DNA from: an uncultured Eubacteriales bacterium
Lineage (GTDB): Bacteria; Bacillota; Clostridia; Oscillospirales; Acutalibacteraceae
Assembly: GCA_900317025.1 (NCBI GenBank)
Contig: ONFG01000008.1
Location: 24,965-73,731, forward strand
DNA: 48,767 bases
Direction of reading: 5' to 3'
The translations under genes and the position numbers were made by a program. Under the pieces are notes generated by a model. It was given only the letters and a program-made list of their open reading frames with translations. It made no database searches and was not told where the DNA came from. Below are positions 1 to 48,767 of this stretch, piece by piece. Within the stretch, counting starts at the first letter, position 1. Each line of letters begins with the position of its first letter.

Positions 1-1048
1 CTACAGCCTTCGCGGTCACGGCGGCTGCCTGCTTCTTCGCAGCGCGGCTTATTGCCGGTCTTGCGACGACCTCATCGGGCGCGTCCTCCTTCGGCAGCAT
101 ACTGTCGATGTAGGCGGAGAAATCGAAGAGCGAAAGCTGATCGGCTCCAGCCTTCGCCGGCTCCGGCTGCTCACTTACGCCCAGATATTCCGACAAAACG
201 TCGCCGGCAGAAGTAACAGGCTTTGCGCCGTCTTTTATCAGCGCGTTCGTCCCGATCGAGCCGGGGTTCGACACATCGCCCGGAACCGCGAAGACATCGC
301 GCCCCTGTTCAAGAGCCGCATCGACCGTTATCAGCGAACCGCTGCGCTGCCCCGCTTCGATAACGAGAACGCCTTTTGAAAGGCCACTGATGATCCTGTT
401 GCGCTGCGGGAACGTAAGTCTGGACGGGCGATAGTCCGGCGGATACTCCGAGATCACCGCGCCCCTGCGCGCGATCGTTTCCTTTAAATAATCGTACTCC
501 TTCATGTAGCCGCACTCGTGACCGCAGCCAAGGACACAGACCGTCTCTCCGCCGCCGTGAAGCGCGCCGAGATGAGCCTGTGTATCTATTCCGCGGGCGC
601 CTCCGCTCACGACGCAGACGTCCTGCTTTGCGAACTCAGACGCGATCCTGTAGGCAGTCTCCCTGCCCTTCGTACTTGCCGACCTCGTCCCCACGATGGC
701 TATCGAAAACTCTGCCGAAAGCGCCTCGGGGCTGCCCTTTACAAACAGCACCGCCGGCGGCGCGGAAATGGCTCTCAGGCGCTCAGGGTACTGCTCGTCG
801 CCGTAAGAGACGATATCTATGCCGCTTTCTCTGCACCTTTTGATGATCGCCGCGGCGTTATCGAGCAAGTTATCTTCCAAACGCGCCCTGAAGACTTCGC
901 CAAAGCCCTTGACGCAAAGCTTCTCTTCAAGCGGCGCGCGGTAAAAGTCCTCCGCGAAGGTGTAGCGCTCGGCGATCCTCGCAAGCTTGTGCGAGGCGTA
1001 GCCGATCGCCTGTTGTATCCAAAGCCAGTATATCGTCTGATTGTTCAC
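1..1048 (-). CDS. dprA: DNA processing protein DprA (C-terminus cut by window edge)
   Basis: DprA/Smf binds single-stranded DNA and loads RecA during natural transformation; many non-competent Clostridia also keep it. I translated the minus strand from a GTG at 1048 and found 349 codons open to the window edge. The Rossmann-type core is plain: IVGTRSAS, then SGGARGIDTQAH (the SGxARGID signature of DprA), LGCGHECGY, FPQRNRIISGLS, and VIEAGQRSGSLITVDAALEQGR followed by VPGDV. The first ~90 residues resemble the helical N-terminal region of the family. The GTG start is preceded by GAGGTG at 10 bases, and an in-frame stop lies just upstream. The gene begins 39 bases after the upstream methyltransferase stop, so the two are probably cotranscribed. 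The visible C-terminus is rich in Ala and Lys and its true end lies outside the window. Confidence 0.93.
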   Translation of the reverse strand, partial: MNNQTIYWLWIQQAIGYASHKLARIAERYTFAEDFYRAPLEEKLCVKGFGEVFRARLEDNLLDNAAAIIKRCRESGIDIVSYGDEQYPERLRAISAPPAVLFVKGSPEALSAEFSIAIVGTRSASTKGRETAYRIASEFAKQDVCVVSGGARGIDTQAHLGALHGGGETVCVLGCGHECGYMKEYDYLKETIARRGAVISEYPPDYRPSRLTFPQRNRIISGLSKGVLVIEAGQRSGSLITVDAALEQGRDVFAVPGDVSNPGSIGTNALIKDGAKPVTSAGDVLSEYLGVSEQPEPAKAGADQLSLFDFSAYIDSMLPKEDAPDEVVARPAISRAAKKQAAAVTAKAV

Positions 1049-1087
1049 AGCTTCGCTTCACCTCACAACGCCGCAGGACACGTTTGT

Positions 1088-1864
1088 TTACCTGAACATC
1101 TCCCAAAGCAGGATAGAAGCCGCTGCCGCCGCGTTGAGCGATTCGGCTCTGCCCCTCATCGGGATCATTACCTTTTTTGTACAAGCCGAGACAGCCTCGT
1201 CCGACAGCCCGCTGCCCTCGTTGCCGATGAGCATGACGCCGCCGTCAAAGTGAACCTTTGTAATATCCTCGGCATCTCTGGGGGTTGAGGCGAACGTCTC
1301 CACGCCGTCTGATGACAGTCGGGAGATATAGCCCGGAAGATCGTCGGTCTCTTCCGACGGAATTCTGAAAACGGCTCCCATGCTGCCGCGGACCACCTTC
1401 GGCGACCACACGTCGCAGCAGTCCGACGAGAGTATCACGCCGTCGACGCCGAGCGCTTCGGCAGTACGGAGGATAGTCCCGAGGTTTGACGGGTCCTGTA
1501 TCCGTTCACAGGCGAGATAATTGCCTCTTCTATTTATTCTATACGGAAATTTCTGTTTGTCAAGCATATTGAAGACGCAGAAAAAGCCCTGCGGCGATTT
1601 TGTATCGCTTATCTTTGAGAACACGTCGTTTGACACCTCGAAAAGCTTTTTCGACGCCGCCGCAATCTCCCCAAAATCGTCGGGGTATTTCTCCGCCGAC
1701 GAGGGCGTATAGAGGAACACCTCGGGCGAAAAACCCGACCTCACGCCGTCGCGGCAGATGCGAACGCCCTCGGCTGTAAAAAAACCGCGCTCCCTGCGGA
1801 AAGAGGCGCTCTTGACCAGCTTTGCCGCCTGCTTGACCGTTTCGTTGTCCTTGCTCGTTATCAT
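1088..1864 (-). CDS. SpoU/TrmH-family RNA 2'-O-ribose methyltransferase
   Basis: The 258-residue protein has the three SpoU (SPOUT) motifs that build the knotted SAM-binding fold: QDPSNLGTILRTA near residue 145, MLIGNEGSGLSDE near 210, and IPMRGRAESLNAAAAASILL at the C-terminus. The N-terminal ~110 residues resemble the substrate-recognition domain seen in the 23S rRNA and tRNA methyltransferases of this family (including KLVKS and GFFTAEGVR). The family transfers a methyl group from SAM to a ribose 2'-OH. The exact target cannot be read from the sequence; 23S rRNA is the most common target for proteins of this layout. It lies 3 bases after the small membrane protein gene and 39 before dprA, which suggests one operon. 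Confidence 0.9.
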   Translation of the reverse strand: MITSKDNETVKQAAKLVKSASFRRERGFFTAEGVRICRDGVRSGFSPEVFLYTPSSAEKYPDDFGEIAAASKKLFEVSNDVFSKISDTKSPQGFFCVFNMLDKQKFPYRINRRGNYLACERIQDPSNLGTILRTAEALGVDGVILSSDCCDVWSPKVVRGSMGAVFRIPSEETDDLPGYISRLSSDGVETFASTPRDAEDITKVHFDGGVMLIGNEGSGLSDEAVSACTKKVMIPMRGRAESLNAAAAASILLWEMFR

Positions 1865-1867
1865 GAG

Positions 1868-2473
1868 TTATTCATCCTCGATCTCGGCGACCTCGAGCTT
1901 CACGCCCTCTTCGCCGCTTTCTCTCAGCACGAAGCCCTCGAAAGCGTAAGCGCCGCCGGGCTTTTTAATGACGGTAACGTCCGTTTTGCCGAGAACGTTT
2001 GATATATCGTTAAGATACCGCCCGCTCTTGACTGAGGCAGCATCTCCGTTTTCGTCTTTATAGTTTATTACAAAATTCCACGAGATCTCTTCAAAGCTCT
2101 CGTTTGCATACTTCACCTTTTTTGTGTGCTTCTCCGCGGACACGACCGCGCCCTTGAAGCGCTCGGCGCTTTTCAGAAGCCTTTCGCTTTCAAGCGCGAA
2201 CTCGCGGCGCTTTTTCCTGTCGACGAGCGACAAGACAAACGTCAGCACCCCGAACGCGAGAACAGCCGCGATCGAGAGCCACAAGCTCTGCTTTGCCTCT
2301 CTGCCCGATACGAGCGAAAGTATCGCCGCCATCGCCGCCACAACTGCCGCCAGCACGCCCATGCAGCCCACTGCTATCAGCACCCGCAGGACGGGAGCGT
2401 ACTCCTCCTGCTCAGGTTCGCCGCTTATGAGCTGCGCTTCTTCGGTTTCGATTAAAGATTCTTCTCTTTTCAT
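1868..2473 (-). CDS. Small membrane protein with two TM helices, unknown function
   Basis: I do not recognise this 201-residue protein. It begins with an acidic cytosolic stretch (Glu-rich, residues 1-25), followed by two hydrophobic segments at about 29-54 and 63-84. A basic DRKKRR motif follows the second helix, which by the positive-inside rule puts the C-terminal domain in the cytosol. The soluble C-terminal ~110 residues have alternating charged and hydrophobic residues that look like a mixed alpha/beta domain (EISWNFVINYKDENGD, TDVTVIKKPGGAYAFEGFVLRE). The stop lies 3 bases before the methyltransferase start, so the two are very likely cotranscribed. An intrinsic terminator-like hairpin separates it from rplT upstream. 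Confidence 0.75.
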   Translation of the reverse strand: MKREESLIETEEAQLISGEPEQEEYAPVLRVLIAVGCMGVLAAVVAAMAAILSLVSGREAKQSLWLSIAAVLAFGVLTFVLSLVDRKKRREFALESERLLKSAERFKGAVVSAEKHTKKVKYANESFEEISWNFVINYKDENGDAASVKSGRYLNDISNVLGKTDVTVIKKPGGAYAFEGFVLRESGEEGVKLEVAEIEDE

Positions 2474-2494
2474 ACTTCTTTTATTCTTTCATCT

Positions 2495-2528
2495 GAAAAC
2501 AGCACCCAAGGAGCATTGCCTCAGGTGC
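2495..2528 (-). terminator. Probable terminator after rplT
   Basis: On the minus strand an AGCACC / GGTGCT stem with an inner GAG / CTC pairing is followed by GTTTTC. It lies about 20 bases past the rplT stop codon. The U-tract is short, so termination may be partial. Confidence 0.5.
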
Positions 2529-2547
2529 TGAAACATTCAGGTATTGA

Positions 2548-2904
2548 TTACTGAAGAGCCTTCTTAGCCTGCTCTACGAGCATTGTGAAGCCCTTGGGAT
2601 CGGAGATAGCGATCTCGGAGAGCATCTTGCGGTTAAGATCAACGCCGGCCTTTTTAAGACCATTCATGAATGTAGAGTAGTTTGTGCCGTTGAGCTTGCA
2701 AGCCGCATTGATACGAGCGATCCAAAGTCTTCTGAAATCTCTCTTTCTCTGCTTGCGGCCGATATAAGCGTAGTTGCCCGACTTATTGACAGCCTGCTTA
2801 GCCATCTTGAAATGCTTGCTCTTGGAACCCCAGTAGCCCTTAGCAAGCTTTAAAACCTTTTTTCTTCTCTTGCGAGTCATCATCGCACCCTTAACACGTG
2901 CCAT
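2548..2904 (-). CDS. rplT: 50S ribosomal protein L20
   Basis: The 118-residue protein is highly basic and starts [16 protein letters not shown], with [15 protein letters not shown] and [15 protein letters not shown], all hallmarks of L20. L20 is an early 23S rRNA binding protein needed for 50S assembly. In Bacillus and E. coli it is also the autogenous repressor of its own operon through the infC or rpmI leader. It is the last gene of infC-rpmI-rplT, 58 bases after rpmI, followed by a terminator-like hairpin. Length matches the family. Confidence 0.98.
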
Positions 2905-2962
2905 TTATCTTACCTCCATAATATGGTTTCTGCTGTTTTTAAAAGTCTTCTATAGCAAAGAA

Positions 2963-3160
2963 TTACTTATAAGGAATAAGTCTCTTTACCTGTGCAACGT
3001 TTGTCTTGTCTGCAACCGTTGTCTTTCTCAGTCCTCTTTTACGCTTTGTGGTCTTCTTGTTGAGGATATGACTTTTATTTGCGTGCGCACGGATGACCTT
3101 ACCGTTCTTAGAAAGCTTGAAACGCTTCTTTGCACCACTGTGTGTCTTGATCTTTGGCAT
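2963..3160 (-). CDS. rpmI: 50S ribosomal protein L35
   Basis: The 65-residue protein starting [15 protein letters not shown] is a typical L35: small, very basic, with [17 protein letters not shown] in the middle. I chose the ATG at 3160 because a strong AAGGAGG lies 8 bases upstream and the family always starts MPK(M/I)KTH; the reading frame stays open further upstream but that extension is not part of the protein. It sits 19 bases after the infC stop and 58 bases before rplT, the order conserved in most bacteria. Confidence 0.98.
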
Positions 3161-3179
3161 AATATTTTCCTCCTTGGTA

Positions 3180-3698
3180 TCACTTTGTCGGCTTGGGAGC
3201 AAGGAACATCAGCATACTTCTTCCTTCGAGCTTGGGCTGCTTCTCAACGACTGCGACCTCTGCGCAAGCGTCGGCGAATCTCTTCATGATCTCCGTGCCG
3301 AGCTCGGGATGCCCCATCTCTCTGCCTCTGAAACGAATCGAAACCTTGACCTTGTCGCCCTTAGAGATGAACTTGAGGGCGTGGTTGAGCTTCGTGTTGA
3401 AATCGTGAGTGTCAATATTGAGCGAAAGTCTGACCTCTTTGATGTCAACGACCTTCTGATTCTTGCGTCTCTCCTTCTCACGTCTCGCCTGCTCAAAGCG
3501 ATACTTGCCGTAGTCCATGATCTTACAGACCGGCGGCTTCGCCTGAGGCGAGATCATAACCAGATCGAGATTTTTCTCTTCCGCAAGAGCAAGAGCCTGC
3601 TGTGAAGACAGAATACCCAACTGAGAGCCGTCGGAATCGATCACTCTCAGCTCTTTTCCTCGAATTTCCTCGTTGATGTAAAGTTCCTTCTTGCTAAT
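3180..3698 (-). CDS. infC: Translation initiation factor IF-3, AUU start codon
   Basis: IF3 binds the 30S subunit, prevents premature 50S joining and proofreads start codon and initiator tRNA. The sequence matches B. subtilis IF3 closely: [18 protein letters not shown], then [18 protein letters not shown], then the C-terminal domain [32 protein letters not shown] and [14 protein letters not shown] place the start at ATT (3698-3696), because GGAGGTG sits 6 bases upstream of it and the product ([11 protein letters not shown]) then has the family length of 172 residues. The in-frame GTG three codons upstream lies inside that ribosome binding site and has none of its own. IF3 rejects AUU starts, so this codon is the classic device by which IF3 represses its own synthesis. 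First gene of infC-rpmI-rplT. Confidence 0.96.
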
Positions 3699-3728
3699 GT
3701 TAAGCACCTCCGTAACCGAAATATCAAT

Positions 3729-3756
3729 AAAAAAGGCAGACGATAAACTCGCCTGC
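3729..3756 (-). terminator. Leader terminator (attenuator) upstream of infC
   Basis: On the minus strand the 8-base stem GCAGGCGA / TCGTCTGC (one G-U pair), with loop GTTTA, is followed by six T residues. It lies between the infC promoter and the infC ribosome binding site, 30 bases before the AUU start, so it can only act on the operon's own leader. In B. subtilis the same operon is controlled by L20 binding to a leader that terminates transcription; the arrangement here fits that scheme. The L20 binding structure itself I cannot assign. Confidence 0.8.
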
Positions 3757-3885
3757 TTCAACACCGCAAAACACAGCCGTACTGCCATTATATTACAGGC
3801 TCAGCCGCATTATGATAAGTATTGACCCGTGCAGACGACACCCCACAGGTGAAAGCGTAAACCGCCTTGCTTTATTGCTTTTGTG

Positions 3886-3914
3886 ATTATAACACACTTC
3901 GCGGCGCTTGTCAA
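3886..3914 (-). promoter_or_regulatory. SigA-type promoter of infC-rpmI-rplT
   Basis: Minus strand TTGACA (3914-3909), 17-base spacer, TATAAT (3891-3886): a full match to consensus. Predicted start near 3879 gives a leader of about 180 nt that contains the attenuator. Confidence 0.88.
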
Positions 3915-3940
3915 CACCAAAATCAAAAAAACATGGTCTT

Positions 3941-3977
3941 TTTATAAACAACGGCCGCCGAAAGCTTTCGGCAGCCG
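3941..3977 (-). terminator. Terminator of the amino-acid ABC operon
   Basis: A 13-base stem (CGGCTGCCGAAAG / CTTTCGGCGGCCG, one T-G pair) begins 14 bases past the stop codon of the ATPase gene and is followed by TTGTTTATAAAAAG. Confidence 0.65.
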
Positions 3978-3990
3978 ATAGTGTTTGATC

Positions 3991-4929
3991 TTACGAAAGC
4001 ACGCTTGCGAGAAACTGCTTCGCCTTTTCTGTCTTCGGGTTTGAGAATATTTCCTCGGGACTGCCTGTTTCTAGGATCTTGCCGTCCGCCATGAACACGA
4101 CCCTGTCGGCCACCTCTTTGGCAAAGCCCATCTCGTGGGTAACAACCGCCATCGTCATACCTTCCTTTGCAAGGCTCTTCATAACGTCGAGCACCTCGCC
4201 GACCATCTCGGGGTCGAGAGCGGAGGTTGGCTCGTCAAATAACATAACATCAGGCTCCATGCAGAGTGCACGCACGATCGCTATGCGCTGCTTCTGGCCG
4301 CCCGAAAGCTGCGAGGGGTACGACTGCGCCCTGTCGTCAAGACCTACGCGTCTAAGCAGCTCGTGCGCCTTTTCCTCCGCCTCTTCCCTACTCTTTTTGA
4401 GCAGCTTCATCGGGGCGATCGTAACGTTTTTCATGATCGTCATGTGTGGGAAGAGGTTGAAGTGTTGGAACACCATGCCCATTTTCTGGCGGTGGACGTT
4501 GATATCGACGTGCTTGTCGAGCATATTTACGCCCTCAAAGATTATCTCGCCGCTGGTCGGCATTTCGAGCAGGTTGAGCGAGCGCAGGAACGTCGATTTG
4601 CCCGAACCGGAAGGCCCGATGATAACGACCACCTCGCCCTTTTCGATGTTCATGCTCACGCCGTCGAGCGCGTGGAGGTCGCCGTAATGCTTCTCAAGAT
4701 TGCGCACCATGATGAGGCTCTCGCTCATCTCGCCGCCCTCGGCTTCGATTGTTTCCTCGGGCTTCAAAAGTTCCTCGAGTATCTCCTTCTTCTCCGGCTC
4801 GGGCTGCTTTTCCTTCAAAGGCTTCTCGGCGGGCTTTTTCGCAGCCGTTTCCGCTTTTTCAAGCTCCGGCTTCTTTTCTTCCGCCGCCTTTTCGGCAGCG
4901 GGCTTTGACTTTTTCTTCTTAGTGCTCAC
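3991..4929 (-). CDS. Polar amino acid ABC transporter ATPase, GlnQ-like, with charged N-terminal extension
   Basis: This is the ATP-hydrolysing subunit of a PAAT-family importer. Residues ~70-312 form a normal ABC domain: GPSGSGKST (Walker A), [15 protein letters not shown] (signature), [17 protein letters not shown] (Walker B and D-loop) and [15 protein letters not shown] (H-loop). The unusual part is residues 1-68, an extension of almost only Lys, Glu, Ala and Pro ahead of [16 protein letters not shown], where GlnQ proteins normally begin. An internal start at that Met is possible, but I see no better ribosome binding site there, and the longer form overlaps the permease gene by 11 bases, which suits translational coupling. 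Partners are the permease just upstream and the binding protein at 5778-6626. Glutamine, cystine or another polar amino acid is the likely substrate; which one cannot be told. Confidence 0.93.
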
Positions 4930-5644
4930 TGCTTCTCAGCCTCCTTTCAAGGATAGATACGAGCTTAGTAAGTATCAGCACGATCACAAGGTAGATAAGC
5001 GCTACGGCGATGAGCGGCAGGAACGCGTCGAACGTTCTTCCTCTGATGATATCGCCGCCCTTTGTGAGATCCTGCAATGCAACGTAACCGGAAACGGACG
5101 TCTCCTTCAGCAGCACGATAAACTCGTTGCAGAGCGCCGGCAGGATATTCTTGAATGCCTGCGGAAGGATTATGTACCACATTGTCTGCGGGTAATTGAA
5201 GCCGAGCGAGCGCCCCGCTTCAAACTGACCGTTGTCTATCGACATGATGCCCGCTCTGACGATCTCTGCGACGTATGCGCCGGAGTTGATGCCGAACGCG
5301 CAGATCGCCACAAGCACCTCGTTTACGCCGAGCGGCGCAAGGATAACGAAGTATGTAATAAGAAGCTGAACGACTACCGGCGTTCCTCTGATAACCGTAA
5401 GGTACAGCTTTGCCAGCACGTTCAGAAAACGCAGCTTGCCGGTCTTGTCGTGGGTAGCTCTGACGGCAGCGACAAGAAACCCGAGCAGCACGCCGATCAC
5501 AAGCGCGCCCGCCGTGATCTTTAGCGTAACGCCGAGACCGTTCCAAAGGAACTTCCAGCGGTTGTCGGTGATGAAGTCGTTGATAAAGCGTGCCTGCAGA
5601 TCCGCAAACCATTCCGAAAAAGTCTTTGCGGCATAAATTGTCAT
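4919..5644 (-). CDS. Polar amino acid ABC transporter permease, HisM/GlnP family
   Basis: The 241-residue integral membrane protein has about five hydrophobic segments. It also has the family signatures [13 protein letters not shown] and the cytosolic EAA loop ([20 protein letters not shown]), which docks on the ATPase. Length and pattern match the His/Glu/Gln permease family (PAAT). It overlaps the ATPase gene by 11 bases and follows the binding-protein gene after 133 bases containing a terminator-like hairpin. The inferred role is a homodimeric inner-membrane channel for a polar amino acid. Confidence 0.94.
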
Positions 5645-5725
5645 CTGTATTCCCCCTCAAAAAAAGGATCTTGTTGTCGGCTTATTTTGGGTCCCCTCAA
5701 AGCCTGTCGCCATTCCTTTACATCT

Positions 5726-5754
5726 GCAAAACGGGGCTGCCACAAAGCAGCCCC
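5726..5754 (-). terminator. Hairpin between binding-protein and permease genes
   Basis: The minus strand carries a perfect GGGGCTGC / GCAGCCCC stem with a 6-base loop, followed by GTTTTGC. Placed after a solute-binding protein gene, it probably lets most transcripts stop there, giving excess binding protein over membrane subunits, a common arrangement in ABC importer operons. Confidence 0.6.
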
Positions 5755-5777
5755 TCGTTTCGCCTGTTTTGTCGGAA

Positions 5778-6626
5778 TCACTCCGCAGGAATGTACTTAT
5801 TTACGATCTCGTCGAGCGTACCGTCTGCCTTGAGCTCGCCGAGAGCCTTGTTGATCGCCTCTGTAAGAGCCGTGTTATCCTTGCTTGTAGCAACTGCATA
5901 CTGCTCGTCTGCGTAGCTTGTGTCGAGGATCTTCAAACCTTCGTTAGCAGCGACAAAAGACTTTGCAGGCTCGTTGTCGATGATAACCGCGTCAACAACG
6001 CCGGAAACGAGAGCCGCCACGGCGTCGTTGCCCTTGTTGTAGCGCTTTACAGCGTCTTCGCCGAGGTCTTTGGAAGCGTAAATATCGCCGGTCGTGTTCT
6101 CCTGAACGCCTACCTTCTTGCCCTCGAGATCTTCAACAGTTGCGATCTCGCTGTCTTCCTTTACGATAACGACCTGAACTGCCGTTGCGTAGGAATCGGA
6201 GAAGTCTACAGTCTTGAGTCTGTCTTCTGTAACTGTCATGCCTGCCATGCCCATGTCAACTGCGCCTGTCTGAACCGCGCCGATAATCGAGCCAAACTCC
6301 ATGTCCTTGATCTCAAGCTCTACGCCGAGCTTCTGAGCGATAAGCTCTGCGACCTCTGCGTCGATGCCGACGATCTTCTCGTTTTCGTAGTACTCATAGG
6401 GAGGGAACGACGCGTTGGTAGCCATCGTGAGCTTGCCTGCTGTCGCGAACTTGATATCTGCCGCGTCTGCTGCCGAAGCGCCGTCCTCTGCGGAAGCTGC
6501 GCTCTCTGCAACGCTCTCGTTCATGCTCTCTGTTTCGCTTGCCGTGTTTGCCGTGCCGCACGCTGTGAATGCCATGAGCATTGCGCCTGCGAGAAGTGCG
6601 GCGATGATCTTCTTGAAGTTTTTCAT
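5778..6626 (-). CDS. Amino-acid-binding lipoprotein of ABC importer (SBP_bac_3 family)
   Basis: The 282-residue protein starts with a lipoprotein signal peptide whose lipobox ends in AFTAC (Cys about residue 23), then a Ser/Ala/Glu linker. The mature domain is a family-3 solute-binding protein: NASFPPYEYYENEKIVGIDAEVAELIA, FGSIIGAVQTGAVDMGMAGMTVTEDR, DFSDSYATAVQVVIV and VGVQENTTGD. It would be anchored outside the membrane and deliver a polar amino acid to the permease and ATPase encoded downstream. The ribosome binding site GGAGGAAAG lies 5 bases before the ATG. The 89-base gap upstream has no recognisable promoter, so transcription may continue from the preceding ABC operon. Confidence 0.95.
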   Translation of the reverse strand: MKNFKKIIAALLAGAMLMAFTACGTANTASETESMNESVAESAASAEDGASAADAADIKFATAGKLTMATNASFPPYEYYENEKIVGIDAEVAELIAQKLGVELEIKDMEFGSIIGAVQTGAVDMGMAGMTVTEDRLKTVDFSDSYATAVQVVIVKEDSEIATVEDLEGKKVGVQENTTGDIYASKDLGEDAVKRYNKGNDAVAALVSGVVDAVIIDNEPAKSFVAANEGLKILDTSYADEQYAVATSKDNTALTEAINKALGELKADGTLDEIVNKYIPAE

Positions 6627-6715
6627 TTTTCTTTCCTCCGGTATTTTTTACACATTTTCTTTCGCTCTGTGAGCGGTCTGCCGTTGTGCAGAGTGTTTCT
6701 GCGCTTGCGGCGTTA

Positions 6716-7513
6716 TTATTTTTCAAGCAGCATTCTGTCGTTTGACAGGTTCGAGCCGCTTACCTCCTTGAACTTTGCGAGGAGCGTGTCGACGGTGAGC
6801 TTTTTCTTCTCCTCGCCGCTTATGTTGAGTATAACCTTGCCGTCGTTCATCATGATAAGGCGGTTGCCGTGTGTAATGGCGTCGTTCATGTTGTGAGTTA
6901 CCATCAGCGCCGTGAGCTTGTTCTCCGAGATGATCTTGTCGGAAAGCTCCAGCACCTTGGCCGCCGTTTTCGGGTCGAGGGCAGCGGTGTGCTCGTCGAG
7001 AAGGAGCACGCGCGGCTTTTTAAGCGTCGCCATGAGCAGCGTTATCGCCTGGCGCTGACCGCCGGAGAGCAGACCGACCTTTGCGGTCATTCTGTCTTCA
7101 AGACCGAGGTCAAACTGCTTCAGAAGTTCTCTGTACTCCTCGCGCTCGGCTTTCGTTACGCCCCACGCAAGACCTCTGTGCTTGCCGCGCCTTGCGGCGA
7201 TGGCGAGGTTCTCGTCAATGCCCATATCGGATACTGTGCCGAGCCTGGGATCCTGAAAAACTCTGCCAAGGAAGTGCGCCCTCTTGTGCTCGGGAAGTCC
7301 GGAAACGTCATGACCGTCGATGAGGATCATGCCGTTATCAACGGGCCATGTGCCTGCCACGGAGTTGAGCATCGTCGATTTGCCGGCGCCGTTTCCGCCG
7401 ATAACGGTGCAGAAGTCGCCGTCTTCAAGCTTTAAGCTGACGCCGCGAAGCGCCATCTTCTCGTTGATCGTGCCGGGGTTGAAGGTCTTATATACGTCTC
7501 TTATCTCAAGCAT
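6716..7513 (-). CDS. ABC transporter ATPase, TrpXYZ/ABC_sub_bind type
   Basis: The 265-residue ATPase has GGNGAGKST (Walker A), FQDPRLGTVSDMGIDENL (Q-loop region), LSGGQRQAITLLMA (signature) and VLLLDEHTAALDP (Walker B). In the last motif the usual DEPT is DEHT, which is typical of the ATPases that pair with TrpX-like ABC_sub_bind proteins. It overlaps the permease gene by 8 bases, and the binding protein is two genes upstream, so the three form one importer. Substrates known for this family include tryptophan and other aromatic compounds; the substrate here is not determinable from sequence. Confidence 0.93.
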   Translation of the reverse strand: MLEIRDVYKTFNPGTINEKMALRGVSLKLEDGDFCTVIGGNGAGKSTMLNSVAGTWPVDNGMILIDGHDVSGLPEHKRAHFLGRVFQDPRLGTVSDMGIDENLAIAARRGKHRGLAWGVTKAEREEYRELLKQFDLGLEDRMTAKVGLLSGGQRQAITLLMATLKKPRVLLLDEHTAALDPKTAAKVLELSDKIISENKLTALMVTHNMNDAITHGNRLIMMNDGKVILNISGEEKKKLTVDTLLAKFKEVSGSNLSNDRMLLEK

Positions 7514-8483
7514 CCTTCTTCGCCTCCACCTTCATATTTTTTGAGTTGCGCTTTGCGGCTCTCGAGAAGGAGTTTTTCGACATCTCCTTGAGGTTCGGAA
7601 CTGCAAGGAAGAGCGCGACGATAACGGCGGTAAAGAGCTTTGTGTCGTCTGTCGGCATTTTGAGCCAGAGGACGATACCCATTGCGATGTAGTAAAGGAT
7701 ACCACCGACTACGACGAACAGAAGCTTGATTATGAAGCTGCTTTTCTTGCGGAAAATAGCGTCGCCGATGACCATTCCGATGATGACTGCAGCGAGACCG
7801 ATAACGATAGCGCCTCTGCCCATGTTGACGTCGGCAAAGCCCTGATACTGAGCGAAAAGCGAGCCGGAAAGCGCGACCATGCCGTTAGAAAGCACGAGTG
7901 CGAGAACCTTGGCCGTGTTGATATTGATGCCCTGCGCCTTGCTCATGTCGGGGTTGCTGCCGGTCGCTCTGATGGTCGAGCCAAGCTCCGTACCGAAAAA
8001 CCAGTACATGAGCGCGATAACAACTACCGCGAAGCCCGCGCCGATAACGATGGCAAGCTTGATGTTGCTGGCGCTGAGGATAAGATTATAATTTCTGTAG
8101 CTTACGGGCAGGTTAGCCTTGCCCATGATATTGAGGTTCACGGAGTAGAGCGCGATCTGCGTAAGAATACCGGAGAGGATATCGGGGATACCGAGCTTCG
8201 TGTGAAGAAGACCGGTAACAAGCCCCGCGATAAGCCCTGCCGCCAGAGCAACCAGAGCCGCCAGCCACGCCGGAGCGCCGTTGATTATCATCACCGCGGT
8301 AACAGCGCCGCCCGTTGCAAACGATCCGTCGACGGTAAGGTCGGCGAAATTGAGCAGCCTGAACGTGATGAAAAGTCCGAGAGCCATAAGTCCCCATATG
8401 ATGCCCTGAGCGATGTTACCCGGGAGCTGGGAAACGAACGTCATCGGATTTAATGACGAAAAGTATGCGATCAAAGAATCCAT
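7506..8483 (-). CDS. ABC transporter permease, TrpY-like (BPD_transp_2 family)
   Basis: The 325-residue protein has about eight to nine hydrophobic segments and the branched-chain/ribose type permease pattern: GIIWGLMALGLFITFRLLNF and ADLTVDGSFATGGA near the N-terminus, HTKLGIPDILSGILTQIALY in the middle, and GSTIRATGSNPDMSKAQGI in the cytosolic coupling loop. These are characteristic of permeases encoded with ABC_sub_bind proteins. The C-terminus ends in a basic tail. It overlaps the ATPase gene by 8 bases and lies 189 bases after the binding-protein gene. Confidence 0.93.
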   Translation of the reverse strand: MDSLIAYFSSLNPMTFVSQLPGNIAQGIIWGLMALGLFITFRLLNFADLTVDGSFATGGAVTAVMIINGAPAWLAALVALAAGLIAGLVTGLLHTKLGIPDILSGILTQIALYSVNLNIMGKANLPVSYRNYNLILSASNIKLAIVIGAGFAVVVIALMYWFFGTELGSTIRATGSNPDMSKAQGININTAKVLALVLSNGMVALSGSLFAQYQGFADVNMGRGAIVIGLAAVIIGMVIGDAIFRKKSSFIIKLLFVVVGGILYYIAMGIVLWLKMPTDDTKLFTAVIVALFLAVPNLKEMSKNSFSRAAKRNSKNMKVEAKKDA

Positions 8484-8565
8484 TTAATTCACCGTTTTCT
8501 ATGTATACAAAAGCGGAAAGACCGTCTTTTGCGAAAGCTTATGTAATCGTAATAAGAAGCAAATA

Positions 8566-8593
8566 TTTGGGGTGTAAGAAATTGCACCCCAAA
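8566..8593. repeat. Inverted repeat between binding-protein and permease genes
   Basis: TTTGGGGTG and its exact complement CACCCCAAA are separated by 10 bases. Neither strand has a U-tract after it, so I call it an mRNA hairpin (possible 3'-end stabiliser or weak attenuator) rather than an intrinsic terminator. The rest of this 189-base gap shows nothing else. Confidence 0.55.
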
Positions 8594-8672
8594 CACTTCG
8601 TATTATATATTTTTTTACGACCGCCGATATACAGCTTGAAGCTGCATTACCGTGATCATAGGTATCGGCTTA

Positions 8673-9779
8673 TCAGCCGGCTACAAGACTGCCCTTGGAA
8701 TCGATCTCTGCTGTGGGATCGATCTCTTCCTCGGTGCTGCTTGCTACTGCCGCTGCCTCTTCCTCTGCAGCAGCATCGTCCGCGCCAATAGCTGTGTAAT
8801 CGGAGGGAACCTCTACGCCGAGAGCTGCGCATCTGTCTCTGTCGTATTTCTTCGTTGTGGAAGCGTAACGGATCTCCATCTTGGAAACGTCTGCGTCCTT
8901 AGCGAGGATCTCGTAAGCCATCTCGGCCGTAGCAACGCCGAGGTCGTAGTAGTTGATCGAAAGAGCAGCTACGCCGCAGCCGGAGCAGATGCCCTCTTCG
9001 CCGCAAACGATCGGGATCTTTTTCGGAGCCGCAATGTTGTCAATGATGCCCGTGTTGGAAGCAGCCGTGTTATCTGTCGGGATATAGAGAACGTCGCACT
9101 CGTCGCAAGCCGTGGTTACGACTGCTGCGATGTCGTTGGAATCGGAGAATGTGTACTCCTTTGTCTCGTAACCGAAATCCTTGAGTGACGGCGTAATCGT
9201 GTCGATCTGGAACTTCGAGTTAGCCTCTGCCGAACAGTAGAGAAGACCAACGTTCTTAGCGTCCGGGAAGAGCTCGTGAAGCATTTCAGCCTGCTTGTCG
9301 AGCGGAGCAAGGTCAGAAGTACCGGAAACGTTCATCTCCGAGTAGCCCTTCCAGTCCGCGATGTCGAGAGCAGTGCCGTAGTGTGTAACGGATGTGCCGA
9401 GCACGGGAATCGTCTCTGTAGCCGTGAATGCAGCCTGTAGAGCCGGAGTTGCGTTAGCCATGATGAGGTCAACGTTGCTCGATACGAACTGATTGCAGAT
9501 AGTTGTGCAGTTTGCGCTGTCGCCCTGAGCGTTCTGAACGTCAAACGTTACCTTGCCTTCGCCGAGAAGCTCGGTGAGCTTATCCTGGAAGCCCTTTGTC
9601 GCAGCGTCGAGAGCATCGTGCTGAACGAGCTGGCAAACGCCTACGGTGTAGGTCTTGTTTTCGAGCTGCTCGCCGGAAGCTCCGCTTTCGGTGCCTTTTG
9701 TCGAGTTACAGCCTGCGAGCGTAAGAGCTGCCATAGCAGCTGCCATTGCGCCGGCAAGAATTCTCTTTGTCTTAGCCAT
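8673..9779 (-). CDS. ABC transporter substrate-binding lipoprotein, TrpX/ABC_sub_bind family
   Basis: The 368-residue lipoprotein has a signal peptide ending in the lipobox LAGC (Cys about residue 24). The mature protein has the family features: YTVGVCQLVQHDALDAATKGFQDKL, NAQGDSANCTTICNQFVSSNVDLIMANATPALQAA, IPVLGTSVTHYGTALD, and later IPIVCGEEGICSGCGVAALSINYYDLGVATAEMA. This ABC_sub_bind family has a periplasmic-binding fold related to LacI-type sensors. The C-terminal ~45 residues (after VPSDYTAIGADD) form an Ala/Glu/Ser-rich acidic tail that is longer than usual and probably disordered. The ATG is preceded by AAGGAGAT at a good distance and by a consensus promoter. First gene of the importer. 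Confidence 0.94.
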   Translation of the reverse strand: MAKTKRILAGAMAAAMAALTLAGCNSTKGTESGASGEQLENKTYTVGVCQLVQHDALDAATKGFQDKLTELLGEGKVTFDVQNAQGDSANCTTICNQFVSSNVDLIMANATPALQAAFTATETIPVLGTSVTHYGTALDIADWKGYSEMNVSGTSDLAPLDKQAEMLHELFPDAKNVGLLYCSAEANSKFQIDTITPSLKDFGYETKEYTFSDSNDIAAVVTTACDECDVLYIPTDNTAASNTGIIDNIAAPKKIPIVCGEEGICSGCGVAALSINYYDLGVATAEMAYEILAKDADVSKMEIRYASTTKKYDRDRCAALGVEVPSDYTAIGADDAAAEEEAAAVASSTEEEIDPTAEIDSKGSLVAG

Positions 9780-9859
9780 AGTGATTATCTCCTTTTCATA
9801 AAGTGCTTTTATGCTTTTGCGCTTTTACGCACTAAAGCCGGTAAACTAACACGATAATT

Positions 9860-9888
9860 ATTTTAACTCAATTCGTCCTCTTTGTCAA
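9860..9888 (-). promoter_or_regulatory. SigA-type promoter of the TrpXYZ-like operon
   Basis: Minus strand TTGACA (9888-9883), 17-base spacer, TAAAAT (9865-9860). Predicted start near 9853, about 75 bases before the ATG. No T-box or other riboswitch signature is evident in the short leader. Confidence 0.8.
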
Positions 9889-9961
9889 TAGCGCACAGCA
9901 GGAATTTTTGACCAATAATTCGTTCATTTATCGAAAATTAATCACCAAATCATATATATTT

Positions 9962-9991
9962 TTGAATATTTCCCGAAGTTCCGGTGATAAT
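9962..9991 (+). promoter_or_regulatory. Possible promoter of the DUF1540 gene
   Basis: TTGAAT, 18-base spacer, GATAAT with an extended -10 T one base before it. Weak -35; it lies about 85 bases before the ATG. Confidence 0.4.
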
Positions 9992-10077
9992 AAATAACGT
10001 GCGGGAGCAAAAAAGGCGCTTTGTCCGCCCGCACAGAACGAAACAAGACAACCTCTACGAAAGGCAAGGTATCCGCC

Positions 10078-10266
10078 ATGGAAAAGAACGCTAACCACAG
10101 CATCAAATGTACCGTAAACGAGTGTGAGCACCACTGTAAGGCAGAGAATTACTGCTCGCTCGGCTGCGTCTCGATCGGCACTCACGAGCCGGACCCGACG
10201 CTCTGCCAGTGCGTTGACTGCGAGAGCTTTCAGCGCAGCTGCGAAAGCGGCTCTTCGATGAAATAA
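10078..10266 (+). CDS. DUF1540 domain cysteine-rich small protein
   Basis: The 62-residue protein carries the DUF1540 pattern: IKCTVNECEHHCKAENYCS, then a short strand (VSIGTHE), then TLCQCVDCESF. The nine cysteines in regular spacing suggest metal binding or disulphides. DUF1540 proteins are common in Clostridia and their function is not established; some are associated with spores. I start at the ATG at 10078; the open frame extends upstream, but that part has no domain similarity. The ribosome binding site (AAGGCAAGG) is weak. It is a monocistronic gene, flanked by a bidirectional terminator. Confidence 0.85.
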   Translation: MEKNANHSIKCTVNECEHHCKAENYCSLGCVSIGTHEPDPTLCQCVDCESFQRSCESGSSMK

Positions 10267-10275
10267 TCGAAGCAG

Positions 10276-10320
10276 AAAAAAGCCCGGCCGCCGGAGGTCA
10301 GACCCCGGCAGCCGGTTTTT
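10276..10320. terminator. Bidirectional terminator between DUF1540 and glycosyltransferase genes
   Basis: Stem CCGGCCGCCGG / CCGGCAGCCGG (one mismatch) is flanked by A6 on the left and T5 on the right, so it can serve both the plus-strand DUF1540 gene and the minus-strand glycosyltransferase gene. Confidence 0.85.
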
Positions 10321-10369
10321 ATACCGGTTTCTGATTAGAAGCTTTAAAGGGATTAATTGGAAAGCAGTA

Positions 10370-11773
10370 TTAGTGAGAAAAGTACATAAGAGACGTGTAG
10401 ACCAATACCGAAAGCGCGCAGAAAGACGCGGCAAGCTTTTTCAAGGGCGAAAGCCGCCGCCCGAACTCGCCCTCGCACGCGCCCAAAGCCGCAGGGAGCG
10501 TCACGATGAGCGGCACGCAGTAGCGCATATTCTCGGTGCAGACGTGCGGGAATTTCAAGCAGAAAACGATATAATTCACAAACACGGCAGCGGACGAAAC
10601 TGTGAGGAGCAGCTTTATCTCCGTTTTCATTTTCACCGAGCGCCGCCACAGCACAACGTGTGCCGCCGCGCATACGAGCGAGAGCGCGGCTCCCGCGAAG
10701 AAAAGCGCCGTGCAGAACGACTGCATCGTAACGCTCTGCGGAAAAAACGCAGACTCGTCGAACATCGCGTTTTTCCACAATGCGATCACCGGGTTGAACT
10801 CGTTGTAGGGAGCGCCCGCGTCGCCCCACTGCGTAAACGGCGACGAAAACTGAAACGGCAGCCAGTTAAAAAGCCTCTCGGCGGACCGCTGAGGGATAAA
10901 CTGCCCGGAGTTTTCCGAAAGGAGCGGTATATAATTCGGAGGGACGCCGAAGCGCACATAATTCCTGACACTCCAGCAAAGCCCAAGCGGTAGGCAGACC
11001 GCCCCAAAGGCGGCAAACTGCCCGAGCAGCCGCAGCCTCTCCCCCTTGCTTCGGACGAGCGCAAACAGAAAGACCGCCGCGACAGCCGGCGCGATAAGCC
11101 CTGCCGAAAGCTTTGTAAGCATTCCAAGCCCTATCGAAAAAGCGAGCAGAATAATATCGCGCCACCGCTTTAATCCCGCCCACCTCACGCAAAAGTACAG
11201 CGCGAGCATACCGAAGAGCGCGGACAGCATATCGTTGTTGAGGCTGCCCGAAAGGAGTATGAGCGTCGGGTGAAACGTGACCGCCGCGGTGCAGAGCGCA
11301 AGCGTGCTTTCCCGAAGCCCGAGCAGGCGAAACGTTTTGTAAGCAAAAACACAGAACAAAAACGAATACATCATCGGCAGCAGCCGCAGCGCGTCAACGC
11401 CCCGCGTTCTCACGTCAAGACCAAGAGCTTCTGCGGCTTTCAGAAACGCGGCGCAGATGATATGGTGCAGAGGCGGGTGATAAAACTCCATTACCGTCCG
11501 CGGGTCGGCGTCCGGCAGGCGCATTTTTTCAAATATATAGCAGATATACGCAGCGTGACCGTCGCCTTGAACGAAGAATTCGCCAACATCGTGCTGGCGC
11601 GTATCGACGTCGCCGATAAAAAAGTATATCAGCCGCAGCACAAAACCTCCGAGGAGGATAAGGCAGCAGAGAGTCCCCTCATCGAGCCTGTTCTGCTTTT
11701 TCAGCACGAGGCCTGCGAAAAGCGGCAAGAGCATCGCCGCCGTCAAAAAAACGTCATCGAAATAAATAACCAT
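10370..11773 (-). CDS. Polytopic membrane glycosyltransferase, GT-C fold (ArnT/PMT-like)
   Basis: The 467-residue protein has about ten hydrophobic segments. The first extracytoplasmic loop has an acidic motif (DVDTRQHD, residues ~55-62) of the kind GT-C enzymes use for the lipid-phosphate sugar donor, and EFYHPPLHHIICA near residue 100 resembles the HPPL motif of PMT/ArnT proteins. Such enzymes move a sugar from a polyprenyl-phosphate donor to a protein, lipid or cell-wall polymer outside the membrane; donor and acceptor are unknown here. It is a single gene on the minus strand. The 200 bases upstream (11774-11971) hold no clear promoter. Confidence 0.8.
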   Translation of the reverse strand: MVIYFDDVFLTAAMLLPLFAGLVLKKQNRLDEGTLCCLILLGGFVLRLIYFFIGDVDTRQHDVGEFFVQGDGHAAYICYIFEKMRLPDADPRTVMEFYHPPLHHIICAAFLKAAEALGLDVRTRGVDALRLLPMMYSFLFCVFAYKTFRLLGLRESTLALCTAAVTFHPTLILLSGSLNNDMLSALFGMLALYFCVRWAGLKRWRDIILLAFSIGLGMLTKLSAGLIAPAVAAVFLFALVRSKGERLRLLGQFAAFGAVCLPLGLCWSVRNYVRFGVPPNYIPLLSENSGQFIPQRSAERLFNWLPFQFSSPFTQWGDAGAPYNEFNPVIALWKNAMFDESAFFPQSVTMQSFCTALFFAGAALSLVCAAAHVVLWRRSVKMKTEIKLLLTVSSAAVFVNYIVFCLKFPHVCTENMRYCVPLIVTLPAALGACEGEFGRRLSPLKKLAASFCALSVLVYTSLMYFSH

Positions 11774-11971
11774 AAACGCCCCTTGTATTGTCCGGGAGGG
11801 GCAGTTTGACGTGCCTGCCTCCGGCGAAATGAGATCGAAAGCTTTCTCTCAATACAACATTCGCAGAGAACCGGCGTAGTGCAACGGCAAGCAGTATTAT
11901 TAATACCGAGGGCGTACGGAAGGAGCGGAGTTTACAAAACGCCGAAATGAAAACTAAATAATAAATAATAC

Positions 11972-12015
11972 AAAGAAAAGATCCTGTCTACTTACATCGA
12001 CAGGATCTTTTCTTT
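11972..12015 (-). terminator. Terminator of the tRNA-Thr/tRNA-Tyr unit
   Basis: A perfect 17-base inverted repeat (arms 11972-11988 and 11999-12015) with a 10-base loop. The stem's own 3' arm contains TTTTCTTT. It abuts the tRNA-Tyr CCA end. Confidence 0.85.
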
Positions 12016-12098
12016 GGTGGGAGAGGGTGGATTCGAACCACCGAAGCCGAAACAACAGATTTACAGTCTGCCCCATTTGACCGCTCTGGAACTCTCCC
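12015..12098 (-). tRNA. tRNA-Tyr (GTA)
   Basis: Minus strand: acceptor GGGAGAG / CTCTCCC, D-arm TTCCAGAGCGGTCAAATGG, anticodon stem-loop with GTA between GACT and AATC, a long class II variable arm (TTTCGGCTTCGG region), T-arm TGGTTCGAATCCACC, discriminator A and an encoded CCA. The GTA anticodon and long variable arm identify tyrosine. Confidence 0.96.
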
Positions 12099-12118
12099 AT
12101 ATTAAATCAAAATAAAAG

Positions 12119-12191
12119 AGCTGGTGGACGGACTTGAACCCCCGACCTGCTGATTACAAATCAGCTGCTCTACCAACTGAGCTACACCAGC
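12119..12191 (-). tRNA. tRNA-Thr (TGT)
   Basis: Minus strand: acceptor GCTGGTG / CACCAGC, D-arm GCTCAGTTGGTAGAGC, anticodon arm GCTGA-TTTGTAA-TCAGC (anticodon TGT), T-loop TTCAAGT. The T-stem GGGGG / CCGTC includes one G-G mismatch. CCA is not encoded. It lies 20 bases upstream of tRNA-Tyr in the same transcript. Confidence 0.95.
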
Positions 12192-12218
12192 GTGTATTCT
12201 CTTTGAGAACGCTTGATT

Positions 12219-12247
12219 ATTATAGCACGGTTTCTTTTTTGTGTCAA
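12219..12247 (-). promoter_or_regulatory. Consensus SigA promoter of the tRNA unit
   Basis: Minus strand TTGACA (12247-12242), 17-base spacer, TATAAT (12224-12219). Full consensus, as expected for stable RNA genes; it starts about 20 bases before tRNA-Thr. Confidence 0.88.
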
Positions 12248-12267
12248 GCTTTTTTTCAAAAATTTGC

Positions 12268-12300
12268 AAAAAAATTGCGGCTTCGCCCGGAAGCCGCAAT
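12268..12300 (-). terminator. Terminator after glgB
   Basis: Perfect 11-base stem ATTGCGGCTTC / GAAGCCGCAAT with a 5-base loop, then seven T residues on the minus strand, 9 bases past the glgB stop. Confidence 0.88.
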
Positions 12301-12308
12301 GTAATGCG

Positions 12309-14165
12309 CTATTTTGCCTTTTTTTCGTCTTCTCCCTCGGGGGGCGCGTCCATCTCGTCTTCGGCGCACGGCTTGAGTATCACCGCCGAAAGCGGCGCAA
12401 GCTTCATCTGAAGGTAGCCGTCGTGCGTTTTGAGGGCGTAGTTTTTAAGCCCGCTGCCGCCGTATTTCTTGTCGTCGGAGTTTATGATCTCTCTGAACGG
12501 GCTGTCAAAGCCGACCGCAAGCCAATACTCCTTCTCATACGGCGAGAAATTCAGCACCACAAAGAGCGGCGCGCTCTCGAAGTCTTCGCGGCGGTAAGCA
12601 AAGATGTTGTTCTGAGCGTTCTGCAGGTCGACCCACGAAAACGCCTGGAGGTTGTAGTCCTGCGCGTAGAGCGCCGGCTCTCTCAGGTATAAGCGGTTGA
12701 GCGCCTTGATGTATTCGTTGAAGCTGTCGTGATTCGGGTACGTCAGCAGGTTCCAGCCGAGCGGCTGATCGCTGCTCCATTCCATAAACTCGGCAAGCTC
12801 ATTTCCCATGAAGTTCATCTTCTTACCGGGGTGGGTCATCTGGAACGTATAATAGGCGCGAAGGTTCGCGAACTTCTCCTCCTGCGAGCGCCCGTAGACA
12901 TTCGTCATGATAGACCCCTTACCGTTCGACACGTCGTCGTGAGACAGCGTCAGCATGAAAAGCCCCTGATTGAAGTAGAACATCGGGTACGTCATCAGCT
13001 CATGGTTCTGCGTACGCATACCGTAGGGCGAGGTGATGTAGCTGAGCGTTTCGCTCGACCAGCCGAAGTTCCAGAGGTAGTCAAAGCCGAGGCCGCCGTA
13101 GATAACGGGCGCCGTGTCCTTCGTGTGGCAGGCTGCGTCCTCGGCAATGAACATGACGTCGGGGTGATACGCGCCGAGCGTGTATAGCGAATTTTTAAGG
13201 AACCACACGCCGCAGTCATATTCCGGCGTGTTCGGTGTGCCGTCGGGGTTCATCATATAAGCCACAGCGTCGAAGCGGATGCCGTCGAAGTGGTAGTAGT
13301 TTATCCAGAAATTGATCGCCGAGCGCACAAAGCTGTGGACGTGCGGCTTGGAATAGTCGAATTTGAGAGAACCCCACGGCGACTCCCTCATCTGCGGAAT
13401 ATCGCTCTCGTAGAGGCATGAGCCGTCAAAAAGCGCAAGACCGTGCTCGTCGGTCGCGAAGTGAACAGGCACGAAGTCTAGGATAACGCCGATGCCGTTG
13501 ATGTGGCACGTGTCGATAAGATCCATAAGATACCTCGGCTCGCCGTAGCGGCTCGTCGGCGCGAAGTAGCCCGTCCCCTGGTAGCCCCAGGAGCCGTCGA
13601 ACGGATACTCGCAAAGCGGCATGAACTCGATGTGAGTGTATCCCATATCCCTGATGTAGGGGATCAGCGTCGTTTTCAGCTCCTCATAGCGGTAGAACTT
13701 ATCGTCACCCTCGAAACCCTCTTTGATCTTCCATGTGCCGAGGTGTACCTCGTAGATGTTGAGCGGGTCGTTGTAGTTCTTGCCCCTGTTCTCGATCCAC
13801 TCGTCATCCCGCCAGCCGTAGCGCCCGAGATCGTAAACGATGGAAGCCGTATCGGGGCGGACCTCGGAGTAAAAGCCGAATGGGTCTGCCTTATCGACAG
13901 ACTTTCCGTCGGCGGAATAGACTCTGTATTTGTAGTGAACGCCCTCGCCGATGCCCTCAACGAAAATGCTCCAAACACCGAAGAAGTCGCGGTCCATCGG
14001 GATACCGTTCCAGCCGTCGAAGTCCGCAATAAGGCAGACCTTTGACGCTGCAGGCGCGTAAACGGAAAAGTAAACGCCGCCGTCTTCGAGGTGTGCTCCG
14101 AAAAGCTCATATGAGCTGGACTCAACGCCCTTGACATGGTTTTTTATCCTGTTGTGATCGTACAT
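12309..14165 (-). CDS. glgB: 1,4-alpha-glucan branching enzyme
   Basis: GlgB cuts an alpha-1,4 chain and rejoins it as an alpha-1,6 branch in glycogen. The 618-residue product has an N-terminal CBM48-like beta domain (residues ~20-115: GGVYFSVYAPAASKVCLIADFDGWNG) and a GH13 barrel. Catalytic motifs are DFVPVHF (~230), DGIRFDAV (nucleophile Asp ~299), MFIAEDAA (acid Glu ~342) and LSHDDV (Asp ~410). In GlgB the last is usually HDEV, so the Glu after the catalytic Asp is Asp here. I start at the ATG at 14165, which has AAGGAG 10 bases upstream, rather than further upstream in the frame. The C-terminus ends in a short acidic tail. No other glycogen genes are in the window. Confidence 0.96.
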   Translation of the reverse strand: MYDHNRIKNHVKGVESSSYELFGAHLEDGGVYFSVYAPAASKVCLIADFDGWNGIPMDRDFFGVWSIFVEGIGEGVHYKYRVYSADGKSVDKADPFGFYSEVRPDTASIVYDLGRYGWRDDEWIENRGKNYNDPLNIYEVHLGTWKIKEGFEGDDKFYRYEELKTTLIPYIRDMGYTHIEFMPLCEYPFDGSWGYQGTGYFAPTSRYGEPRYLMDLIDTCHINGIGVILDFVPVHFATDEHGLALFDGSCLYESDIPQMRESPWGSLKFDYSKPHVHSFVRSAINFWINYYHFDGIRFDAVAYMMNPDGTPNTPEYDCGVWFLKNSLYTLGAYHPDVMFIAEDAACHTKDTAPVIYGGLGFDYLWNFGWSSETLSYITSPYGMRTQNHELMTYPMFYFNQGLFMLTLSHDDVSNGKGSIMTNVYGRSQEEKFANLRAYYTFQMTHPGKKMNFMGNELAEFMEWSSDQPLGWNLLTYPNHDSFNEYIKALNRLYLREPALYAQDYNLQAFSWVDLQNAQNNIFAYRREDFESAPLFVVLNFSPYEKEYWLAVGFDSPFREIINSDDKKYGGSGLKNYALKTHDGYLQMKLAPLSAVILKPCAEDEMDAPPEGEDEKKAK

Positions 14166-14231
14166 AAAACCGCCGCTCCTTTCCTTTTCGCAGCGCCGGA
14201 AGCGTCTGCTTATTAAAAAGATCCTAATATT

Positions 14232-14259
14232 ATTATATACCATCGCATGAAAAATTCAA
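14232..14259 (-). promoter_or_regulatory. Promoter of glgB
   Basis: Minus strand TTGAAT (14259-14254), 16-base spacer, TATAAT (14237-14232), about 65 bases upstream of the ATG. Between here and dnaG (to 14463) the AT-rich sequence must also hold the dnaG promoter, which I could not assign. Confidence 0.6.
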
Positions 14260-14463
14260 GCGATTTTTGAATATTCTGCTTAAAAATTTCCGCTCGAATT
14301 CTGAAAAATATGATAATAATAATGCCATGACGTTTTATTTTTGTAACAATTCGGCTCAACGCTGTTTTGCGGCAAATTTTTTTTGAAAATTAAAAGGGAT
14401 ATTTGATTTATTTGCGTATATATTATTGTAAGCAAAATTCGGCACGAAAGGAGGCGAAACGCT

Positions 14464-16266
14464 TTGCCGTTACCCGATGATTTTTTGCGGGAGCTGCACG
14501 ACCGCAACGACATAGTCTCGGTCGTCTCGACCTACGTTTCGCTTCGTCAGCGCGGGAAGACTCAAGTCGGGCTTTGCCCGTTCCACGGCGAGAAAACGCC
14601 CTCGTTCACCGTTTACCCCGAAACCGATTCGTTCTACTGCTTCGGCTGCGGCGCGGGCGGCGACGTCATCAGCTTCATAAAGCGAATGGAAAACCTCGAC
14701 TACATCGACGCTGTAAGGCTCATCGCCGAGCGGTCGGGAATGCAGATGCCGGAGTATGAATACGACTCCAACGCCGCGGGGCGCGATTTAAAGCTCAAAA
14801 TACTCGAAGCCAACCGCGAGGCGGCGCGATTTTTCAACACCTGCCTTTCAACGCCCGACGGTGAGGAGGGGCTTCGTTACCTTCGCGAGAGCAGGCGCCT
14901 TTCCGACGGAACGATACGGGCGTTCGGGCTGGGCTTCGCCCCGAACAGGCGTTCGGCACTGTATGACCATCTGACAAAAAAAGGCTTTCGCCCGTCGGAT
15001 CTTATCCAGGCTAATCTCGTCTTTCAGAGCGACCACGGCGGCTATGTCGACCGCTTCCGCAACAGAGTGATATTCCCGATAATCGATGTGCGCGGCAACG
15101 TTATCGCGTTCGGCGGCAGGATCATGACCGACGAAAAGCCGAAATACTTAAATACCTCAGACACGATCGTCTACAAGAAGACGAACAACCTCTACGCCCT
15201 CAACAGGGCGAAAAACTCCAAGTCGGACAGGTTCATAATCTGCGAGGGCTACATGGACTGCATCGCGCTCTACCAGGCGGGCTTTGACAACGTTGTCGGC
15301 GGTCTTGGCACGGCGCTTACGGAAGAGCAGGTAAAGCTCATCCGCCGCTACCGCTCGACCGTCGTGCTTTGCTACGACTCCGACGAAGCCGGTCAGAAGG
15401 CGGCGCTGCGCGCGATGAAGATGTTCGACTTGCAGGGCGTGAACACCTACGTTTTAAAAGTCCCAGACGGCAAAGACCCCGACGAGTACATTAAGCGCCA
15501 CGGCGAAAACGGCTTTATCAAGTTCAAGGCGCTCGTCGACTCCGCCTCAAACGAGGTCGAGTACGTCTACGGAACTCTTAAAGAAAAATACAATACCCAG
15601 ACCGCCGACGGCAAGGCGGCCGCCCTCAACGAAGCCGCCCACTTCCTCTCGACGCTCTCAAACCCCGTCAAGCGCGACGTTTACACGGGCAAGATAAGCG
15701 AAGACATGGGCGTGAGGCGCGAGTCGCTCGAGGCTGTGATAAACACCGACCTCGCGGCGCAGCAGCGGCGCGACAAAGCAGGAGAGCAGCGAAAAGCGAG
15801 AGAGAGCCTCTCCCTCGCGGCAAGCCTCAGAACGCCGCCCGAATTCAAGGCGAGATCGAGCCGCGCCGCAAAAGCTGAGGAGGCGCTGACGGCATACCTC
15901 ATGGCTCACCCCGAGGAGATCGCCTCCGTTTCAAAGCGGCTGCAACCGGAAAACTTCTCCATGCCGCTGACCGCCCGTCTCTACTCGATGATAACGAAGC
16001 GCACGCTTGAGGGCAAGAGCGCGTCGCTTTCGGACATTTCGGGAGAATTCACCGACGAGGAGAATATGCACATCGCAAAGATGCTCGCGCGCTACAACGA
16101 CAACGCATCATCGAGCGCCTCTCCGGAGCTTTGCGGCGAGTATGTAGACGTTATCCTCGCCGAGAGCAGGAAGCGACCGTCAAAGGAGCTTGCCGAAAAG
16201 TCCGACGAGGACATCGCTAAATACTTAATCGAGCTTATGCGCTCCTCAGGCAAGCCGCCGTCATAA
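14464..16266 (+). CDS. dnaG: DNA primase DnaG, TTG start
   Basis: DnaG lays RNA primers at the replication fork. The 600-residue protein has the N-terminal CHC2 zinc ribbon (C38, H41, C59, C62 in CPFHGEKTPSF and CFGCGAGGD), the RNA polymerase basic domain (YLRESRRLSDGTIRAFGLGFAP, FRNRVIFPIIDVRGNVIAFGGR, PKYLNTSDT) and the TOPRIM metal site (FIICEGYMDCIALYQAGF with Glu, and VVLCYDSDEAG with DxD). The C-terminal ~180 residues are the helical DnaB-binding region. The start is TTG at 14464 with a strong AAAGGAGG 9 bases upstream. It is followed by rpoD after 70 bases, the conserved macromolecular-synthesis pair. Confidence 0.97.
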   Translation: MPLPDDFLRELHDRNDIVSVVSTYVSLRQRGKTQVGLCPFHGEKTPSFTVYPETDSFYCFGCGAGGDVISFIKRMENLDYIDAVRLIAERSGMQMPEYEYDSNAAGRDLKLKILEANREAARFFNTCLSTPDGEEGLRYLRESRRLSDGTIRAFGLGFAPNRRSALYDHLTKKGFRPSDLIQANLVFQSDHGGYVDRFRNRVIFPIIDVRGNVIAFGGRIMTDEKPKYLNTSDTIVYKKTNNLYALNRAKNSKSDRFIICEGYMDCIALYQAGFDNVVGGLGTALTEEQVKLIRRYRSTVVLCYDSDEAGQKAALRAMKMFDLQGVNTYVLKVPDGKDPDEYIKRHGENGFIKFKALVDSASNEVEYVYGTLKEKYNTQTADGKAAALNEAAHFLSTLSNPVKRDVYTGKISEDMGVRRESLEAVINTDLAAQQRRDKAGEQRKARESLSLAASLRTPPEFKARSSRAAKAEEALTAYLMAHPEEIASVSKRLQPENFSMPLTARLYSMITKRTLEGKSASLSDISGEFTDEENMHIAKMLARYNDNASSSASPELCGEYVDVILAESRKRPSKELAEKSDEDIAKYLIELMRSSGKPPS

Positions 16267-16336
16267 ACGGCTTTGATATATAAAATACTGAATGTAATGA
16301 AACGGCGATTCGCCGATGAAAAGAAAGGAAAAATTT

Positions 16337-17437
16337 ATGGTTGTATCATCTGCACCCGATAAGAAAACAATACTTAAAGAGCTTGCCGAAAAGGGCAAGG
16401 CGAAGGGCAACCTTACGAACAAAGAGATCCTCGACGCTATGGGCGAGGTGGACTTCGACCCGGAACAGCTCGAAAAATTTTACGATTCGCTCGAGGCTGC
16501 CGGCGTTGACGTTATCGACGATTTCGACGAGAACCAGTTTGAAAACATAGAGCACGAGCTTGCCGCAAGCGGCGAGACCTCCGTCTCCGACTCCGGCGAC
16601 GGCGCAATTGCTATCGACGACCCGGTCAAGGTATACTTAAAGGAGATCGGCAAGGTGCCGCTTCTTACGAGCGAGGAGGAGATCGACCTCGCCATCCGAA
16701 TCAAGGAGGGCGACTCCGCGGCTAAAAAGCGTCTTTCCGAGGCAAACCTCAGGCTCGTTGTCAGCATCGCAAAGCGCTATCTCGGCAGAGGTATGCAGTT
16801 CCTCGACCTTATCCAGGAGGGCAATCTCGGTCTTATCAAGGCGGTCGAGAAATTCGATTATACAAAGGGCTTCAAGTTCTCTACATACGCCACATGGTGG
16901 ATCCGTCAGGCCATCACAAGGGCAATAGCAGACCAGGCGAGAACTATCCGTATCCCCGTCCACATGGTCGAGACGATCAACAAGGTAAAGAAGGTCTCGT
17001 CTCAGCTTCTCCACATCAACGGTCACGAGCCGTCTGCTGAGGAGATCGCAGAAGAGCTTGATATGCCCGTTGACAAGGTGCGCGACATCATGAGAGTTGC
17101 GCAGGAGCCTGTATCTCTCGAGACGCCGATCGGCGAAGAGGAGGACTCCCACCTCGGCGACTTTATCCCCGATGACGACGCCCCCGCCCCGGCAGACGCC
17201 GCAAGCCACACGATGCTCAAGGAACAGCTTGCCGAGGTCCTCGACACGCTCACCCCGAGAGAAGAGAAGGTGCTTATCCTTCGCTTCGGCCTTGAAGACG
17301 GCCGCTCCAGAACGCTCGAGGAAGTAGGCCGTGAGTTCAGAGTAACGAGAGAGCGTATCCGCCAGATTGAAGCAAAGGCGCTTCGCAAGCTCCGTCACCC
17401 CACCCGCAGCAAGAGACTCAAGGATTTCCTTGATTGA
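16337..17437 (+). CDS. rpoD: RNA polymerase primary sigma factor SigA
   Basis: The 366-residue protein has a short region 1.1, region 1.2 ([21 protein letters not shown]), region 2 ([50 protein letters not shown]), region 3, and region 4 with the helix-turn-helix [30 protein letters not shown]. Size matches the short Gram-positive SigA type. I start at the ATG at 16337 because AAAGGAAA lies just upstream; the longer frame would begin seven codons earlier without one. The consensus SigA promoters found throughout the window fit this factor. It follows dnaG and is followed after 9 bases by the zincin-like gene. Confidence 0.97.
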
Positions 17438-17446
17438 TCGACAAAT

Positions 17447-17848
17447 ATGAAGCTATATTCCGACGTTGAAAAAATGCTCGACAGGATTGTCGACGATACG
17501 CCCGCCGAGCTTTACAGGAACCTTTCGGGCGGCGTTATCCTCGCTGAAGAGGCGAAGCGCCACCCCGGCAGCCTACCCTACCGACCGCTGTATATCCTCG
17601 GCGAGTACCACAACGAGATAACGGGGCGCTACATCGTGATATATTACGGCTCGTTCAACACCGTCTACGGTCACCTTCCGGACGACGAATTCTACGAAAA
17701 GCTGCGTCACACCTTTGCCCATGAGCTGCGTCATCACATGGAGCAGCTTTCCGGCGTGATGGATCTCGACAGATTCGACGCAGAGCGCTACGGCCGCTAT
17801 GTTTCCGGTGTCGATATAGCCGAATTTCACGAACCGCCGATAGGCTAA
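17447..17848 (+). CDS. Zincin-like metallopeptidase family protein
   Basis: The 133-residue protein has HTFAHELRHHMEQLSG, in which HELRH matches the HExxH zinc-binding motif of zincins, within an arrangement like the small 'possible zinc metallo-peptidase' family often found in Actinobacteria and Firmicutes. A Glu/Asp-rich segment after the motif (GVMDLDRFDAERYGRYV) could supply the third ligand. No signal peptide is seen, so it is cytosolic. The substrate is unknown. It begins 9 bases after the rpoD stop and is likely in the same transcript. Confidence 0.7.
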   Translation: MKLYSDVEKMLDRIVDDTPAELYRNLSGGVILAEEAKRHPGSLPYRPLYILGEYHNEITGRYIVIYYGSFNTVYGHLPDDEFYEKLRHTFAHELRHHMEQLSGVMDLDRFDAERYGRYVSGVDIAEFHEPPIG

Positions 17849-17891
17849 TGTTGGTCGATTTGATATTTTTTCGCAAGTTTCCAAACTCATA

Positions 17892-17920
17892 TTGACTTTT
17901 GACGAATTTTGTATTATTAT
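17892..17920 (+). promoter_or_regulatory. Promoter upstream of murA leader
   Basis: TTGACT, 17-base spacer, TATTAT. Predicted start near 17927, giving a leader of about 255 nt before murA. Confidence 0.65.
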
Positions 17921-17926
17921 CTATGA

Positions 17927-18183
17927 GGGTTTATACGGTAAGTGCAGAGCAGTCTGCACTTACTTGATTTTTCTGTATATATGCAAGTGTTTTAAAGTAA
18001 GCCAACAGATTAAAAGTTTTGATTAGAAGTTTTAAAGAAAAGTAATTCCGGAAAAAGTATCCAGGGAAGAGTTGAAAATTGGAAGAGCGCTGCCGTGAAA
18101 GATCACGGCTCAAAGCCGAGAAACGGGCAAAGCGACGTATGCCGCAAACGGCGGCATCATAAATCTGATTGGAGTGTACCGAT
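17927..18183 (+). ncRNA. Structured 5' leader of murA, class not identified
   Basis: The leader opens with a perfect 11-base hairpin (17938-17963, GTAAGTGCAGA / TCTGCACTTAC, loop GCAG) followed by a T-rich run (TTGATTTTTCTG). After ~80 AT-rich bases comes a cluster of GC-rich stems in 18088-18156: GCCGTGA-aaga-TCACGGC, then GGCT-caa-AGCC, then ATGCCG / CGGCAT around an AAACGG loop, with the unpaired stretch GAAACGGGCAAAGCGACG between them. That density of perfect stems in non-coding sequence suggests a regulatory RNA such as a riboswitch or attenuator. I compared it from memory with c-di-GMP, c-di-AMP, THF, ZTP and T-box consensus features and could not match any. Confidence 0.45.
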
Positions 18184-19476
18184 TTGGATAAATTTGTTAT
18201 AAACGGCGGTCACAAGCTGTACGGCACCGTCAACATCAGCGGCGCAAAGAACGCGGCCGTTGCGATAATCCCGGCAGTCGTGCTGTGCGACGAGCCATGC
18301 GTCATTGAAAATCTACCGAAAATCCGCGACGTTTCCGTCATTCTTGAGATACTCAAGACGATGGGCGCAAAGGTCACGAGAATAGGCGGCGACAGCTCAA
18401 AGGTCAGAATCGACCCGCGCGGCATCAAGAGCTGCCGCGTAACGTGCGAAAGGCTGGTAGGCGACATGAGAGCGTCATACTACCTTCTCGGCGCGCTGCT
18501 CGGAAAGTTCGGCAGCGCAGTCGTTCCCGCTTCGGGCGGCTGCAGCTTCTGCGACAGACCGATCGACCTTCACATCAAGGCGTTCCGCGCGCTCGGCGCA
18601 ACGTGCAAGCTGCTTCCCGACAAGGTGGAGCTTTCGAGTGAGCACCTCGCCGGCTGCAATATCGACTTTGACGTCGTTTCGGTCGGCGCTACGATGAACG
18701 CGATGCTCGCAGCCGTAAAGGTACCGGGCAGAACGGTGATCGCAAGAGCCGCAAAGGAGCCGCACGTCGTCGACCTTGCGAACTTCCTCAACTCGATGGG
18801 AGCGAACGTCAAGGGCGCCGGCACCGACGTTATCAAGATCAAGGGCGTTGAAAAGCTTCATAGCTGCTCTTATTCCATAATCCCCGATCAGATCGAGGCA
18901 GGCACATACATGACGGCCGTTGCCGCAGCGGGCGGTGACGTCACGATAACGGGCGTTATCCCCGAGCACCTCGAGTCGATAACTACGAAGCTCCGCGACA
19001 CCGGCACGACCGTCGAGGAGTTTGACGAGGCGGTCCGCGTTGTGAGAGAAGGTCCGCTCTATAGCTGCAACGTCAAGACGATGCCGCACCCCGGCTTCCC
19101 CACCGATATGCAGCCACAGTTTGTAGCGTTGCTTTCGGCGGCAGAGGGCAAGAGCCGCGTTATGGAGTGCGTTTGGGAAACAAGGTTCTCCTACGTGTCG
19201 CAGCTTCGCAAAATGGGCGCCGACATCATCGAAAACGGCAACACAGCCCACGTTGACGGAACGACAGGTCTTCACGGCGCAAAGGTAAGGGCGCTCGATC
19301 TTCGCGCAGGCGCAGCAATGATCATTGCGGGTCTTGCCGCAAACGGCGTGACCGAGATCTCCGATATTCGCTATATCGAAAGAGGCTACGAGCAGGTTAT
19401 CGAAAAGCTCACCGCTCTCGGCGCCGATATCCGCAGAGTAACGTACGTCGAATCGAATGAGGACGTCGATCTCTGA
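18184..19476 (+). CDS. murA: UDP-N-acetylglucosamine 1-carboxyvinyltransferase
   Basis: MurA transfers enolpyruvate from PEP to UDP-GlcNAc, the first committed step of peptidoglycan synthesis in the cytosol. The 430-residue product starts MDKFVINGGHKLYGTVNISGAKNAA, with conserved Lys22 and Asn23. The active-site loop reads PASGGCSFCDRPIDLH, where Cys120 is the catalytic, fosfomycin-reactive cysteine. In most MurA proteins this loop reads GGC-x-IG-x-RP; here a second Cys (C123) and Phe replace Ile-Gly. The C-terminus has the expected DLRAGAAMIIAGLAA and ERGYEQVIEKL. I start at TTG 18184, 9 bases after GGAG, which gives the normal family N-terminus; an in-frame TTG five codons upstream is less likely. 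Confidence 0.95.
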   Translation: MDKFVINGGHKLYGTVNISGAKNAAVAIIPAVVLCDEPCVIENLPKIRDVSVILEILKTMGAKVTRIGGDSSKVRIDPRGIKSCRVTCERLVGDMRASYYLLGALLGKFGSAVVPASGGCSFCDRPIDLHIKAFRALGATCKLLPDKVELSSEHLAGCNIDFDVVSVGATMNAMLAAVKVPGRTVIARAAKEPHVVDLANFLNSMGANVKGAGTDVIKIKGVEKLHSCSYSIIPDQIEAGTYMTAVAAAGGDVTITGVIPEHLESITTKLRDTGTTVEEFDEAVRVVREGPLYSCNVKTMPHPGFPTDMQPQFVALLSAAEGKSRVMECVWETRFSYVSQLRKMGADIIENGNTAHVDGTTGLHGAKVRALDLRAGAAMIIAGLAANGVTEISDIRYIERGYEQVIEKLTALGADIRRVTYVESNEDVDL

Positions 19477-19492
19477 TAACTTATGATGATAC

Positions 19493-19525
19493 CCGCCGCA
19501 GCTCGGCTACGGCGGTTTTTATTTT
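19493..19525 (+). terminator. Terminator after murA
   Basis: CCGCCG / CGGCGG stem with an 11-base loop followed by TTTTTATTTT, 17 bases past the stop. Confidence 0.75.
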
Positions 19526-19544
19526 GCCAAATAGTACTTTTTTA

Positions 19545-19585
19545 TGGGCGCTGCCCTCGACCCGCAAGCCTAAAAAAAGGCTTTC
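19545..19585 (+). repeat. GC-rich dispersed repeat, family B copy 1
   Basis: GGGCGCTGCCC, then GACCCGCAAGCCT, then a run of A and AGGCTTTC that pairs with the preceding AAGCCT. The same blocks occur in 36591-36656 and, inverted and partial, in 40631-40660. It lies between murA and the yycJ homolog. Confidence 0.65.
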
Positions 19586-19635
19586 AATAGCGGTTATTTG
19601 GCATTTTTGATTATTTTACGGAAGGACAAGATCCT

Positions 19636-20424
19636 ATGGCAAAGGTAATTCCGCTTTTCAGCGGAAGCTCCGGCAACAGCTACTACGTTTCAAGCGGCGG
19701 CAGCGGTATTCTCATCGACGCAGGCAGGACCGCAAAGCAGATAACACAGGCTCTCGACGACAATTGCGTCGACATCAAGACGATTGAAGCCATCTTCGTC
19801 ACACATGAGCACACCGACCACATCAAGGGCGTGCGCGTCTTCGCAAACAAGCACAAGCTGCCCGTTTTCATGAGTGAGGGGACGCTCAAAGCGCTCGAGC
19901 GCGGCGGCTACGTCGACGGAAGAACGTACTGCTGTGTGATCCAAAGCGGCGGCGTCGACCTCACGACGATGCACGTCGACCGCTTCTCCATCTCGCACGA
20001 CTGCGCCGAGGGCTGCGGCTTCCGCGTCGATATGGGCGACAGGAAGTACGCTCTAGCGACCGACCTCGGCTTCGTATCTCAGGAGGTCGAGAATGCGCTT
20101 TTCGGCTGTGACGCCGTAACTATCGAATCGAACCACGACGTGAATATGCTTCGCATGGGGCCGTACCCTTACGTTCTGAAGCGCCGCATCATGTCGGACA
20201 AGGGTCACCTTTCAAACACGACCTGTTCCGAGCTTTTGCCGAAGCTTGTAAGGAGCGGCACAAAGCGCTTCATTCTCGCCCACCTTAGCCGCGAGAACAA
20301 TATGCCCGAGATCGCTTACCGCGAATCTCTGAATATGCTCAACGCAAACGGCATGGAGCTGATGAGCGACTTTACGCTCTCGGTCGCTCCGGTCGAAACG
20401 GACGGCAGCTCGGTGGTGTTCTGA
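19636..20424 (+). CDS. yycJ: MBL-fold metallohydrolase, YycJ/WalJ family
   Basis: The 262-residue metallo-beta-lactamase-fold protein begins IPLFSGSSGNSYYV and carries the metal motif THEHTDHIKG (HxHxDH), a second His in SISHDCAEGCGF, the bridging Asp in ALATDLGFVS and a final His in LAHLSREN. This set is typical of YycJ (WalJ/VicX), linked in Firmicutes to coordinating cell wall and replication and thought to act on nucleic acid. In B. subtilis it lies in the walRK cluster; here no two-component genes are present, but the following gene is rlmH, as in many Clostridia. The gap to rlmH is 1 base. Confidence 0.92.
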   Translation: MAKVIPLFSGSSGNSYYVSSGGSGILIDAGRTAKQITQALDDNCVDIKTIEAIFVTHEHTDHIKGVRVFANKHKLPVFMSEGTLKALERGGYVDGRTYCCVIQSGGVDLTTMHVDRFSISHDCAEGCGFRVDMGDRKYALATDLGFVSQEVENALFGCDAVTIESNHDVNMLRMGPYPYVLKRRIMSDKGHLSNTTCSELLPKLVRSGTKRFILAHLSRENNMPEIAYRESLNMLNANGMELMSDFTLSVAPVETDGSSVVF

Positions 20425-20425
20425 T

Positions 20426-20908
20426 ATGATAAGAGTAAATGTGATCTGCGTCGGCAAGCTGAAGGAGAAATACTTAAAAGACGCCATCGCAGAGTATACA
20501 AAGCGGCTCGGAGCGTACTGCAAATTCACCGTCATCGAGGTCGATGAGGAAAAGACGAACGACGACCCGAACGATGCCGGGATAAGCGCGATCTTAGACG
20601 CTGAGGGCAAGCGTATCCTTTCCAAGACAGACCGATCCGACCTCGTTATCGCAATGTGCATCGAGGGAAAGCATCTCAGCTCACCGAAGCTTGCAAAATA
20701 CATATCTGACGCGGCAGTCGGCGGCACAAGTACGATCGACCTCATCATCGGCGGAAGCTGGGGGCTTTCGGAGGAGGTAAAGAGCAGAGCGAAGCTGCGG
20801 CTGTCGATGTCCGAAATGACGTTCCCCCACCAGCTCGCGAGGGTGATGCTCTGTGAGCAGCTCTACAGGGCGTTTTCGATCAACGCCGGGTCGAAGTATC
20901 ATAAATGA
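20426..20908 (+). CDS. rlmH: 23S rRNA (pseudouridine1915-N3)-methyltransferase RlmH
   Basis: RlmH is a minimal SPOUT methyltransferase that modifies the decoding-proximal helix 69 of 23S rRNA in assembled 70S ribosomes. The 160-residue protein matches the family in length and motifs: VICVGKLKEKYLKDAIAEYTKRL at the N-terminus, LIIGGSWGLSEEV (SAM pocket) and SMSEMTFPHQLARVMLCEQLYRAFSINAGSKYHK at the C-terminus, which is nearly invariant in RlmH. It is separated from yycJ by one base and followed by a bidirectional terminator. Confidence 0.97.
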   Translation: MIRVNVICVGKLKEKYLKDAIAEYTKRLGAYCKFTVIEVDEEKTNDDPNDAGISAILDAEGKRILSKTDRSDLVIAMCIEGKHLSSPKLAKYISDAAVGGTSTIDLIIGGSWGLSEEVKSRAKLRLSMSEMTFPHQLARVMLCEQLYRAFSINAGSKYHK

Positions 20909-20924
20909 CCCGTAGAAGAAACCT

Positions 20925-20957
20925 TTTGCGCGTCATCCCATCTCATACGAACTCAAT
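20925..20957 (-). repeat. Family A repeat remnant (about 33 bases)
   Basis: Read on the minus strand, ATTGAGTTCGTATGAGA, then TGGGATGACGCGC, repeats the segment of the family A elements at 28407-28432, 34167-34192 and 39400-39426 with one base changed. It abuts the T-tract of the next terminator and lies downstream of the helicase-loader gene in that gene's direction. Confidence 0.75.
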
Positions 20958-21001
20958 AAAAAGTCACCGTACCCTTTTGACCGGGTGCGGTGACTTTTTT
21001 A
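20958..21001. terminator. Bidirectional terminator between rlmH and helicase-loader gene
   Basis: Stem GTCACCGTACCC / GGGTGCGGTGAC (one T-G pair), 8-base loop, A5 on the left and T6 on the right. It serves both convergent genes. Confidence 0.88.
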
Positions 21002-21997
21002 TCAGAACGATTTTCCTCGCATCTTGCGCATTATCCTTATGTCCTCGCCGATGAACGAGAGGTAGTCGTTCTCGCCGACAAGCCGTGAAACGAGGCGGTC
21101 GGAGTAATTCTTTTTCATCTCGGCAAGCGTGTAGTTCGTATTGATTATCGTCGCCTTTTCACGGGCGAGGCGGGCGTTTATGAGGTTGTAGACCGCCGCC
21201 TTGTTGAACGCCTTCGGGTACTCCGTGCCGAGGTCGTCTAGAATGAGCAGGTCGCACTGCTCGAGGCGGTCGAGCATCGTCCTGTCGTGACTGTAGGAGA
21301 AACTCTCCTTTTCCAGAACGGCAAGCAGATCCGGCACCGAGCCGTAGATCACGCCAAACCCCTTCTCTATCACCTCTCCGGCGATGGCAAGCGACAGGTG
21401 CGTCTTGCCAAGCCCCGTGCCGCCCTCCATTAGAATCGAGCGGCTTGAAGCACCGAACGTCTCAGCGTATTTTTTGCAAAAGTTAAAGACGCGCTCCATC
21501 TGCCTACGCGGCACCTGCCCCTTTTGATCCGGCTCGTCGGGATAATATGACAGATCGAAATTTTCAAACTTCGAGCGCTCGAGCGGCAGCGGAGAACGCG
21601 CGTTGAACTCACTGTACGCGGTGTCGCGGAGCAGGCGCTTCATGCAAGGACACATACGCCCATCAACGTAGCCCTTGTCCTTGCAAGAGGGGCAGAAATA
21701 GCGCTCCTCCAGGTCCTCCGGCGTGTAGCCCTTTGAAGAAAGCAGCGTGCGCAGTTCATCCTGCGTTTTGAGGTTCTCGTCCTTTAGTCTTGTTAGCACC
21801 GCTCTTGTATCGCCGCCCGCAAAAACGGCTCTTGCCGCGGCAACTCCCGTGCGGGTCAGCTTGTTTTCAAGCTCTTTTACCCCCGGCAGCTCGCTGTATA
21901 TCCTCTCCCTGCGGGCTTCGGCGTCGGTAAACGCCCTCTGACGGCGAAGCGTAAGCTGCTCATTCGCCTTTTCGTAGATCTCTTTTCCGTAGCCCAT
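21002..21997 (-). CDS. Replicative helicase loader, DnaI/DnaC-type AAA+ ATPase
   Basis: The 331-residue protein has an N-terminal helical region, a zinc-binding segment (YFCPSCKDKGYVDGRMCPCMKRLL, four Cys as in B. subtilis DnaI) and a C-terminal AAA+ domain with GGTGLGKTHLSLAIAGE (Walker A), LLILDDLGTE (Walker B) and an arginine-finger region near DRLVSRL. The family loads the replicative helicase DnaB/DnaC onto DNA at oriC and restart sites. It lies 14 bases after the DnaD-domain gene, and such primosome pairs are usual in Firmicutes, so the two very likely work together. Confidence 0.93.
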   Translation of the reverse strand: MGYGKEIYEKANEQLTLRRQRAFTDAEARRERIYSELPGVKELENKLTRTGVAAARAVFAGGDTRAVLTRLKDENLKTQDELRTLLSSKGYTPEDLEERYFCPSCKDKGYVDGRMCPCMKRLLRDTAYSEFNARSPLPLERSKFENFDLSYYPDEPDQKGQVPRRQMERVFNFCKKYAETFGASSRSILMEGGTGLGKTHLSLAIAGEVIEKGFGVIYGSVPDLLAVLEKESFSYSHDRTMLDRLEQCDLLILDDLGTEYPKAFNKAAVYNLINARLAREKATIINTNYTLAEMKKNYSDRLVSRLVGENDYLSFIGEDIRIMRKMRGKSF

Positions 21998-22011
21998 GCG
22001 CTTTCGCCTCC

Positions 22012-23073
22012 TTAATCGTCAAGCATACCGAGGCCGCTGAGGTCGTCGATGTTGAACGACGAGCGGCGGCTGCCCTCGTAGCCTCTGTCGCTCTTCCTTC
22101 CGGGCTGCGAGCGCACCTGGTCGACCGTCGTAAGACCCGATTCATGCCAGTTCTGAAGTATCGTGCCGACGTACTTCGGGATATACTTGCCCTTTGCGTC
22201 GACGCAGATGTCGTAAGCTTCCTTTATAAGCTCGGGACTAAGCTTCCAGTCGTTGAGCCAGCGCGCGTAAAGCTCCTCCTCCGTCTTGCTTGCCTTGCGG
22301 AATTCAAGTCCGAGAAGCGACTGCACCTTGTGGTAAGCTTCGCTGCTTTCTTCTAAGCGGCGGATCTTCTCGTCGGCCTGTTCGACCGTGAGGATCCCCT
22401 CCTTAGCCCACGCGGCGCCGATCGACGCTACCTGCTTCATACCCTTTCGGTTTTCCGCGCAGTAGGTCAGCAGCATGAGAATGACCTCGCAGGGCAGCGC
22501 GTCGTTGTCGTGGAGCATTATCAGTACACCGTTGTCGTTGCCCGAGAGCGGGCGCGCGAGAATGTACTGCGCCTCGTTTAAAAGCGATTCTATCTCCTTG
22601 TCTTCGCTGACCCTCTTTGCAACGTAGATCGGGTCGGGGCGAAGCGGGCGCGAGATGACCGTGTCGGAGGGGCGATCAGGAGCTGTCGGTGCTGCGGGAG
22701 CTTCCGGCTCTTCCCTCTCCGCGCGCTCGGGCGCGACGGGCTTTACAGGTTCGCGCTTCGGCTCGGGAACCGCTGCGGGAAGAGGCTTCTGCACCGACGC
22801 CGCCGGCTTGCCCTCCTTCGGCTCAATAACACCCTCATGAACGGCGATCACGCCGAACGATGACCAGAACTCAACGCAGTCTTTAACGTCGAACGCGTCC
22901 ATATTCAGCGCCGCCGCGATATCGTCCTCGCCAAACGGCGCGCCGCTGTTCCTAAGTATGTATAGCAGGACTTTAAGCTGCGCCGAGCCTGCGATCTTCA
23001 GATATTTATCGACAACGTCTGTCGGAACGGCAAAAACGCTGCCCCAACAGCCGAGATTAACAGTGTATTTCAT
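22012..23073 (-). CDS. DnaD-domain primosomal protein
   Basis: The 353-residue protein has a winged-helix-like N-terminal region (residues 1-75, with KVLLYILRNSGAPFGEDDIAAALNMDAFDVKDCVEFW). A Pro/Glu/Ala-rich linker of ~70 residues follows. Two C-terminal helical segments, about 150-240 and 250-330, belong to the DnaD/DnaB_2 family (LTYCAENRKGMKQVASIGAAWAKEGILTVEQADEK; SPELIKEAYDICVDAKGKYIPKYVGTILQNWHESGL, whose YIxxILxxW core is the ssDNA-binding motif). In B. subtilis DnaD recruits the helicase loader to oriC. It is followed after 14 bases by the loader gene. Confidence 0.92.
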   Translation of the reverse strand: MKYTVNLGCWGSVFAVPTDVVDKYLKIAGSAQLKVLLYILRNSGAPFGEDDIAAALNMDAFDVKDCVEFWSSFGVIAVHEGVIEPKEGKPAASVQKPLPAAVPEPKREPVKPVAPERAEREEPEAPAAPTAPDRPSDTVISRPLRPDPIYVAKRVSEDKEIESLLNEAQYILARPLSGNDNGVLIMLHDNDALPCEVILMLLTYCAENRKGMKQVASIGAAWAKEGILTVEQADEKIRRLEESSEAYHKVQSLLGLEFRKASKTEEELYARWLNDWKLSPELIKEAYDICVDAKGKYIPKYVGTILQNWHESGLTTVDQVRSQPGRKSDRGYEGSRRSSFNIDDLSGLGMLDD

Positions 23074-23231
23074 AATGACCCCCGGACAAACGCAGTCGTT
23101 GCGCTGCGTTTAAAGAATAGATAATGAATAATGCCGGAGCCGCCTGCGCTTTTTAAATTGCTTGCATGATCGCTAAGGTTCCCCGCCATTCTTCGATGTT
23201 CATTTTACGTGCTCATATCTTCTCAATTTAT

Positions 23232-23260
23232 ATTATATCATACTTTCGCAAAAAGTTAAA
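23232..23260 (-). promoter_or_regulatory. Possible promoter of the DnaD-loader pair
   Basis: Minus strand TTTAAC, 17-base spacer, TATAAT. The -10 is perfect but the -35 is poor. The rest of 23074-23274 shows nothing recognisable. Confidence 0.45.
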
Positions 23261-23274
23261 CAGGTTTCGGGAAG

Positions 23275-23303
23275 TAATATTTTAAAATTTCGCCGCATAC
23301 AAT
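23275..23303 (+). promoter_or_regulatory. SigE-like sporulation promoter of spoIIP
   Basis: TAATATT (23275-23281), 14-base spacer, CATACAAT (23296-23303). This fits the mother-cell SigE consensus (a -35 with ATATT and a -10 of CATACAnT, about 14 bases apart), and spoIIP is a SigE target in B. subtilis. No SigA promoter is seen for this gene. Confidence 0.75.
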
Positions 23304-23368
23304 ATTACAAATGCAAAACCGTGGGCGCGGCTCACAGAATGAGAAAGCGAAAGATGGGAGTGGCTTTT

Positions 23369-24454
23369 ATGAGAGCAAGCGAAAGAATGAGCAGGGCGGC
23401 GGCGCTGAGCTTTGCGGCGCTGATGTCGGTCTTCGGCGTGGTCTGCACCTGCGGGAGGATCAGCTCGTTATCAGGCAGCGGAGCAACGCTCACGGCCGCC
23501 GCAGGACTTGCGATGGTGCAAAGCACCCCCTCGACCGACTTTGAAAAAAAGCCCGATAACGTTTCCGGCGCAGATCCGGCGAGCGATACCGACAGCTTCC
23601 TCGACAGCGACTCAGACACAGAGCTTGCCGACCTCGTGCCAGACTCCGACACCGACCACACCGGGGAAAACACCTACCTTGTGACGGAAAGCCTTTACCG
23701 CGAGTCGAACATGAGCCTCAACAACTTTTACGTAAAGAACGCGACCGACCTTAGCCTTGATCTGCGCGGCTTTCTCTCGGCAGACCTTCCCTACTCTTAC
23801 GAAAAGACAGACGAGCCGCAGGTGCTTATCGTCCACACCCACGCCACGGAATCGTACATGGACAGCGACCTCGGCTACTATTACGAGAGCTTCTACCCTC
23901 GCAGCACCGACGACAGCCGCAACGTTGTCAGGGTCGGCGAAGCAATCTGCGAGAGCCTAAAAAAAGAGGGCGTCGAGTCGATACACTGCAAGGAGCACCA
24001 CGACGACCCGTCGTATCTCGGGGCATACGACAACAGCGCCGAGTCGATAAACCGCTGTCTTGAAGAGTACCCGTCGATCAAAATAGTGCTCGACATTCAC
24101 CGCGACAGCATAACGACAGACGAAAACGAGAAGATAAAGCCGACGTTTACATACGGCGGCGAAAAGGCGGCGCAGATAATGATAATGTGCGGCAACGACA
24201 ATTACGGCTACTACGATTTCCCCGACTGGGAAGAAAACATGAGCCTCGCCGTAAAGCTCCAGAGTACCGCCGAAACGAAATACCCCGGCATGACGCGTCC
24301 GCTTTACTTCGGCAACTTTATGTATAACATGAACCTCGACCCCGGCTCGCTGCTGATTGAGGTCGGAACAGACGCCAACACGCTAAGTGAGGCTGTACGC
24401 TCCGGCGAGATGCTCGGCAGCGTCATCGCGGACGTTCTGAAAAGCGCACAATAA
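23369..24454 (+). CDS. spoIIP: Stage II sporulation protein P (peptidoglycan amidase/endopeptidase)
   Basis: SpoIIP works with SpoIID and SpoIIM to degrade septal peptidoglycan and drive engulfment of the forespore. The 361-residue product has an N-terminal membrane anchor (residues ~10-50), then a Ser/Asp-rich linker (residues ~70-105, with repeated SDTD/SDSD). The SpoIIP catalytic domain follows: VLIVHTHATESYMD, DDSRNVVRVGEAICESLKKEG, IVLDIHRDSI and LLIEVGTDANTLSEAVRS. I start at the ATG at 23369, 8 bases after GGGAG; upstream in-frame ATG and GTG codons lack a good ribosome binding site. A SigE-like promoter lies upstream. This gene is the clearest evidence that the organism makes endospores. 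Confidence 0.95.
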   Translation: MRASERMSRAAALSFAALMSVFGVVCTCGRISSLSGSGATLTAAAGLAMVQSTPSTDFEKKPDNVSGADPASDTDSFLDSDSDTELADLVPDSDTDHTGENTYLVTESLYRESNMSLNNFYVKNATDLSLDLRGFLSADLPYSYEKTDEPQVLIVHTHATESYMDSDLGYYYESFYPRSTDDSRNVVRVGEAICESLKKEGVESIHCKEHHDDPSYLGAYDNSAESINRCLEEYPSIKIVLDIHRDSITTDENEKIKPTFTYGGEKAAQIMIMCGNDNYGYYDFPDWEENMSLAVKLQSTAETKYPGMTRPLYFGNFMYNMNLDPGSLLIEVGTDANTLSEAVRSGEMLGSVIADVLKSAQ

Positions 24455-24459
24455 TTAAA

Positions 24460-24484
24460 GGGCTGCATCAAAGCAGCCCCTTCT
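24460..24484. terminator. Terminator between spoIIP and the DHHW lipoprotein gene
   Basis: GGGCTGC / GCAGCCC with a 6-base loop, followed by CTTCTT on the plus strand and TTTAATT on the minus strand, between two convergent genes. Confidence 0.65.
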
Positions 24485-24486
24485 TG

Positions 24487-25893
24487 TTATTCGTCGTAGT
24501 CGTATTCGTAATCGTTGCCGTCGTCATAGGAGTAGTCGTCGTAAATCCCGCCGCCTGCACCGTCGTCGTAGCCGGTGTTTTCGTTGTCGTAATCAGACGC
24601 GCCGTTGTCCTCGTCGGAGCTTTCGACTATGCCGATCTGGTTGTTGATACCCACGTCGTAGATGTATTCGATCTCGTTCGGGTCTTTCTCGTCGCTGTCG
24701 CTCGAATCGGAGTCCGAACCTTTCTTCTTGTCGGAGTCAGAATCGGAATCGGAGTCGGAGTCGTTGTCCGGCGCGCCGTCTTTAAGGCTGCCGTGAGTCG
24801 CCTGCGTGCGCAGCGTCTCGAGGGAATAGACTCTCGTGTCGGTGACGGTATAGGTGTTCATAAGATAAAGCACGTCGGTAATACCGAACTCGTCGATCAT
24901 CTCCATGAGGTTCGCGCTCAGATAGTCGTAAGACACAACGTAGATCTGCGAGAAAGAGCTTGTAAAGAACGTCGGCAGCACCGTGCCATACTCGTCCTTC
25001 ACCAGCAGCAGCTTGCGCCCGTTATCGACCTTTGTGTCGATACGCAGGCAGTAGAAACCGCCCTTGTAGTAGCCGCTCTGGAGGTCTTCCTCGTTTTCCT
25101 CGTAGAACTTATCGGTGCTGGCGAAGGTGAATTCGTCGTCGTAGTAATTTGTCGTGTACTTCACAGTCGGCGCGTAGAAGCTGAATTCGTCGGGCTGCTC
25201 CTTGAAGTCGAGATAAGCCTGATCGCCCGAAAGAGCGGTAAGGTCGCCGACGTATTCCTTCGGCGCCGTTTTATTATACTCCGATATGTCGGCGTAAGGC
25301 ACGCCCGCCGCTTTTGCAAAGACCTTGCCGGCGTAATACGCGCCGAGCGGCGTCCAGCGGCTGTCCGTCCTGTAGTAGATATCCTCTGCGTTGTGGTTTC
25401 TGAGCGTCGGCAGAACGTCTACCTGCTGCACGCCGATAAGCATCTCCTTGACGCTCTGGATTATCTCCTCCTGGCTGTCGATAAGGTAGCGCTCGTTTGC
25501 CGGGCAATAAAGCTCGCACGCCGTCGGCACGATCATCGAGTACATCTTGACCTTCGGCGAGACGGTATTCTTCTGCTCGTTCAGCTCGCTTGCATAGAAC
25601 TCGAGGCAGCCCGAGCCAAGCGTCATCGTGTACGCCTCCATGCCGCGCTTTTTGCCGTCCTGTTCGGCGACGATTATGCTGCCGGATTCGTAGCATTCGG
25701 CGTCTTCCTTGTCGTAATCCTTATGTTCGCCGATGTCGGTGTCTTCCTCCGGTTCAGGCTCCGGTTCGCCGACCGTTGCCACGGAGTCGGATACAACAGG
25801 CTCAGGCTCCGTCTTCTTCTCGCAGCCGGCAAGCGGCGCAGCGAACGTCAGCGCCAATGCGCAGGCGATAAGCCTCAAACTCAGATTTTTCAT
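24487..25893 (-). CDS. DHHW-family lipoprotein with altered signature residues and acidic SD/DY tail
   Basis: The 468-residue protein has a lipoprotein signal (lipobox LAGC, Cys24), an acidic linker, a domain at ~55-370 resembling the DHHW family, and a long acidic tail. In the family the signature is D-H-H-W-T-P-x-G, and a later motif reads KDSY. Here the first reads TDSRWTPLGAYYAG (Asp177, Trp180) and the second VKDEYGTVLPTFF, so both His and the Ser are replaced. This suggests a non-catalytic relative. Family members are SGNH/AlgX-like and linked to O-acetylation of surface polymers. Residues 376-402 are mostly Ser-Asp repeats and 433-468 mostly Asp, Tyr and Gly. I start at the ATG after GAGGAGAT; the frame upstream is not plausible protein. 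Confidence 0.72.
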   Translation of the reverse strand: MKNLSLRLIACALALTFAAPLAGCEKKTEPEPVVSDSVATVGEPEPEPEEDTDIGEHKDYDKEDAECYESGSIIVAEQDGKKRGMEAYTMTLGSGCLEFYASELNEQKNTVSPKVKMYSMIVPTACELYCPANERYLIDSQEEIIQSVKEMLIGVQQVDVLPTLRNHNAEDIYYRTDSRWTPLGAYYAGKVFAKAAGVPYADISEYNKTAPKEYVGDLTALSGDQAYLDFKEQPDEFSFYAPTVKYTTNYYDDEFTFASTDKFYEENEEDLQSGYYKGGFYCLRIDTKVDNGRKLLLVKDEYGTVLPTFFTSSFSQIYVVSYDYLSANLMEMIDEFGITDVLYLMNTYTVTDTRVYSLETLRTQATHGSLKDGAPDNDSDSDSDSDSDKKKGSDSDSSDSDEKDPNEIEYIYDVGINNQIGIVESSDEDNGASDYDNENTGYDDGAGGGIYDDYSYDDGNDYEYDYDE

Positions 25894-25918
25894 ATACACA
25901 TCTCCTCTTTTCCTTTTT

Positions 25919-26473
25919 TTATGAAAGACTGCACACGGCAAGCGTGAACTCGCCGAAGTCGCGCAGAAAATACCGTCCCTCGCAGTTTGAAAGGCGCCCC
26001 TGCAGTTCGCCGTCAAACCCGAGGATATCAAAATTTATCTCGTCCATCGGGAACGCCATGCCCATTCCGATCGCCTTGATGTAGCTCTCTTTGAGCGCCC
26101 ACAGGTGAATGAACGCGCGGCTCTTGTCGGTCGCGGCGGCTATGTAGTCAAGCTCTTTCCCTCGGCAAAGCTTTCTTATAAGCCCCTCTTTTATGCTTCT
26201 GGTCACCTGAACATCAACGCCGACCGGGTACGCGCTCACGGCGGCGGCGGCAAAGTCACCGCTGTGGCTTATGTTGAATTGGATATCGCTGCCGGCAAAG
26301 TACGGCTTGCCGTGCTTGCCGCGCCGCATATCGAGCGTTGATAAGTCGGCGGCGTAAACGTCCTTCACGGCGTACCGAAGCAGCTCCATGCCGTTTCCGC
26401 TCTCGGCTTTTTTGCGCTCGCCGCGGGAGACGCCCGAATAATCGTACCTTTGAAGGTACACAATGCAGCCCAT
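25919..26473 (-). CDS. 4'-phosphopantetheinyl transferase, Sfp type
   Basis: The enzyme would move phosphopantetheine from CoA to the serine of a carrier protein. The 184-residue product shows the family order: KPYFAGSDIQFNISHSGDFAAAAVS (the NISHS substrate loop), VGVDVQ (residues 84-89, first metal-binding Asp87) and WALKESYIKAIGMG (metal-binding Glu and the KExxxK helix). Sfp usually has Asp-x-Glu in the second motif; Gln89 replaces the Glu. It is shorter than Sfp (~225). No polyketide, NRPS or ACP gene is in the window, so the target is unknown. Start and rqcH stop overlap as TGATG, pointing to translational coupling. Confidence 0.88.
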   Translation of the reverse strand: MGCIVYLQRYDYSGVSRGERKKAESGNGMELLRYAVKDVYAADLSTLDMRRGKHGKPYFAGSDIQFNISHSGDFAAAAVSAYPVGVDVQVTRSIKEGLIRKLCRGKELDYIAAATDKSRAFIHLWALKESYIKAIGMGMAFPMDEINFDILGFDGELQGRLSNCEGRYFLRDFGEFTLAVCSLS

Positions 26474-28209
26474 CAGCGCACCTCCGCCGACGGCTTGACG
26501 TAAACCGTCCTGTTCTTCACGAAGATGACCGTGCCGGGGCGCGCGCCCTGCGGCTTGCTTACATTTTTAACAAGCGTGTAGTCGACCGGCACCTGCGAGC
26601 CGTCCTTCGCACGGCTGTGGTATGCGGCGATGGCTGCCGCCTGCATGATGCTCTCGTCGCCCGGCTCTCTGCCGTTAGTGACGAGTATCGTGTGTGAGCC
26701 GGGAATGTCCTTCGTGTGGAACCAAAGGTCGCTCTTTGCCGCGGTTTTGAGCGTTAGCTGGTCGTTCTGTCGGTTGTTGCGCCCGACGAGGACGGTAAAG
26801 CCCTCAGTCGTTCTGAATTCGAGCGGTGGCAGAGGCTTTTGCTCCCTGCCCTTGCCCTTTGGCGCTTTGATGTAGCCCGTCATGACAAGCTCCGAGCGAA
26901 TCTCCGCAAGCTCCCGCTCCGTCTCAGCTCGGGAAAGCGAATCGAAAACGTTGTCGAGATATTCAAGCTCGCGCTCGGCAAGCTCTATCTGCTCTGTGAG
27001 AACGTGCTCGGCCGTTTTCGCCTTGCGATAGTCCTTGTAATATTTCTGGGCGTTCTGCGACGGCGACTTCGACGGGTCGAGGCTCACCCGCACAGTACCC
27101 ATATTTTCATCGTAAAAATTGTCTAAAACAGCGAAAGGCGCGCCCTTTTCTATCTTGTAAAGGTTCGCCTGGATAAGGTCGCCGCAAATTCTCAGATGCT
27201 CCCTGTCGGCGCACTTTTCAAGCTCCGCCCTCTGGGTGTTGATCTTCCTGGCAGCGCGCTCCGAGGCGTTCGTCAGAAGCTTTAAAAGATCCTGCGACTT
27301 CGCGCGCATTCGCTCCGCCTTGTCGCGCTCACTGTAAAATCCGTCGAGAAGCGCCGAAAAGCTCTCGGCGCGCTTGACCAGGTAGATAGAACCGTACTGC
27401 GTGATTTCCATGAAAGACATATCCTTCGGCTTGCCGTTTTCGTCGTAAATGCAGTAAGGCGCTCCATCAATGCCGCGCACGCTTTCGGAAAGCTTCGTTA
27501 TATAATACGAAAGGCGGTTTTTGTAGTTGGAGGTGAGCCTGTCGGAATACTCGACGCTCCCGCCGCCGATGCGGTAGTCGATCTCGCGGCTTATAACGGG
27601 CGAGATGCCCAGCACGGAGCGAAGTATCGCCTTGTCGAGCTTGTCGGCTTCGGCGATCACCCTTGAAACGATCTCCTCCGGCTCGTGATCGAGAACGGAA
27701 AGCTTGTCCTGCGCGGGCGGCAGCGCGTACTTCATGCCGGGCAGCACGATGCGCTGAGACGTCATCGAGGGGTCGACGCGCTTTAATGCGTCGACGACGT
27801 TTTCCTCGCCGTCTAAGAATATTACATTAGAGTACCTGCCCATTATCTCGCAGGCAAGAGTATACTTCGCGCTGTCGCCAAGCTCGTCTGTCGCGTCAAA
27901 GTCGATGAAGACGATCCTTTCAAGCCCGGGCTGCCTTACTCCGCTTATCTTAGCGCCGGAGAGCTTCTTTCTCAGAAGCATACAGAGCATCGGCGGAGAA
28001 GCCGGGTTTTCGGGTGCGCTCTCGGTAAAGCTCACCCTGGGCGAGTTCGCGCGGGCGCTTATGAGCAGCTTGCGTGAGCCTTCGTTCGTCCGCAGGTTCA
28101 AAACGAACTCGTCCTTGTTCGGCTGGTGTATCTGCGACACTCGCGCACCTGTGAGAGCTTCGTTCAATTCATTTGTCAAAAAGCGCACAAACACGCCGTC
28201 CAGCGCCAT
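26473..28209 (-). CDS. rqcH: NFACT-family protein RqcH (ribosome quality control)
   Basis: The 578-residue protein has the N-terminal NFACT-N domain (MALDGVFVRFLTNELNEALTGARVSQIHQP, LACEIMGRYSNVIFLD, PGMKYALPP), a central helix-hairpin-helix and coiled-coil region (~280-440) and the NFACT-R domain at the C-terminus (TVLVGRNNRQNDQLTLKTA, SDLWFHTKDIPGSHTIL, AAAIAAYHSRAKDGSQVPVDYTLVKNVSKPQGARPG). RqcH binds 50S subunits blocked by peptidyl-tRNA and adds alanine tails to stalled chains; older annotations call it a fibronectin-binding protein. Family length and order are normal. Confidence 0.95.
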   Translation of the reverse strand: MALDGVFVRFLTNELNEALTGARVSQIHQPNKDEFVLNLRTNEGSRKLLISARANSPRVSFTESAPENPASPPMLCMLLRKKLSGAKISGVRQPGLERIVFIDFDATDELGDSAKYTLACEIMGRYSNVIFLDGEENVVDALKRVDPSMTSQRIVLPGMKYALPPAQDKLSVLDHEPEEIVSRVIAEADKLDKAILRSVLGISPVISREIDYRIGGGSVEYSDRLTSNYKNRLSYYITKLSESVRGIDGAPYCIYDENGKPKDMSFMEITQYGSIYLVKRAESFSALLDGFYSERDKAERMRAKSQDLLKLLTNASERAARKINTQRAELEKCADREHLRICGDLIQANLYKIEKGAPFAVLDNFYDENMGTVRVSLDPSKSPSQNAQKYYKDYRKAKTAEHVLTEQIELAERELEYLDNVFDSLSRAETERELAEIRSELVMTGYIKAPKGKGREQKPLPPLEFRTTEGFTVLVGRNNRQNDQLTLKTAAKSDLWFHTKDIPGSHTILVTNGREPGDESIMQAAAIAAYHSRAKDGSQVPVDYTLVKNVSKPQGARPGTVIFVKNRTVYVKPSAEVR

Positions 28210-28244
28210 TTCCTTTCCCTCCTGTTAATTAAGTCAACAACTCC

Positions 28245-28273
28245 ATTATACAACATACCAAGGGAAATTTCCA
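28245..28273 (-). promoter_or_regulatory. Possible promoter of rqcH
   Basis: Minus strand TGGAAA, 17-base spacer, TATAAT, about 35 bases before the ATG. The region 28274-28394 between this and the family A copy shows no gene. Confidence 0.45.
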
Positions 28274-28394
28274 CTAATATTTTTAATATATTTCCCATCA
28301 CGCAGGGGCGCAAATTGAATGAAAAGGACTATAACGAAAATGCAGCGTGTTTATAAGCCATGAGCAGAGCCAAAGCCACACAGAATAAAAGCTA

Positions 28395-28499
28395 AGCTTT
28401 TTAATTGAGTTTGTATGAGACGGGATGACGCGCCTTGCGCGGCATCAGCGTGCGCAGCACGCGAATTTCAAATTAAAGCATTTAATTTGAAATTAGTAT
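28395..28499 (+). repeat. Family A MITE-like element, short copy 1
   Basis: About 105 bases. It shares with the 149-base copies the blocks TATGAGACGGGATGACGCGC, GCGTGCgcaGCACGC, the 12-base palindrome with a GCA loop (TTTCAAATTAAA and its complement) and the end TTAGTAT. It lacks the GCGCCgcaGGCGC block and the ATACTAA left end; its left edge is AAGCTTTTTAATTGAG. Confidence 0.85.
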
Positions 28500-28534
28500 C
28501 AGAAATCATTCAGTATCCATTTTTTCACAAAAGC

Positions 28535-28568
28535 CGCGCTCCCCCGCAAGTCTGACTTACGGGGGAGC
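28535..28568 (-). terminator. Terminator after the 1585-residue protein gene
   Basis: Stem GCTCCCCCG / CGGGGGAGC with a 13-base loop, then GCGGCTTTTG on the minus strand, about 32 bases past the stop codon. Confidence 0.7.
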
Positions 28569-28599
28569 TTTGTTATGTCAAGATGTTAAATGTCATGGA

Positions 28600-31500
28600 T
28601 CACTGCTCGAGCACCTTTGTGATGTGCTCGCAGTTGCGCTCGTTGAACTCGAATCTCAGCGAGCCTTCGTTGAGAACTACAACACTGTCTGCCGGAACGG
28701 TGTACTTTCTGAGTATCTCACGGTAGTTGACGATCTCGTAGTCCTTTACGATCGAGGCATTGTCGCCGAAGAAGCGCTTCATCTCGAATTCGTCGCTGAA
28801 TACGAGCACCTTCTTGACGCCGTTCTTGTCGTCGATCGTGATCGGGCGGAGGTCACTTCTGTCGTTGCCGTACATCGGGAGAATGTATCTCGCCGTTGTG
28901 AACTCACGGATCATACGCTTCTCGAGCGAGCGTACTTCCTGCTCCTTGTTCGGGTTCGTAGACTTCGTCTGAAGCTTCTGGAAGAGCGTCGTCATGCTGA
29001 ACATAAGCTCGGGGTTCATTACGGGGATCTTCACGTAATCTCTCTCGTAAACGTCGAGCATCTCGGAGATGCGGTTCGTCTGAATGATGATCCAGTGACC
29101 CGTCTCGTCAAGAACGAGGTCTTCAATGCCGTGGCGTCTGAACTCGAAGAGCATATTGAAAATATCCTTCGATCTGTACTCCTGGAGATAAACCTTGATG
29201 TTTGCCTTGGCAAAGTTCTCAACCGACTTCTCTGCAAGGTACTTGTCGGAGAAGATGTGACCCTTGTTGTTGCCGTCGATGAGGATATGCCTTGTGTGTG
29301 CATCGAACTCGGCGTACATCACGTCTGCCGACGCGATCATCTTCGCAAGATCGCGGTAGCAGCCGTCGAGCTTGTCGCGAAGCTCCTTGGCTGTCATCGG
29401 GTCGCCCTCAACCTCGAGAGATCTCTGGGTCGCCTTCGTCTTGGCCGCCTGATCCTGGATCGTGAAGCCGCCTCTCTGCTGAGCGCCGGACGGTTCGCCG
29501 TACATCAGGCTCGAAAGGTCGAACATATCGTTCTTTCTCTCGTTCTCCTGTGCGATCTCGCTGAGCACGGTGTTGACGCCCTTTGTCTTTGCGTCGGTCG
29601 GCTTTGTCGTTGCGGGAGCGGAGCTTACGATACCGTCGGAGTACGGTGTCGCCATAATCTCGTCCTCGGGAACGTCCTCAATGAAGAGCGGCTTCGACAC
29701 CTTGAACGCCTTCTTCACCTTGCCGCCGTCGGTGCCGTCGGAAACGGAGTTGATAACGAGACCCTCGGGGTTCTCGGTCGCGTCAAGCTGACGCTTTGCA
29801 GCCGACTGGATCGGGTCGGGCTTCGGCGCGGTAGCAGGTGCGGGGGCGGGAGCCGCCGACGCCGTCGGAGCCATGAAGTCGTAAGAACGCTTCTGCGCAG
29901 ACTCATAAATGCTCTTCTGCTGCATTCCGTTGCCCTTTGCTATCTGGTTGCTGCCGTATATGTTCTTCTTTGCAAAATCGTTGTTGGGAAGCTCGATCGG
30001 GGGCTTCTCGTGCGGTGCGCCCTGCGGTCTGTAATAGCTGCTCGGTGCAGCCTCCTCCGGCTCGAATACGTCGGGATCGTCCGCAAGGCCGGAAAGATCG
30101 AGGCTCGGGAGGTTCGGGCTGTCGCCGCCAAGCTTCAGGCCGTCAAAAGGAGACTTCTTCTCCTCTTCGTCGTTGAAGAAGATGCCGCCGCCTGCCGCAG
30201 GCGTTTTAAGAGCCGCGCCTGCCGCTGCCGGAGGTGCGAATCCGCCCGGCTTGCCTGCGAATGCTGCTGCCGCTGCCGGAGGGATACCGAACGGTACCTT
30301 AGCCTTTGCAGCAGCCGTCTCCGCCTTGGCCTTTGCTTCTTCTGCCGCCTTGGCCTTTGCCTCGGCTTCTGCCTTTTCCTTCTTTGCTTCCTCGAGCTTT
30401 GCCTCTTCTTCCTTTTCCTTGGCTGCCAGCTGTGCCTCGGCTGCCTCTGCGGAAGCCGCTGCCTTCTCGGCCTTTTCGGCTCTCTCGTCTGCCGCCGCTC
30501 TTGCCGCCTCTGCCGAGGAAGCCGCCTTCACTGCTTCTTCGGCGGTGATCTTAGCTGTCTCTGCTTCGCGGATAGCTTCTTCGAGCTTCTTCTTTGCTTC
30601 TTCAAGCTCCTGCTTCGACTGCTCTGCGTCGCGCATAGCCTGCTCGGCTGCCTTGTCGGCTGCTTCGGCGTGAGCCTTCTGCTCGGCCACAGCCTTGTCT
30701 GCCTCTGCCTTAATGTCGTCAATGACCTTCTGCTCTGCCGCCTTCTTCTCGGCGCGCTTCTTCGCTGCAACATCGTCTTCAAGGTCAAACGGGTTGACGA
30801 AGGAGTCGATATTCTTCAGGCGCTCGTCGTTCTCGTCAACGATCGCCTTGTCATAGTTGGGCTTAGCACCCTTGAGGATCGACTTGTTCATGATAAAGCC
30901 GAGGCTCGCCGGGTTGATGATGAAGTGAGTCACGCCACGGTAAGCGAGAAGTCTCGTTTCGATTTCATAAAGGCCCCTGAACGGCATACCCACGCTTCTG
31001 GCTTCGGTGAAGTCTGTGAATACGGGGCAGAAGTTGTTCTTGCCGTCGGTAAATGTGAGGGGCTTGAAATCGTCTATATTTTCATCGGTTATCTCTGTGA
31101 TGTCCTGATTGAGCGCGTAGGTGTATACTTTGCTGCCAAGGAACGACTCGGCGATCGCGCTTCTGAGCGTATCGTCGCCCTTCTGCATGAAGTTGAGCAC
31201 CTTGAAGTAGAGCTTCGGCGCAATAACGCCCTCTGTCTTGACGTGGCTGTCGAAGTCTTCGGGAGCGTAAACGTGGCTGCTGTCGTTGTTGACGATGATC
31301 TTCTTGAGACCGAAGCGCTTGAGGTCGTCGAAGAACGCGCCCTTTTCGTCGATCTCCTGGGCGATCGTGTCTTCGATGCCAAGCTCCGCGGCTCTCTTGA
31401 CGGTGCATACGTTGACGCAGAACTCATCGTCAAGATACGGATAATTCGTTACGAGCGAATATGTGCAATAGATCTCGGTAGCAGCCTTGATATCCTCGAT

Positions 31501-33357
31501 GTTCTTCTCGACGGGATCGACCACCGTGACTTCGAGCTTCGCCTTTACAAGTTCCTCCATACACGACGAGCAGATGTTCTTGTTGTCGAAGAAGAAGAGG
31601 TCGGACTCCTTATAGCGATTGTTGCAGATAGCGCAGTTCGTTATCTTGTTGGAGTTCTGGCGCTTCTTCGTACCGCCCATGTTGATCCTCTCGGTAACGG
31701 GGGGCAGATTCGTCTTTGTGGAGGTCGTCTCGACTGCGGCGGTGGCATTTGTCGTTCTTGTGATGTCGTAGTCGTAGATGTCGCCGTCGGGAGTACGGAT
31801 CTCCTTTACGGCAAAGTCGCCGGGGCGGCGCTGACGGTTTTTCCACATATTCAGCTCACGCTGCGGCAGCGGCGCTATCTCGCCGTTGATGACCTTGAAG
31901 GTCGCGCCTCTGCGCGAGTCGCTGTAAATGCGGAAATATTCGTTTTCGAGGAGCAGCTTCATCGTGGGCGTTTCCTCGAATTTTACTCTCTTCTGGTCCA
32001 TTCCCTTTGCGACCTCCTGCATCAATGCGGGAGCATCTGCCGGAGCGGCGGTAGCGGACTTTGCGGGCGTACCCTTTACGCCGTTCATCTCGGGAACGTG
32101 TACATCGTCGGGGATAACGACGGGTACGGGTGCGGTAACAACGGGAGCCGCCGTGAGTGTACCGTCATCGTTGATCTTGGAGATGAGGTAGTCGAACGGC
32201 TTGCCCGTGGAGTCTTTAACGGTAGTGATAACAAAGCCTGCGGGGTTCTTTACCCTGTTCTTCCACATATTCAGCTCGCGCTGCTCGATGTTCACGATCT
32301 CGCCGTCGATGACCTTGAACACCTTCGACGCGCGCTTGTCTTTGTAGAACTTGCAGAACTCCGTCTCAAGCAGAAACTCGGTCGTGTCGTTATCCTGGAA
32401 CTTTACGCGGTCGGTCGGTCTCTCGCCCACCGTCTCGTTGTTCCTCGGTACTCGCTGGCGATGTGCCGGCGCGGGAGCTGGAGCAGGTCTGACCGCCGAT
32501 GCCGGCGCGGGTGCGGGTGCTGCCGCGGGAGCCTTTGCAAGTGCAGGTGCGGGCTTTACTGCCGCTGCGGGTGCAGGTGCGGCTGCGGGAACAGGAGCGG
32601 GTACTGCCGCGGGAGCCTTTGCAGGTGCAGGCGCGGGCTTTGCCGCAGGAGCGGGAGCAGCGTCTGCTGCCGGCTCTGCTCTTTCTATTTTATAGTCGTA
32701 AGGCTTGCCGTCAGCGTCGTTGATGATCGTAACGACGAAATTGCCGGGGTTCTTAGTTCTGTTCTTCCACAGATTAAGCTCACGGACCTCTATATTGGAG
32801 ACCTCGCCGCCGATGACCTTAAACGTCCTGTTTGTACGCTTGTCGCGGAAGACGGGAAAGAGATCGTTCGCGAAGATCTTCTCTACGTCGGGTGTTTCCT
32901 CAAACTTGATCCTGGATTCCTTATCCGATTCAGCGATCAATTCAACTTTTGGCTTTGCCGCCGCTCTTGCCGGTACGGGCGCGGGTGCTGCCGGTCTTGC
33001 CGGGGAGGGTGCAGCTGGTCTTGAAGCTGCTGCCGGGGCTGCCGGAGCAGGCATCGGAGCCGAAGCGGAAGCCGGTGCGGGAGCGGGAGCCTGCGCGCCT
33101 CTTGCCACCCTTGCGATCTTGTAGTCGCAGATATTCCCCTTGGCGTCCTTAACGGGGGTGACGACGAAGCCGGCGGGGTTCTTTTTGCGGTTTTTCCACA
33201 AATTGATCTCGCGAAGCTCAATCGGCACGATCTCGTTGTTTATGACCTTATACGTTTTGCTCGCTCTGGAATCGTTGTAGATCTTGCAGAATTCATTCTC
33301 CACAACGAGCGTGATGTTGTCATTCATTTCAAATTTGGTCCTATTTGCATCGGGCAT
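28600..33357 (-). CDS. 1585-residue multidomain protein with four WKNR repeats, zinc ribbon, coiled coil and SseB-like segments
   Basis: I do not recognise this protein as a whole. There is no signal peptide or membrane segment, so it is cytosolic. Four copies of an ~80-residue domain lie at about 8-85, 150-228, 317-395 and 457-535. Each has an (F/Y)-x-(V/K/R)-(F/Y/I)-x-D-(K/S)-R start, FKVI-x-GE(I/V), RELN-x-WKNR, then NP-x-x-F-VV and a final G-x-x-YDY-x-I. The linkers are long Ala/Pro stretches. A zinc ribbon follows (C575, C578, C596, C599). Segments at ~628-830, ~1345-1420 and ~1490-1570 recall the SseB N-terminal fold (PVFTDFTEA; HIFSDKYLAEKSVENFAK; LVFSDEFEMKRFF). Residues ~863-1019 form a Lys/Glu/Ala coiled coil and 1020-1318 a Pro/Gly/Ala-rich disordered part. 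Start: ATG with AAGGAG 8 bases upstream, not the overlapping GTG. Monocistronic. Confidence 0.9.
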   Translation of the reverse strand: MPDANRTKFEMNDNITLVVENEFCKIYNDSRASKTYKVINNEIVPIELREINLWKNRKKNPAGFVVTPVKDAKGNICDYKIARVARGAQAPAPAPASASAPMPAPAAPAAASRPAAPSPARPAAPAPVPARAAAKPKVELIAESDKESRIKFEETPDVEKIFANDLFPVFRDKRTNRTFKVIGGEVSNIEVRELNLWKNRTKNPGNFVVTIINDADGKPYDYKIERAEPAADAAPAPAAKPAPAPAKAPAAVPAPVPAAAPAPAAAVKPAPALAKAPAAAPAPAPASAVRPAPAPAPAHRQRVPRNNETVGERPTDRVKFQDNDTTEFLLETEFCKFYKDKRASKVFKVIDGEIVNIEQRELNMWKNRVKNPAGFVITTVKDSTGKPFDYLISKINDDGTLTAAPVVTAPVPVVIPDDVHVPEMNGVKGTPAKSATAAPADAPALMQEVAKGMDQKRVKFEETPTMKLLLENEYFRIYSDSRRGATFKVINGEIAPLPQRELNMWKNRQRRPGDFAVKEIRTPDGDIYDYDITRTTNATAAVETTSTKTNLPPVTERINMGGTKKRQNSNKITNCAICNNRYKESDLFFFDNKNICSSCMEELVKAKLEVTVVDPVEKNIEDIKAATEIYCTYSLVTNYPYLDDEFCVNVCTVKRAAELGIEDTIAQEIDEKGAFFDDLKRFGLKKIIVNNDSSHVYAPEDFDSHVKTEGVIAPKLYFKVLNFMQKGDDTLRSAIAESFLGSKVYTYALNQDITEITDENIDDFKPLTFTDGKNNFCPVFTDFTEARSVGMPFRGLYEIETRLLAYRGVTHFIINPASLGFIMNKSILKGAKPNYDKAIVDENDERLKNIDSFVNPFDLEDDVAAKKRAEKKAAEQKVIDDIKAEADKAVAEQKAHAEAADKAAEQAMRDAEQSKQELEEAKKKLEEAIREAETAKITAEEAVKAASSAEAARAAADERAEKAEKAAASAEAAEAQLAAKEKEEEAKLEEAKKEKAEAEAKAKAAEEAKAKAETAAAKAKVPFGIPPAAAAAFAGKPGGFAPPAAAGAALKTPAAGGGIFFNDEEEKKSPFDGLKLGGDSPNLPSLDLSGLADDPDVFEPEEAAPSSYYRPQGAPHEKPPIELPNNDFAKKNIYGSNQIAKGNGMQQKSIYESAQKRSYDFMAPTASAAPAPAPATAPKPDPIQSAAKRQLDATENPEGLVINSVSDGTDGGKVKKAFKVSKPLFIEDVPEDEIMATPYSDGIVSSAPATTKPTDAKTKGVNTVLSEIAQENERKNDMFDLSSLMYGEPSGAQQRGGFTIQDQAAKTKATQRSLEVEGDPMTAKELRDKLDGCYRDLAKMIASADVMYAEFDAHTRHILIDGNNKGHIFSDKYLAEKSVENFAKANIKVYLQEYRSKDIFNMLFEFRRHGIEDLVLDETGHWIIIQTNRISEMLDVYERDYVKIPVMNPELMFSMTTLFQKLQTKSTNPNKEQEVRSLEKRMIREFTTARYILPMYGNDRSDLRPITIDDKNGVKKVLVFSDEFEMKRFFGDNASIVKDYEIVNYREILRKYTVPADSVVVLNEGSLRFEFNERNCEHITKVLEQ

Positions 33358-33379
33358 TGAAATCACTCCTTCTCATAAA

Positions 33380-33408
33380 ATTTTACTATATTTCAGGTTG
33401 TTTTTCAA
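33380..33408 (-). promoter_or_regulatory. Possible promoter of the 1585-residue protein gene
   Basis: Minus strand TTGAAA, 17-base spacer, TAAAAT. The predicted start would leave only a few bases before the ribosome binding site, so an alternative upstream promoter is possible. 33409-33632 is very AT-rich and holds no gene. Confidence 0.45.
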
Positions 33409-33632
33409 TAGAATTTATAAGTTTTTTTATTAAAAATTTTTATTTTCTTTCACTTTTCATAAACTTATTCGATTTTGTACAAATTCGAGCTTCTATTTTT
33501 GTCACAATAATCTCATCAAGGCAAAAATTCAGCAAATTAGACAAAAGACAGGCTATCTTTTTTTGAATTGCGACATCACGAATATGAAACTTGAAAAAAT
33601 TGGTAAATAATGCGAAAGCTAAGATAACATTA

Positions 33633-33661
33633 TTGACAACAATGCCGATAAATGTTAAAAT
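33633..33661 (+). promoter_or_regulatory. SigA-type promoter of the ArsR-family gene
   Basis: TTGACA, 17-base spacer, TAAAAT. Predicted start near 33668, about 134 bases before the ATG. Confidence 0.75.
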
Positions 33662-33710
33662 CTAACCGTTGGAATACAAGATATTTTTACATTTAGTTAT
33701 AGAAATGATT

Positions 33711-33726
33711 ATAGAAATTTTTCTAT
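33711..33726 (+). promoter_or_regulatory. Palindrome, candidate ArsR-family operator
   Basis: ATAGAAA-TT-TTTCTAT is a palindrome with a 2-base centre, with an extra ATAGAAAT half-site 12 bases upstream. It lies between the promoter and the regulator gene, as expected for autoregulation by an ArsR-type repressor. No binding data. Confidence 0.4.
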
Positions 33727-33801
33727 ATATATCTGAATTTAGTATATAGATTCATCACGAACAATAGTTAAGATTTTATATGAATATTATGGGAGGTAAA
33801 T

Positions 33802-34116
33802 ATGAAACAGACATACATTGATATCTCAAAGATCATGAAAGCTCTTTCCGACCCCAAGCGTCTGCGCATCGTGGATATGCTGTCGCAAGGGGAGCTTTGC
33901 GCGCGCAATATCCAGACCGCTTTTAACATCTCACAGCCGACTCTTTCCCACGACATGAGGGTGCTGAAAGAAGCCGGCATCACGGCGGAGCGCCGCGATG
34001 CCGGCTTCTATTCTCTCGACTACCGAACGCTCCACGGACTTAAAAACTCGCTTGCGCTCATTTTCAACGAAGAAAGCAGCTACCTCTCGCCCGACGACGG
34101 CGCAAAAGCAAAATAA
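33802..34116 (+). CDS. ArsR-family winged-helix transcriptional regulator
   Basis: The 104-residue protein has the ArsR/SmtB fold: SDPKRLRIVDMLSQGELCARNIQTAFNISQPTLSHDMRVLKEAGITAERRDAGFYSLDYRTLH, with the recognition helix around SQPTLSHDMRVLKEAG and a beta wing after it. Classical arsenic sensors have ELCVC in the first DNA-binding helix; here it is ELCAR, so only one of the two cysteines is present and no clear metal site remains. The ligand is unknown. A strong GGGAGGT precedes the ATG. It is monocistronic, between its own promoter and a terminator, so its regulated genes beyond itself are not evident here. Confidence 0.9.
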   Translation: MKQTYIDISKIMKALSDPKRLRIVDMLSQGELCARNIQTAFNISQPTLSHDMRVLKEAGITAERRDAGFYSLDYRTLHGLKNSLALIFNEESSYLSPDDGAKAK

Positions 34117-34131
34117 CAGCACGATGTAAAC

Positions 34132-34162
34132 GGTATGGACGGAAAAGTCCATGCCATTTTTT
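34132..34162 (+). terminator. Terminator after the ArsR-family gene
   Basis: GGTATGGAC / GTCCATGCC (one T-G pair), 6-base loop, then A and T6. The T-tract is shared with the left edge of a family A element. Confidence 0.8.
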
Positions 34163-34258
34163 AATTGAGTTTGTATGAGACGGAATGACGCGCTTTGCGC
34201 GACATCAGCGTGCGCAGCACGCGCATTTCAAATTAGAGCATTTAATTTGAAATTAGTT
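34157..34258 (+). repeat. Family A MITE-like element, short copy 2
   Basis: About 102 bases with the same order of blocks as copy 1: TTTTTTAATTGAG, TATGAGACGGAATGACGCGC, GCGTGCgcaGCACGC and the long GCA-loop palindrome (one mismatch). The right end, GAAATTAGT, has lost the final bases. It starts in the terminator T-tract of the preceding gene. Confidence 0.85.
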
Positions 34259-34386
34259 TAGTGTACAAGCAAATGAGCTCTTCGTATTTAACGGACACAT
34301 AAATCAAACTCGCGATAAACTGTGAATAAGTGCGATTTCGTGAGAATTAGTAAGATTTCGAGATCTAATTTGTTCTAAATGCTGTT

Positions 34387-34459
34387 TTTGACCTTTTTTG
34401 ACCTTGACTTTTACTGACTTTAGTCATATAATGAAGTCACAAGATCAAAGAAAGTCAAA
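34387..34459 (+). promoter_or_regulatory. ctsR promoter with two CtsR operators
   Basis: TTGACT (34404-34409), 17-base spacer, TATAAT (34427-34432). Directly against the -35 lies TTTGACC-TTT-TTTGACC (34387-34403), which is the CtsR heptad repeat read on the other strand. Past the -10 lies GATCAAA-GAA-AGTCAAA (34443-34459), a second copy with one mismatch. Two operators flanking the promoter predict tight autorepression of ctsR-mcsA-mcsB-clpC, released on heat or protein stress. Confidence 0.9.
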
Positions 34460-34488
34460 AGCAAATAATATTTCGGAAGGTGAGTATA

Positions 34489-34947
34489 ATGCGTATAAGC
34501 GATTTGATCGCCCAATATATTATGGATATGCTCGAGGAGAACGGTCACGACGACTCCTCCGCCACGATCAAGCGAAACGAGCTTGCCGAGACCTTAGGCT
34601 GCGTACCCTCGCAGATTAACTACGTCATCACCTCGAGGTTCACCCCCGAACAGGGCTACATCGTTGAGAGCAGACGCGGCGGCGGCGGTTACATCAAGAT
34701 CACCAGAATCAGCATGGATAAGCATTCCGCCATCATGCACCTTATGGAAAGCGTTGGTGACAGCATCGACGCGGGCGCGGCAGCGTCGCTCATACAGGAG
34801 CTTCTTACAAGAGGCATGATCGACCTGCCAACAGCAAAGCTCATAATCGCCGCGACGGCAGAGCGCCCGTATCAGGCTCTTCCGGCAGAACAGCGTGACG
34901 CGCTCAGAGCGGCGATCCTCAAAAATATCCTGCTGACGATGGGCTAG
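34489..34947 (+). CDS. ctsR: Transcriptional repressor CtsR
   Basis: CtsR represses clp and other protein-quality genes by binding tandem heptads. The 152-residue protein starts MRISDLIAQYIMDMLEENG and has the DNA-binding HTH (IKRNELAETLGCVPSQINYVITSRFTPEQGYIVESRRGGGGYIKI). The glycine-rich wing tip (RRGGGGY) is the heat-sensing element known for the family, and the C-terminal dimer domain follows. I start at the ATG at 34489, which follows AAGGTGA; an in-frame GTG lies inside that site. It is first in the operon, under two CtsR boxes. Confidence 0.97.
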   Translation: MRISDLIAQYIMDMLEENGHDDSSATIKRNELAETLGCVPSQINYVITSRFTPEQGYIVESRRGGGGYIKITRISMDKHSAIMHLMESVGDSIDAGAAASLIQELLTRGMIDLPTAKLIIAATAERPYQALPAEQRDALRAAILKNILLTMG

Positions 34948-35016
34948 GGAATGAAAACTGAATGTTGAGTTTTACTTACGATCAGAATACAAGGTTATGA
35001 AAAGGAGAGATGATCT

Positions 35017-35550
35017 ATGTTATGTCAACACTGCAAAACAAGACAGGCAAATACACACATCAAGCAGGTCATAAACGGTGAGCTTACCGAGCTTGACCTT
35101 TGCCCCGAGTGTGCCGCAAAGCTAGGATACGAGAACGCGTTCAGCGATTTTCTCGACATCGGCTCGATGATGAGCGGTTTTCTCGGCGTACCGACGATCT
35201 CGACGCTTGCCCGCGAGGAGAAATGCCCCGGCTGCGGCGCGACCTTCTCGCAGATTTCCAAGAGCGGCAGAGTCGGATGCGCGAAGTGCTACGAGGCGTT
35301 TTATGACAGGCTGCTGCCCTCGATCAAGAGAATCCACGGCAACACCGTCCACACCGGAAAGAGGCTTCGCACTGCAAGGCTGCAAAGCGGCGCCGAGGCG
35401 CTGGAGAAGTCCGAGACAGAAGAAAACGAGCTTGAAGCGCTCTCTAAGAAGCTTGCCGCGGCGGTCAAGAACCAGGAGTTTGAACAGGCGGCTCAGCTTC
35501 GCGACAGGATCAACGAAATAAAGGCAAAGGGGGAAGCAAACCATGGATAA
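35017..35550 (+). CDS. mcsA: McsA, zinc-finger activator of the McsB kinase
   Basis: The 177-residue protein has four CxxC pairs (C3/C6, C29/C32, C70/C73, C88/C91), which form two zinc modules, and a C-terminal UVR motif (residues ~140-172, LAAAVKNQEFEQAAQLRDRINEIK). In B. subtilis McsA binds and activates McsB and helps to modulate CtsR and ClpC. It follows ctsR after 69 bases and overlaps mcsB by 8 bases. Confidence 0.95.
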   Translation: MLCQHCKTRQANTHIKQVINGELTELDLCPECAAKLGYENAFSDFLDIGSMMSGFLGVPTISTLAREEKCPGCGATFSQISKSGRVGCAKCYEAFYDRLLPSIKRIHGNTVHTGKRLRTARLQSGAEALEKSETEENELEALSKKLAAAVKNQEFEQAAQLRDRINEIKAKGEANHG

Positions 35551-36568
35551 GAAGTGGTATGAGAAAAACGGAAGCGACGGCGAGGTTGTTATCAGCACGC
35601 GAGTCCGCCTTGCGAGAAACCTCGAAGAGTTCCCATTCCCCGCCCGCTGCGGCGCGCAGCTCAGACATCAGGTAGCTGAAAAGGTAAAGGACGCCGTTCT
35701 TAATTCAAATTCAGTGATTTCGTCAAGATTTTCAAGCATAGATGTGGATAATATAAGTACGGGGGAAAAGGTCTCCCTCGTTGAGCGCCACCTTGTAAGC
35801 CCGGAGTTCATCGGCGAGAAGGGCGAAAAAGCACTTCTCCTGCTCGACGACGAAAGCGTATCGATCATGGTAAACGAGGAGGACCACATCAGGCTACAGG
35901 TAATGTGCGAGGGCTTCGACCTTGACCATGCCTACGAGCAGGCGAGCCGCATCGACACGCTGCTCGACGAGCGGCTGAAATTCGCGTTCTCCGACACGCT
36001 CGGCTACCTCACGCAATGCCCGACGAACCTCGGCACAGGCATGAGAGCCTCGGTGATGCTCCACCTCCCCGCGCTGCAGTCGGCTAAGGCGATGCGCAAG
36101 ATCGCCGAGAACCTCTCGAAGCTCGGCATCACGATCAGAGGCGCATACGGCGAGGGCAGCGAACCGAAAGCGGGTCTTTACCAGCTTTCAAACCAGATAA
36201 CACTGGGCATAAGCGAGAAAACGGCGATTGAGAACCTGCGCAACATCACAAAGCAGCTAATCGCTCAGGAGCTTCAGACAAGAGCTGCGATGGCAAAGCA
36301 GATCGACGTTCAGGACAAGATCTACCGTTCCGAGGGAATTCTCAGAAGTGCGCGTCTCATCGACGGCAGCGAAGCACTGATGCATCTTTCGAGAGTTCGC
36401 TTCGGCGTAACGTCGGGGCTTATCAAGGACATCTCCCTTGAGACGATAAACCGCCTCATCGTCGAAATCCAGCCCGCGACGCTCATGCTCTCAACAGGCA
36501 AGGAGCTTGCCCCGAACGAGCGTGACGCCGTAAGAGCGACTCTCATCAGAAACAACCTCACAAGATAA
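35543..36568 (+). CDS. mcsB: Protein arginine kinase McsB
   Basis: McsB is related to phosphagen kinases and phosphorylates arginine residues, marking proteins for ClpCP. The 341-residue product has STRVRLARNLEEFPFP and the nucleotide-binding arginines of the family, the active-site region VNEEDHIRLQVMCEGFDLDHAYEQA (EEDHxR-x-Q), and CPTNLGTGMRASVMLHLP, the loop that closes on the substrate. It overlaps mcsA by 8 bases. A family B repeat separates it from clpC. Confidence 0.97.
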   Translation: MDKKWYEKNGSDGEVVISTRVRLARNLEEFPFPARCGAQLRHQVAEKVKDAVLNSNSVISSRFSSIDVDNISTGEKVSLVERHLVSPEFIGEKGEKALLLLDDESVSIMVNEEDHIRLQVMCEGFDLDHAYEQASRIDTLLDERLKFAFSDTLGYLTQCPTNLGTGMRASVMLHLPALQSAKAMRKIAENLSKLGITIRGAYGEGSEPKAGLYQLSNQITLGISEKTAIENLRNITKQLIAQELQTRAAMAKQIDVQDKIYRSEGILRSARLIDGSEALMHLSRVRFGVTSGLIKDISLETINRLIVEIQPATLMLSTGKELAPNERDAVRATLIRNNLTR

Positions 36569-36590
36569 CGGGGGTGGTATATCGCGTTAA

Positions 36591-36656
36591 GGGCGCTGCC
36601 CTTAAAAACCTGCGAGGGCGCCTCCCCAGACCCGCAAGCCTTTTGAAAAAGGCTTG
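36591..36656 (+). repeat. GC-rich dispersed repeat, family B copy 2, between mcsB and clpC
   Basis: GGGCGCTGCCCTT, GCGAGGGCGCC, CAGACCCGCAAGCC and the hairpin AAGCC-TTTTGAAA-AAGGCTT, then GATCGAAAATTTTT. The blocks recur at 19545-19585 and 40631-40660. The last hairpin and T-run could act as a partial terminator inside the operon. Confidence 0.7.
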
Positions 36657-36766
36657 ATCGAAAATTTTTAGTAATAATCTGATGTTACAGCGATCAAAAC
36701 AAATAATGTCCTTTAGAATAGGATTCCGACTAAGAAAGAAGAGAAAAGGAGAAAGGAAGGTAGTAT

Positions 36767-39247
36767 ATGTATAAGTTTCAGGGATTTTCGGAAAAAGCAA
36801 ACAAGGCTCTCAACCTCGGTATCGAGGCCGCCGAGAGCATGAGCCACACTTGGTTCGGCTCGGAGCACATTCTCATAGGGCTTCTCGCGGAAGGCACGAG
36901 CGCCGCTGCACAGCTTCTTGAAGAAAGCGGCGTTACGTATGAACGCGTGCTCGAAAGCGTAAAGGAAAAGCTCGGCAGCGGCAACAGCACGATCAAGATA
37001 AAGCCGCAGGACTTCACCCCGCGTGCAAAGCGCACTATGCAGGTCGCAAACGCAGAACGTGCCGCGATGAACAACGGTTATATCGGAACGGAGCACCTCC
37101 TTCTCGCGCTGCTTGAAGACGACGACAGCTACGCCTGCGTTATCATGGGAGAGCTTGGAGCCGACCCGGAAGAGCTGCGCCGCTCCATTCTCTCGGAGGC
37201 AGGCAGCGAAGGCAGCTTCGCGAACGAGGGCGAATCTGCCGCCATAAAGCGCGGCGGCAAAAAAGGCTCCACAAAAACGCTCGAACAGTTTGGCAGAGAC
37301 CTTACCGCCCTTGCGCAGCAAGGCAAGATCGACCCCGTTATCGGGCGTGAAAAGGAGATCGAGCGCGTTATCCAAATACTCTCCAGAAGGACGAAAAATA
37401 ACCCGTGCCTTATCGGCGAACCGGGCGTAGGCAAAACGGCAGTTGCCGAGGGTCTTGCGCTGAAGATAGCCGAGGACGAGGTGCCGGAGCTTCTTAAAGG
37501 CAAGCGGATATTCTCGCTCGACCTCACCGGCATGATCGCCGGCACGAAGTACAGAGGCGACTTTGAAGAGCGTATCAAGAACGCCATCGAAGAGGTCAAA
37601 AACGCAGACAACATAATCCTGTTCATCGACGAGCTTCACACGATCGTCGGCGCGGGCGCGACGGAGGGCAGTGCAGACGCAGCAAATATCCTCAAGCCGA
37701 GCCTTGCGAGAGGCGATTTCCAGGTCATTGGCGCTACAACGCTTAACGAGTACAGAAAGTACATCGAGAAGGACGCAGCGTTGGAGCGACGTTTCCAGCC
37801 CGTAAACGTCGGCGAGCCGACAGAGGAGGAAAGCGTCGAGATTCTCAAGGGGCTTCGCGACAAGTACGAGGCGCACCATAAGGTAAAGATCACCGACGAG
37901 GCGATCAACGCGGCGGTAACGCTCTCGTCGCGCTACATCAACGACAGGTATCTCCCCGACAAGGCGATTGACCTCGTAGACGAGGCGGCGTCGCGCGTTC
38001 GTCTCAACACATACACCGCGCCCGACTCCGTAAAGGAGCTTGAAAACGCGATCAAAGAGCAGGAAAACGAGCTTGAAAGCGCCGTAAACGCGCAGGAGTT
38101 CGAGCGCTGCGCCAAGATCAGGGATACGATCAAGAAGCTCAAGGAGGAGAAGGAGAATGCCAAGAACGACTGGAAGGAGAAGAGCCGCCAGATAAACGGC
38201 GAGGTAACAGCCGAGGACATCGCAAAGATCGTCTCGATGTGGACGGGCGTCCCCGTCGTTCAGCTTACCGAGGAGGAAAGCGCACGCCTGCTTCGCCTTG
38301 AAGACGAACTTCACAAGCGCGTTATCGGTCAGAGCGAGGCTGTTTCGGCAGTGTCGAGGGCGATAAGACGAGGCAGAGTCGGGCTTAAAGACCCTAAGCG
38401 CCCGATCGGCTCGTTCATCTTCTTAGGTCCTACCGGCGTCGGCAAAACGGAGCTTACAAAGGCTCTCGCACAGACAATGTTCGGCAGCGAAGACGCAATG
38501 ATACGCCTTGATATGTCTGAATACATGGAGAAGCACACGGTGGCAAAGCTCATCGGTTCGCCTCCGGGCTATGTCGGCTACGACGAGGGAGGTCAGCTCA
38601 CCGAAAAGGTGCGCAGAAAACCGTACTCCGTTATCCTCTTCGACGAGATTGAAAAGGCGCACCCCGACGTTTTCAATATGCTCCTGCAGATTCTCGATGA
38701 CGGCCGCCTGACCGATTCTCAGGGCAGAACGGTCGACTTTAAAAACACCATCATCGTTATGACGTCGAACGTCGGCGCGTCGCTCATCACAGGCCAATCA
38801 AACAAGCGCCTCGGCTTCGCAAACGAGAACGACGCCTCCGCCGAAAACGAGAACATCAGAGAGACCGTTCTTTCCGAGCTTAAAAAGCTTTTCAAGCCGG
38901 AGTTTTTGAACCGCGTCGACGACATTGTCGTATTCAGCAAGCTTACCCATGACGAGATAAAGCAGATCGCTTCAAATATGCTTGAAACGCTCTCCGATCG
39001 CCTTAAAGCGATGGAGGTAAACGTAAGCTTTACGGAAGCCGCAAAGGACCGCCTCGCGGACGAGGGCTTTGACGACACCTACGGCGCAAGACCGCTTCGC
39101 CGCACGATACAGACAAAGATCGAAGACGTCATCAGCGAAAAGCTGCTCGACGGCTCGCTCAAAAAGGGCGACCATGTCATCTGCGACTGCAAAGACGGCG
39201 AGTTCGTTTATATCCACGACAAGACCGAAGCGGAGCAAAGCGAATAA
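36767..39247 (+). CDS. clpC: ATP-dependent Clp protease ATPase subunit ClpC
   Basis: ClpC is the Hsp100 unfoldase that feeds ClpP and, with McsB, removes arginine-phosphorylated proteins. The 826-residue protein has the double Clp N-domain (residues ~1-150), AAA1 with [15 protein letters not shown], a middle domain with a UVR-like motif ([28 protein letters not shown]), AAA2 with [20 protein letters not shown], and the ClpP-docking loop containing LGF (NKRLGFANE). AGGAAGG lies just before the ATG. The 198-base gap after mcsB contains repeat family B. No separate promoter is obvious, so it depends on the ctsR promoter or one not seen. Confidence 0.97.
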
Positions 39248-39261
39248 TACGCATAAAGATA

Positions 39262-39292
39262 CCCCCGACGATCAGCAAATGACCGTCGGGGG
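39262..39292 (+). terminator. Hairpin after clpC
   Basis: Perfect CCCCCGACG / CGTCGGGGG stem with a 13-base loop, followed by AAAACTATTTTT, 15 bases past the stop. Confidence 0.6.
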
Positions 39293-39343
39293 AAAACTAT
39301 TTTTACTAAAAAATCATTGTCCACAAACTCAAGATAATACGTT

Positions 39344-39492
39344 ATACTAAACTCGATTAAAAAGCTTTAAAAGCTTTTTATAGCGCCGCAGGCGCGTTTG
39401 AGTTCGTATGAGACGGGATGACGCGCTTTGCGCGGCATCAGCGTGCGCAGCACGCACTTTTCAAATTAAAGCATTTAATTTGAAATTAGTAT
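39344..39492 (+). repeat. Family A MITE-like element, full copy 3 (149 bases)
   Basis: Ends ATACTAA ... TTAGTAT are inverted repeats. Between them are, in order: an A/T hairpin built on AAAGCTTT (39359-39379), GCGCCgcaGGCGC (39383-39395), CGCGCtttGCGCG (39422-39434), GCGTGCgcaGCACGC (39441-39455) and a perfect 12-base stem with a GCA loop (39459-39485). It is nearly identical to the inverted copy at 40670-40818 and of the same length. It lies downstream of clpC. No ORF. Confidence 0.9.
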
Positions 39493-39512
39493 TAGTCTTT
39501 AGTTTTCGGTTC

Positions 39513-40439
39513 TTACCCCTTATACTCCGTGACTTCGATCGTCTCGATCGTCACAGGCTCTACAGGCTTGTCGTTCGCGTCTGTCTCAACTGCTGCGATC
39601 TTGTCAACAACGTCCATGCCGTCATAAACCTGCGCGAATACGGTGTGACCTCTGTCAAGCGCGTTGAATGCGCCGTCAAGCGACGGGTTGCCGCCCTGCT
39701 CTTCATAAAGCTTCCTGATGTCGTCTGAGACAAGGTCGGTGTTGTAGAACGCCGTGTAAGACATACTGTACATAGTGAGGAAAGACTCAAGCTGACCTGC
39801 GTCCTGGTAGGAGCAGAGAGCTTCGTAAAGACCCTTCCAATTCTCTTCGAGCGCGCTGAAGCTGGCAGTCTTCGACTGGTTGATGAAGAACTGGCTGCCG
39901 TTCGTGTCGGGGCCGCTGTTTGCCATTGCGACCGAACCTCTGATGTTGAAGAGCTTGTTTGAGAACTCGTCTTCAAAGTTGCCGCCGCCAACGCTCTCGC
40001 CGCCGGTACCGTCACCCTTGGGATCGCCGCCTTGGATCATGAAGTCATTGATAACTCTGTGGAACGTAAGTCCGTCGTAGTAGCCGTCTTTAGCGTGCGT
40101 AAGGAAGTTCTCGACCGTCTTCGGAGCGGCGTCCGGGAAGAACCGCATCGAGATGTCGCCCATCGACGTATGCATGATGGCGATCTCCTCGCCCTCTGCG
40201 GGCATATCGAGCTGGTAGCCGACCTTGTGCTCGGTGTCGTCGTAGTAATCCGCCGTAAGACCGAGGTCTTTAAGGTCGTATTTTGTAGGCTCGGATGAAG
40301 CTGCCGCCGACGAAGCCGCGGAAGAAGCCGCCGACGAAGCGGAAGAAGCGTCGCCCGACTCGCTGCCGTTACAGCCGGAAAACGCGGAGCAGATCAGTAT
40401 TGCTGCTGCAAGAACGGCCGCCGAATACTTTTTAAACAT
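39513..40439 (-). CDS. Cyclophilin-type peptidyl-prolyl isomerase lipoprotein
   Basis: The 308-residue protein has a lipoprotein signal (lipobox FSGC), a Ser/Ala repeat linker (residues ~28-50) and a cyclophilin domain: [59 protein letters not shown], then [17 protein letters not shown], and [20 protein letters not shown]. The catalytic Arg is in FHRV. An insertion of ~75 residues between FFINQ and the last part of the barrel is larger than in small cyclophilins. It would help fold exported proteins at the outer face of the membrane. I start at ATG 40439 after GGAG; the longer frame begins in the leader. The gene is bracketed by two inverted family A elements. Confidence 0.93.
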
Positions 40440-40529
40440 ATTTCTTCTCTCCTTTGTTAATGCCGACCGCCGCAAAAGGGATCCTGTATTCCGGCGCTCG
40501 GTGTTTTGCTGTTAAAAGTCACCTTCCCT

Positions 40530-40558
40530 ATTCTAACCGATTTCCGACAAATTTGCAA
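40530..40558 (-). promoter_or_regulatory. Promoter of the cyclophilin gene
   Basis: Minus strand TTGCAA (40558-40553), 17-base spacer, TAGAAT (40535-40530), about 90 bases before the ATG. Confidence 0.6.
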
Positions 40559-40630
40559 CCGTAATATTGCACGGAATTTAAATTTTACCGTTACGATAAA
40601 ATTTATTAATATATTTATATCCCTACACAA

Positions 40631-40660
40631 AAAGTTTGCGGGTCGGGGGCGGCGCCCTCG
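40631..40660 (-). repeat. GC-rich dispersed repeat, family B copy 3 (partial)
   Basis: On the minus strand CGAGGGCGCCGCCC, then CGACCCGCAAACTTT, matching the core of copies 1 and 2. It lies 9 bases from family A copy 4. Confidence 0.6.
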
Positions 40661-40669
40661 TATGTTTTA

Positions 40670-40818
40670 ATACTAATTTCAAATTAAATGCTTTAATTTG
40701 AAATGCGCGTGCTGCGCACGCTGATGCCGCGCAAAGCGCGTCATCCCGTCTCATATAAATTCAAACGCGCCTGCGGCGCTATAAAAAGCTTTTAAAGCTT
40801 TTTAATTGAATTTAGTAT
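40670..40818 (-). repeat. Family A MITE-like element, full copy 4 (149 bases, inverted)
   Basis: Reverse complement of the copy at 39344-39492 with only scattered differences: the same ATACTAA/TTAGTAT ends, the same five stems and the same GCA loops. It lies between the rpoC 3' end and the cyclophilin promoter, so the two full copies face each other across the cyclophilin gene. Confidence 0.9.
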
Positions 40819-40859
40819 AAGGGCAAATCCCTTAACTATATATTGCTTCACAAGCAGAT

Positions 40860-40889
40860 AGCCCCGTTCCGAATCTTCGGAACGGGGCT
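40860..40889 (-). terminator. Strong hairpin after rpoC
   Basis: A near loop-less inverted repeat: GCCCCGTTCCGAA and its complement with a 2-base centre, 21 bases past the rpoC stop. There is no U-tract on the minus strand, so it may act as a weak terminator or a 3' stabilising end. Confidence 0.6.
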
Positions 40890-40909
40890 GAATGGTTTGT
40901 TTATCTGAA

Positions 40910-44494
<3,585 letters not shown>

Positions 44495-44514
44495 AGTTCT
44501 TTATCCTCCCTTTA

Positions 44515-47500
44515 TTAATACTCGTCGTCGCCGTAGAGATCGTCGTTCTCATCCTCGTCAGTGAGGTATTCGTCGATATCGTCTCCGTCGTCGTCATAAT
44601 CGTCGTCGCCGCTGAAATCCTCGTCATCGTAGAATTCATCGTCGTTGTAAGCGTCGTCAAGCACGTCGGAATCGCCGAAAATGCTCTTGTTCTCGGGGTT
44701 GTCGTCGGGTGAGAAGCCCTTCATGTCTTTAGCCGTAAGAACGCTCTTTCCGGGGAACGCACTGTTTTCTACTGCCTTCGGGTTGGTCTCCTCGTCGAGA
44801 TCCTGCTTCAGGTCGATCTCTTCGCCGTCTTCGCCAATAACTCTTACGTCAAGAGCAAGCGACTGCAGCTCCTTGATAAGGACCTTGAACGACTCGGGGA
44901 TACCCGGCTTCGGAATATTCTCGCCCTTTACGATCGACTCGTATGTTTTTACACGTCCGACAACGTCGTCCGACTTGACCGTAAGGATCTCCTGGAGCGT
45001 GTAAGCAGCGCCGTAAGCCTCGAGCGCCCAAACCTCCATCTCACCGAAGCGCTGACCGCCGAACTGAGCCTTACCGCCGAGCGGCTGCTGAGTTACGAGC
45101 GAGTACGGACCTGTGGAACGGGCATGGATCTTATCGTCAACGAGGTGATGGAGCTTTAAGTAGTACATATAGCCAACGGTTACGGGGTTGTCGAAGTACT
45201 CGCCCGTTCTGCCGTCTCTTACAAGCGTCTTACACTCCATCGAGATGCCTTCCTTCTCGAAGCACTCGGTGAAGTCGATATATTTCGGGGAAGCCGGCGG
45301 CGGAAGCTCGCCGTTCTTCGCCTTTACAGCAATATCCTTGTAAATCTCGAAGATATCCTGCTCGTGTGCGCCGTCGAATACCGACGTCATAATCTTCCAG
45401 CCAAGAGCCTTTGCGGCGTAGCCGAGGTGGACCTCAAGCACCTGACCGATGTTCATACGTGAAGGTACGCCGAGCGGGTTGAGCACTATGTCAAGCGGCG
45501 TGCCGTCGGGCAGGAAGGGCATGTCCTCCTGCGGAAGTATCCTCGAAACGACACCCTTGTTTCCATGGCGGCCGGCCATTTTGTCGCCGACGGAGATCTT
45601 TCTCTTCTGAGCGAGGTAGCAGCGAACGACCTTGTTTACGCCCGGCTGCAGCTCGTCGCTGTTTTCTCTTGTGAACACCTTGACGTCTACGACCGTGCCG
45701 CACTCGCCGTGGGGAACACGAAGAGACGTGTCTCTTACTTCTCTTGCCTTCTCGCCGAAGATCGCGCGCAGAAGTCTTTCCTCCGCCGTAAGCTCGGTTT
45801 CGCCCTTCGGAGTAACCTTGCCGACGAGAATGTCGCCCGTCTTTACCTCTGCGCCGATGCGGATAATACCGTCTTCGTTGAGGTTTTTGAGCATATCGTC
45901 GCCGACGTTCGGGATCTCACGAGTGATCTCCTCCGGTCCGAGCTTCGTCTCTCTTGCTTCCGTCTCGTACTCCTCGATGTGGATAGAGGTGTAGTAGTCG
46001 TCTCTTACCATCTTCTCGTTGAGGAGAACGGCGTCCTCGTAGTTGTAGCCTTCCCATGTCATGAAGCCGATGAGGGCGTTCTTGCCGAGGGAGATCTCGC
46101 CGTGGTCTGTAGCCGGGCCGTCTGCAAGGACATCGCCTTTCTTTACTCTCTGACCAACCTCGACGATCGGGATCTGGTTTATGCACGTGCCCTGGTTGGA
46201 GCGCAGGAACTTCGTTACCTCATACTCGACTACTCTGCCGGTATCGTCGAGAACCGCGCCGTCGCCGTGGCTGTCGTATCTTACCGTGATGAGGTCTGCG
46301 CTGACCTGAGTAACGACGCCGTCGTCCTCTGCGAGGATACAAACGCCGGAGTCAACGCCCGCCTTGTACTCGATACCCGTTCCGACGATCGGAGCCTCGG
46401 TAACGAGGAGCGGCACTGCCTGCCTCTGCATGTTCGAGCCCATGAGCGCACGGTTCGCGTCGTCGTTCTCGAGGAAGGGGATCATCGCCGTAGCGACCGA
46501 TACGACCATTCTCGGCGAAACGTCCATGTAGTCGAAGCGATTTGCTTCAAGCTCTACGAACTCGTCTCTGTACCTGCCGTGGACTTTCTTTCTGACGAAA
46601 CGGTGCTGCTCGTCGAGCGGCTCGTTCGCCTGAGCAACGACGAACTCGTCCTCCATGTCGGCAGTCATATATACTACCTCGTCGGTAACGACGCCGGTAG
46701 CCTTGTCTATCTTTCTGAAAGGAGCCTCTACGAAGCCGTAGGAGTTTACTCTTGCGAACGTCGCAAGGTAGGAGATAAGACCGATGTTCGGTCCTTCAGG
46801 CGTCTCGATCGGGCACATTCTTCCGTAGTGGCTGTAATGAACGTCGCGGACCTCGAATCCGGCACGGTCTCTCGAAAGACCGCCGGGACCGAGCGCCGAA
46901 AGACGTCTCTTATGTGTAAGCTCTGCGAGCGGGTTGTTCTGATCCATGAACTGCGACAGCGGCGAGGAGCCGAAAAACTCCTTGATGGCAGCCGTAACGG
47001 GGCGGATATTGATGAGCGAGGTCGGCGTGATGCCGGAGAGATCCTGCGCCTGGAGCGTCATTCTCTCGCGAACTACTCTTTCAAGTCTCGAGAAGCCGAT
47101 CCTTACCTGGTTCTGAAGAAGCTCGCCTACGCAGCGGATGCGGCGGTTGCCGAGGTGGTCGATGTCGTCGGTCGTACCGATGCCGCAGGCAAGGTTGTTC
47201 ATATAGTTGACGGAAGCGAAGATATCGTCGATCGTGATCGTGTTGGGAACGAGGTCGTTCCTTCTTCTTACGCACTCATCGATAAGATCCTCGCCCTCAA
47301 GACCGCTGTCGAGGATCTCACAGAGGACCGTAAAGCGGACCTTTTCGTCGATCTCGCACTTCTCCTTGATGTCGAAATCGACGTACTTCGTCATGTCTAC
47401 CATGCCGTTGGAGATGACCTTGATAACAGTGTCGTTCTCGAGCTTTACGAGGACTTCTCTTACTCCTGCGTTTTCGATCTCGAGCGCCTGCTCGCGGGTG

Positions 47501-48435
47501 ATGACGTCGCCGTCCATAGCGATGATCTCGCCCGTTCTCGGGTTTACAACAGGCTCGGCGAGCGTCTGGCCGGTGATCCTTCTGGAGATGCCGAGCTTCT
47601 TGTTGTACTTATATCTGCCGACCCTCGACATATCGTAGCGTCTGGGGTCGAAGAAGAGGTTGTCGATGTGCTGCTGAGCACTTTCTACCGTCGGCGGTTC
47701 GGAAGGGCGAAGCTTCTTGTAGACCTCGATCAGACCGTCCTCCTGGTTGGTGCAGCCATCCTTTGCGATGGTCGCCTTCATTCTGTCGTCGTCGCCGAAA
47801 TACTCGAGGATCTCCTCGTCTGTACCAAGGCCGAGGGCGCGCAAAAATGCCGTAACGGCGATCTTTCTGTTCTTGTCGATCCTTACGTAGAAAACGTCGT
47901 TGATGTCGTTTTCGTATTCAAGCCATGCGCCTCTGTTCGGGATAACGGTCGAGGAGAAAAGCTCCTTACCCGTCTTGTCGTGATCCATCTTATAGTAGAC
48001 GCCCGGGGAACGAACGAGCTGCGAAACGATAACGCGCTCCGCGCCGTTGATAACAAACGTGCCGCTCTCCGTCATGAGCGGGAAATCGCCCATGTAGATC
48101 TCTGACTCCTTTACCTCGTCGGTCTCGCGGTTGGTAAGGCGCGCGGTCACCTTGAGTGGAGCCGCATATGTAGCGTCTCTCTCCTTGCATTCGATAACGG
48201 AATGCTTCGGGTGGTCGATATCAAGGAAATAATCGACGAAATCAAGCACAAGGTTTCCCGTGTGGTCGGAGATGCCCGACACGTCTCTGAAAACCTCTTT
48301 CAGCCCTTCGTTTAAAAACCACTCGTATGACTTTTTCTGGATCTCGATAAGGTTTGGCATACCGATAACTTCGTCGATCTTTCCGAAGCTCATACGTGTA
48401 GTGCTTCCCATTTTTACAGGCTTTACATTCACCAT
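44515..48435 (-). CDS. rpoB: DNA-directed RNA polymerase subunit beta
   Basis: The catalytic beta subunit. I start at ATG 48435 (product [33 protein letters not shown]), the usual N-terminus in Clostridia, with GGAGTGA upstream; the frame stays open to a TTG at 48534, but that codon has no ribosome binding site. The 1306-residue protein contains the rifampicin pocket [33 protein letters not shown] (residues ~487-519), followed by [12 protein letters not shown]-type sequence and the C-terminal [36 protein letters not shown]. In the rif pocket the first Gln (E. coli Q510) is Pro492 here, while the common resistance positions keep wild-type residues. The last ~55 residues are an Asp/Glu/Tyr-rich tail. 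It is cotranscribed with rpoC, with its own promoter upstream. Confidence 0.98.
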
Positions 48436-48587
48436 AGGCTTGCTGTCACTCCAATCTTGAATTTTTGGGTATCCTCTTTCCGGGAGAATCTCCAAAGGAA
48501 GATCGAGGTTTTTAAAAATCGTATGTTCATACAAATTTTCAAAGAATTTTTTGTGAAAATTAGTGCATCTGCAATACGATTTTTATC

Positions 48588-48619
48588 AAAAAAACCTCAA
48601 TAGCCCAAAATCGGCTATT
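48588..48619 (-). terminator. Leader hairpin with T-tract upstream of rpoB
   Basis: Minus strand AATAGCC / GGCTATT with a 7-base loop, then GAGG and seven T. It lies within ~40 bases of the predicted start of transcription and ~150 bases before the rpoB ATG, so it would act as an attenuator or a 5'-end structure. Confidence 0.5.
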
Positions 48620-48634
48620 ATGATACAATAACCT

Positions 48635-48663
48635 ATTTTAATAGATTTGCAAGCATTTGTCAA
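48635..48663 (-). promoter_or_regulatory. SigA-type promoter of rpoB-rpoC
   Basis: Minus strand TTGACA (48663-48658), 17-base spacer, TAAAAT (48640-48635). Predicted start near 48628, a leader of ~190 nt. Sequence beyond it to the window end shows no gene; rplL, usually next upstream, is not in view. Confidence 0.8.
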
Positions 48664-48767
48664 GGGGGTAAAACAAATTTTTTTGCCCTTGACAAAGAAA
48701 AATTCGCCGAAAATCAAGCAGAATCGGGCGCTTTTCGGGCGCGCTTCGGAGTTCAGTCAGGTGAAAC

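What the first reader, a model, noticed from the sequence alone, without database searches (positions are those of the whole stretch)
28600..33357. Large cytosolic protein built from four copies of an unrecognised ~80-residue 'RELNxWKNR' domain plus zinc ribbon, coiled coil and SseB-like segments
Four domain copies share a clear pattern (FKVI-x-GE, RELN-x-WKNR, NP-x-x-F-VV, G-x-x-YDY-x-I) and are separated by Ala/Pro linkers of roughly 60-90 residues. They are followed by a C4 zinc ribbon, an ~155-residue coiled coil and at least three stretches that look like SseB-type alpha/beta modules. I know of no described protein with this order. The layout (repeated binding domains on stiff linkers, an oligomerising coiled coil, no membrane segment) suggests a scaffold or structural protein. 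That role is inference; the repeats, ribbon and coiled coil are visible.
Basis: partly seen in the sequence, partly recalled or inferred. Interest (0 to 1): 0.82.

Follow-up and report, generated by a model that had tools for sequence, protein, structure and literature searches.

The report
Genus-specific four-repeat SseB-like cytosolic protein
A large, strongly conserved protein found so far only in one genus of uncultured gut bacteria combines four copies of a small domain that matches nothing known with a zinc-binding finger and peptide-chaperone-like modules; what it does has not been shown.

Summary
Window 28600-33357 (-) encodes a 1585-residue protein with no membrane segment, its own conserved promoter and ribosome site. 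Four ~80-residue repeats are homologous (34-45 of 83 identities; best of 1000 shuffles 16). The repeat has no significant match in Pfam, PHROGs, PDB sequences or PDB/viral folds. All 14 relatives with an intact start have exactly four copies. A C4 zinc site is invariant. The 'SseB-like' guess is right: Pfam SseB scores near its cut-off across relatives (reached in 2), and the C-terminal model matches Tic22, the peptide-binding chaperone family to which SseB has been linked in print.

Corrections. The 'coiled coil' is Ala/Glu/Lys-rich and clear in only 8 of 20 relatives. The protein is not spread across Oscillospirales: it is in 21 of 22 genomes of one genus, and profiles of its parts found no convincing relative elsewhere among 245 genomes of the order and 388 of the phylum. 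The scaffold role is untested.

The two SseB-like blocks are about as conserved as ClpC, and codon use resembles rpoB/rpoC, so this is probably an important, well-expressed protein. Best reading: a multivalent cytosolic client-binding (chaperone-like) hub, confidence 0.38. New domain family and new architecture on a known superfamily.

The parts
33475..33482 (-). TTGTACAA palindrome, possible operator, upstream of the promoter
   Evidence: Found in the 200 bases before the start codon in 9 of 15 sequences (window, L038-L043, L049, L051; in the last two it lies further upstream than in the others); L044 has TTGTTCAA.
33380..33417 (-). Conserved sigma-70-type promoter (window: TAAATTCTATTGAAA ... 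TATAGTAAAAT; TTGAAA, 17 bases, TAAAAT)
   Evidence: TTGAAA-17-TAAAAT in 13 of 15 upstream sequences, ending 21-23 bases before the start codon; not in L054, L055; the exact 15-base TAAATTCTATTGAAA in 7 of 15; promoter scan.
33366..33373 (-). Ribosome binding site AGAAGGAG
   Evidence: Sequence; AAGGAG before the start in the 14 loci compared.
28600..33357 (-). Whole gene, 1585 aa
   Evidence: found in 21 of 22 genomes of the genus.
33103..33348 (-). Repeat R1 (residues 4-85)
32671..32916 (-). Repeat R2 (residues 148-229)
32167..32409 (-). Repeat R3 (residues 317-397)
31747..31989 (-). Repeat R4 (residues 457-537); predicted strand-strand-strand-strand-helix-strand-strand, pLDDT 72-83 per block of 10 over model residues 11-80
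32917..33102 (-). Ala/Pro linker 1 (residues 86-147)
   Evidence: fast-evolving.
32410..32670 (-). Ala/Pro linker 2 (residues 230-316)
31990..32166 (-). Linker 3 (residues 398-456)
31543..31641 (-). C4 zinc finger/ribbon (residues 573-605; CxxC-17-CxxC)
   Evidence: Four Cys invariant in 20 of 20 rows; weak DUF4428, RING, LIM and ClpX-finger type matches, one of them over its cut-off (zf-C3HC4 in L057, 21.3 against 21). That zinc is bound is inferred.
31183..31515 (-). M1, SseB-like module by sequence pattern only (residues 615-725); invariant C631, C647, C651
   Evidence: Reading of the sequence; conservation; model too poor here.
30808..31182 (-). M2, SseB-like module (residues 726-850)
   Evidence: Pfam SseB residues 728-818, E 0.0013, 19.3 bits; 17 of 20 rows; over the cut-off in L045 and L051.
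30292..30762 (-). Ala/Glu/Lys-rich helix-prone stretch (residues 866-1022), not general in the genus
29431..30291 (-). Long low-complexity linker (residues 1023-1309)
29023..29430 (-). C1, helix plus SseB/Tic22-like module (residues 1310-1445)
   Evidence: Strand/helix order in the model nearly as in C2; fold hits of the C-terminal model.
28603..29022 (-). C2, SseB-like module (residues 1446-1585)
   Evidence: Pfam SseB residues 1479-1536, E 0.014, 16.0 bits; 10 of 15 rows; fold hits.

Best explanation
A cytosolic, multivalent client-binding hub. Shown: four homologous repeats on Ala/Pro-rich or loose linkers, an invariant C4 site, and SseB-type modules in two blocks (two modules with Pfam support, one more by the model, one by sequence pattern only), all in one chain without a membrane segment. 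Inferred: the SseB/Tic22-like modules bind unfolded or extended peptide segments, as proposed for that superfamily. Also inferred: the four repeats, tethered by flexible spacers, bind a common partner with avidity and so hold clients or partners together in the cytoplasm, with a housekeeping proteostasis role in this genus.
For: SseB matches in 17 of 20 and 10 of 15 rows, reaching the Pfam cut-off in 2. The C-terminal model matches Tic22 (4ev1 E 1.8e-4; 4e6z 9e-4) and TTHA0547 (2z0r, E 0.005-0.014, TM by target 0.66-0.70). PMC9503650 (passages read) links SseB to Tic22 peptide-binding chaperones and predicts a chaperone role. The M and C blocks are about as conserved as ClpC in the four loci where both could be compared: L038 M 0.927, C 0.909, ClpC 0.896; L039 0.842, 0.851, 0.790; L042 0.788, 0.792, 0.741; L045 0.888, 0.877, 0.839. 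Exactly four repeats in 14 of 14 loci with an intact N-terminus. Present in 21 of 22 genomes of the genus, with its own conserved promoter (13 of 15). Codon use near rpoB/rpoC (0.708 against 0.721-0.730; ClpC 0.645). In the window and in 5 of 20 loci it lies within about 6 kb of the ctsR-mcsA-mcsB-clpC genes.
Against: No client or partner is known. The window protein's own SseB scores are below Pfam's cut-off, and profile-profile tests were uninformative (even two true SseB sets of the genus did not match each other). The C model is modest (pLDDT 65.8, pTM 0.49); its Tic22 alignments have rmsd near 20 and TM 0.21-0.28, so at best single modules match. The M1 part is poorly modelled. The most recurrent neighbour, a cyclophilin, has by my reading a lipobox and would be exported, so it is an unlikely partner. 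Neighbours differ between sub-clades, so the clpC link may be plain synteny.
Confidence: 0.38

Rival explanations
1. Structural scaffold or condensate-forming protein: the repeats and low-complexity linkers organise a cytoplasmic assembly, and the SseB-like modules serve only as protein-protein adaptors.
For: Four tethered repeats, long low-complexity spacers, no enzyme family matched in Pfam or NCBIfam; codon use like rpoB/rpoC, as for an abundant protein.
Against: The Ala-rich helix meant to oligomerise is clear in only 8 of 20 relatives. The most conserved parts are the SseB-like blocks and R3/R4, not the linkers or R1/R2 (L038 and L039).
Confidence: 0.25
2. Regulatory or nucleic-acid-associated hub: zinc finger and repeats contact RNA, DNA or the transcription/translation machinery.
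For: Repeats carry invariant R, K, N and W positions and slight positive charge (+1 to +5); C4 site invariant.
Against: Charge is weak and mixed; no nucleic-acid-binding family matched significantly.
Confidence: 0.15
3. Part of an ADP-ribose or phage-conflict system, as SseB domains are in some gene neighbourhoods.
For: PMC9503650 passages; in another genome of the order an SseB domain is fused to ADP-ribosylglycohydrolase and macro domains (L059).
Against: No ADP-ribose enzyme among the ten window neighbours scanned with Pfam; no PADLOC match for residues 453-850 and 1310-1585; a near-universal, strongly conserved gene of one genus is unlike a patchy defence gene; no phage or plasmid match for residues 453-850.
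Confidence: 0.07

Closest known systems
SseB family (Pfam PF07179)
   Same: Modules M2 and C2 match the SseB N-terminal profile in 17 of 20 and 10 of 15 rows; two relatives reach the cut-off. C1 shows nearly the same strand/helix order in the model.
   Different: The window protein itself stays below the cut-off; here the modules stand in two blocks behind a zinc finger and four unrelated repeats. The genome also has two ordinary SseB proteins with open frames of 195 and 371 residues.
Tic22 family (peptide-binding import chaperones; 4ev1, 4e6z)
   Same: Foldseek match of the C-terminal model.
   Different: 9% identity, TM 0.21-0.28, rmsd near 20 (so a different mutual placement of modules); no export signal seen here, whereas Tic22 is periplasmic (reference title seen).
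TTHA0547 (2z0r)
   Same: About 95 residues of the C-terminal model superpose (TM by target 0.66-0.70).
   Different: A single small protein titled hypothetical.
TolA-type Ala/Lys/Glu helix (NCBIfam NF007065)
   Same: Composition of residues 863-1034 (E 1.2e-5, 24.5 bits against a cut-off of 213).
   Different: Low-complexity resemblance only; no membrane segment here.

Membership tests
SseB (PF07179) | Score at or above the Pfam gathering cut-off (21 bits) | tested here: inconclusive
   Window protein 19.3 bits (M2) and 16.0 bits (C2): not met. Orthologues L051 (21.4) and L045 (21.3) meet it for M2; of 20 fragments 453-850 these are the only two.
SseB (PF07179) | Consistent weak match across orthologues | tested here: met
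   17 of 20 rows (fragment 453-850) and 10 of 15 rows (fragment 1310-1585) at E 5 or better; best 3.1e-4 and 0.0012. L046, L048 and L050 gave none at E 0.05.
SseB/Tic22 superfamily | Fold of the module | tested here: inconclusive
   C-terminal model hits Tic22 with E 1.8e-4 and TTHA0547 with TM by target 0.66-0.70, but the model is of modest confidence.
SseB/Tic22 superfamily | Peptide/client binding | not testable with these tools
   Needs purified protein.
Any known family, for the RELNxWKNR repeat | Significant profile match in a curated library | tested here: not met
   Pfam best E 0.039 and PHROGs best 0.039, each family in 1-2 of 17 members; PDB sequences best 1.2; whole protein in NCBIfam gave only low-complexity matches.
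Any known fold, for the RELNxWKNR repeat | Fold match to a solved structure | tested here: inconclusive
   No PDB or viral match at E 0.001 or better for a model whose repeat part has pLDDT 72-83 over residues 11-80; the second structural aligner was not available.
Oligomerising coiled coil | Hydrophobic heptad a/d core | tested here: not met
   At most 16% LIVMFY at a/d in any register over residues 866-1022 (75% in one register if Ala is counted, so an Ala-coil is not excluded); not general in the genus.

The most novel reading that the evidence does not exclude
The repeat is a new domain family, possibly with an unrecorded fold. It may have arisen in the ancestor of one gut genus and been quadruplicated there before most of the genus diversified. 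Fused to SseB/Tic22-like modules, it makes an abundant, essential cytosolic client-organising machine that no other bacteria have.
Probability: 0.18. Interest if true: 0.75.

Novelty: new variant of a known kind. Interest (0 to 1): 0.5.

Why it matters
Genus-restricted genes usually evolve fast (general knowledge). Here one is kept in nearly every sampled species of a gut genus, with blocks conserved about as well as ClpC and a conserved promoter, yet its repeat has no name. It would add a domain family to the catalogues and give a testable case for cytosolic multi-module SseB/Tic22-type chaperones; the paper passages I read only predict such a role for SseB.

Tried and rejected
Second repeat-only paralogue: one search listed 303-348-residue repeat proteins in G012, G016 and G021. 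One search shows that each runs into a contig end and carries two repeats, while the main contig carries two. They are best read as pieces of one gene broken at its repeats, so there is no paralogue.

Matches outside the genus: G022, G035 and G038 align only to the Ala/Pro linker (query 214-307); G192 (E 5.5e-4, L033) is a SNF2-type helicase by my reading of its sequence, judged a chance hit; G187 (E 0.0046) has two stops in a 68-codon frame.

Profile-profile comparison of modules M1, M2, C1, C2 with two SseB sets: uninformative, because the two true SseB sets did not match each other either (E 0.032). M2 gave the best module-to-SseB value (E 0.0064; lowest of 24 shuffled comparisons 0.063); M1, C1 and C2 were at or near the level of the shuffles.

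Cyclophilin as partner: within 1.5 kb in 8 of 20 loci (L039, L042, L043, L045, L046, L048, L050, L055), in several orders and orientations, but its N-terminus carries a lipobox by my reading, so it should be outside the membrane. Not counted as support. Thirteen of the 20 loci have 0.3 kb or less on at least one side, so absence there means little.

Ribosomal-protein reference for codon use: L2 and S8 were not found in this incomplete genome, so rpoB and rpoC in the window served as reference; this is weaker and makes their own values high by construction.

Viral or plasmid origin: no relative of the repeat in viral contigs, none of residues 453-850 in phages or plasmids. Rfam: none over 28200-34500. 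PADLOC: none.

Literature: searches for SseB terms and Tic22 were seen as listings; only passages of PMC9503650 were read.

Full report
What is there. Window 28600-33357 on the minus strand is a single open frame of 1585 codons with an ATG at 33357 and AGAAGGAG just upstream. In order: R1 (4-85), Ala/Pro linker, R2 (148-229), Ala/Pro linker, R3 (317-397), linker, R4 (457-537), a C4 site (573-605), an SseB-like block (615-850), an Ala/Glu/Lys-rich stretch (866-1022), a long low-complexity linker (1023-1309), and a second SseB-like block (1310-1585). No 19-residue stretch exceeds 1.27 on the Kyte-Doolittle scale, so no membrane span; I see no signal peptide in the sequence.

The repeats. Pairwise ungapped identity is 34-45 of 83 for the six pairs; the best of 1000 shuffled sets reached 16. 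Across relatives the invariant columns of the 17-row repeat alignment A4 are R2, F5, R27, K33, N48, W50, K51, F60, G70, D74 and I77. In 14 of 14 loci that keep the N-terminus there are exactly four; L047 (three) and L052, L053, L056, L057 (two each) start at a contig end, and L045 starts after the repeats.

Age of the fourfold structure. Copies at the same position in different species are more alike (means 0.568, 0.584, 0.659, 0.659) than copies at different positions in different species (0.477-0.515). Copies within one protein lie between (0.509-0.550). On a tree of 60 repeats from 15 proteins the four labels need 6 changes (least possible 3; shuffled mean 33.4, none of 200 as low). Against a simple story, the tree has few columns and many open forks, no label forms one clean group, and R1 and R2 of the divergent pair L015/L016 fall together (97/78). 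So the fourfold structure predates most of the diversification of the genus, with possible exchange between copies in that pair.

No family for the repeat. It matches nothing significantly in Pfam (best E 0.039), PHROGs (0.039) or PDB sequences (1.2). In the model of residues 453-850 the R4 part is predicted as strand-strand-strand-strand-helix-strand-strand with pLDDT 72-83 per block of 10 over model residues 11-80, while the whole model is poor (mean 52.5). Foldseek found no PDB or viral match at E 0.001 or better.

C4 site and SseB-like blocks. C575, C578, C596 and C599 are invariant in 20 of 20 rows; so are C631, C647, C651 and C777 inside the first SseB-like block, which could be a second metal or redox site. 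Finger families match weakly, only zf-C3HC4 in L057 reaching its cut-off. Pfam SseB (PF07179) matches residues 728-818 (19.3 bits, cut-off 21) and 1479-1536 (16.0 bits) of the window protein. It is listed for 17 of 20 and 10 of 15 fragments. Of the 20 fragments 453-850, L045 and L051 reach the cut-off (21.3 and 21.4), while L046, L048 and L050 give nothing at E 0.05.

Fold of the C-terminal block. The model (pLDDT 65.8, pTM 0.49) shows the order strand-strand-helix-strand-helix-strand-strand-helix twice, with one extra three-residue strand in the second. It matches Tic22 (4ev1, E 1.8e-4; 4e6z, 9e-4) and TTHA0547 (2z0r, TM by target 0.66-0.70). The Tic22 alignments have rmsd near 20 and TM 0.21-0.28, so at best single modules superpose. 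M1 (615-725) looks like a further module by sequence pattern alone. A direct profile-profile test could not decide, since it failed on the positive control too. PMC9503650 (passages read; by Aravind and co-workers, authorship recalled) reports an SseB-Tic22 relation by HHpred and predicts a chaperone role for SseB. Its link to the Salmonella translocon protein of the same name may rest on the shared name; that doubt is my recollection, not a test.

What is not core. The stretch 866-1022 is 75% Ala, Glu and Lys, with 8% LIVMFY and a weak heptad core. It is clear in 8 of 20 relatives (L002-L009); in the others the stretch is shorter, P/E/V-rich or cut off. The linkers and this stretch evolve fastest.

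Distribution. The protein is found in 21 of 22 genomes of the genus; the one miss, G013, is 68% complete. The repeat profile hits 20 of 22 (misses G001, whose contig starts after the repeats, and G013), the hits lying in frames that are this gene or its contig-end pieces. Profiles of the two SseB-like blocks found only the own genome among 245 genomes of the order. The repeat profile gave two more hits there, which I judge chance. Among 388 genomes of the phylum each of the three profiles found only the own genome. The order and phylum samples overlap, and both were drawn from larger groups.

Named records. A pattern scan of 84,980 species genomes gave 20 loci, all titled uncultured Ruminococcus, Clostridiales or Clostridia; two titles name dairy cattle rumen and duodenum, and the RUG names of most others stand for rumen genomes (recalled). 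At least some are the same genomes as the unnamed ones (L041 and L004 agree in length and coordinates). The scan used two strict peptide patterns of the first SseB-like block and would miss distant relatives. No viral-contig match to the repeat; no phage or plasmid match to residues 453-850.

Conservation. Against L038: M block 0.927 identical, C block 0.909, R4 0.914, R3 0.877, R2 0.765, R1 0.695, linkers 0.688; ClpC 0.896, McsB 0.886-0.902 (two pieces), CtsR 0.852, RqcH 0.825. Against L039: M 0.842, C 0.851, ClpC 0.790, McsB 0.848, rpoC 0.957. Against L042: M 0.788, C 0.792, ClpC 0.741, McsB 0.821. Against L045: M 0.888, C 0.877, ClpC 0.839, McsB 0.862. So the conserved blocks are held about as tightly as ClpC and McsB, less than RNA polymerase.

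Promoter and codon use. TTGAAA, 17 bases, TAAAAT stands 21-23 bases before the start in 13 of 15 upstream sequences, not in L054 and L055; a TTGTACAA palindrome lies within 200 bases in 9 of 15. Codon use relative to rpoB and rpoC is 0.708, fifth of the 23 window frames that I scored and above ClpC (0.645); the reference set is small.

Neighbourhood. In the window the gene lies between an NFACT (RqcH-type) gene and a divergent ArsR-type regulator followed by ctsR-mcsA-mcsB-clpC (the names McsA and McsB rest on order and recall). The clp genes are near in 5 of 20 loci, the ArsR gene in 4 of 20, and a cyclophilin within 1.5 kb in 8 of 20. The cyclophilin carries a lipobox by my reading. Other sub-clades have other neighbours. 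I take this as weak context only.

Mechanism. What is shown is anatomy, homology, conservation and restriction to one genus in the samples searched. That the SseB/Tic22-like modules bind peptides or clients, and that the tethered repeats add avidity, is inference from the superfamily and the layout. I put about 0.38 on this client-binding hub, 0.25 on a purely structural scaffold, 0.15 on a nucleic-acid-associated regulator and 0.07 on an ADP-ribose or phage-conflict role; the rest is open.

Verdict. It is a new, genus-restricted repeat domain and a new architecture built on a known superfamily.

Noticed in passing
   Followed up: partly
window 28570-33024 (+), 40892-44236 (+), 45565-48105 (+): Very long open frames of 1484, 1114 and 846 codons antisense to this gene, rpoC and rpoB. 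As they also lie opposite rpoC and rpoB, they look like an effect of base composition, not genes.
   Followed up: partly
window 24487-26031 (-) and 23321-24454 (+): A DHHW/AlgX-like protein (Pfam E 1.7e-21) with a long Asp/Ser run near its C-terminus and, by my reading, a lipobox-like start; the neighbouring frame 23321-24454 also has an Asp/Ser-rich stretch.
   Followed up: no
window 33380-33482 (-): Well-kept promoter and a TTGTACAA palindrome in front of the gene, between it and a divergent ArsR-type regulator; the palindrome could be a regulator's operator.
   Followed up: partly
L054 and L055, upstream of the gene: The conserved promoter is missing and the region before the start codon is of different sequence, as if the gene had been moved or its promoter replaced.
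   Followed up: no
window 39513-40475 (-): A cyclophilin with a lipobox-like start is the neighbour that recurs most (within 1.5 kb in 8 of 20 loci, several orientations).
   Followed up: partly
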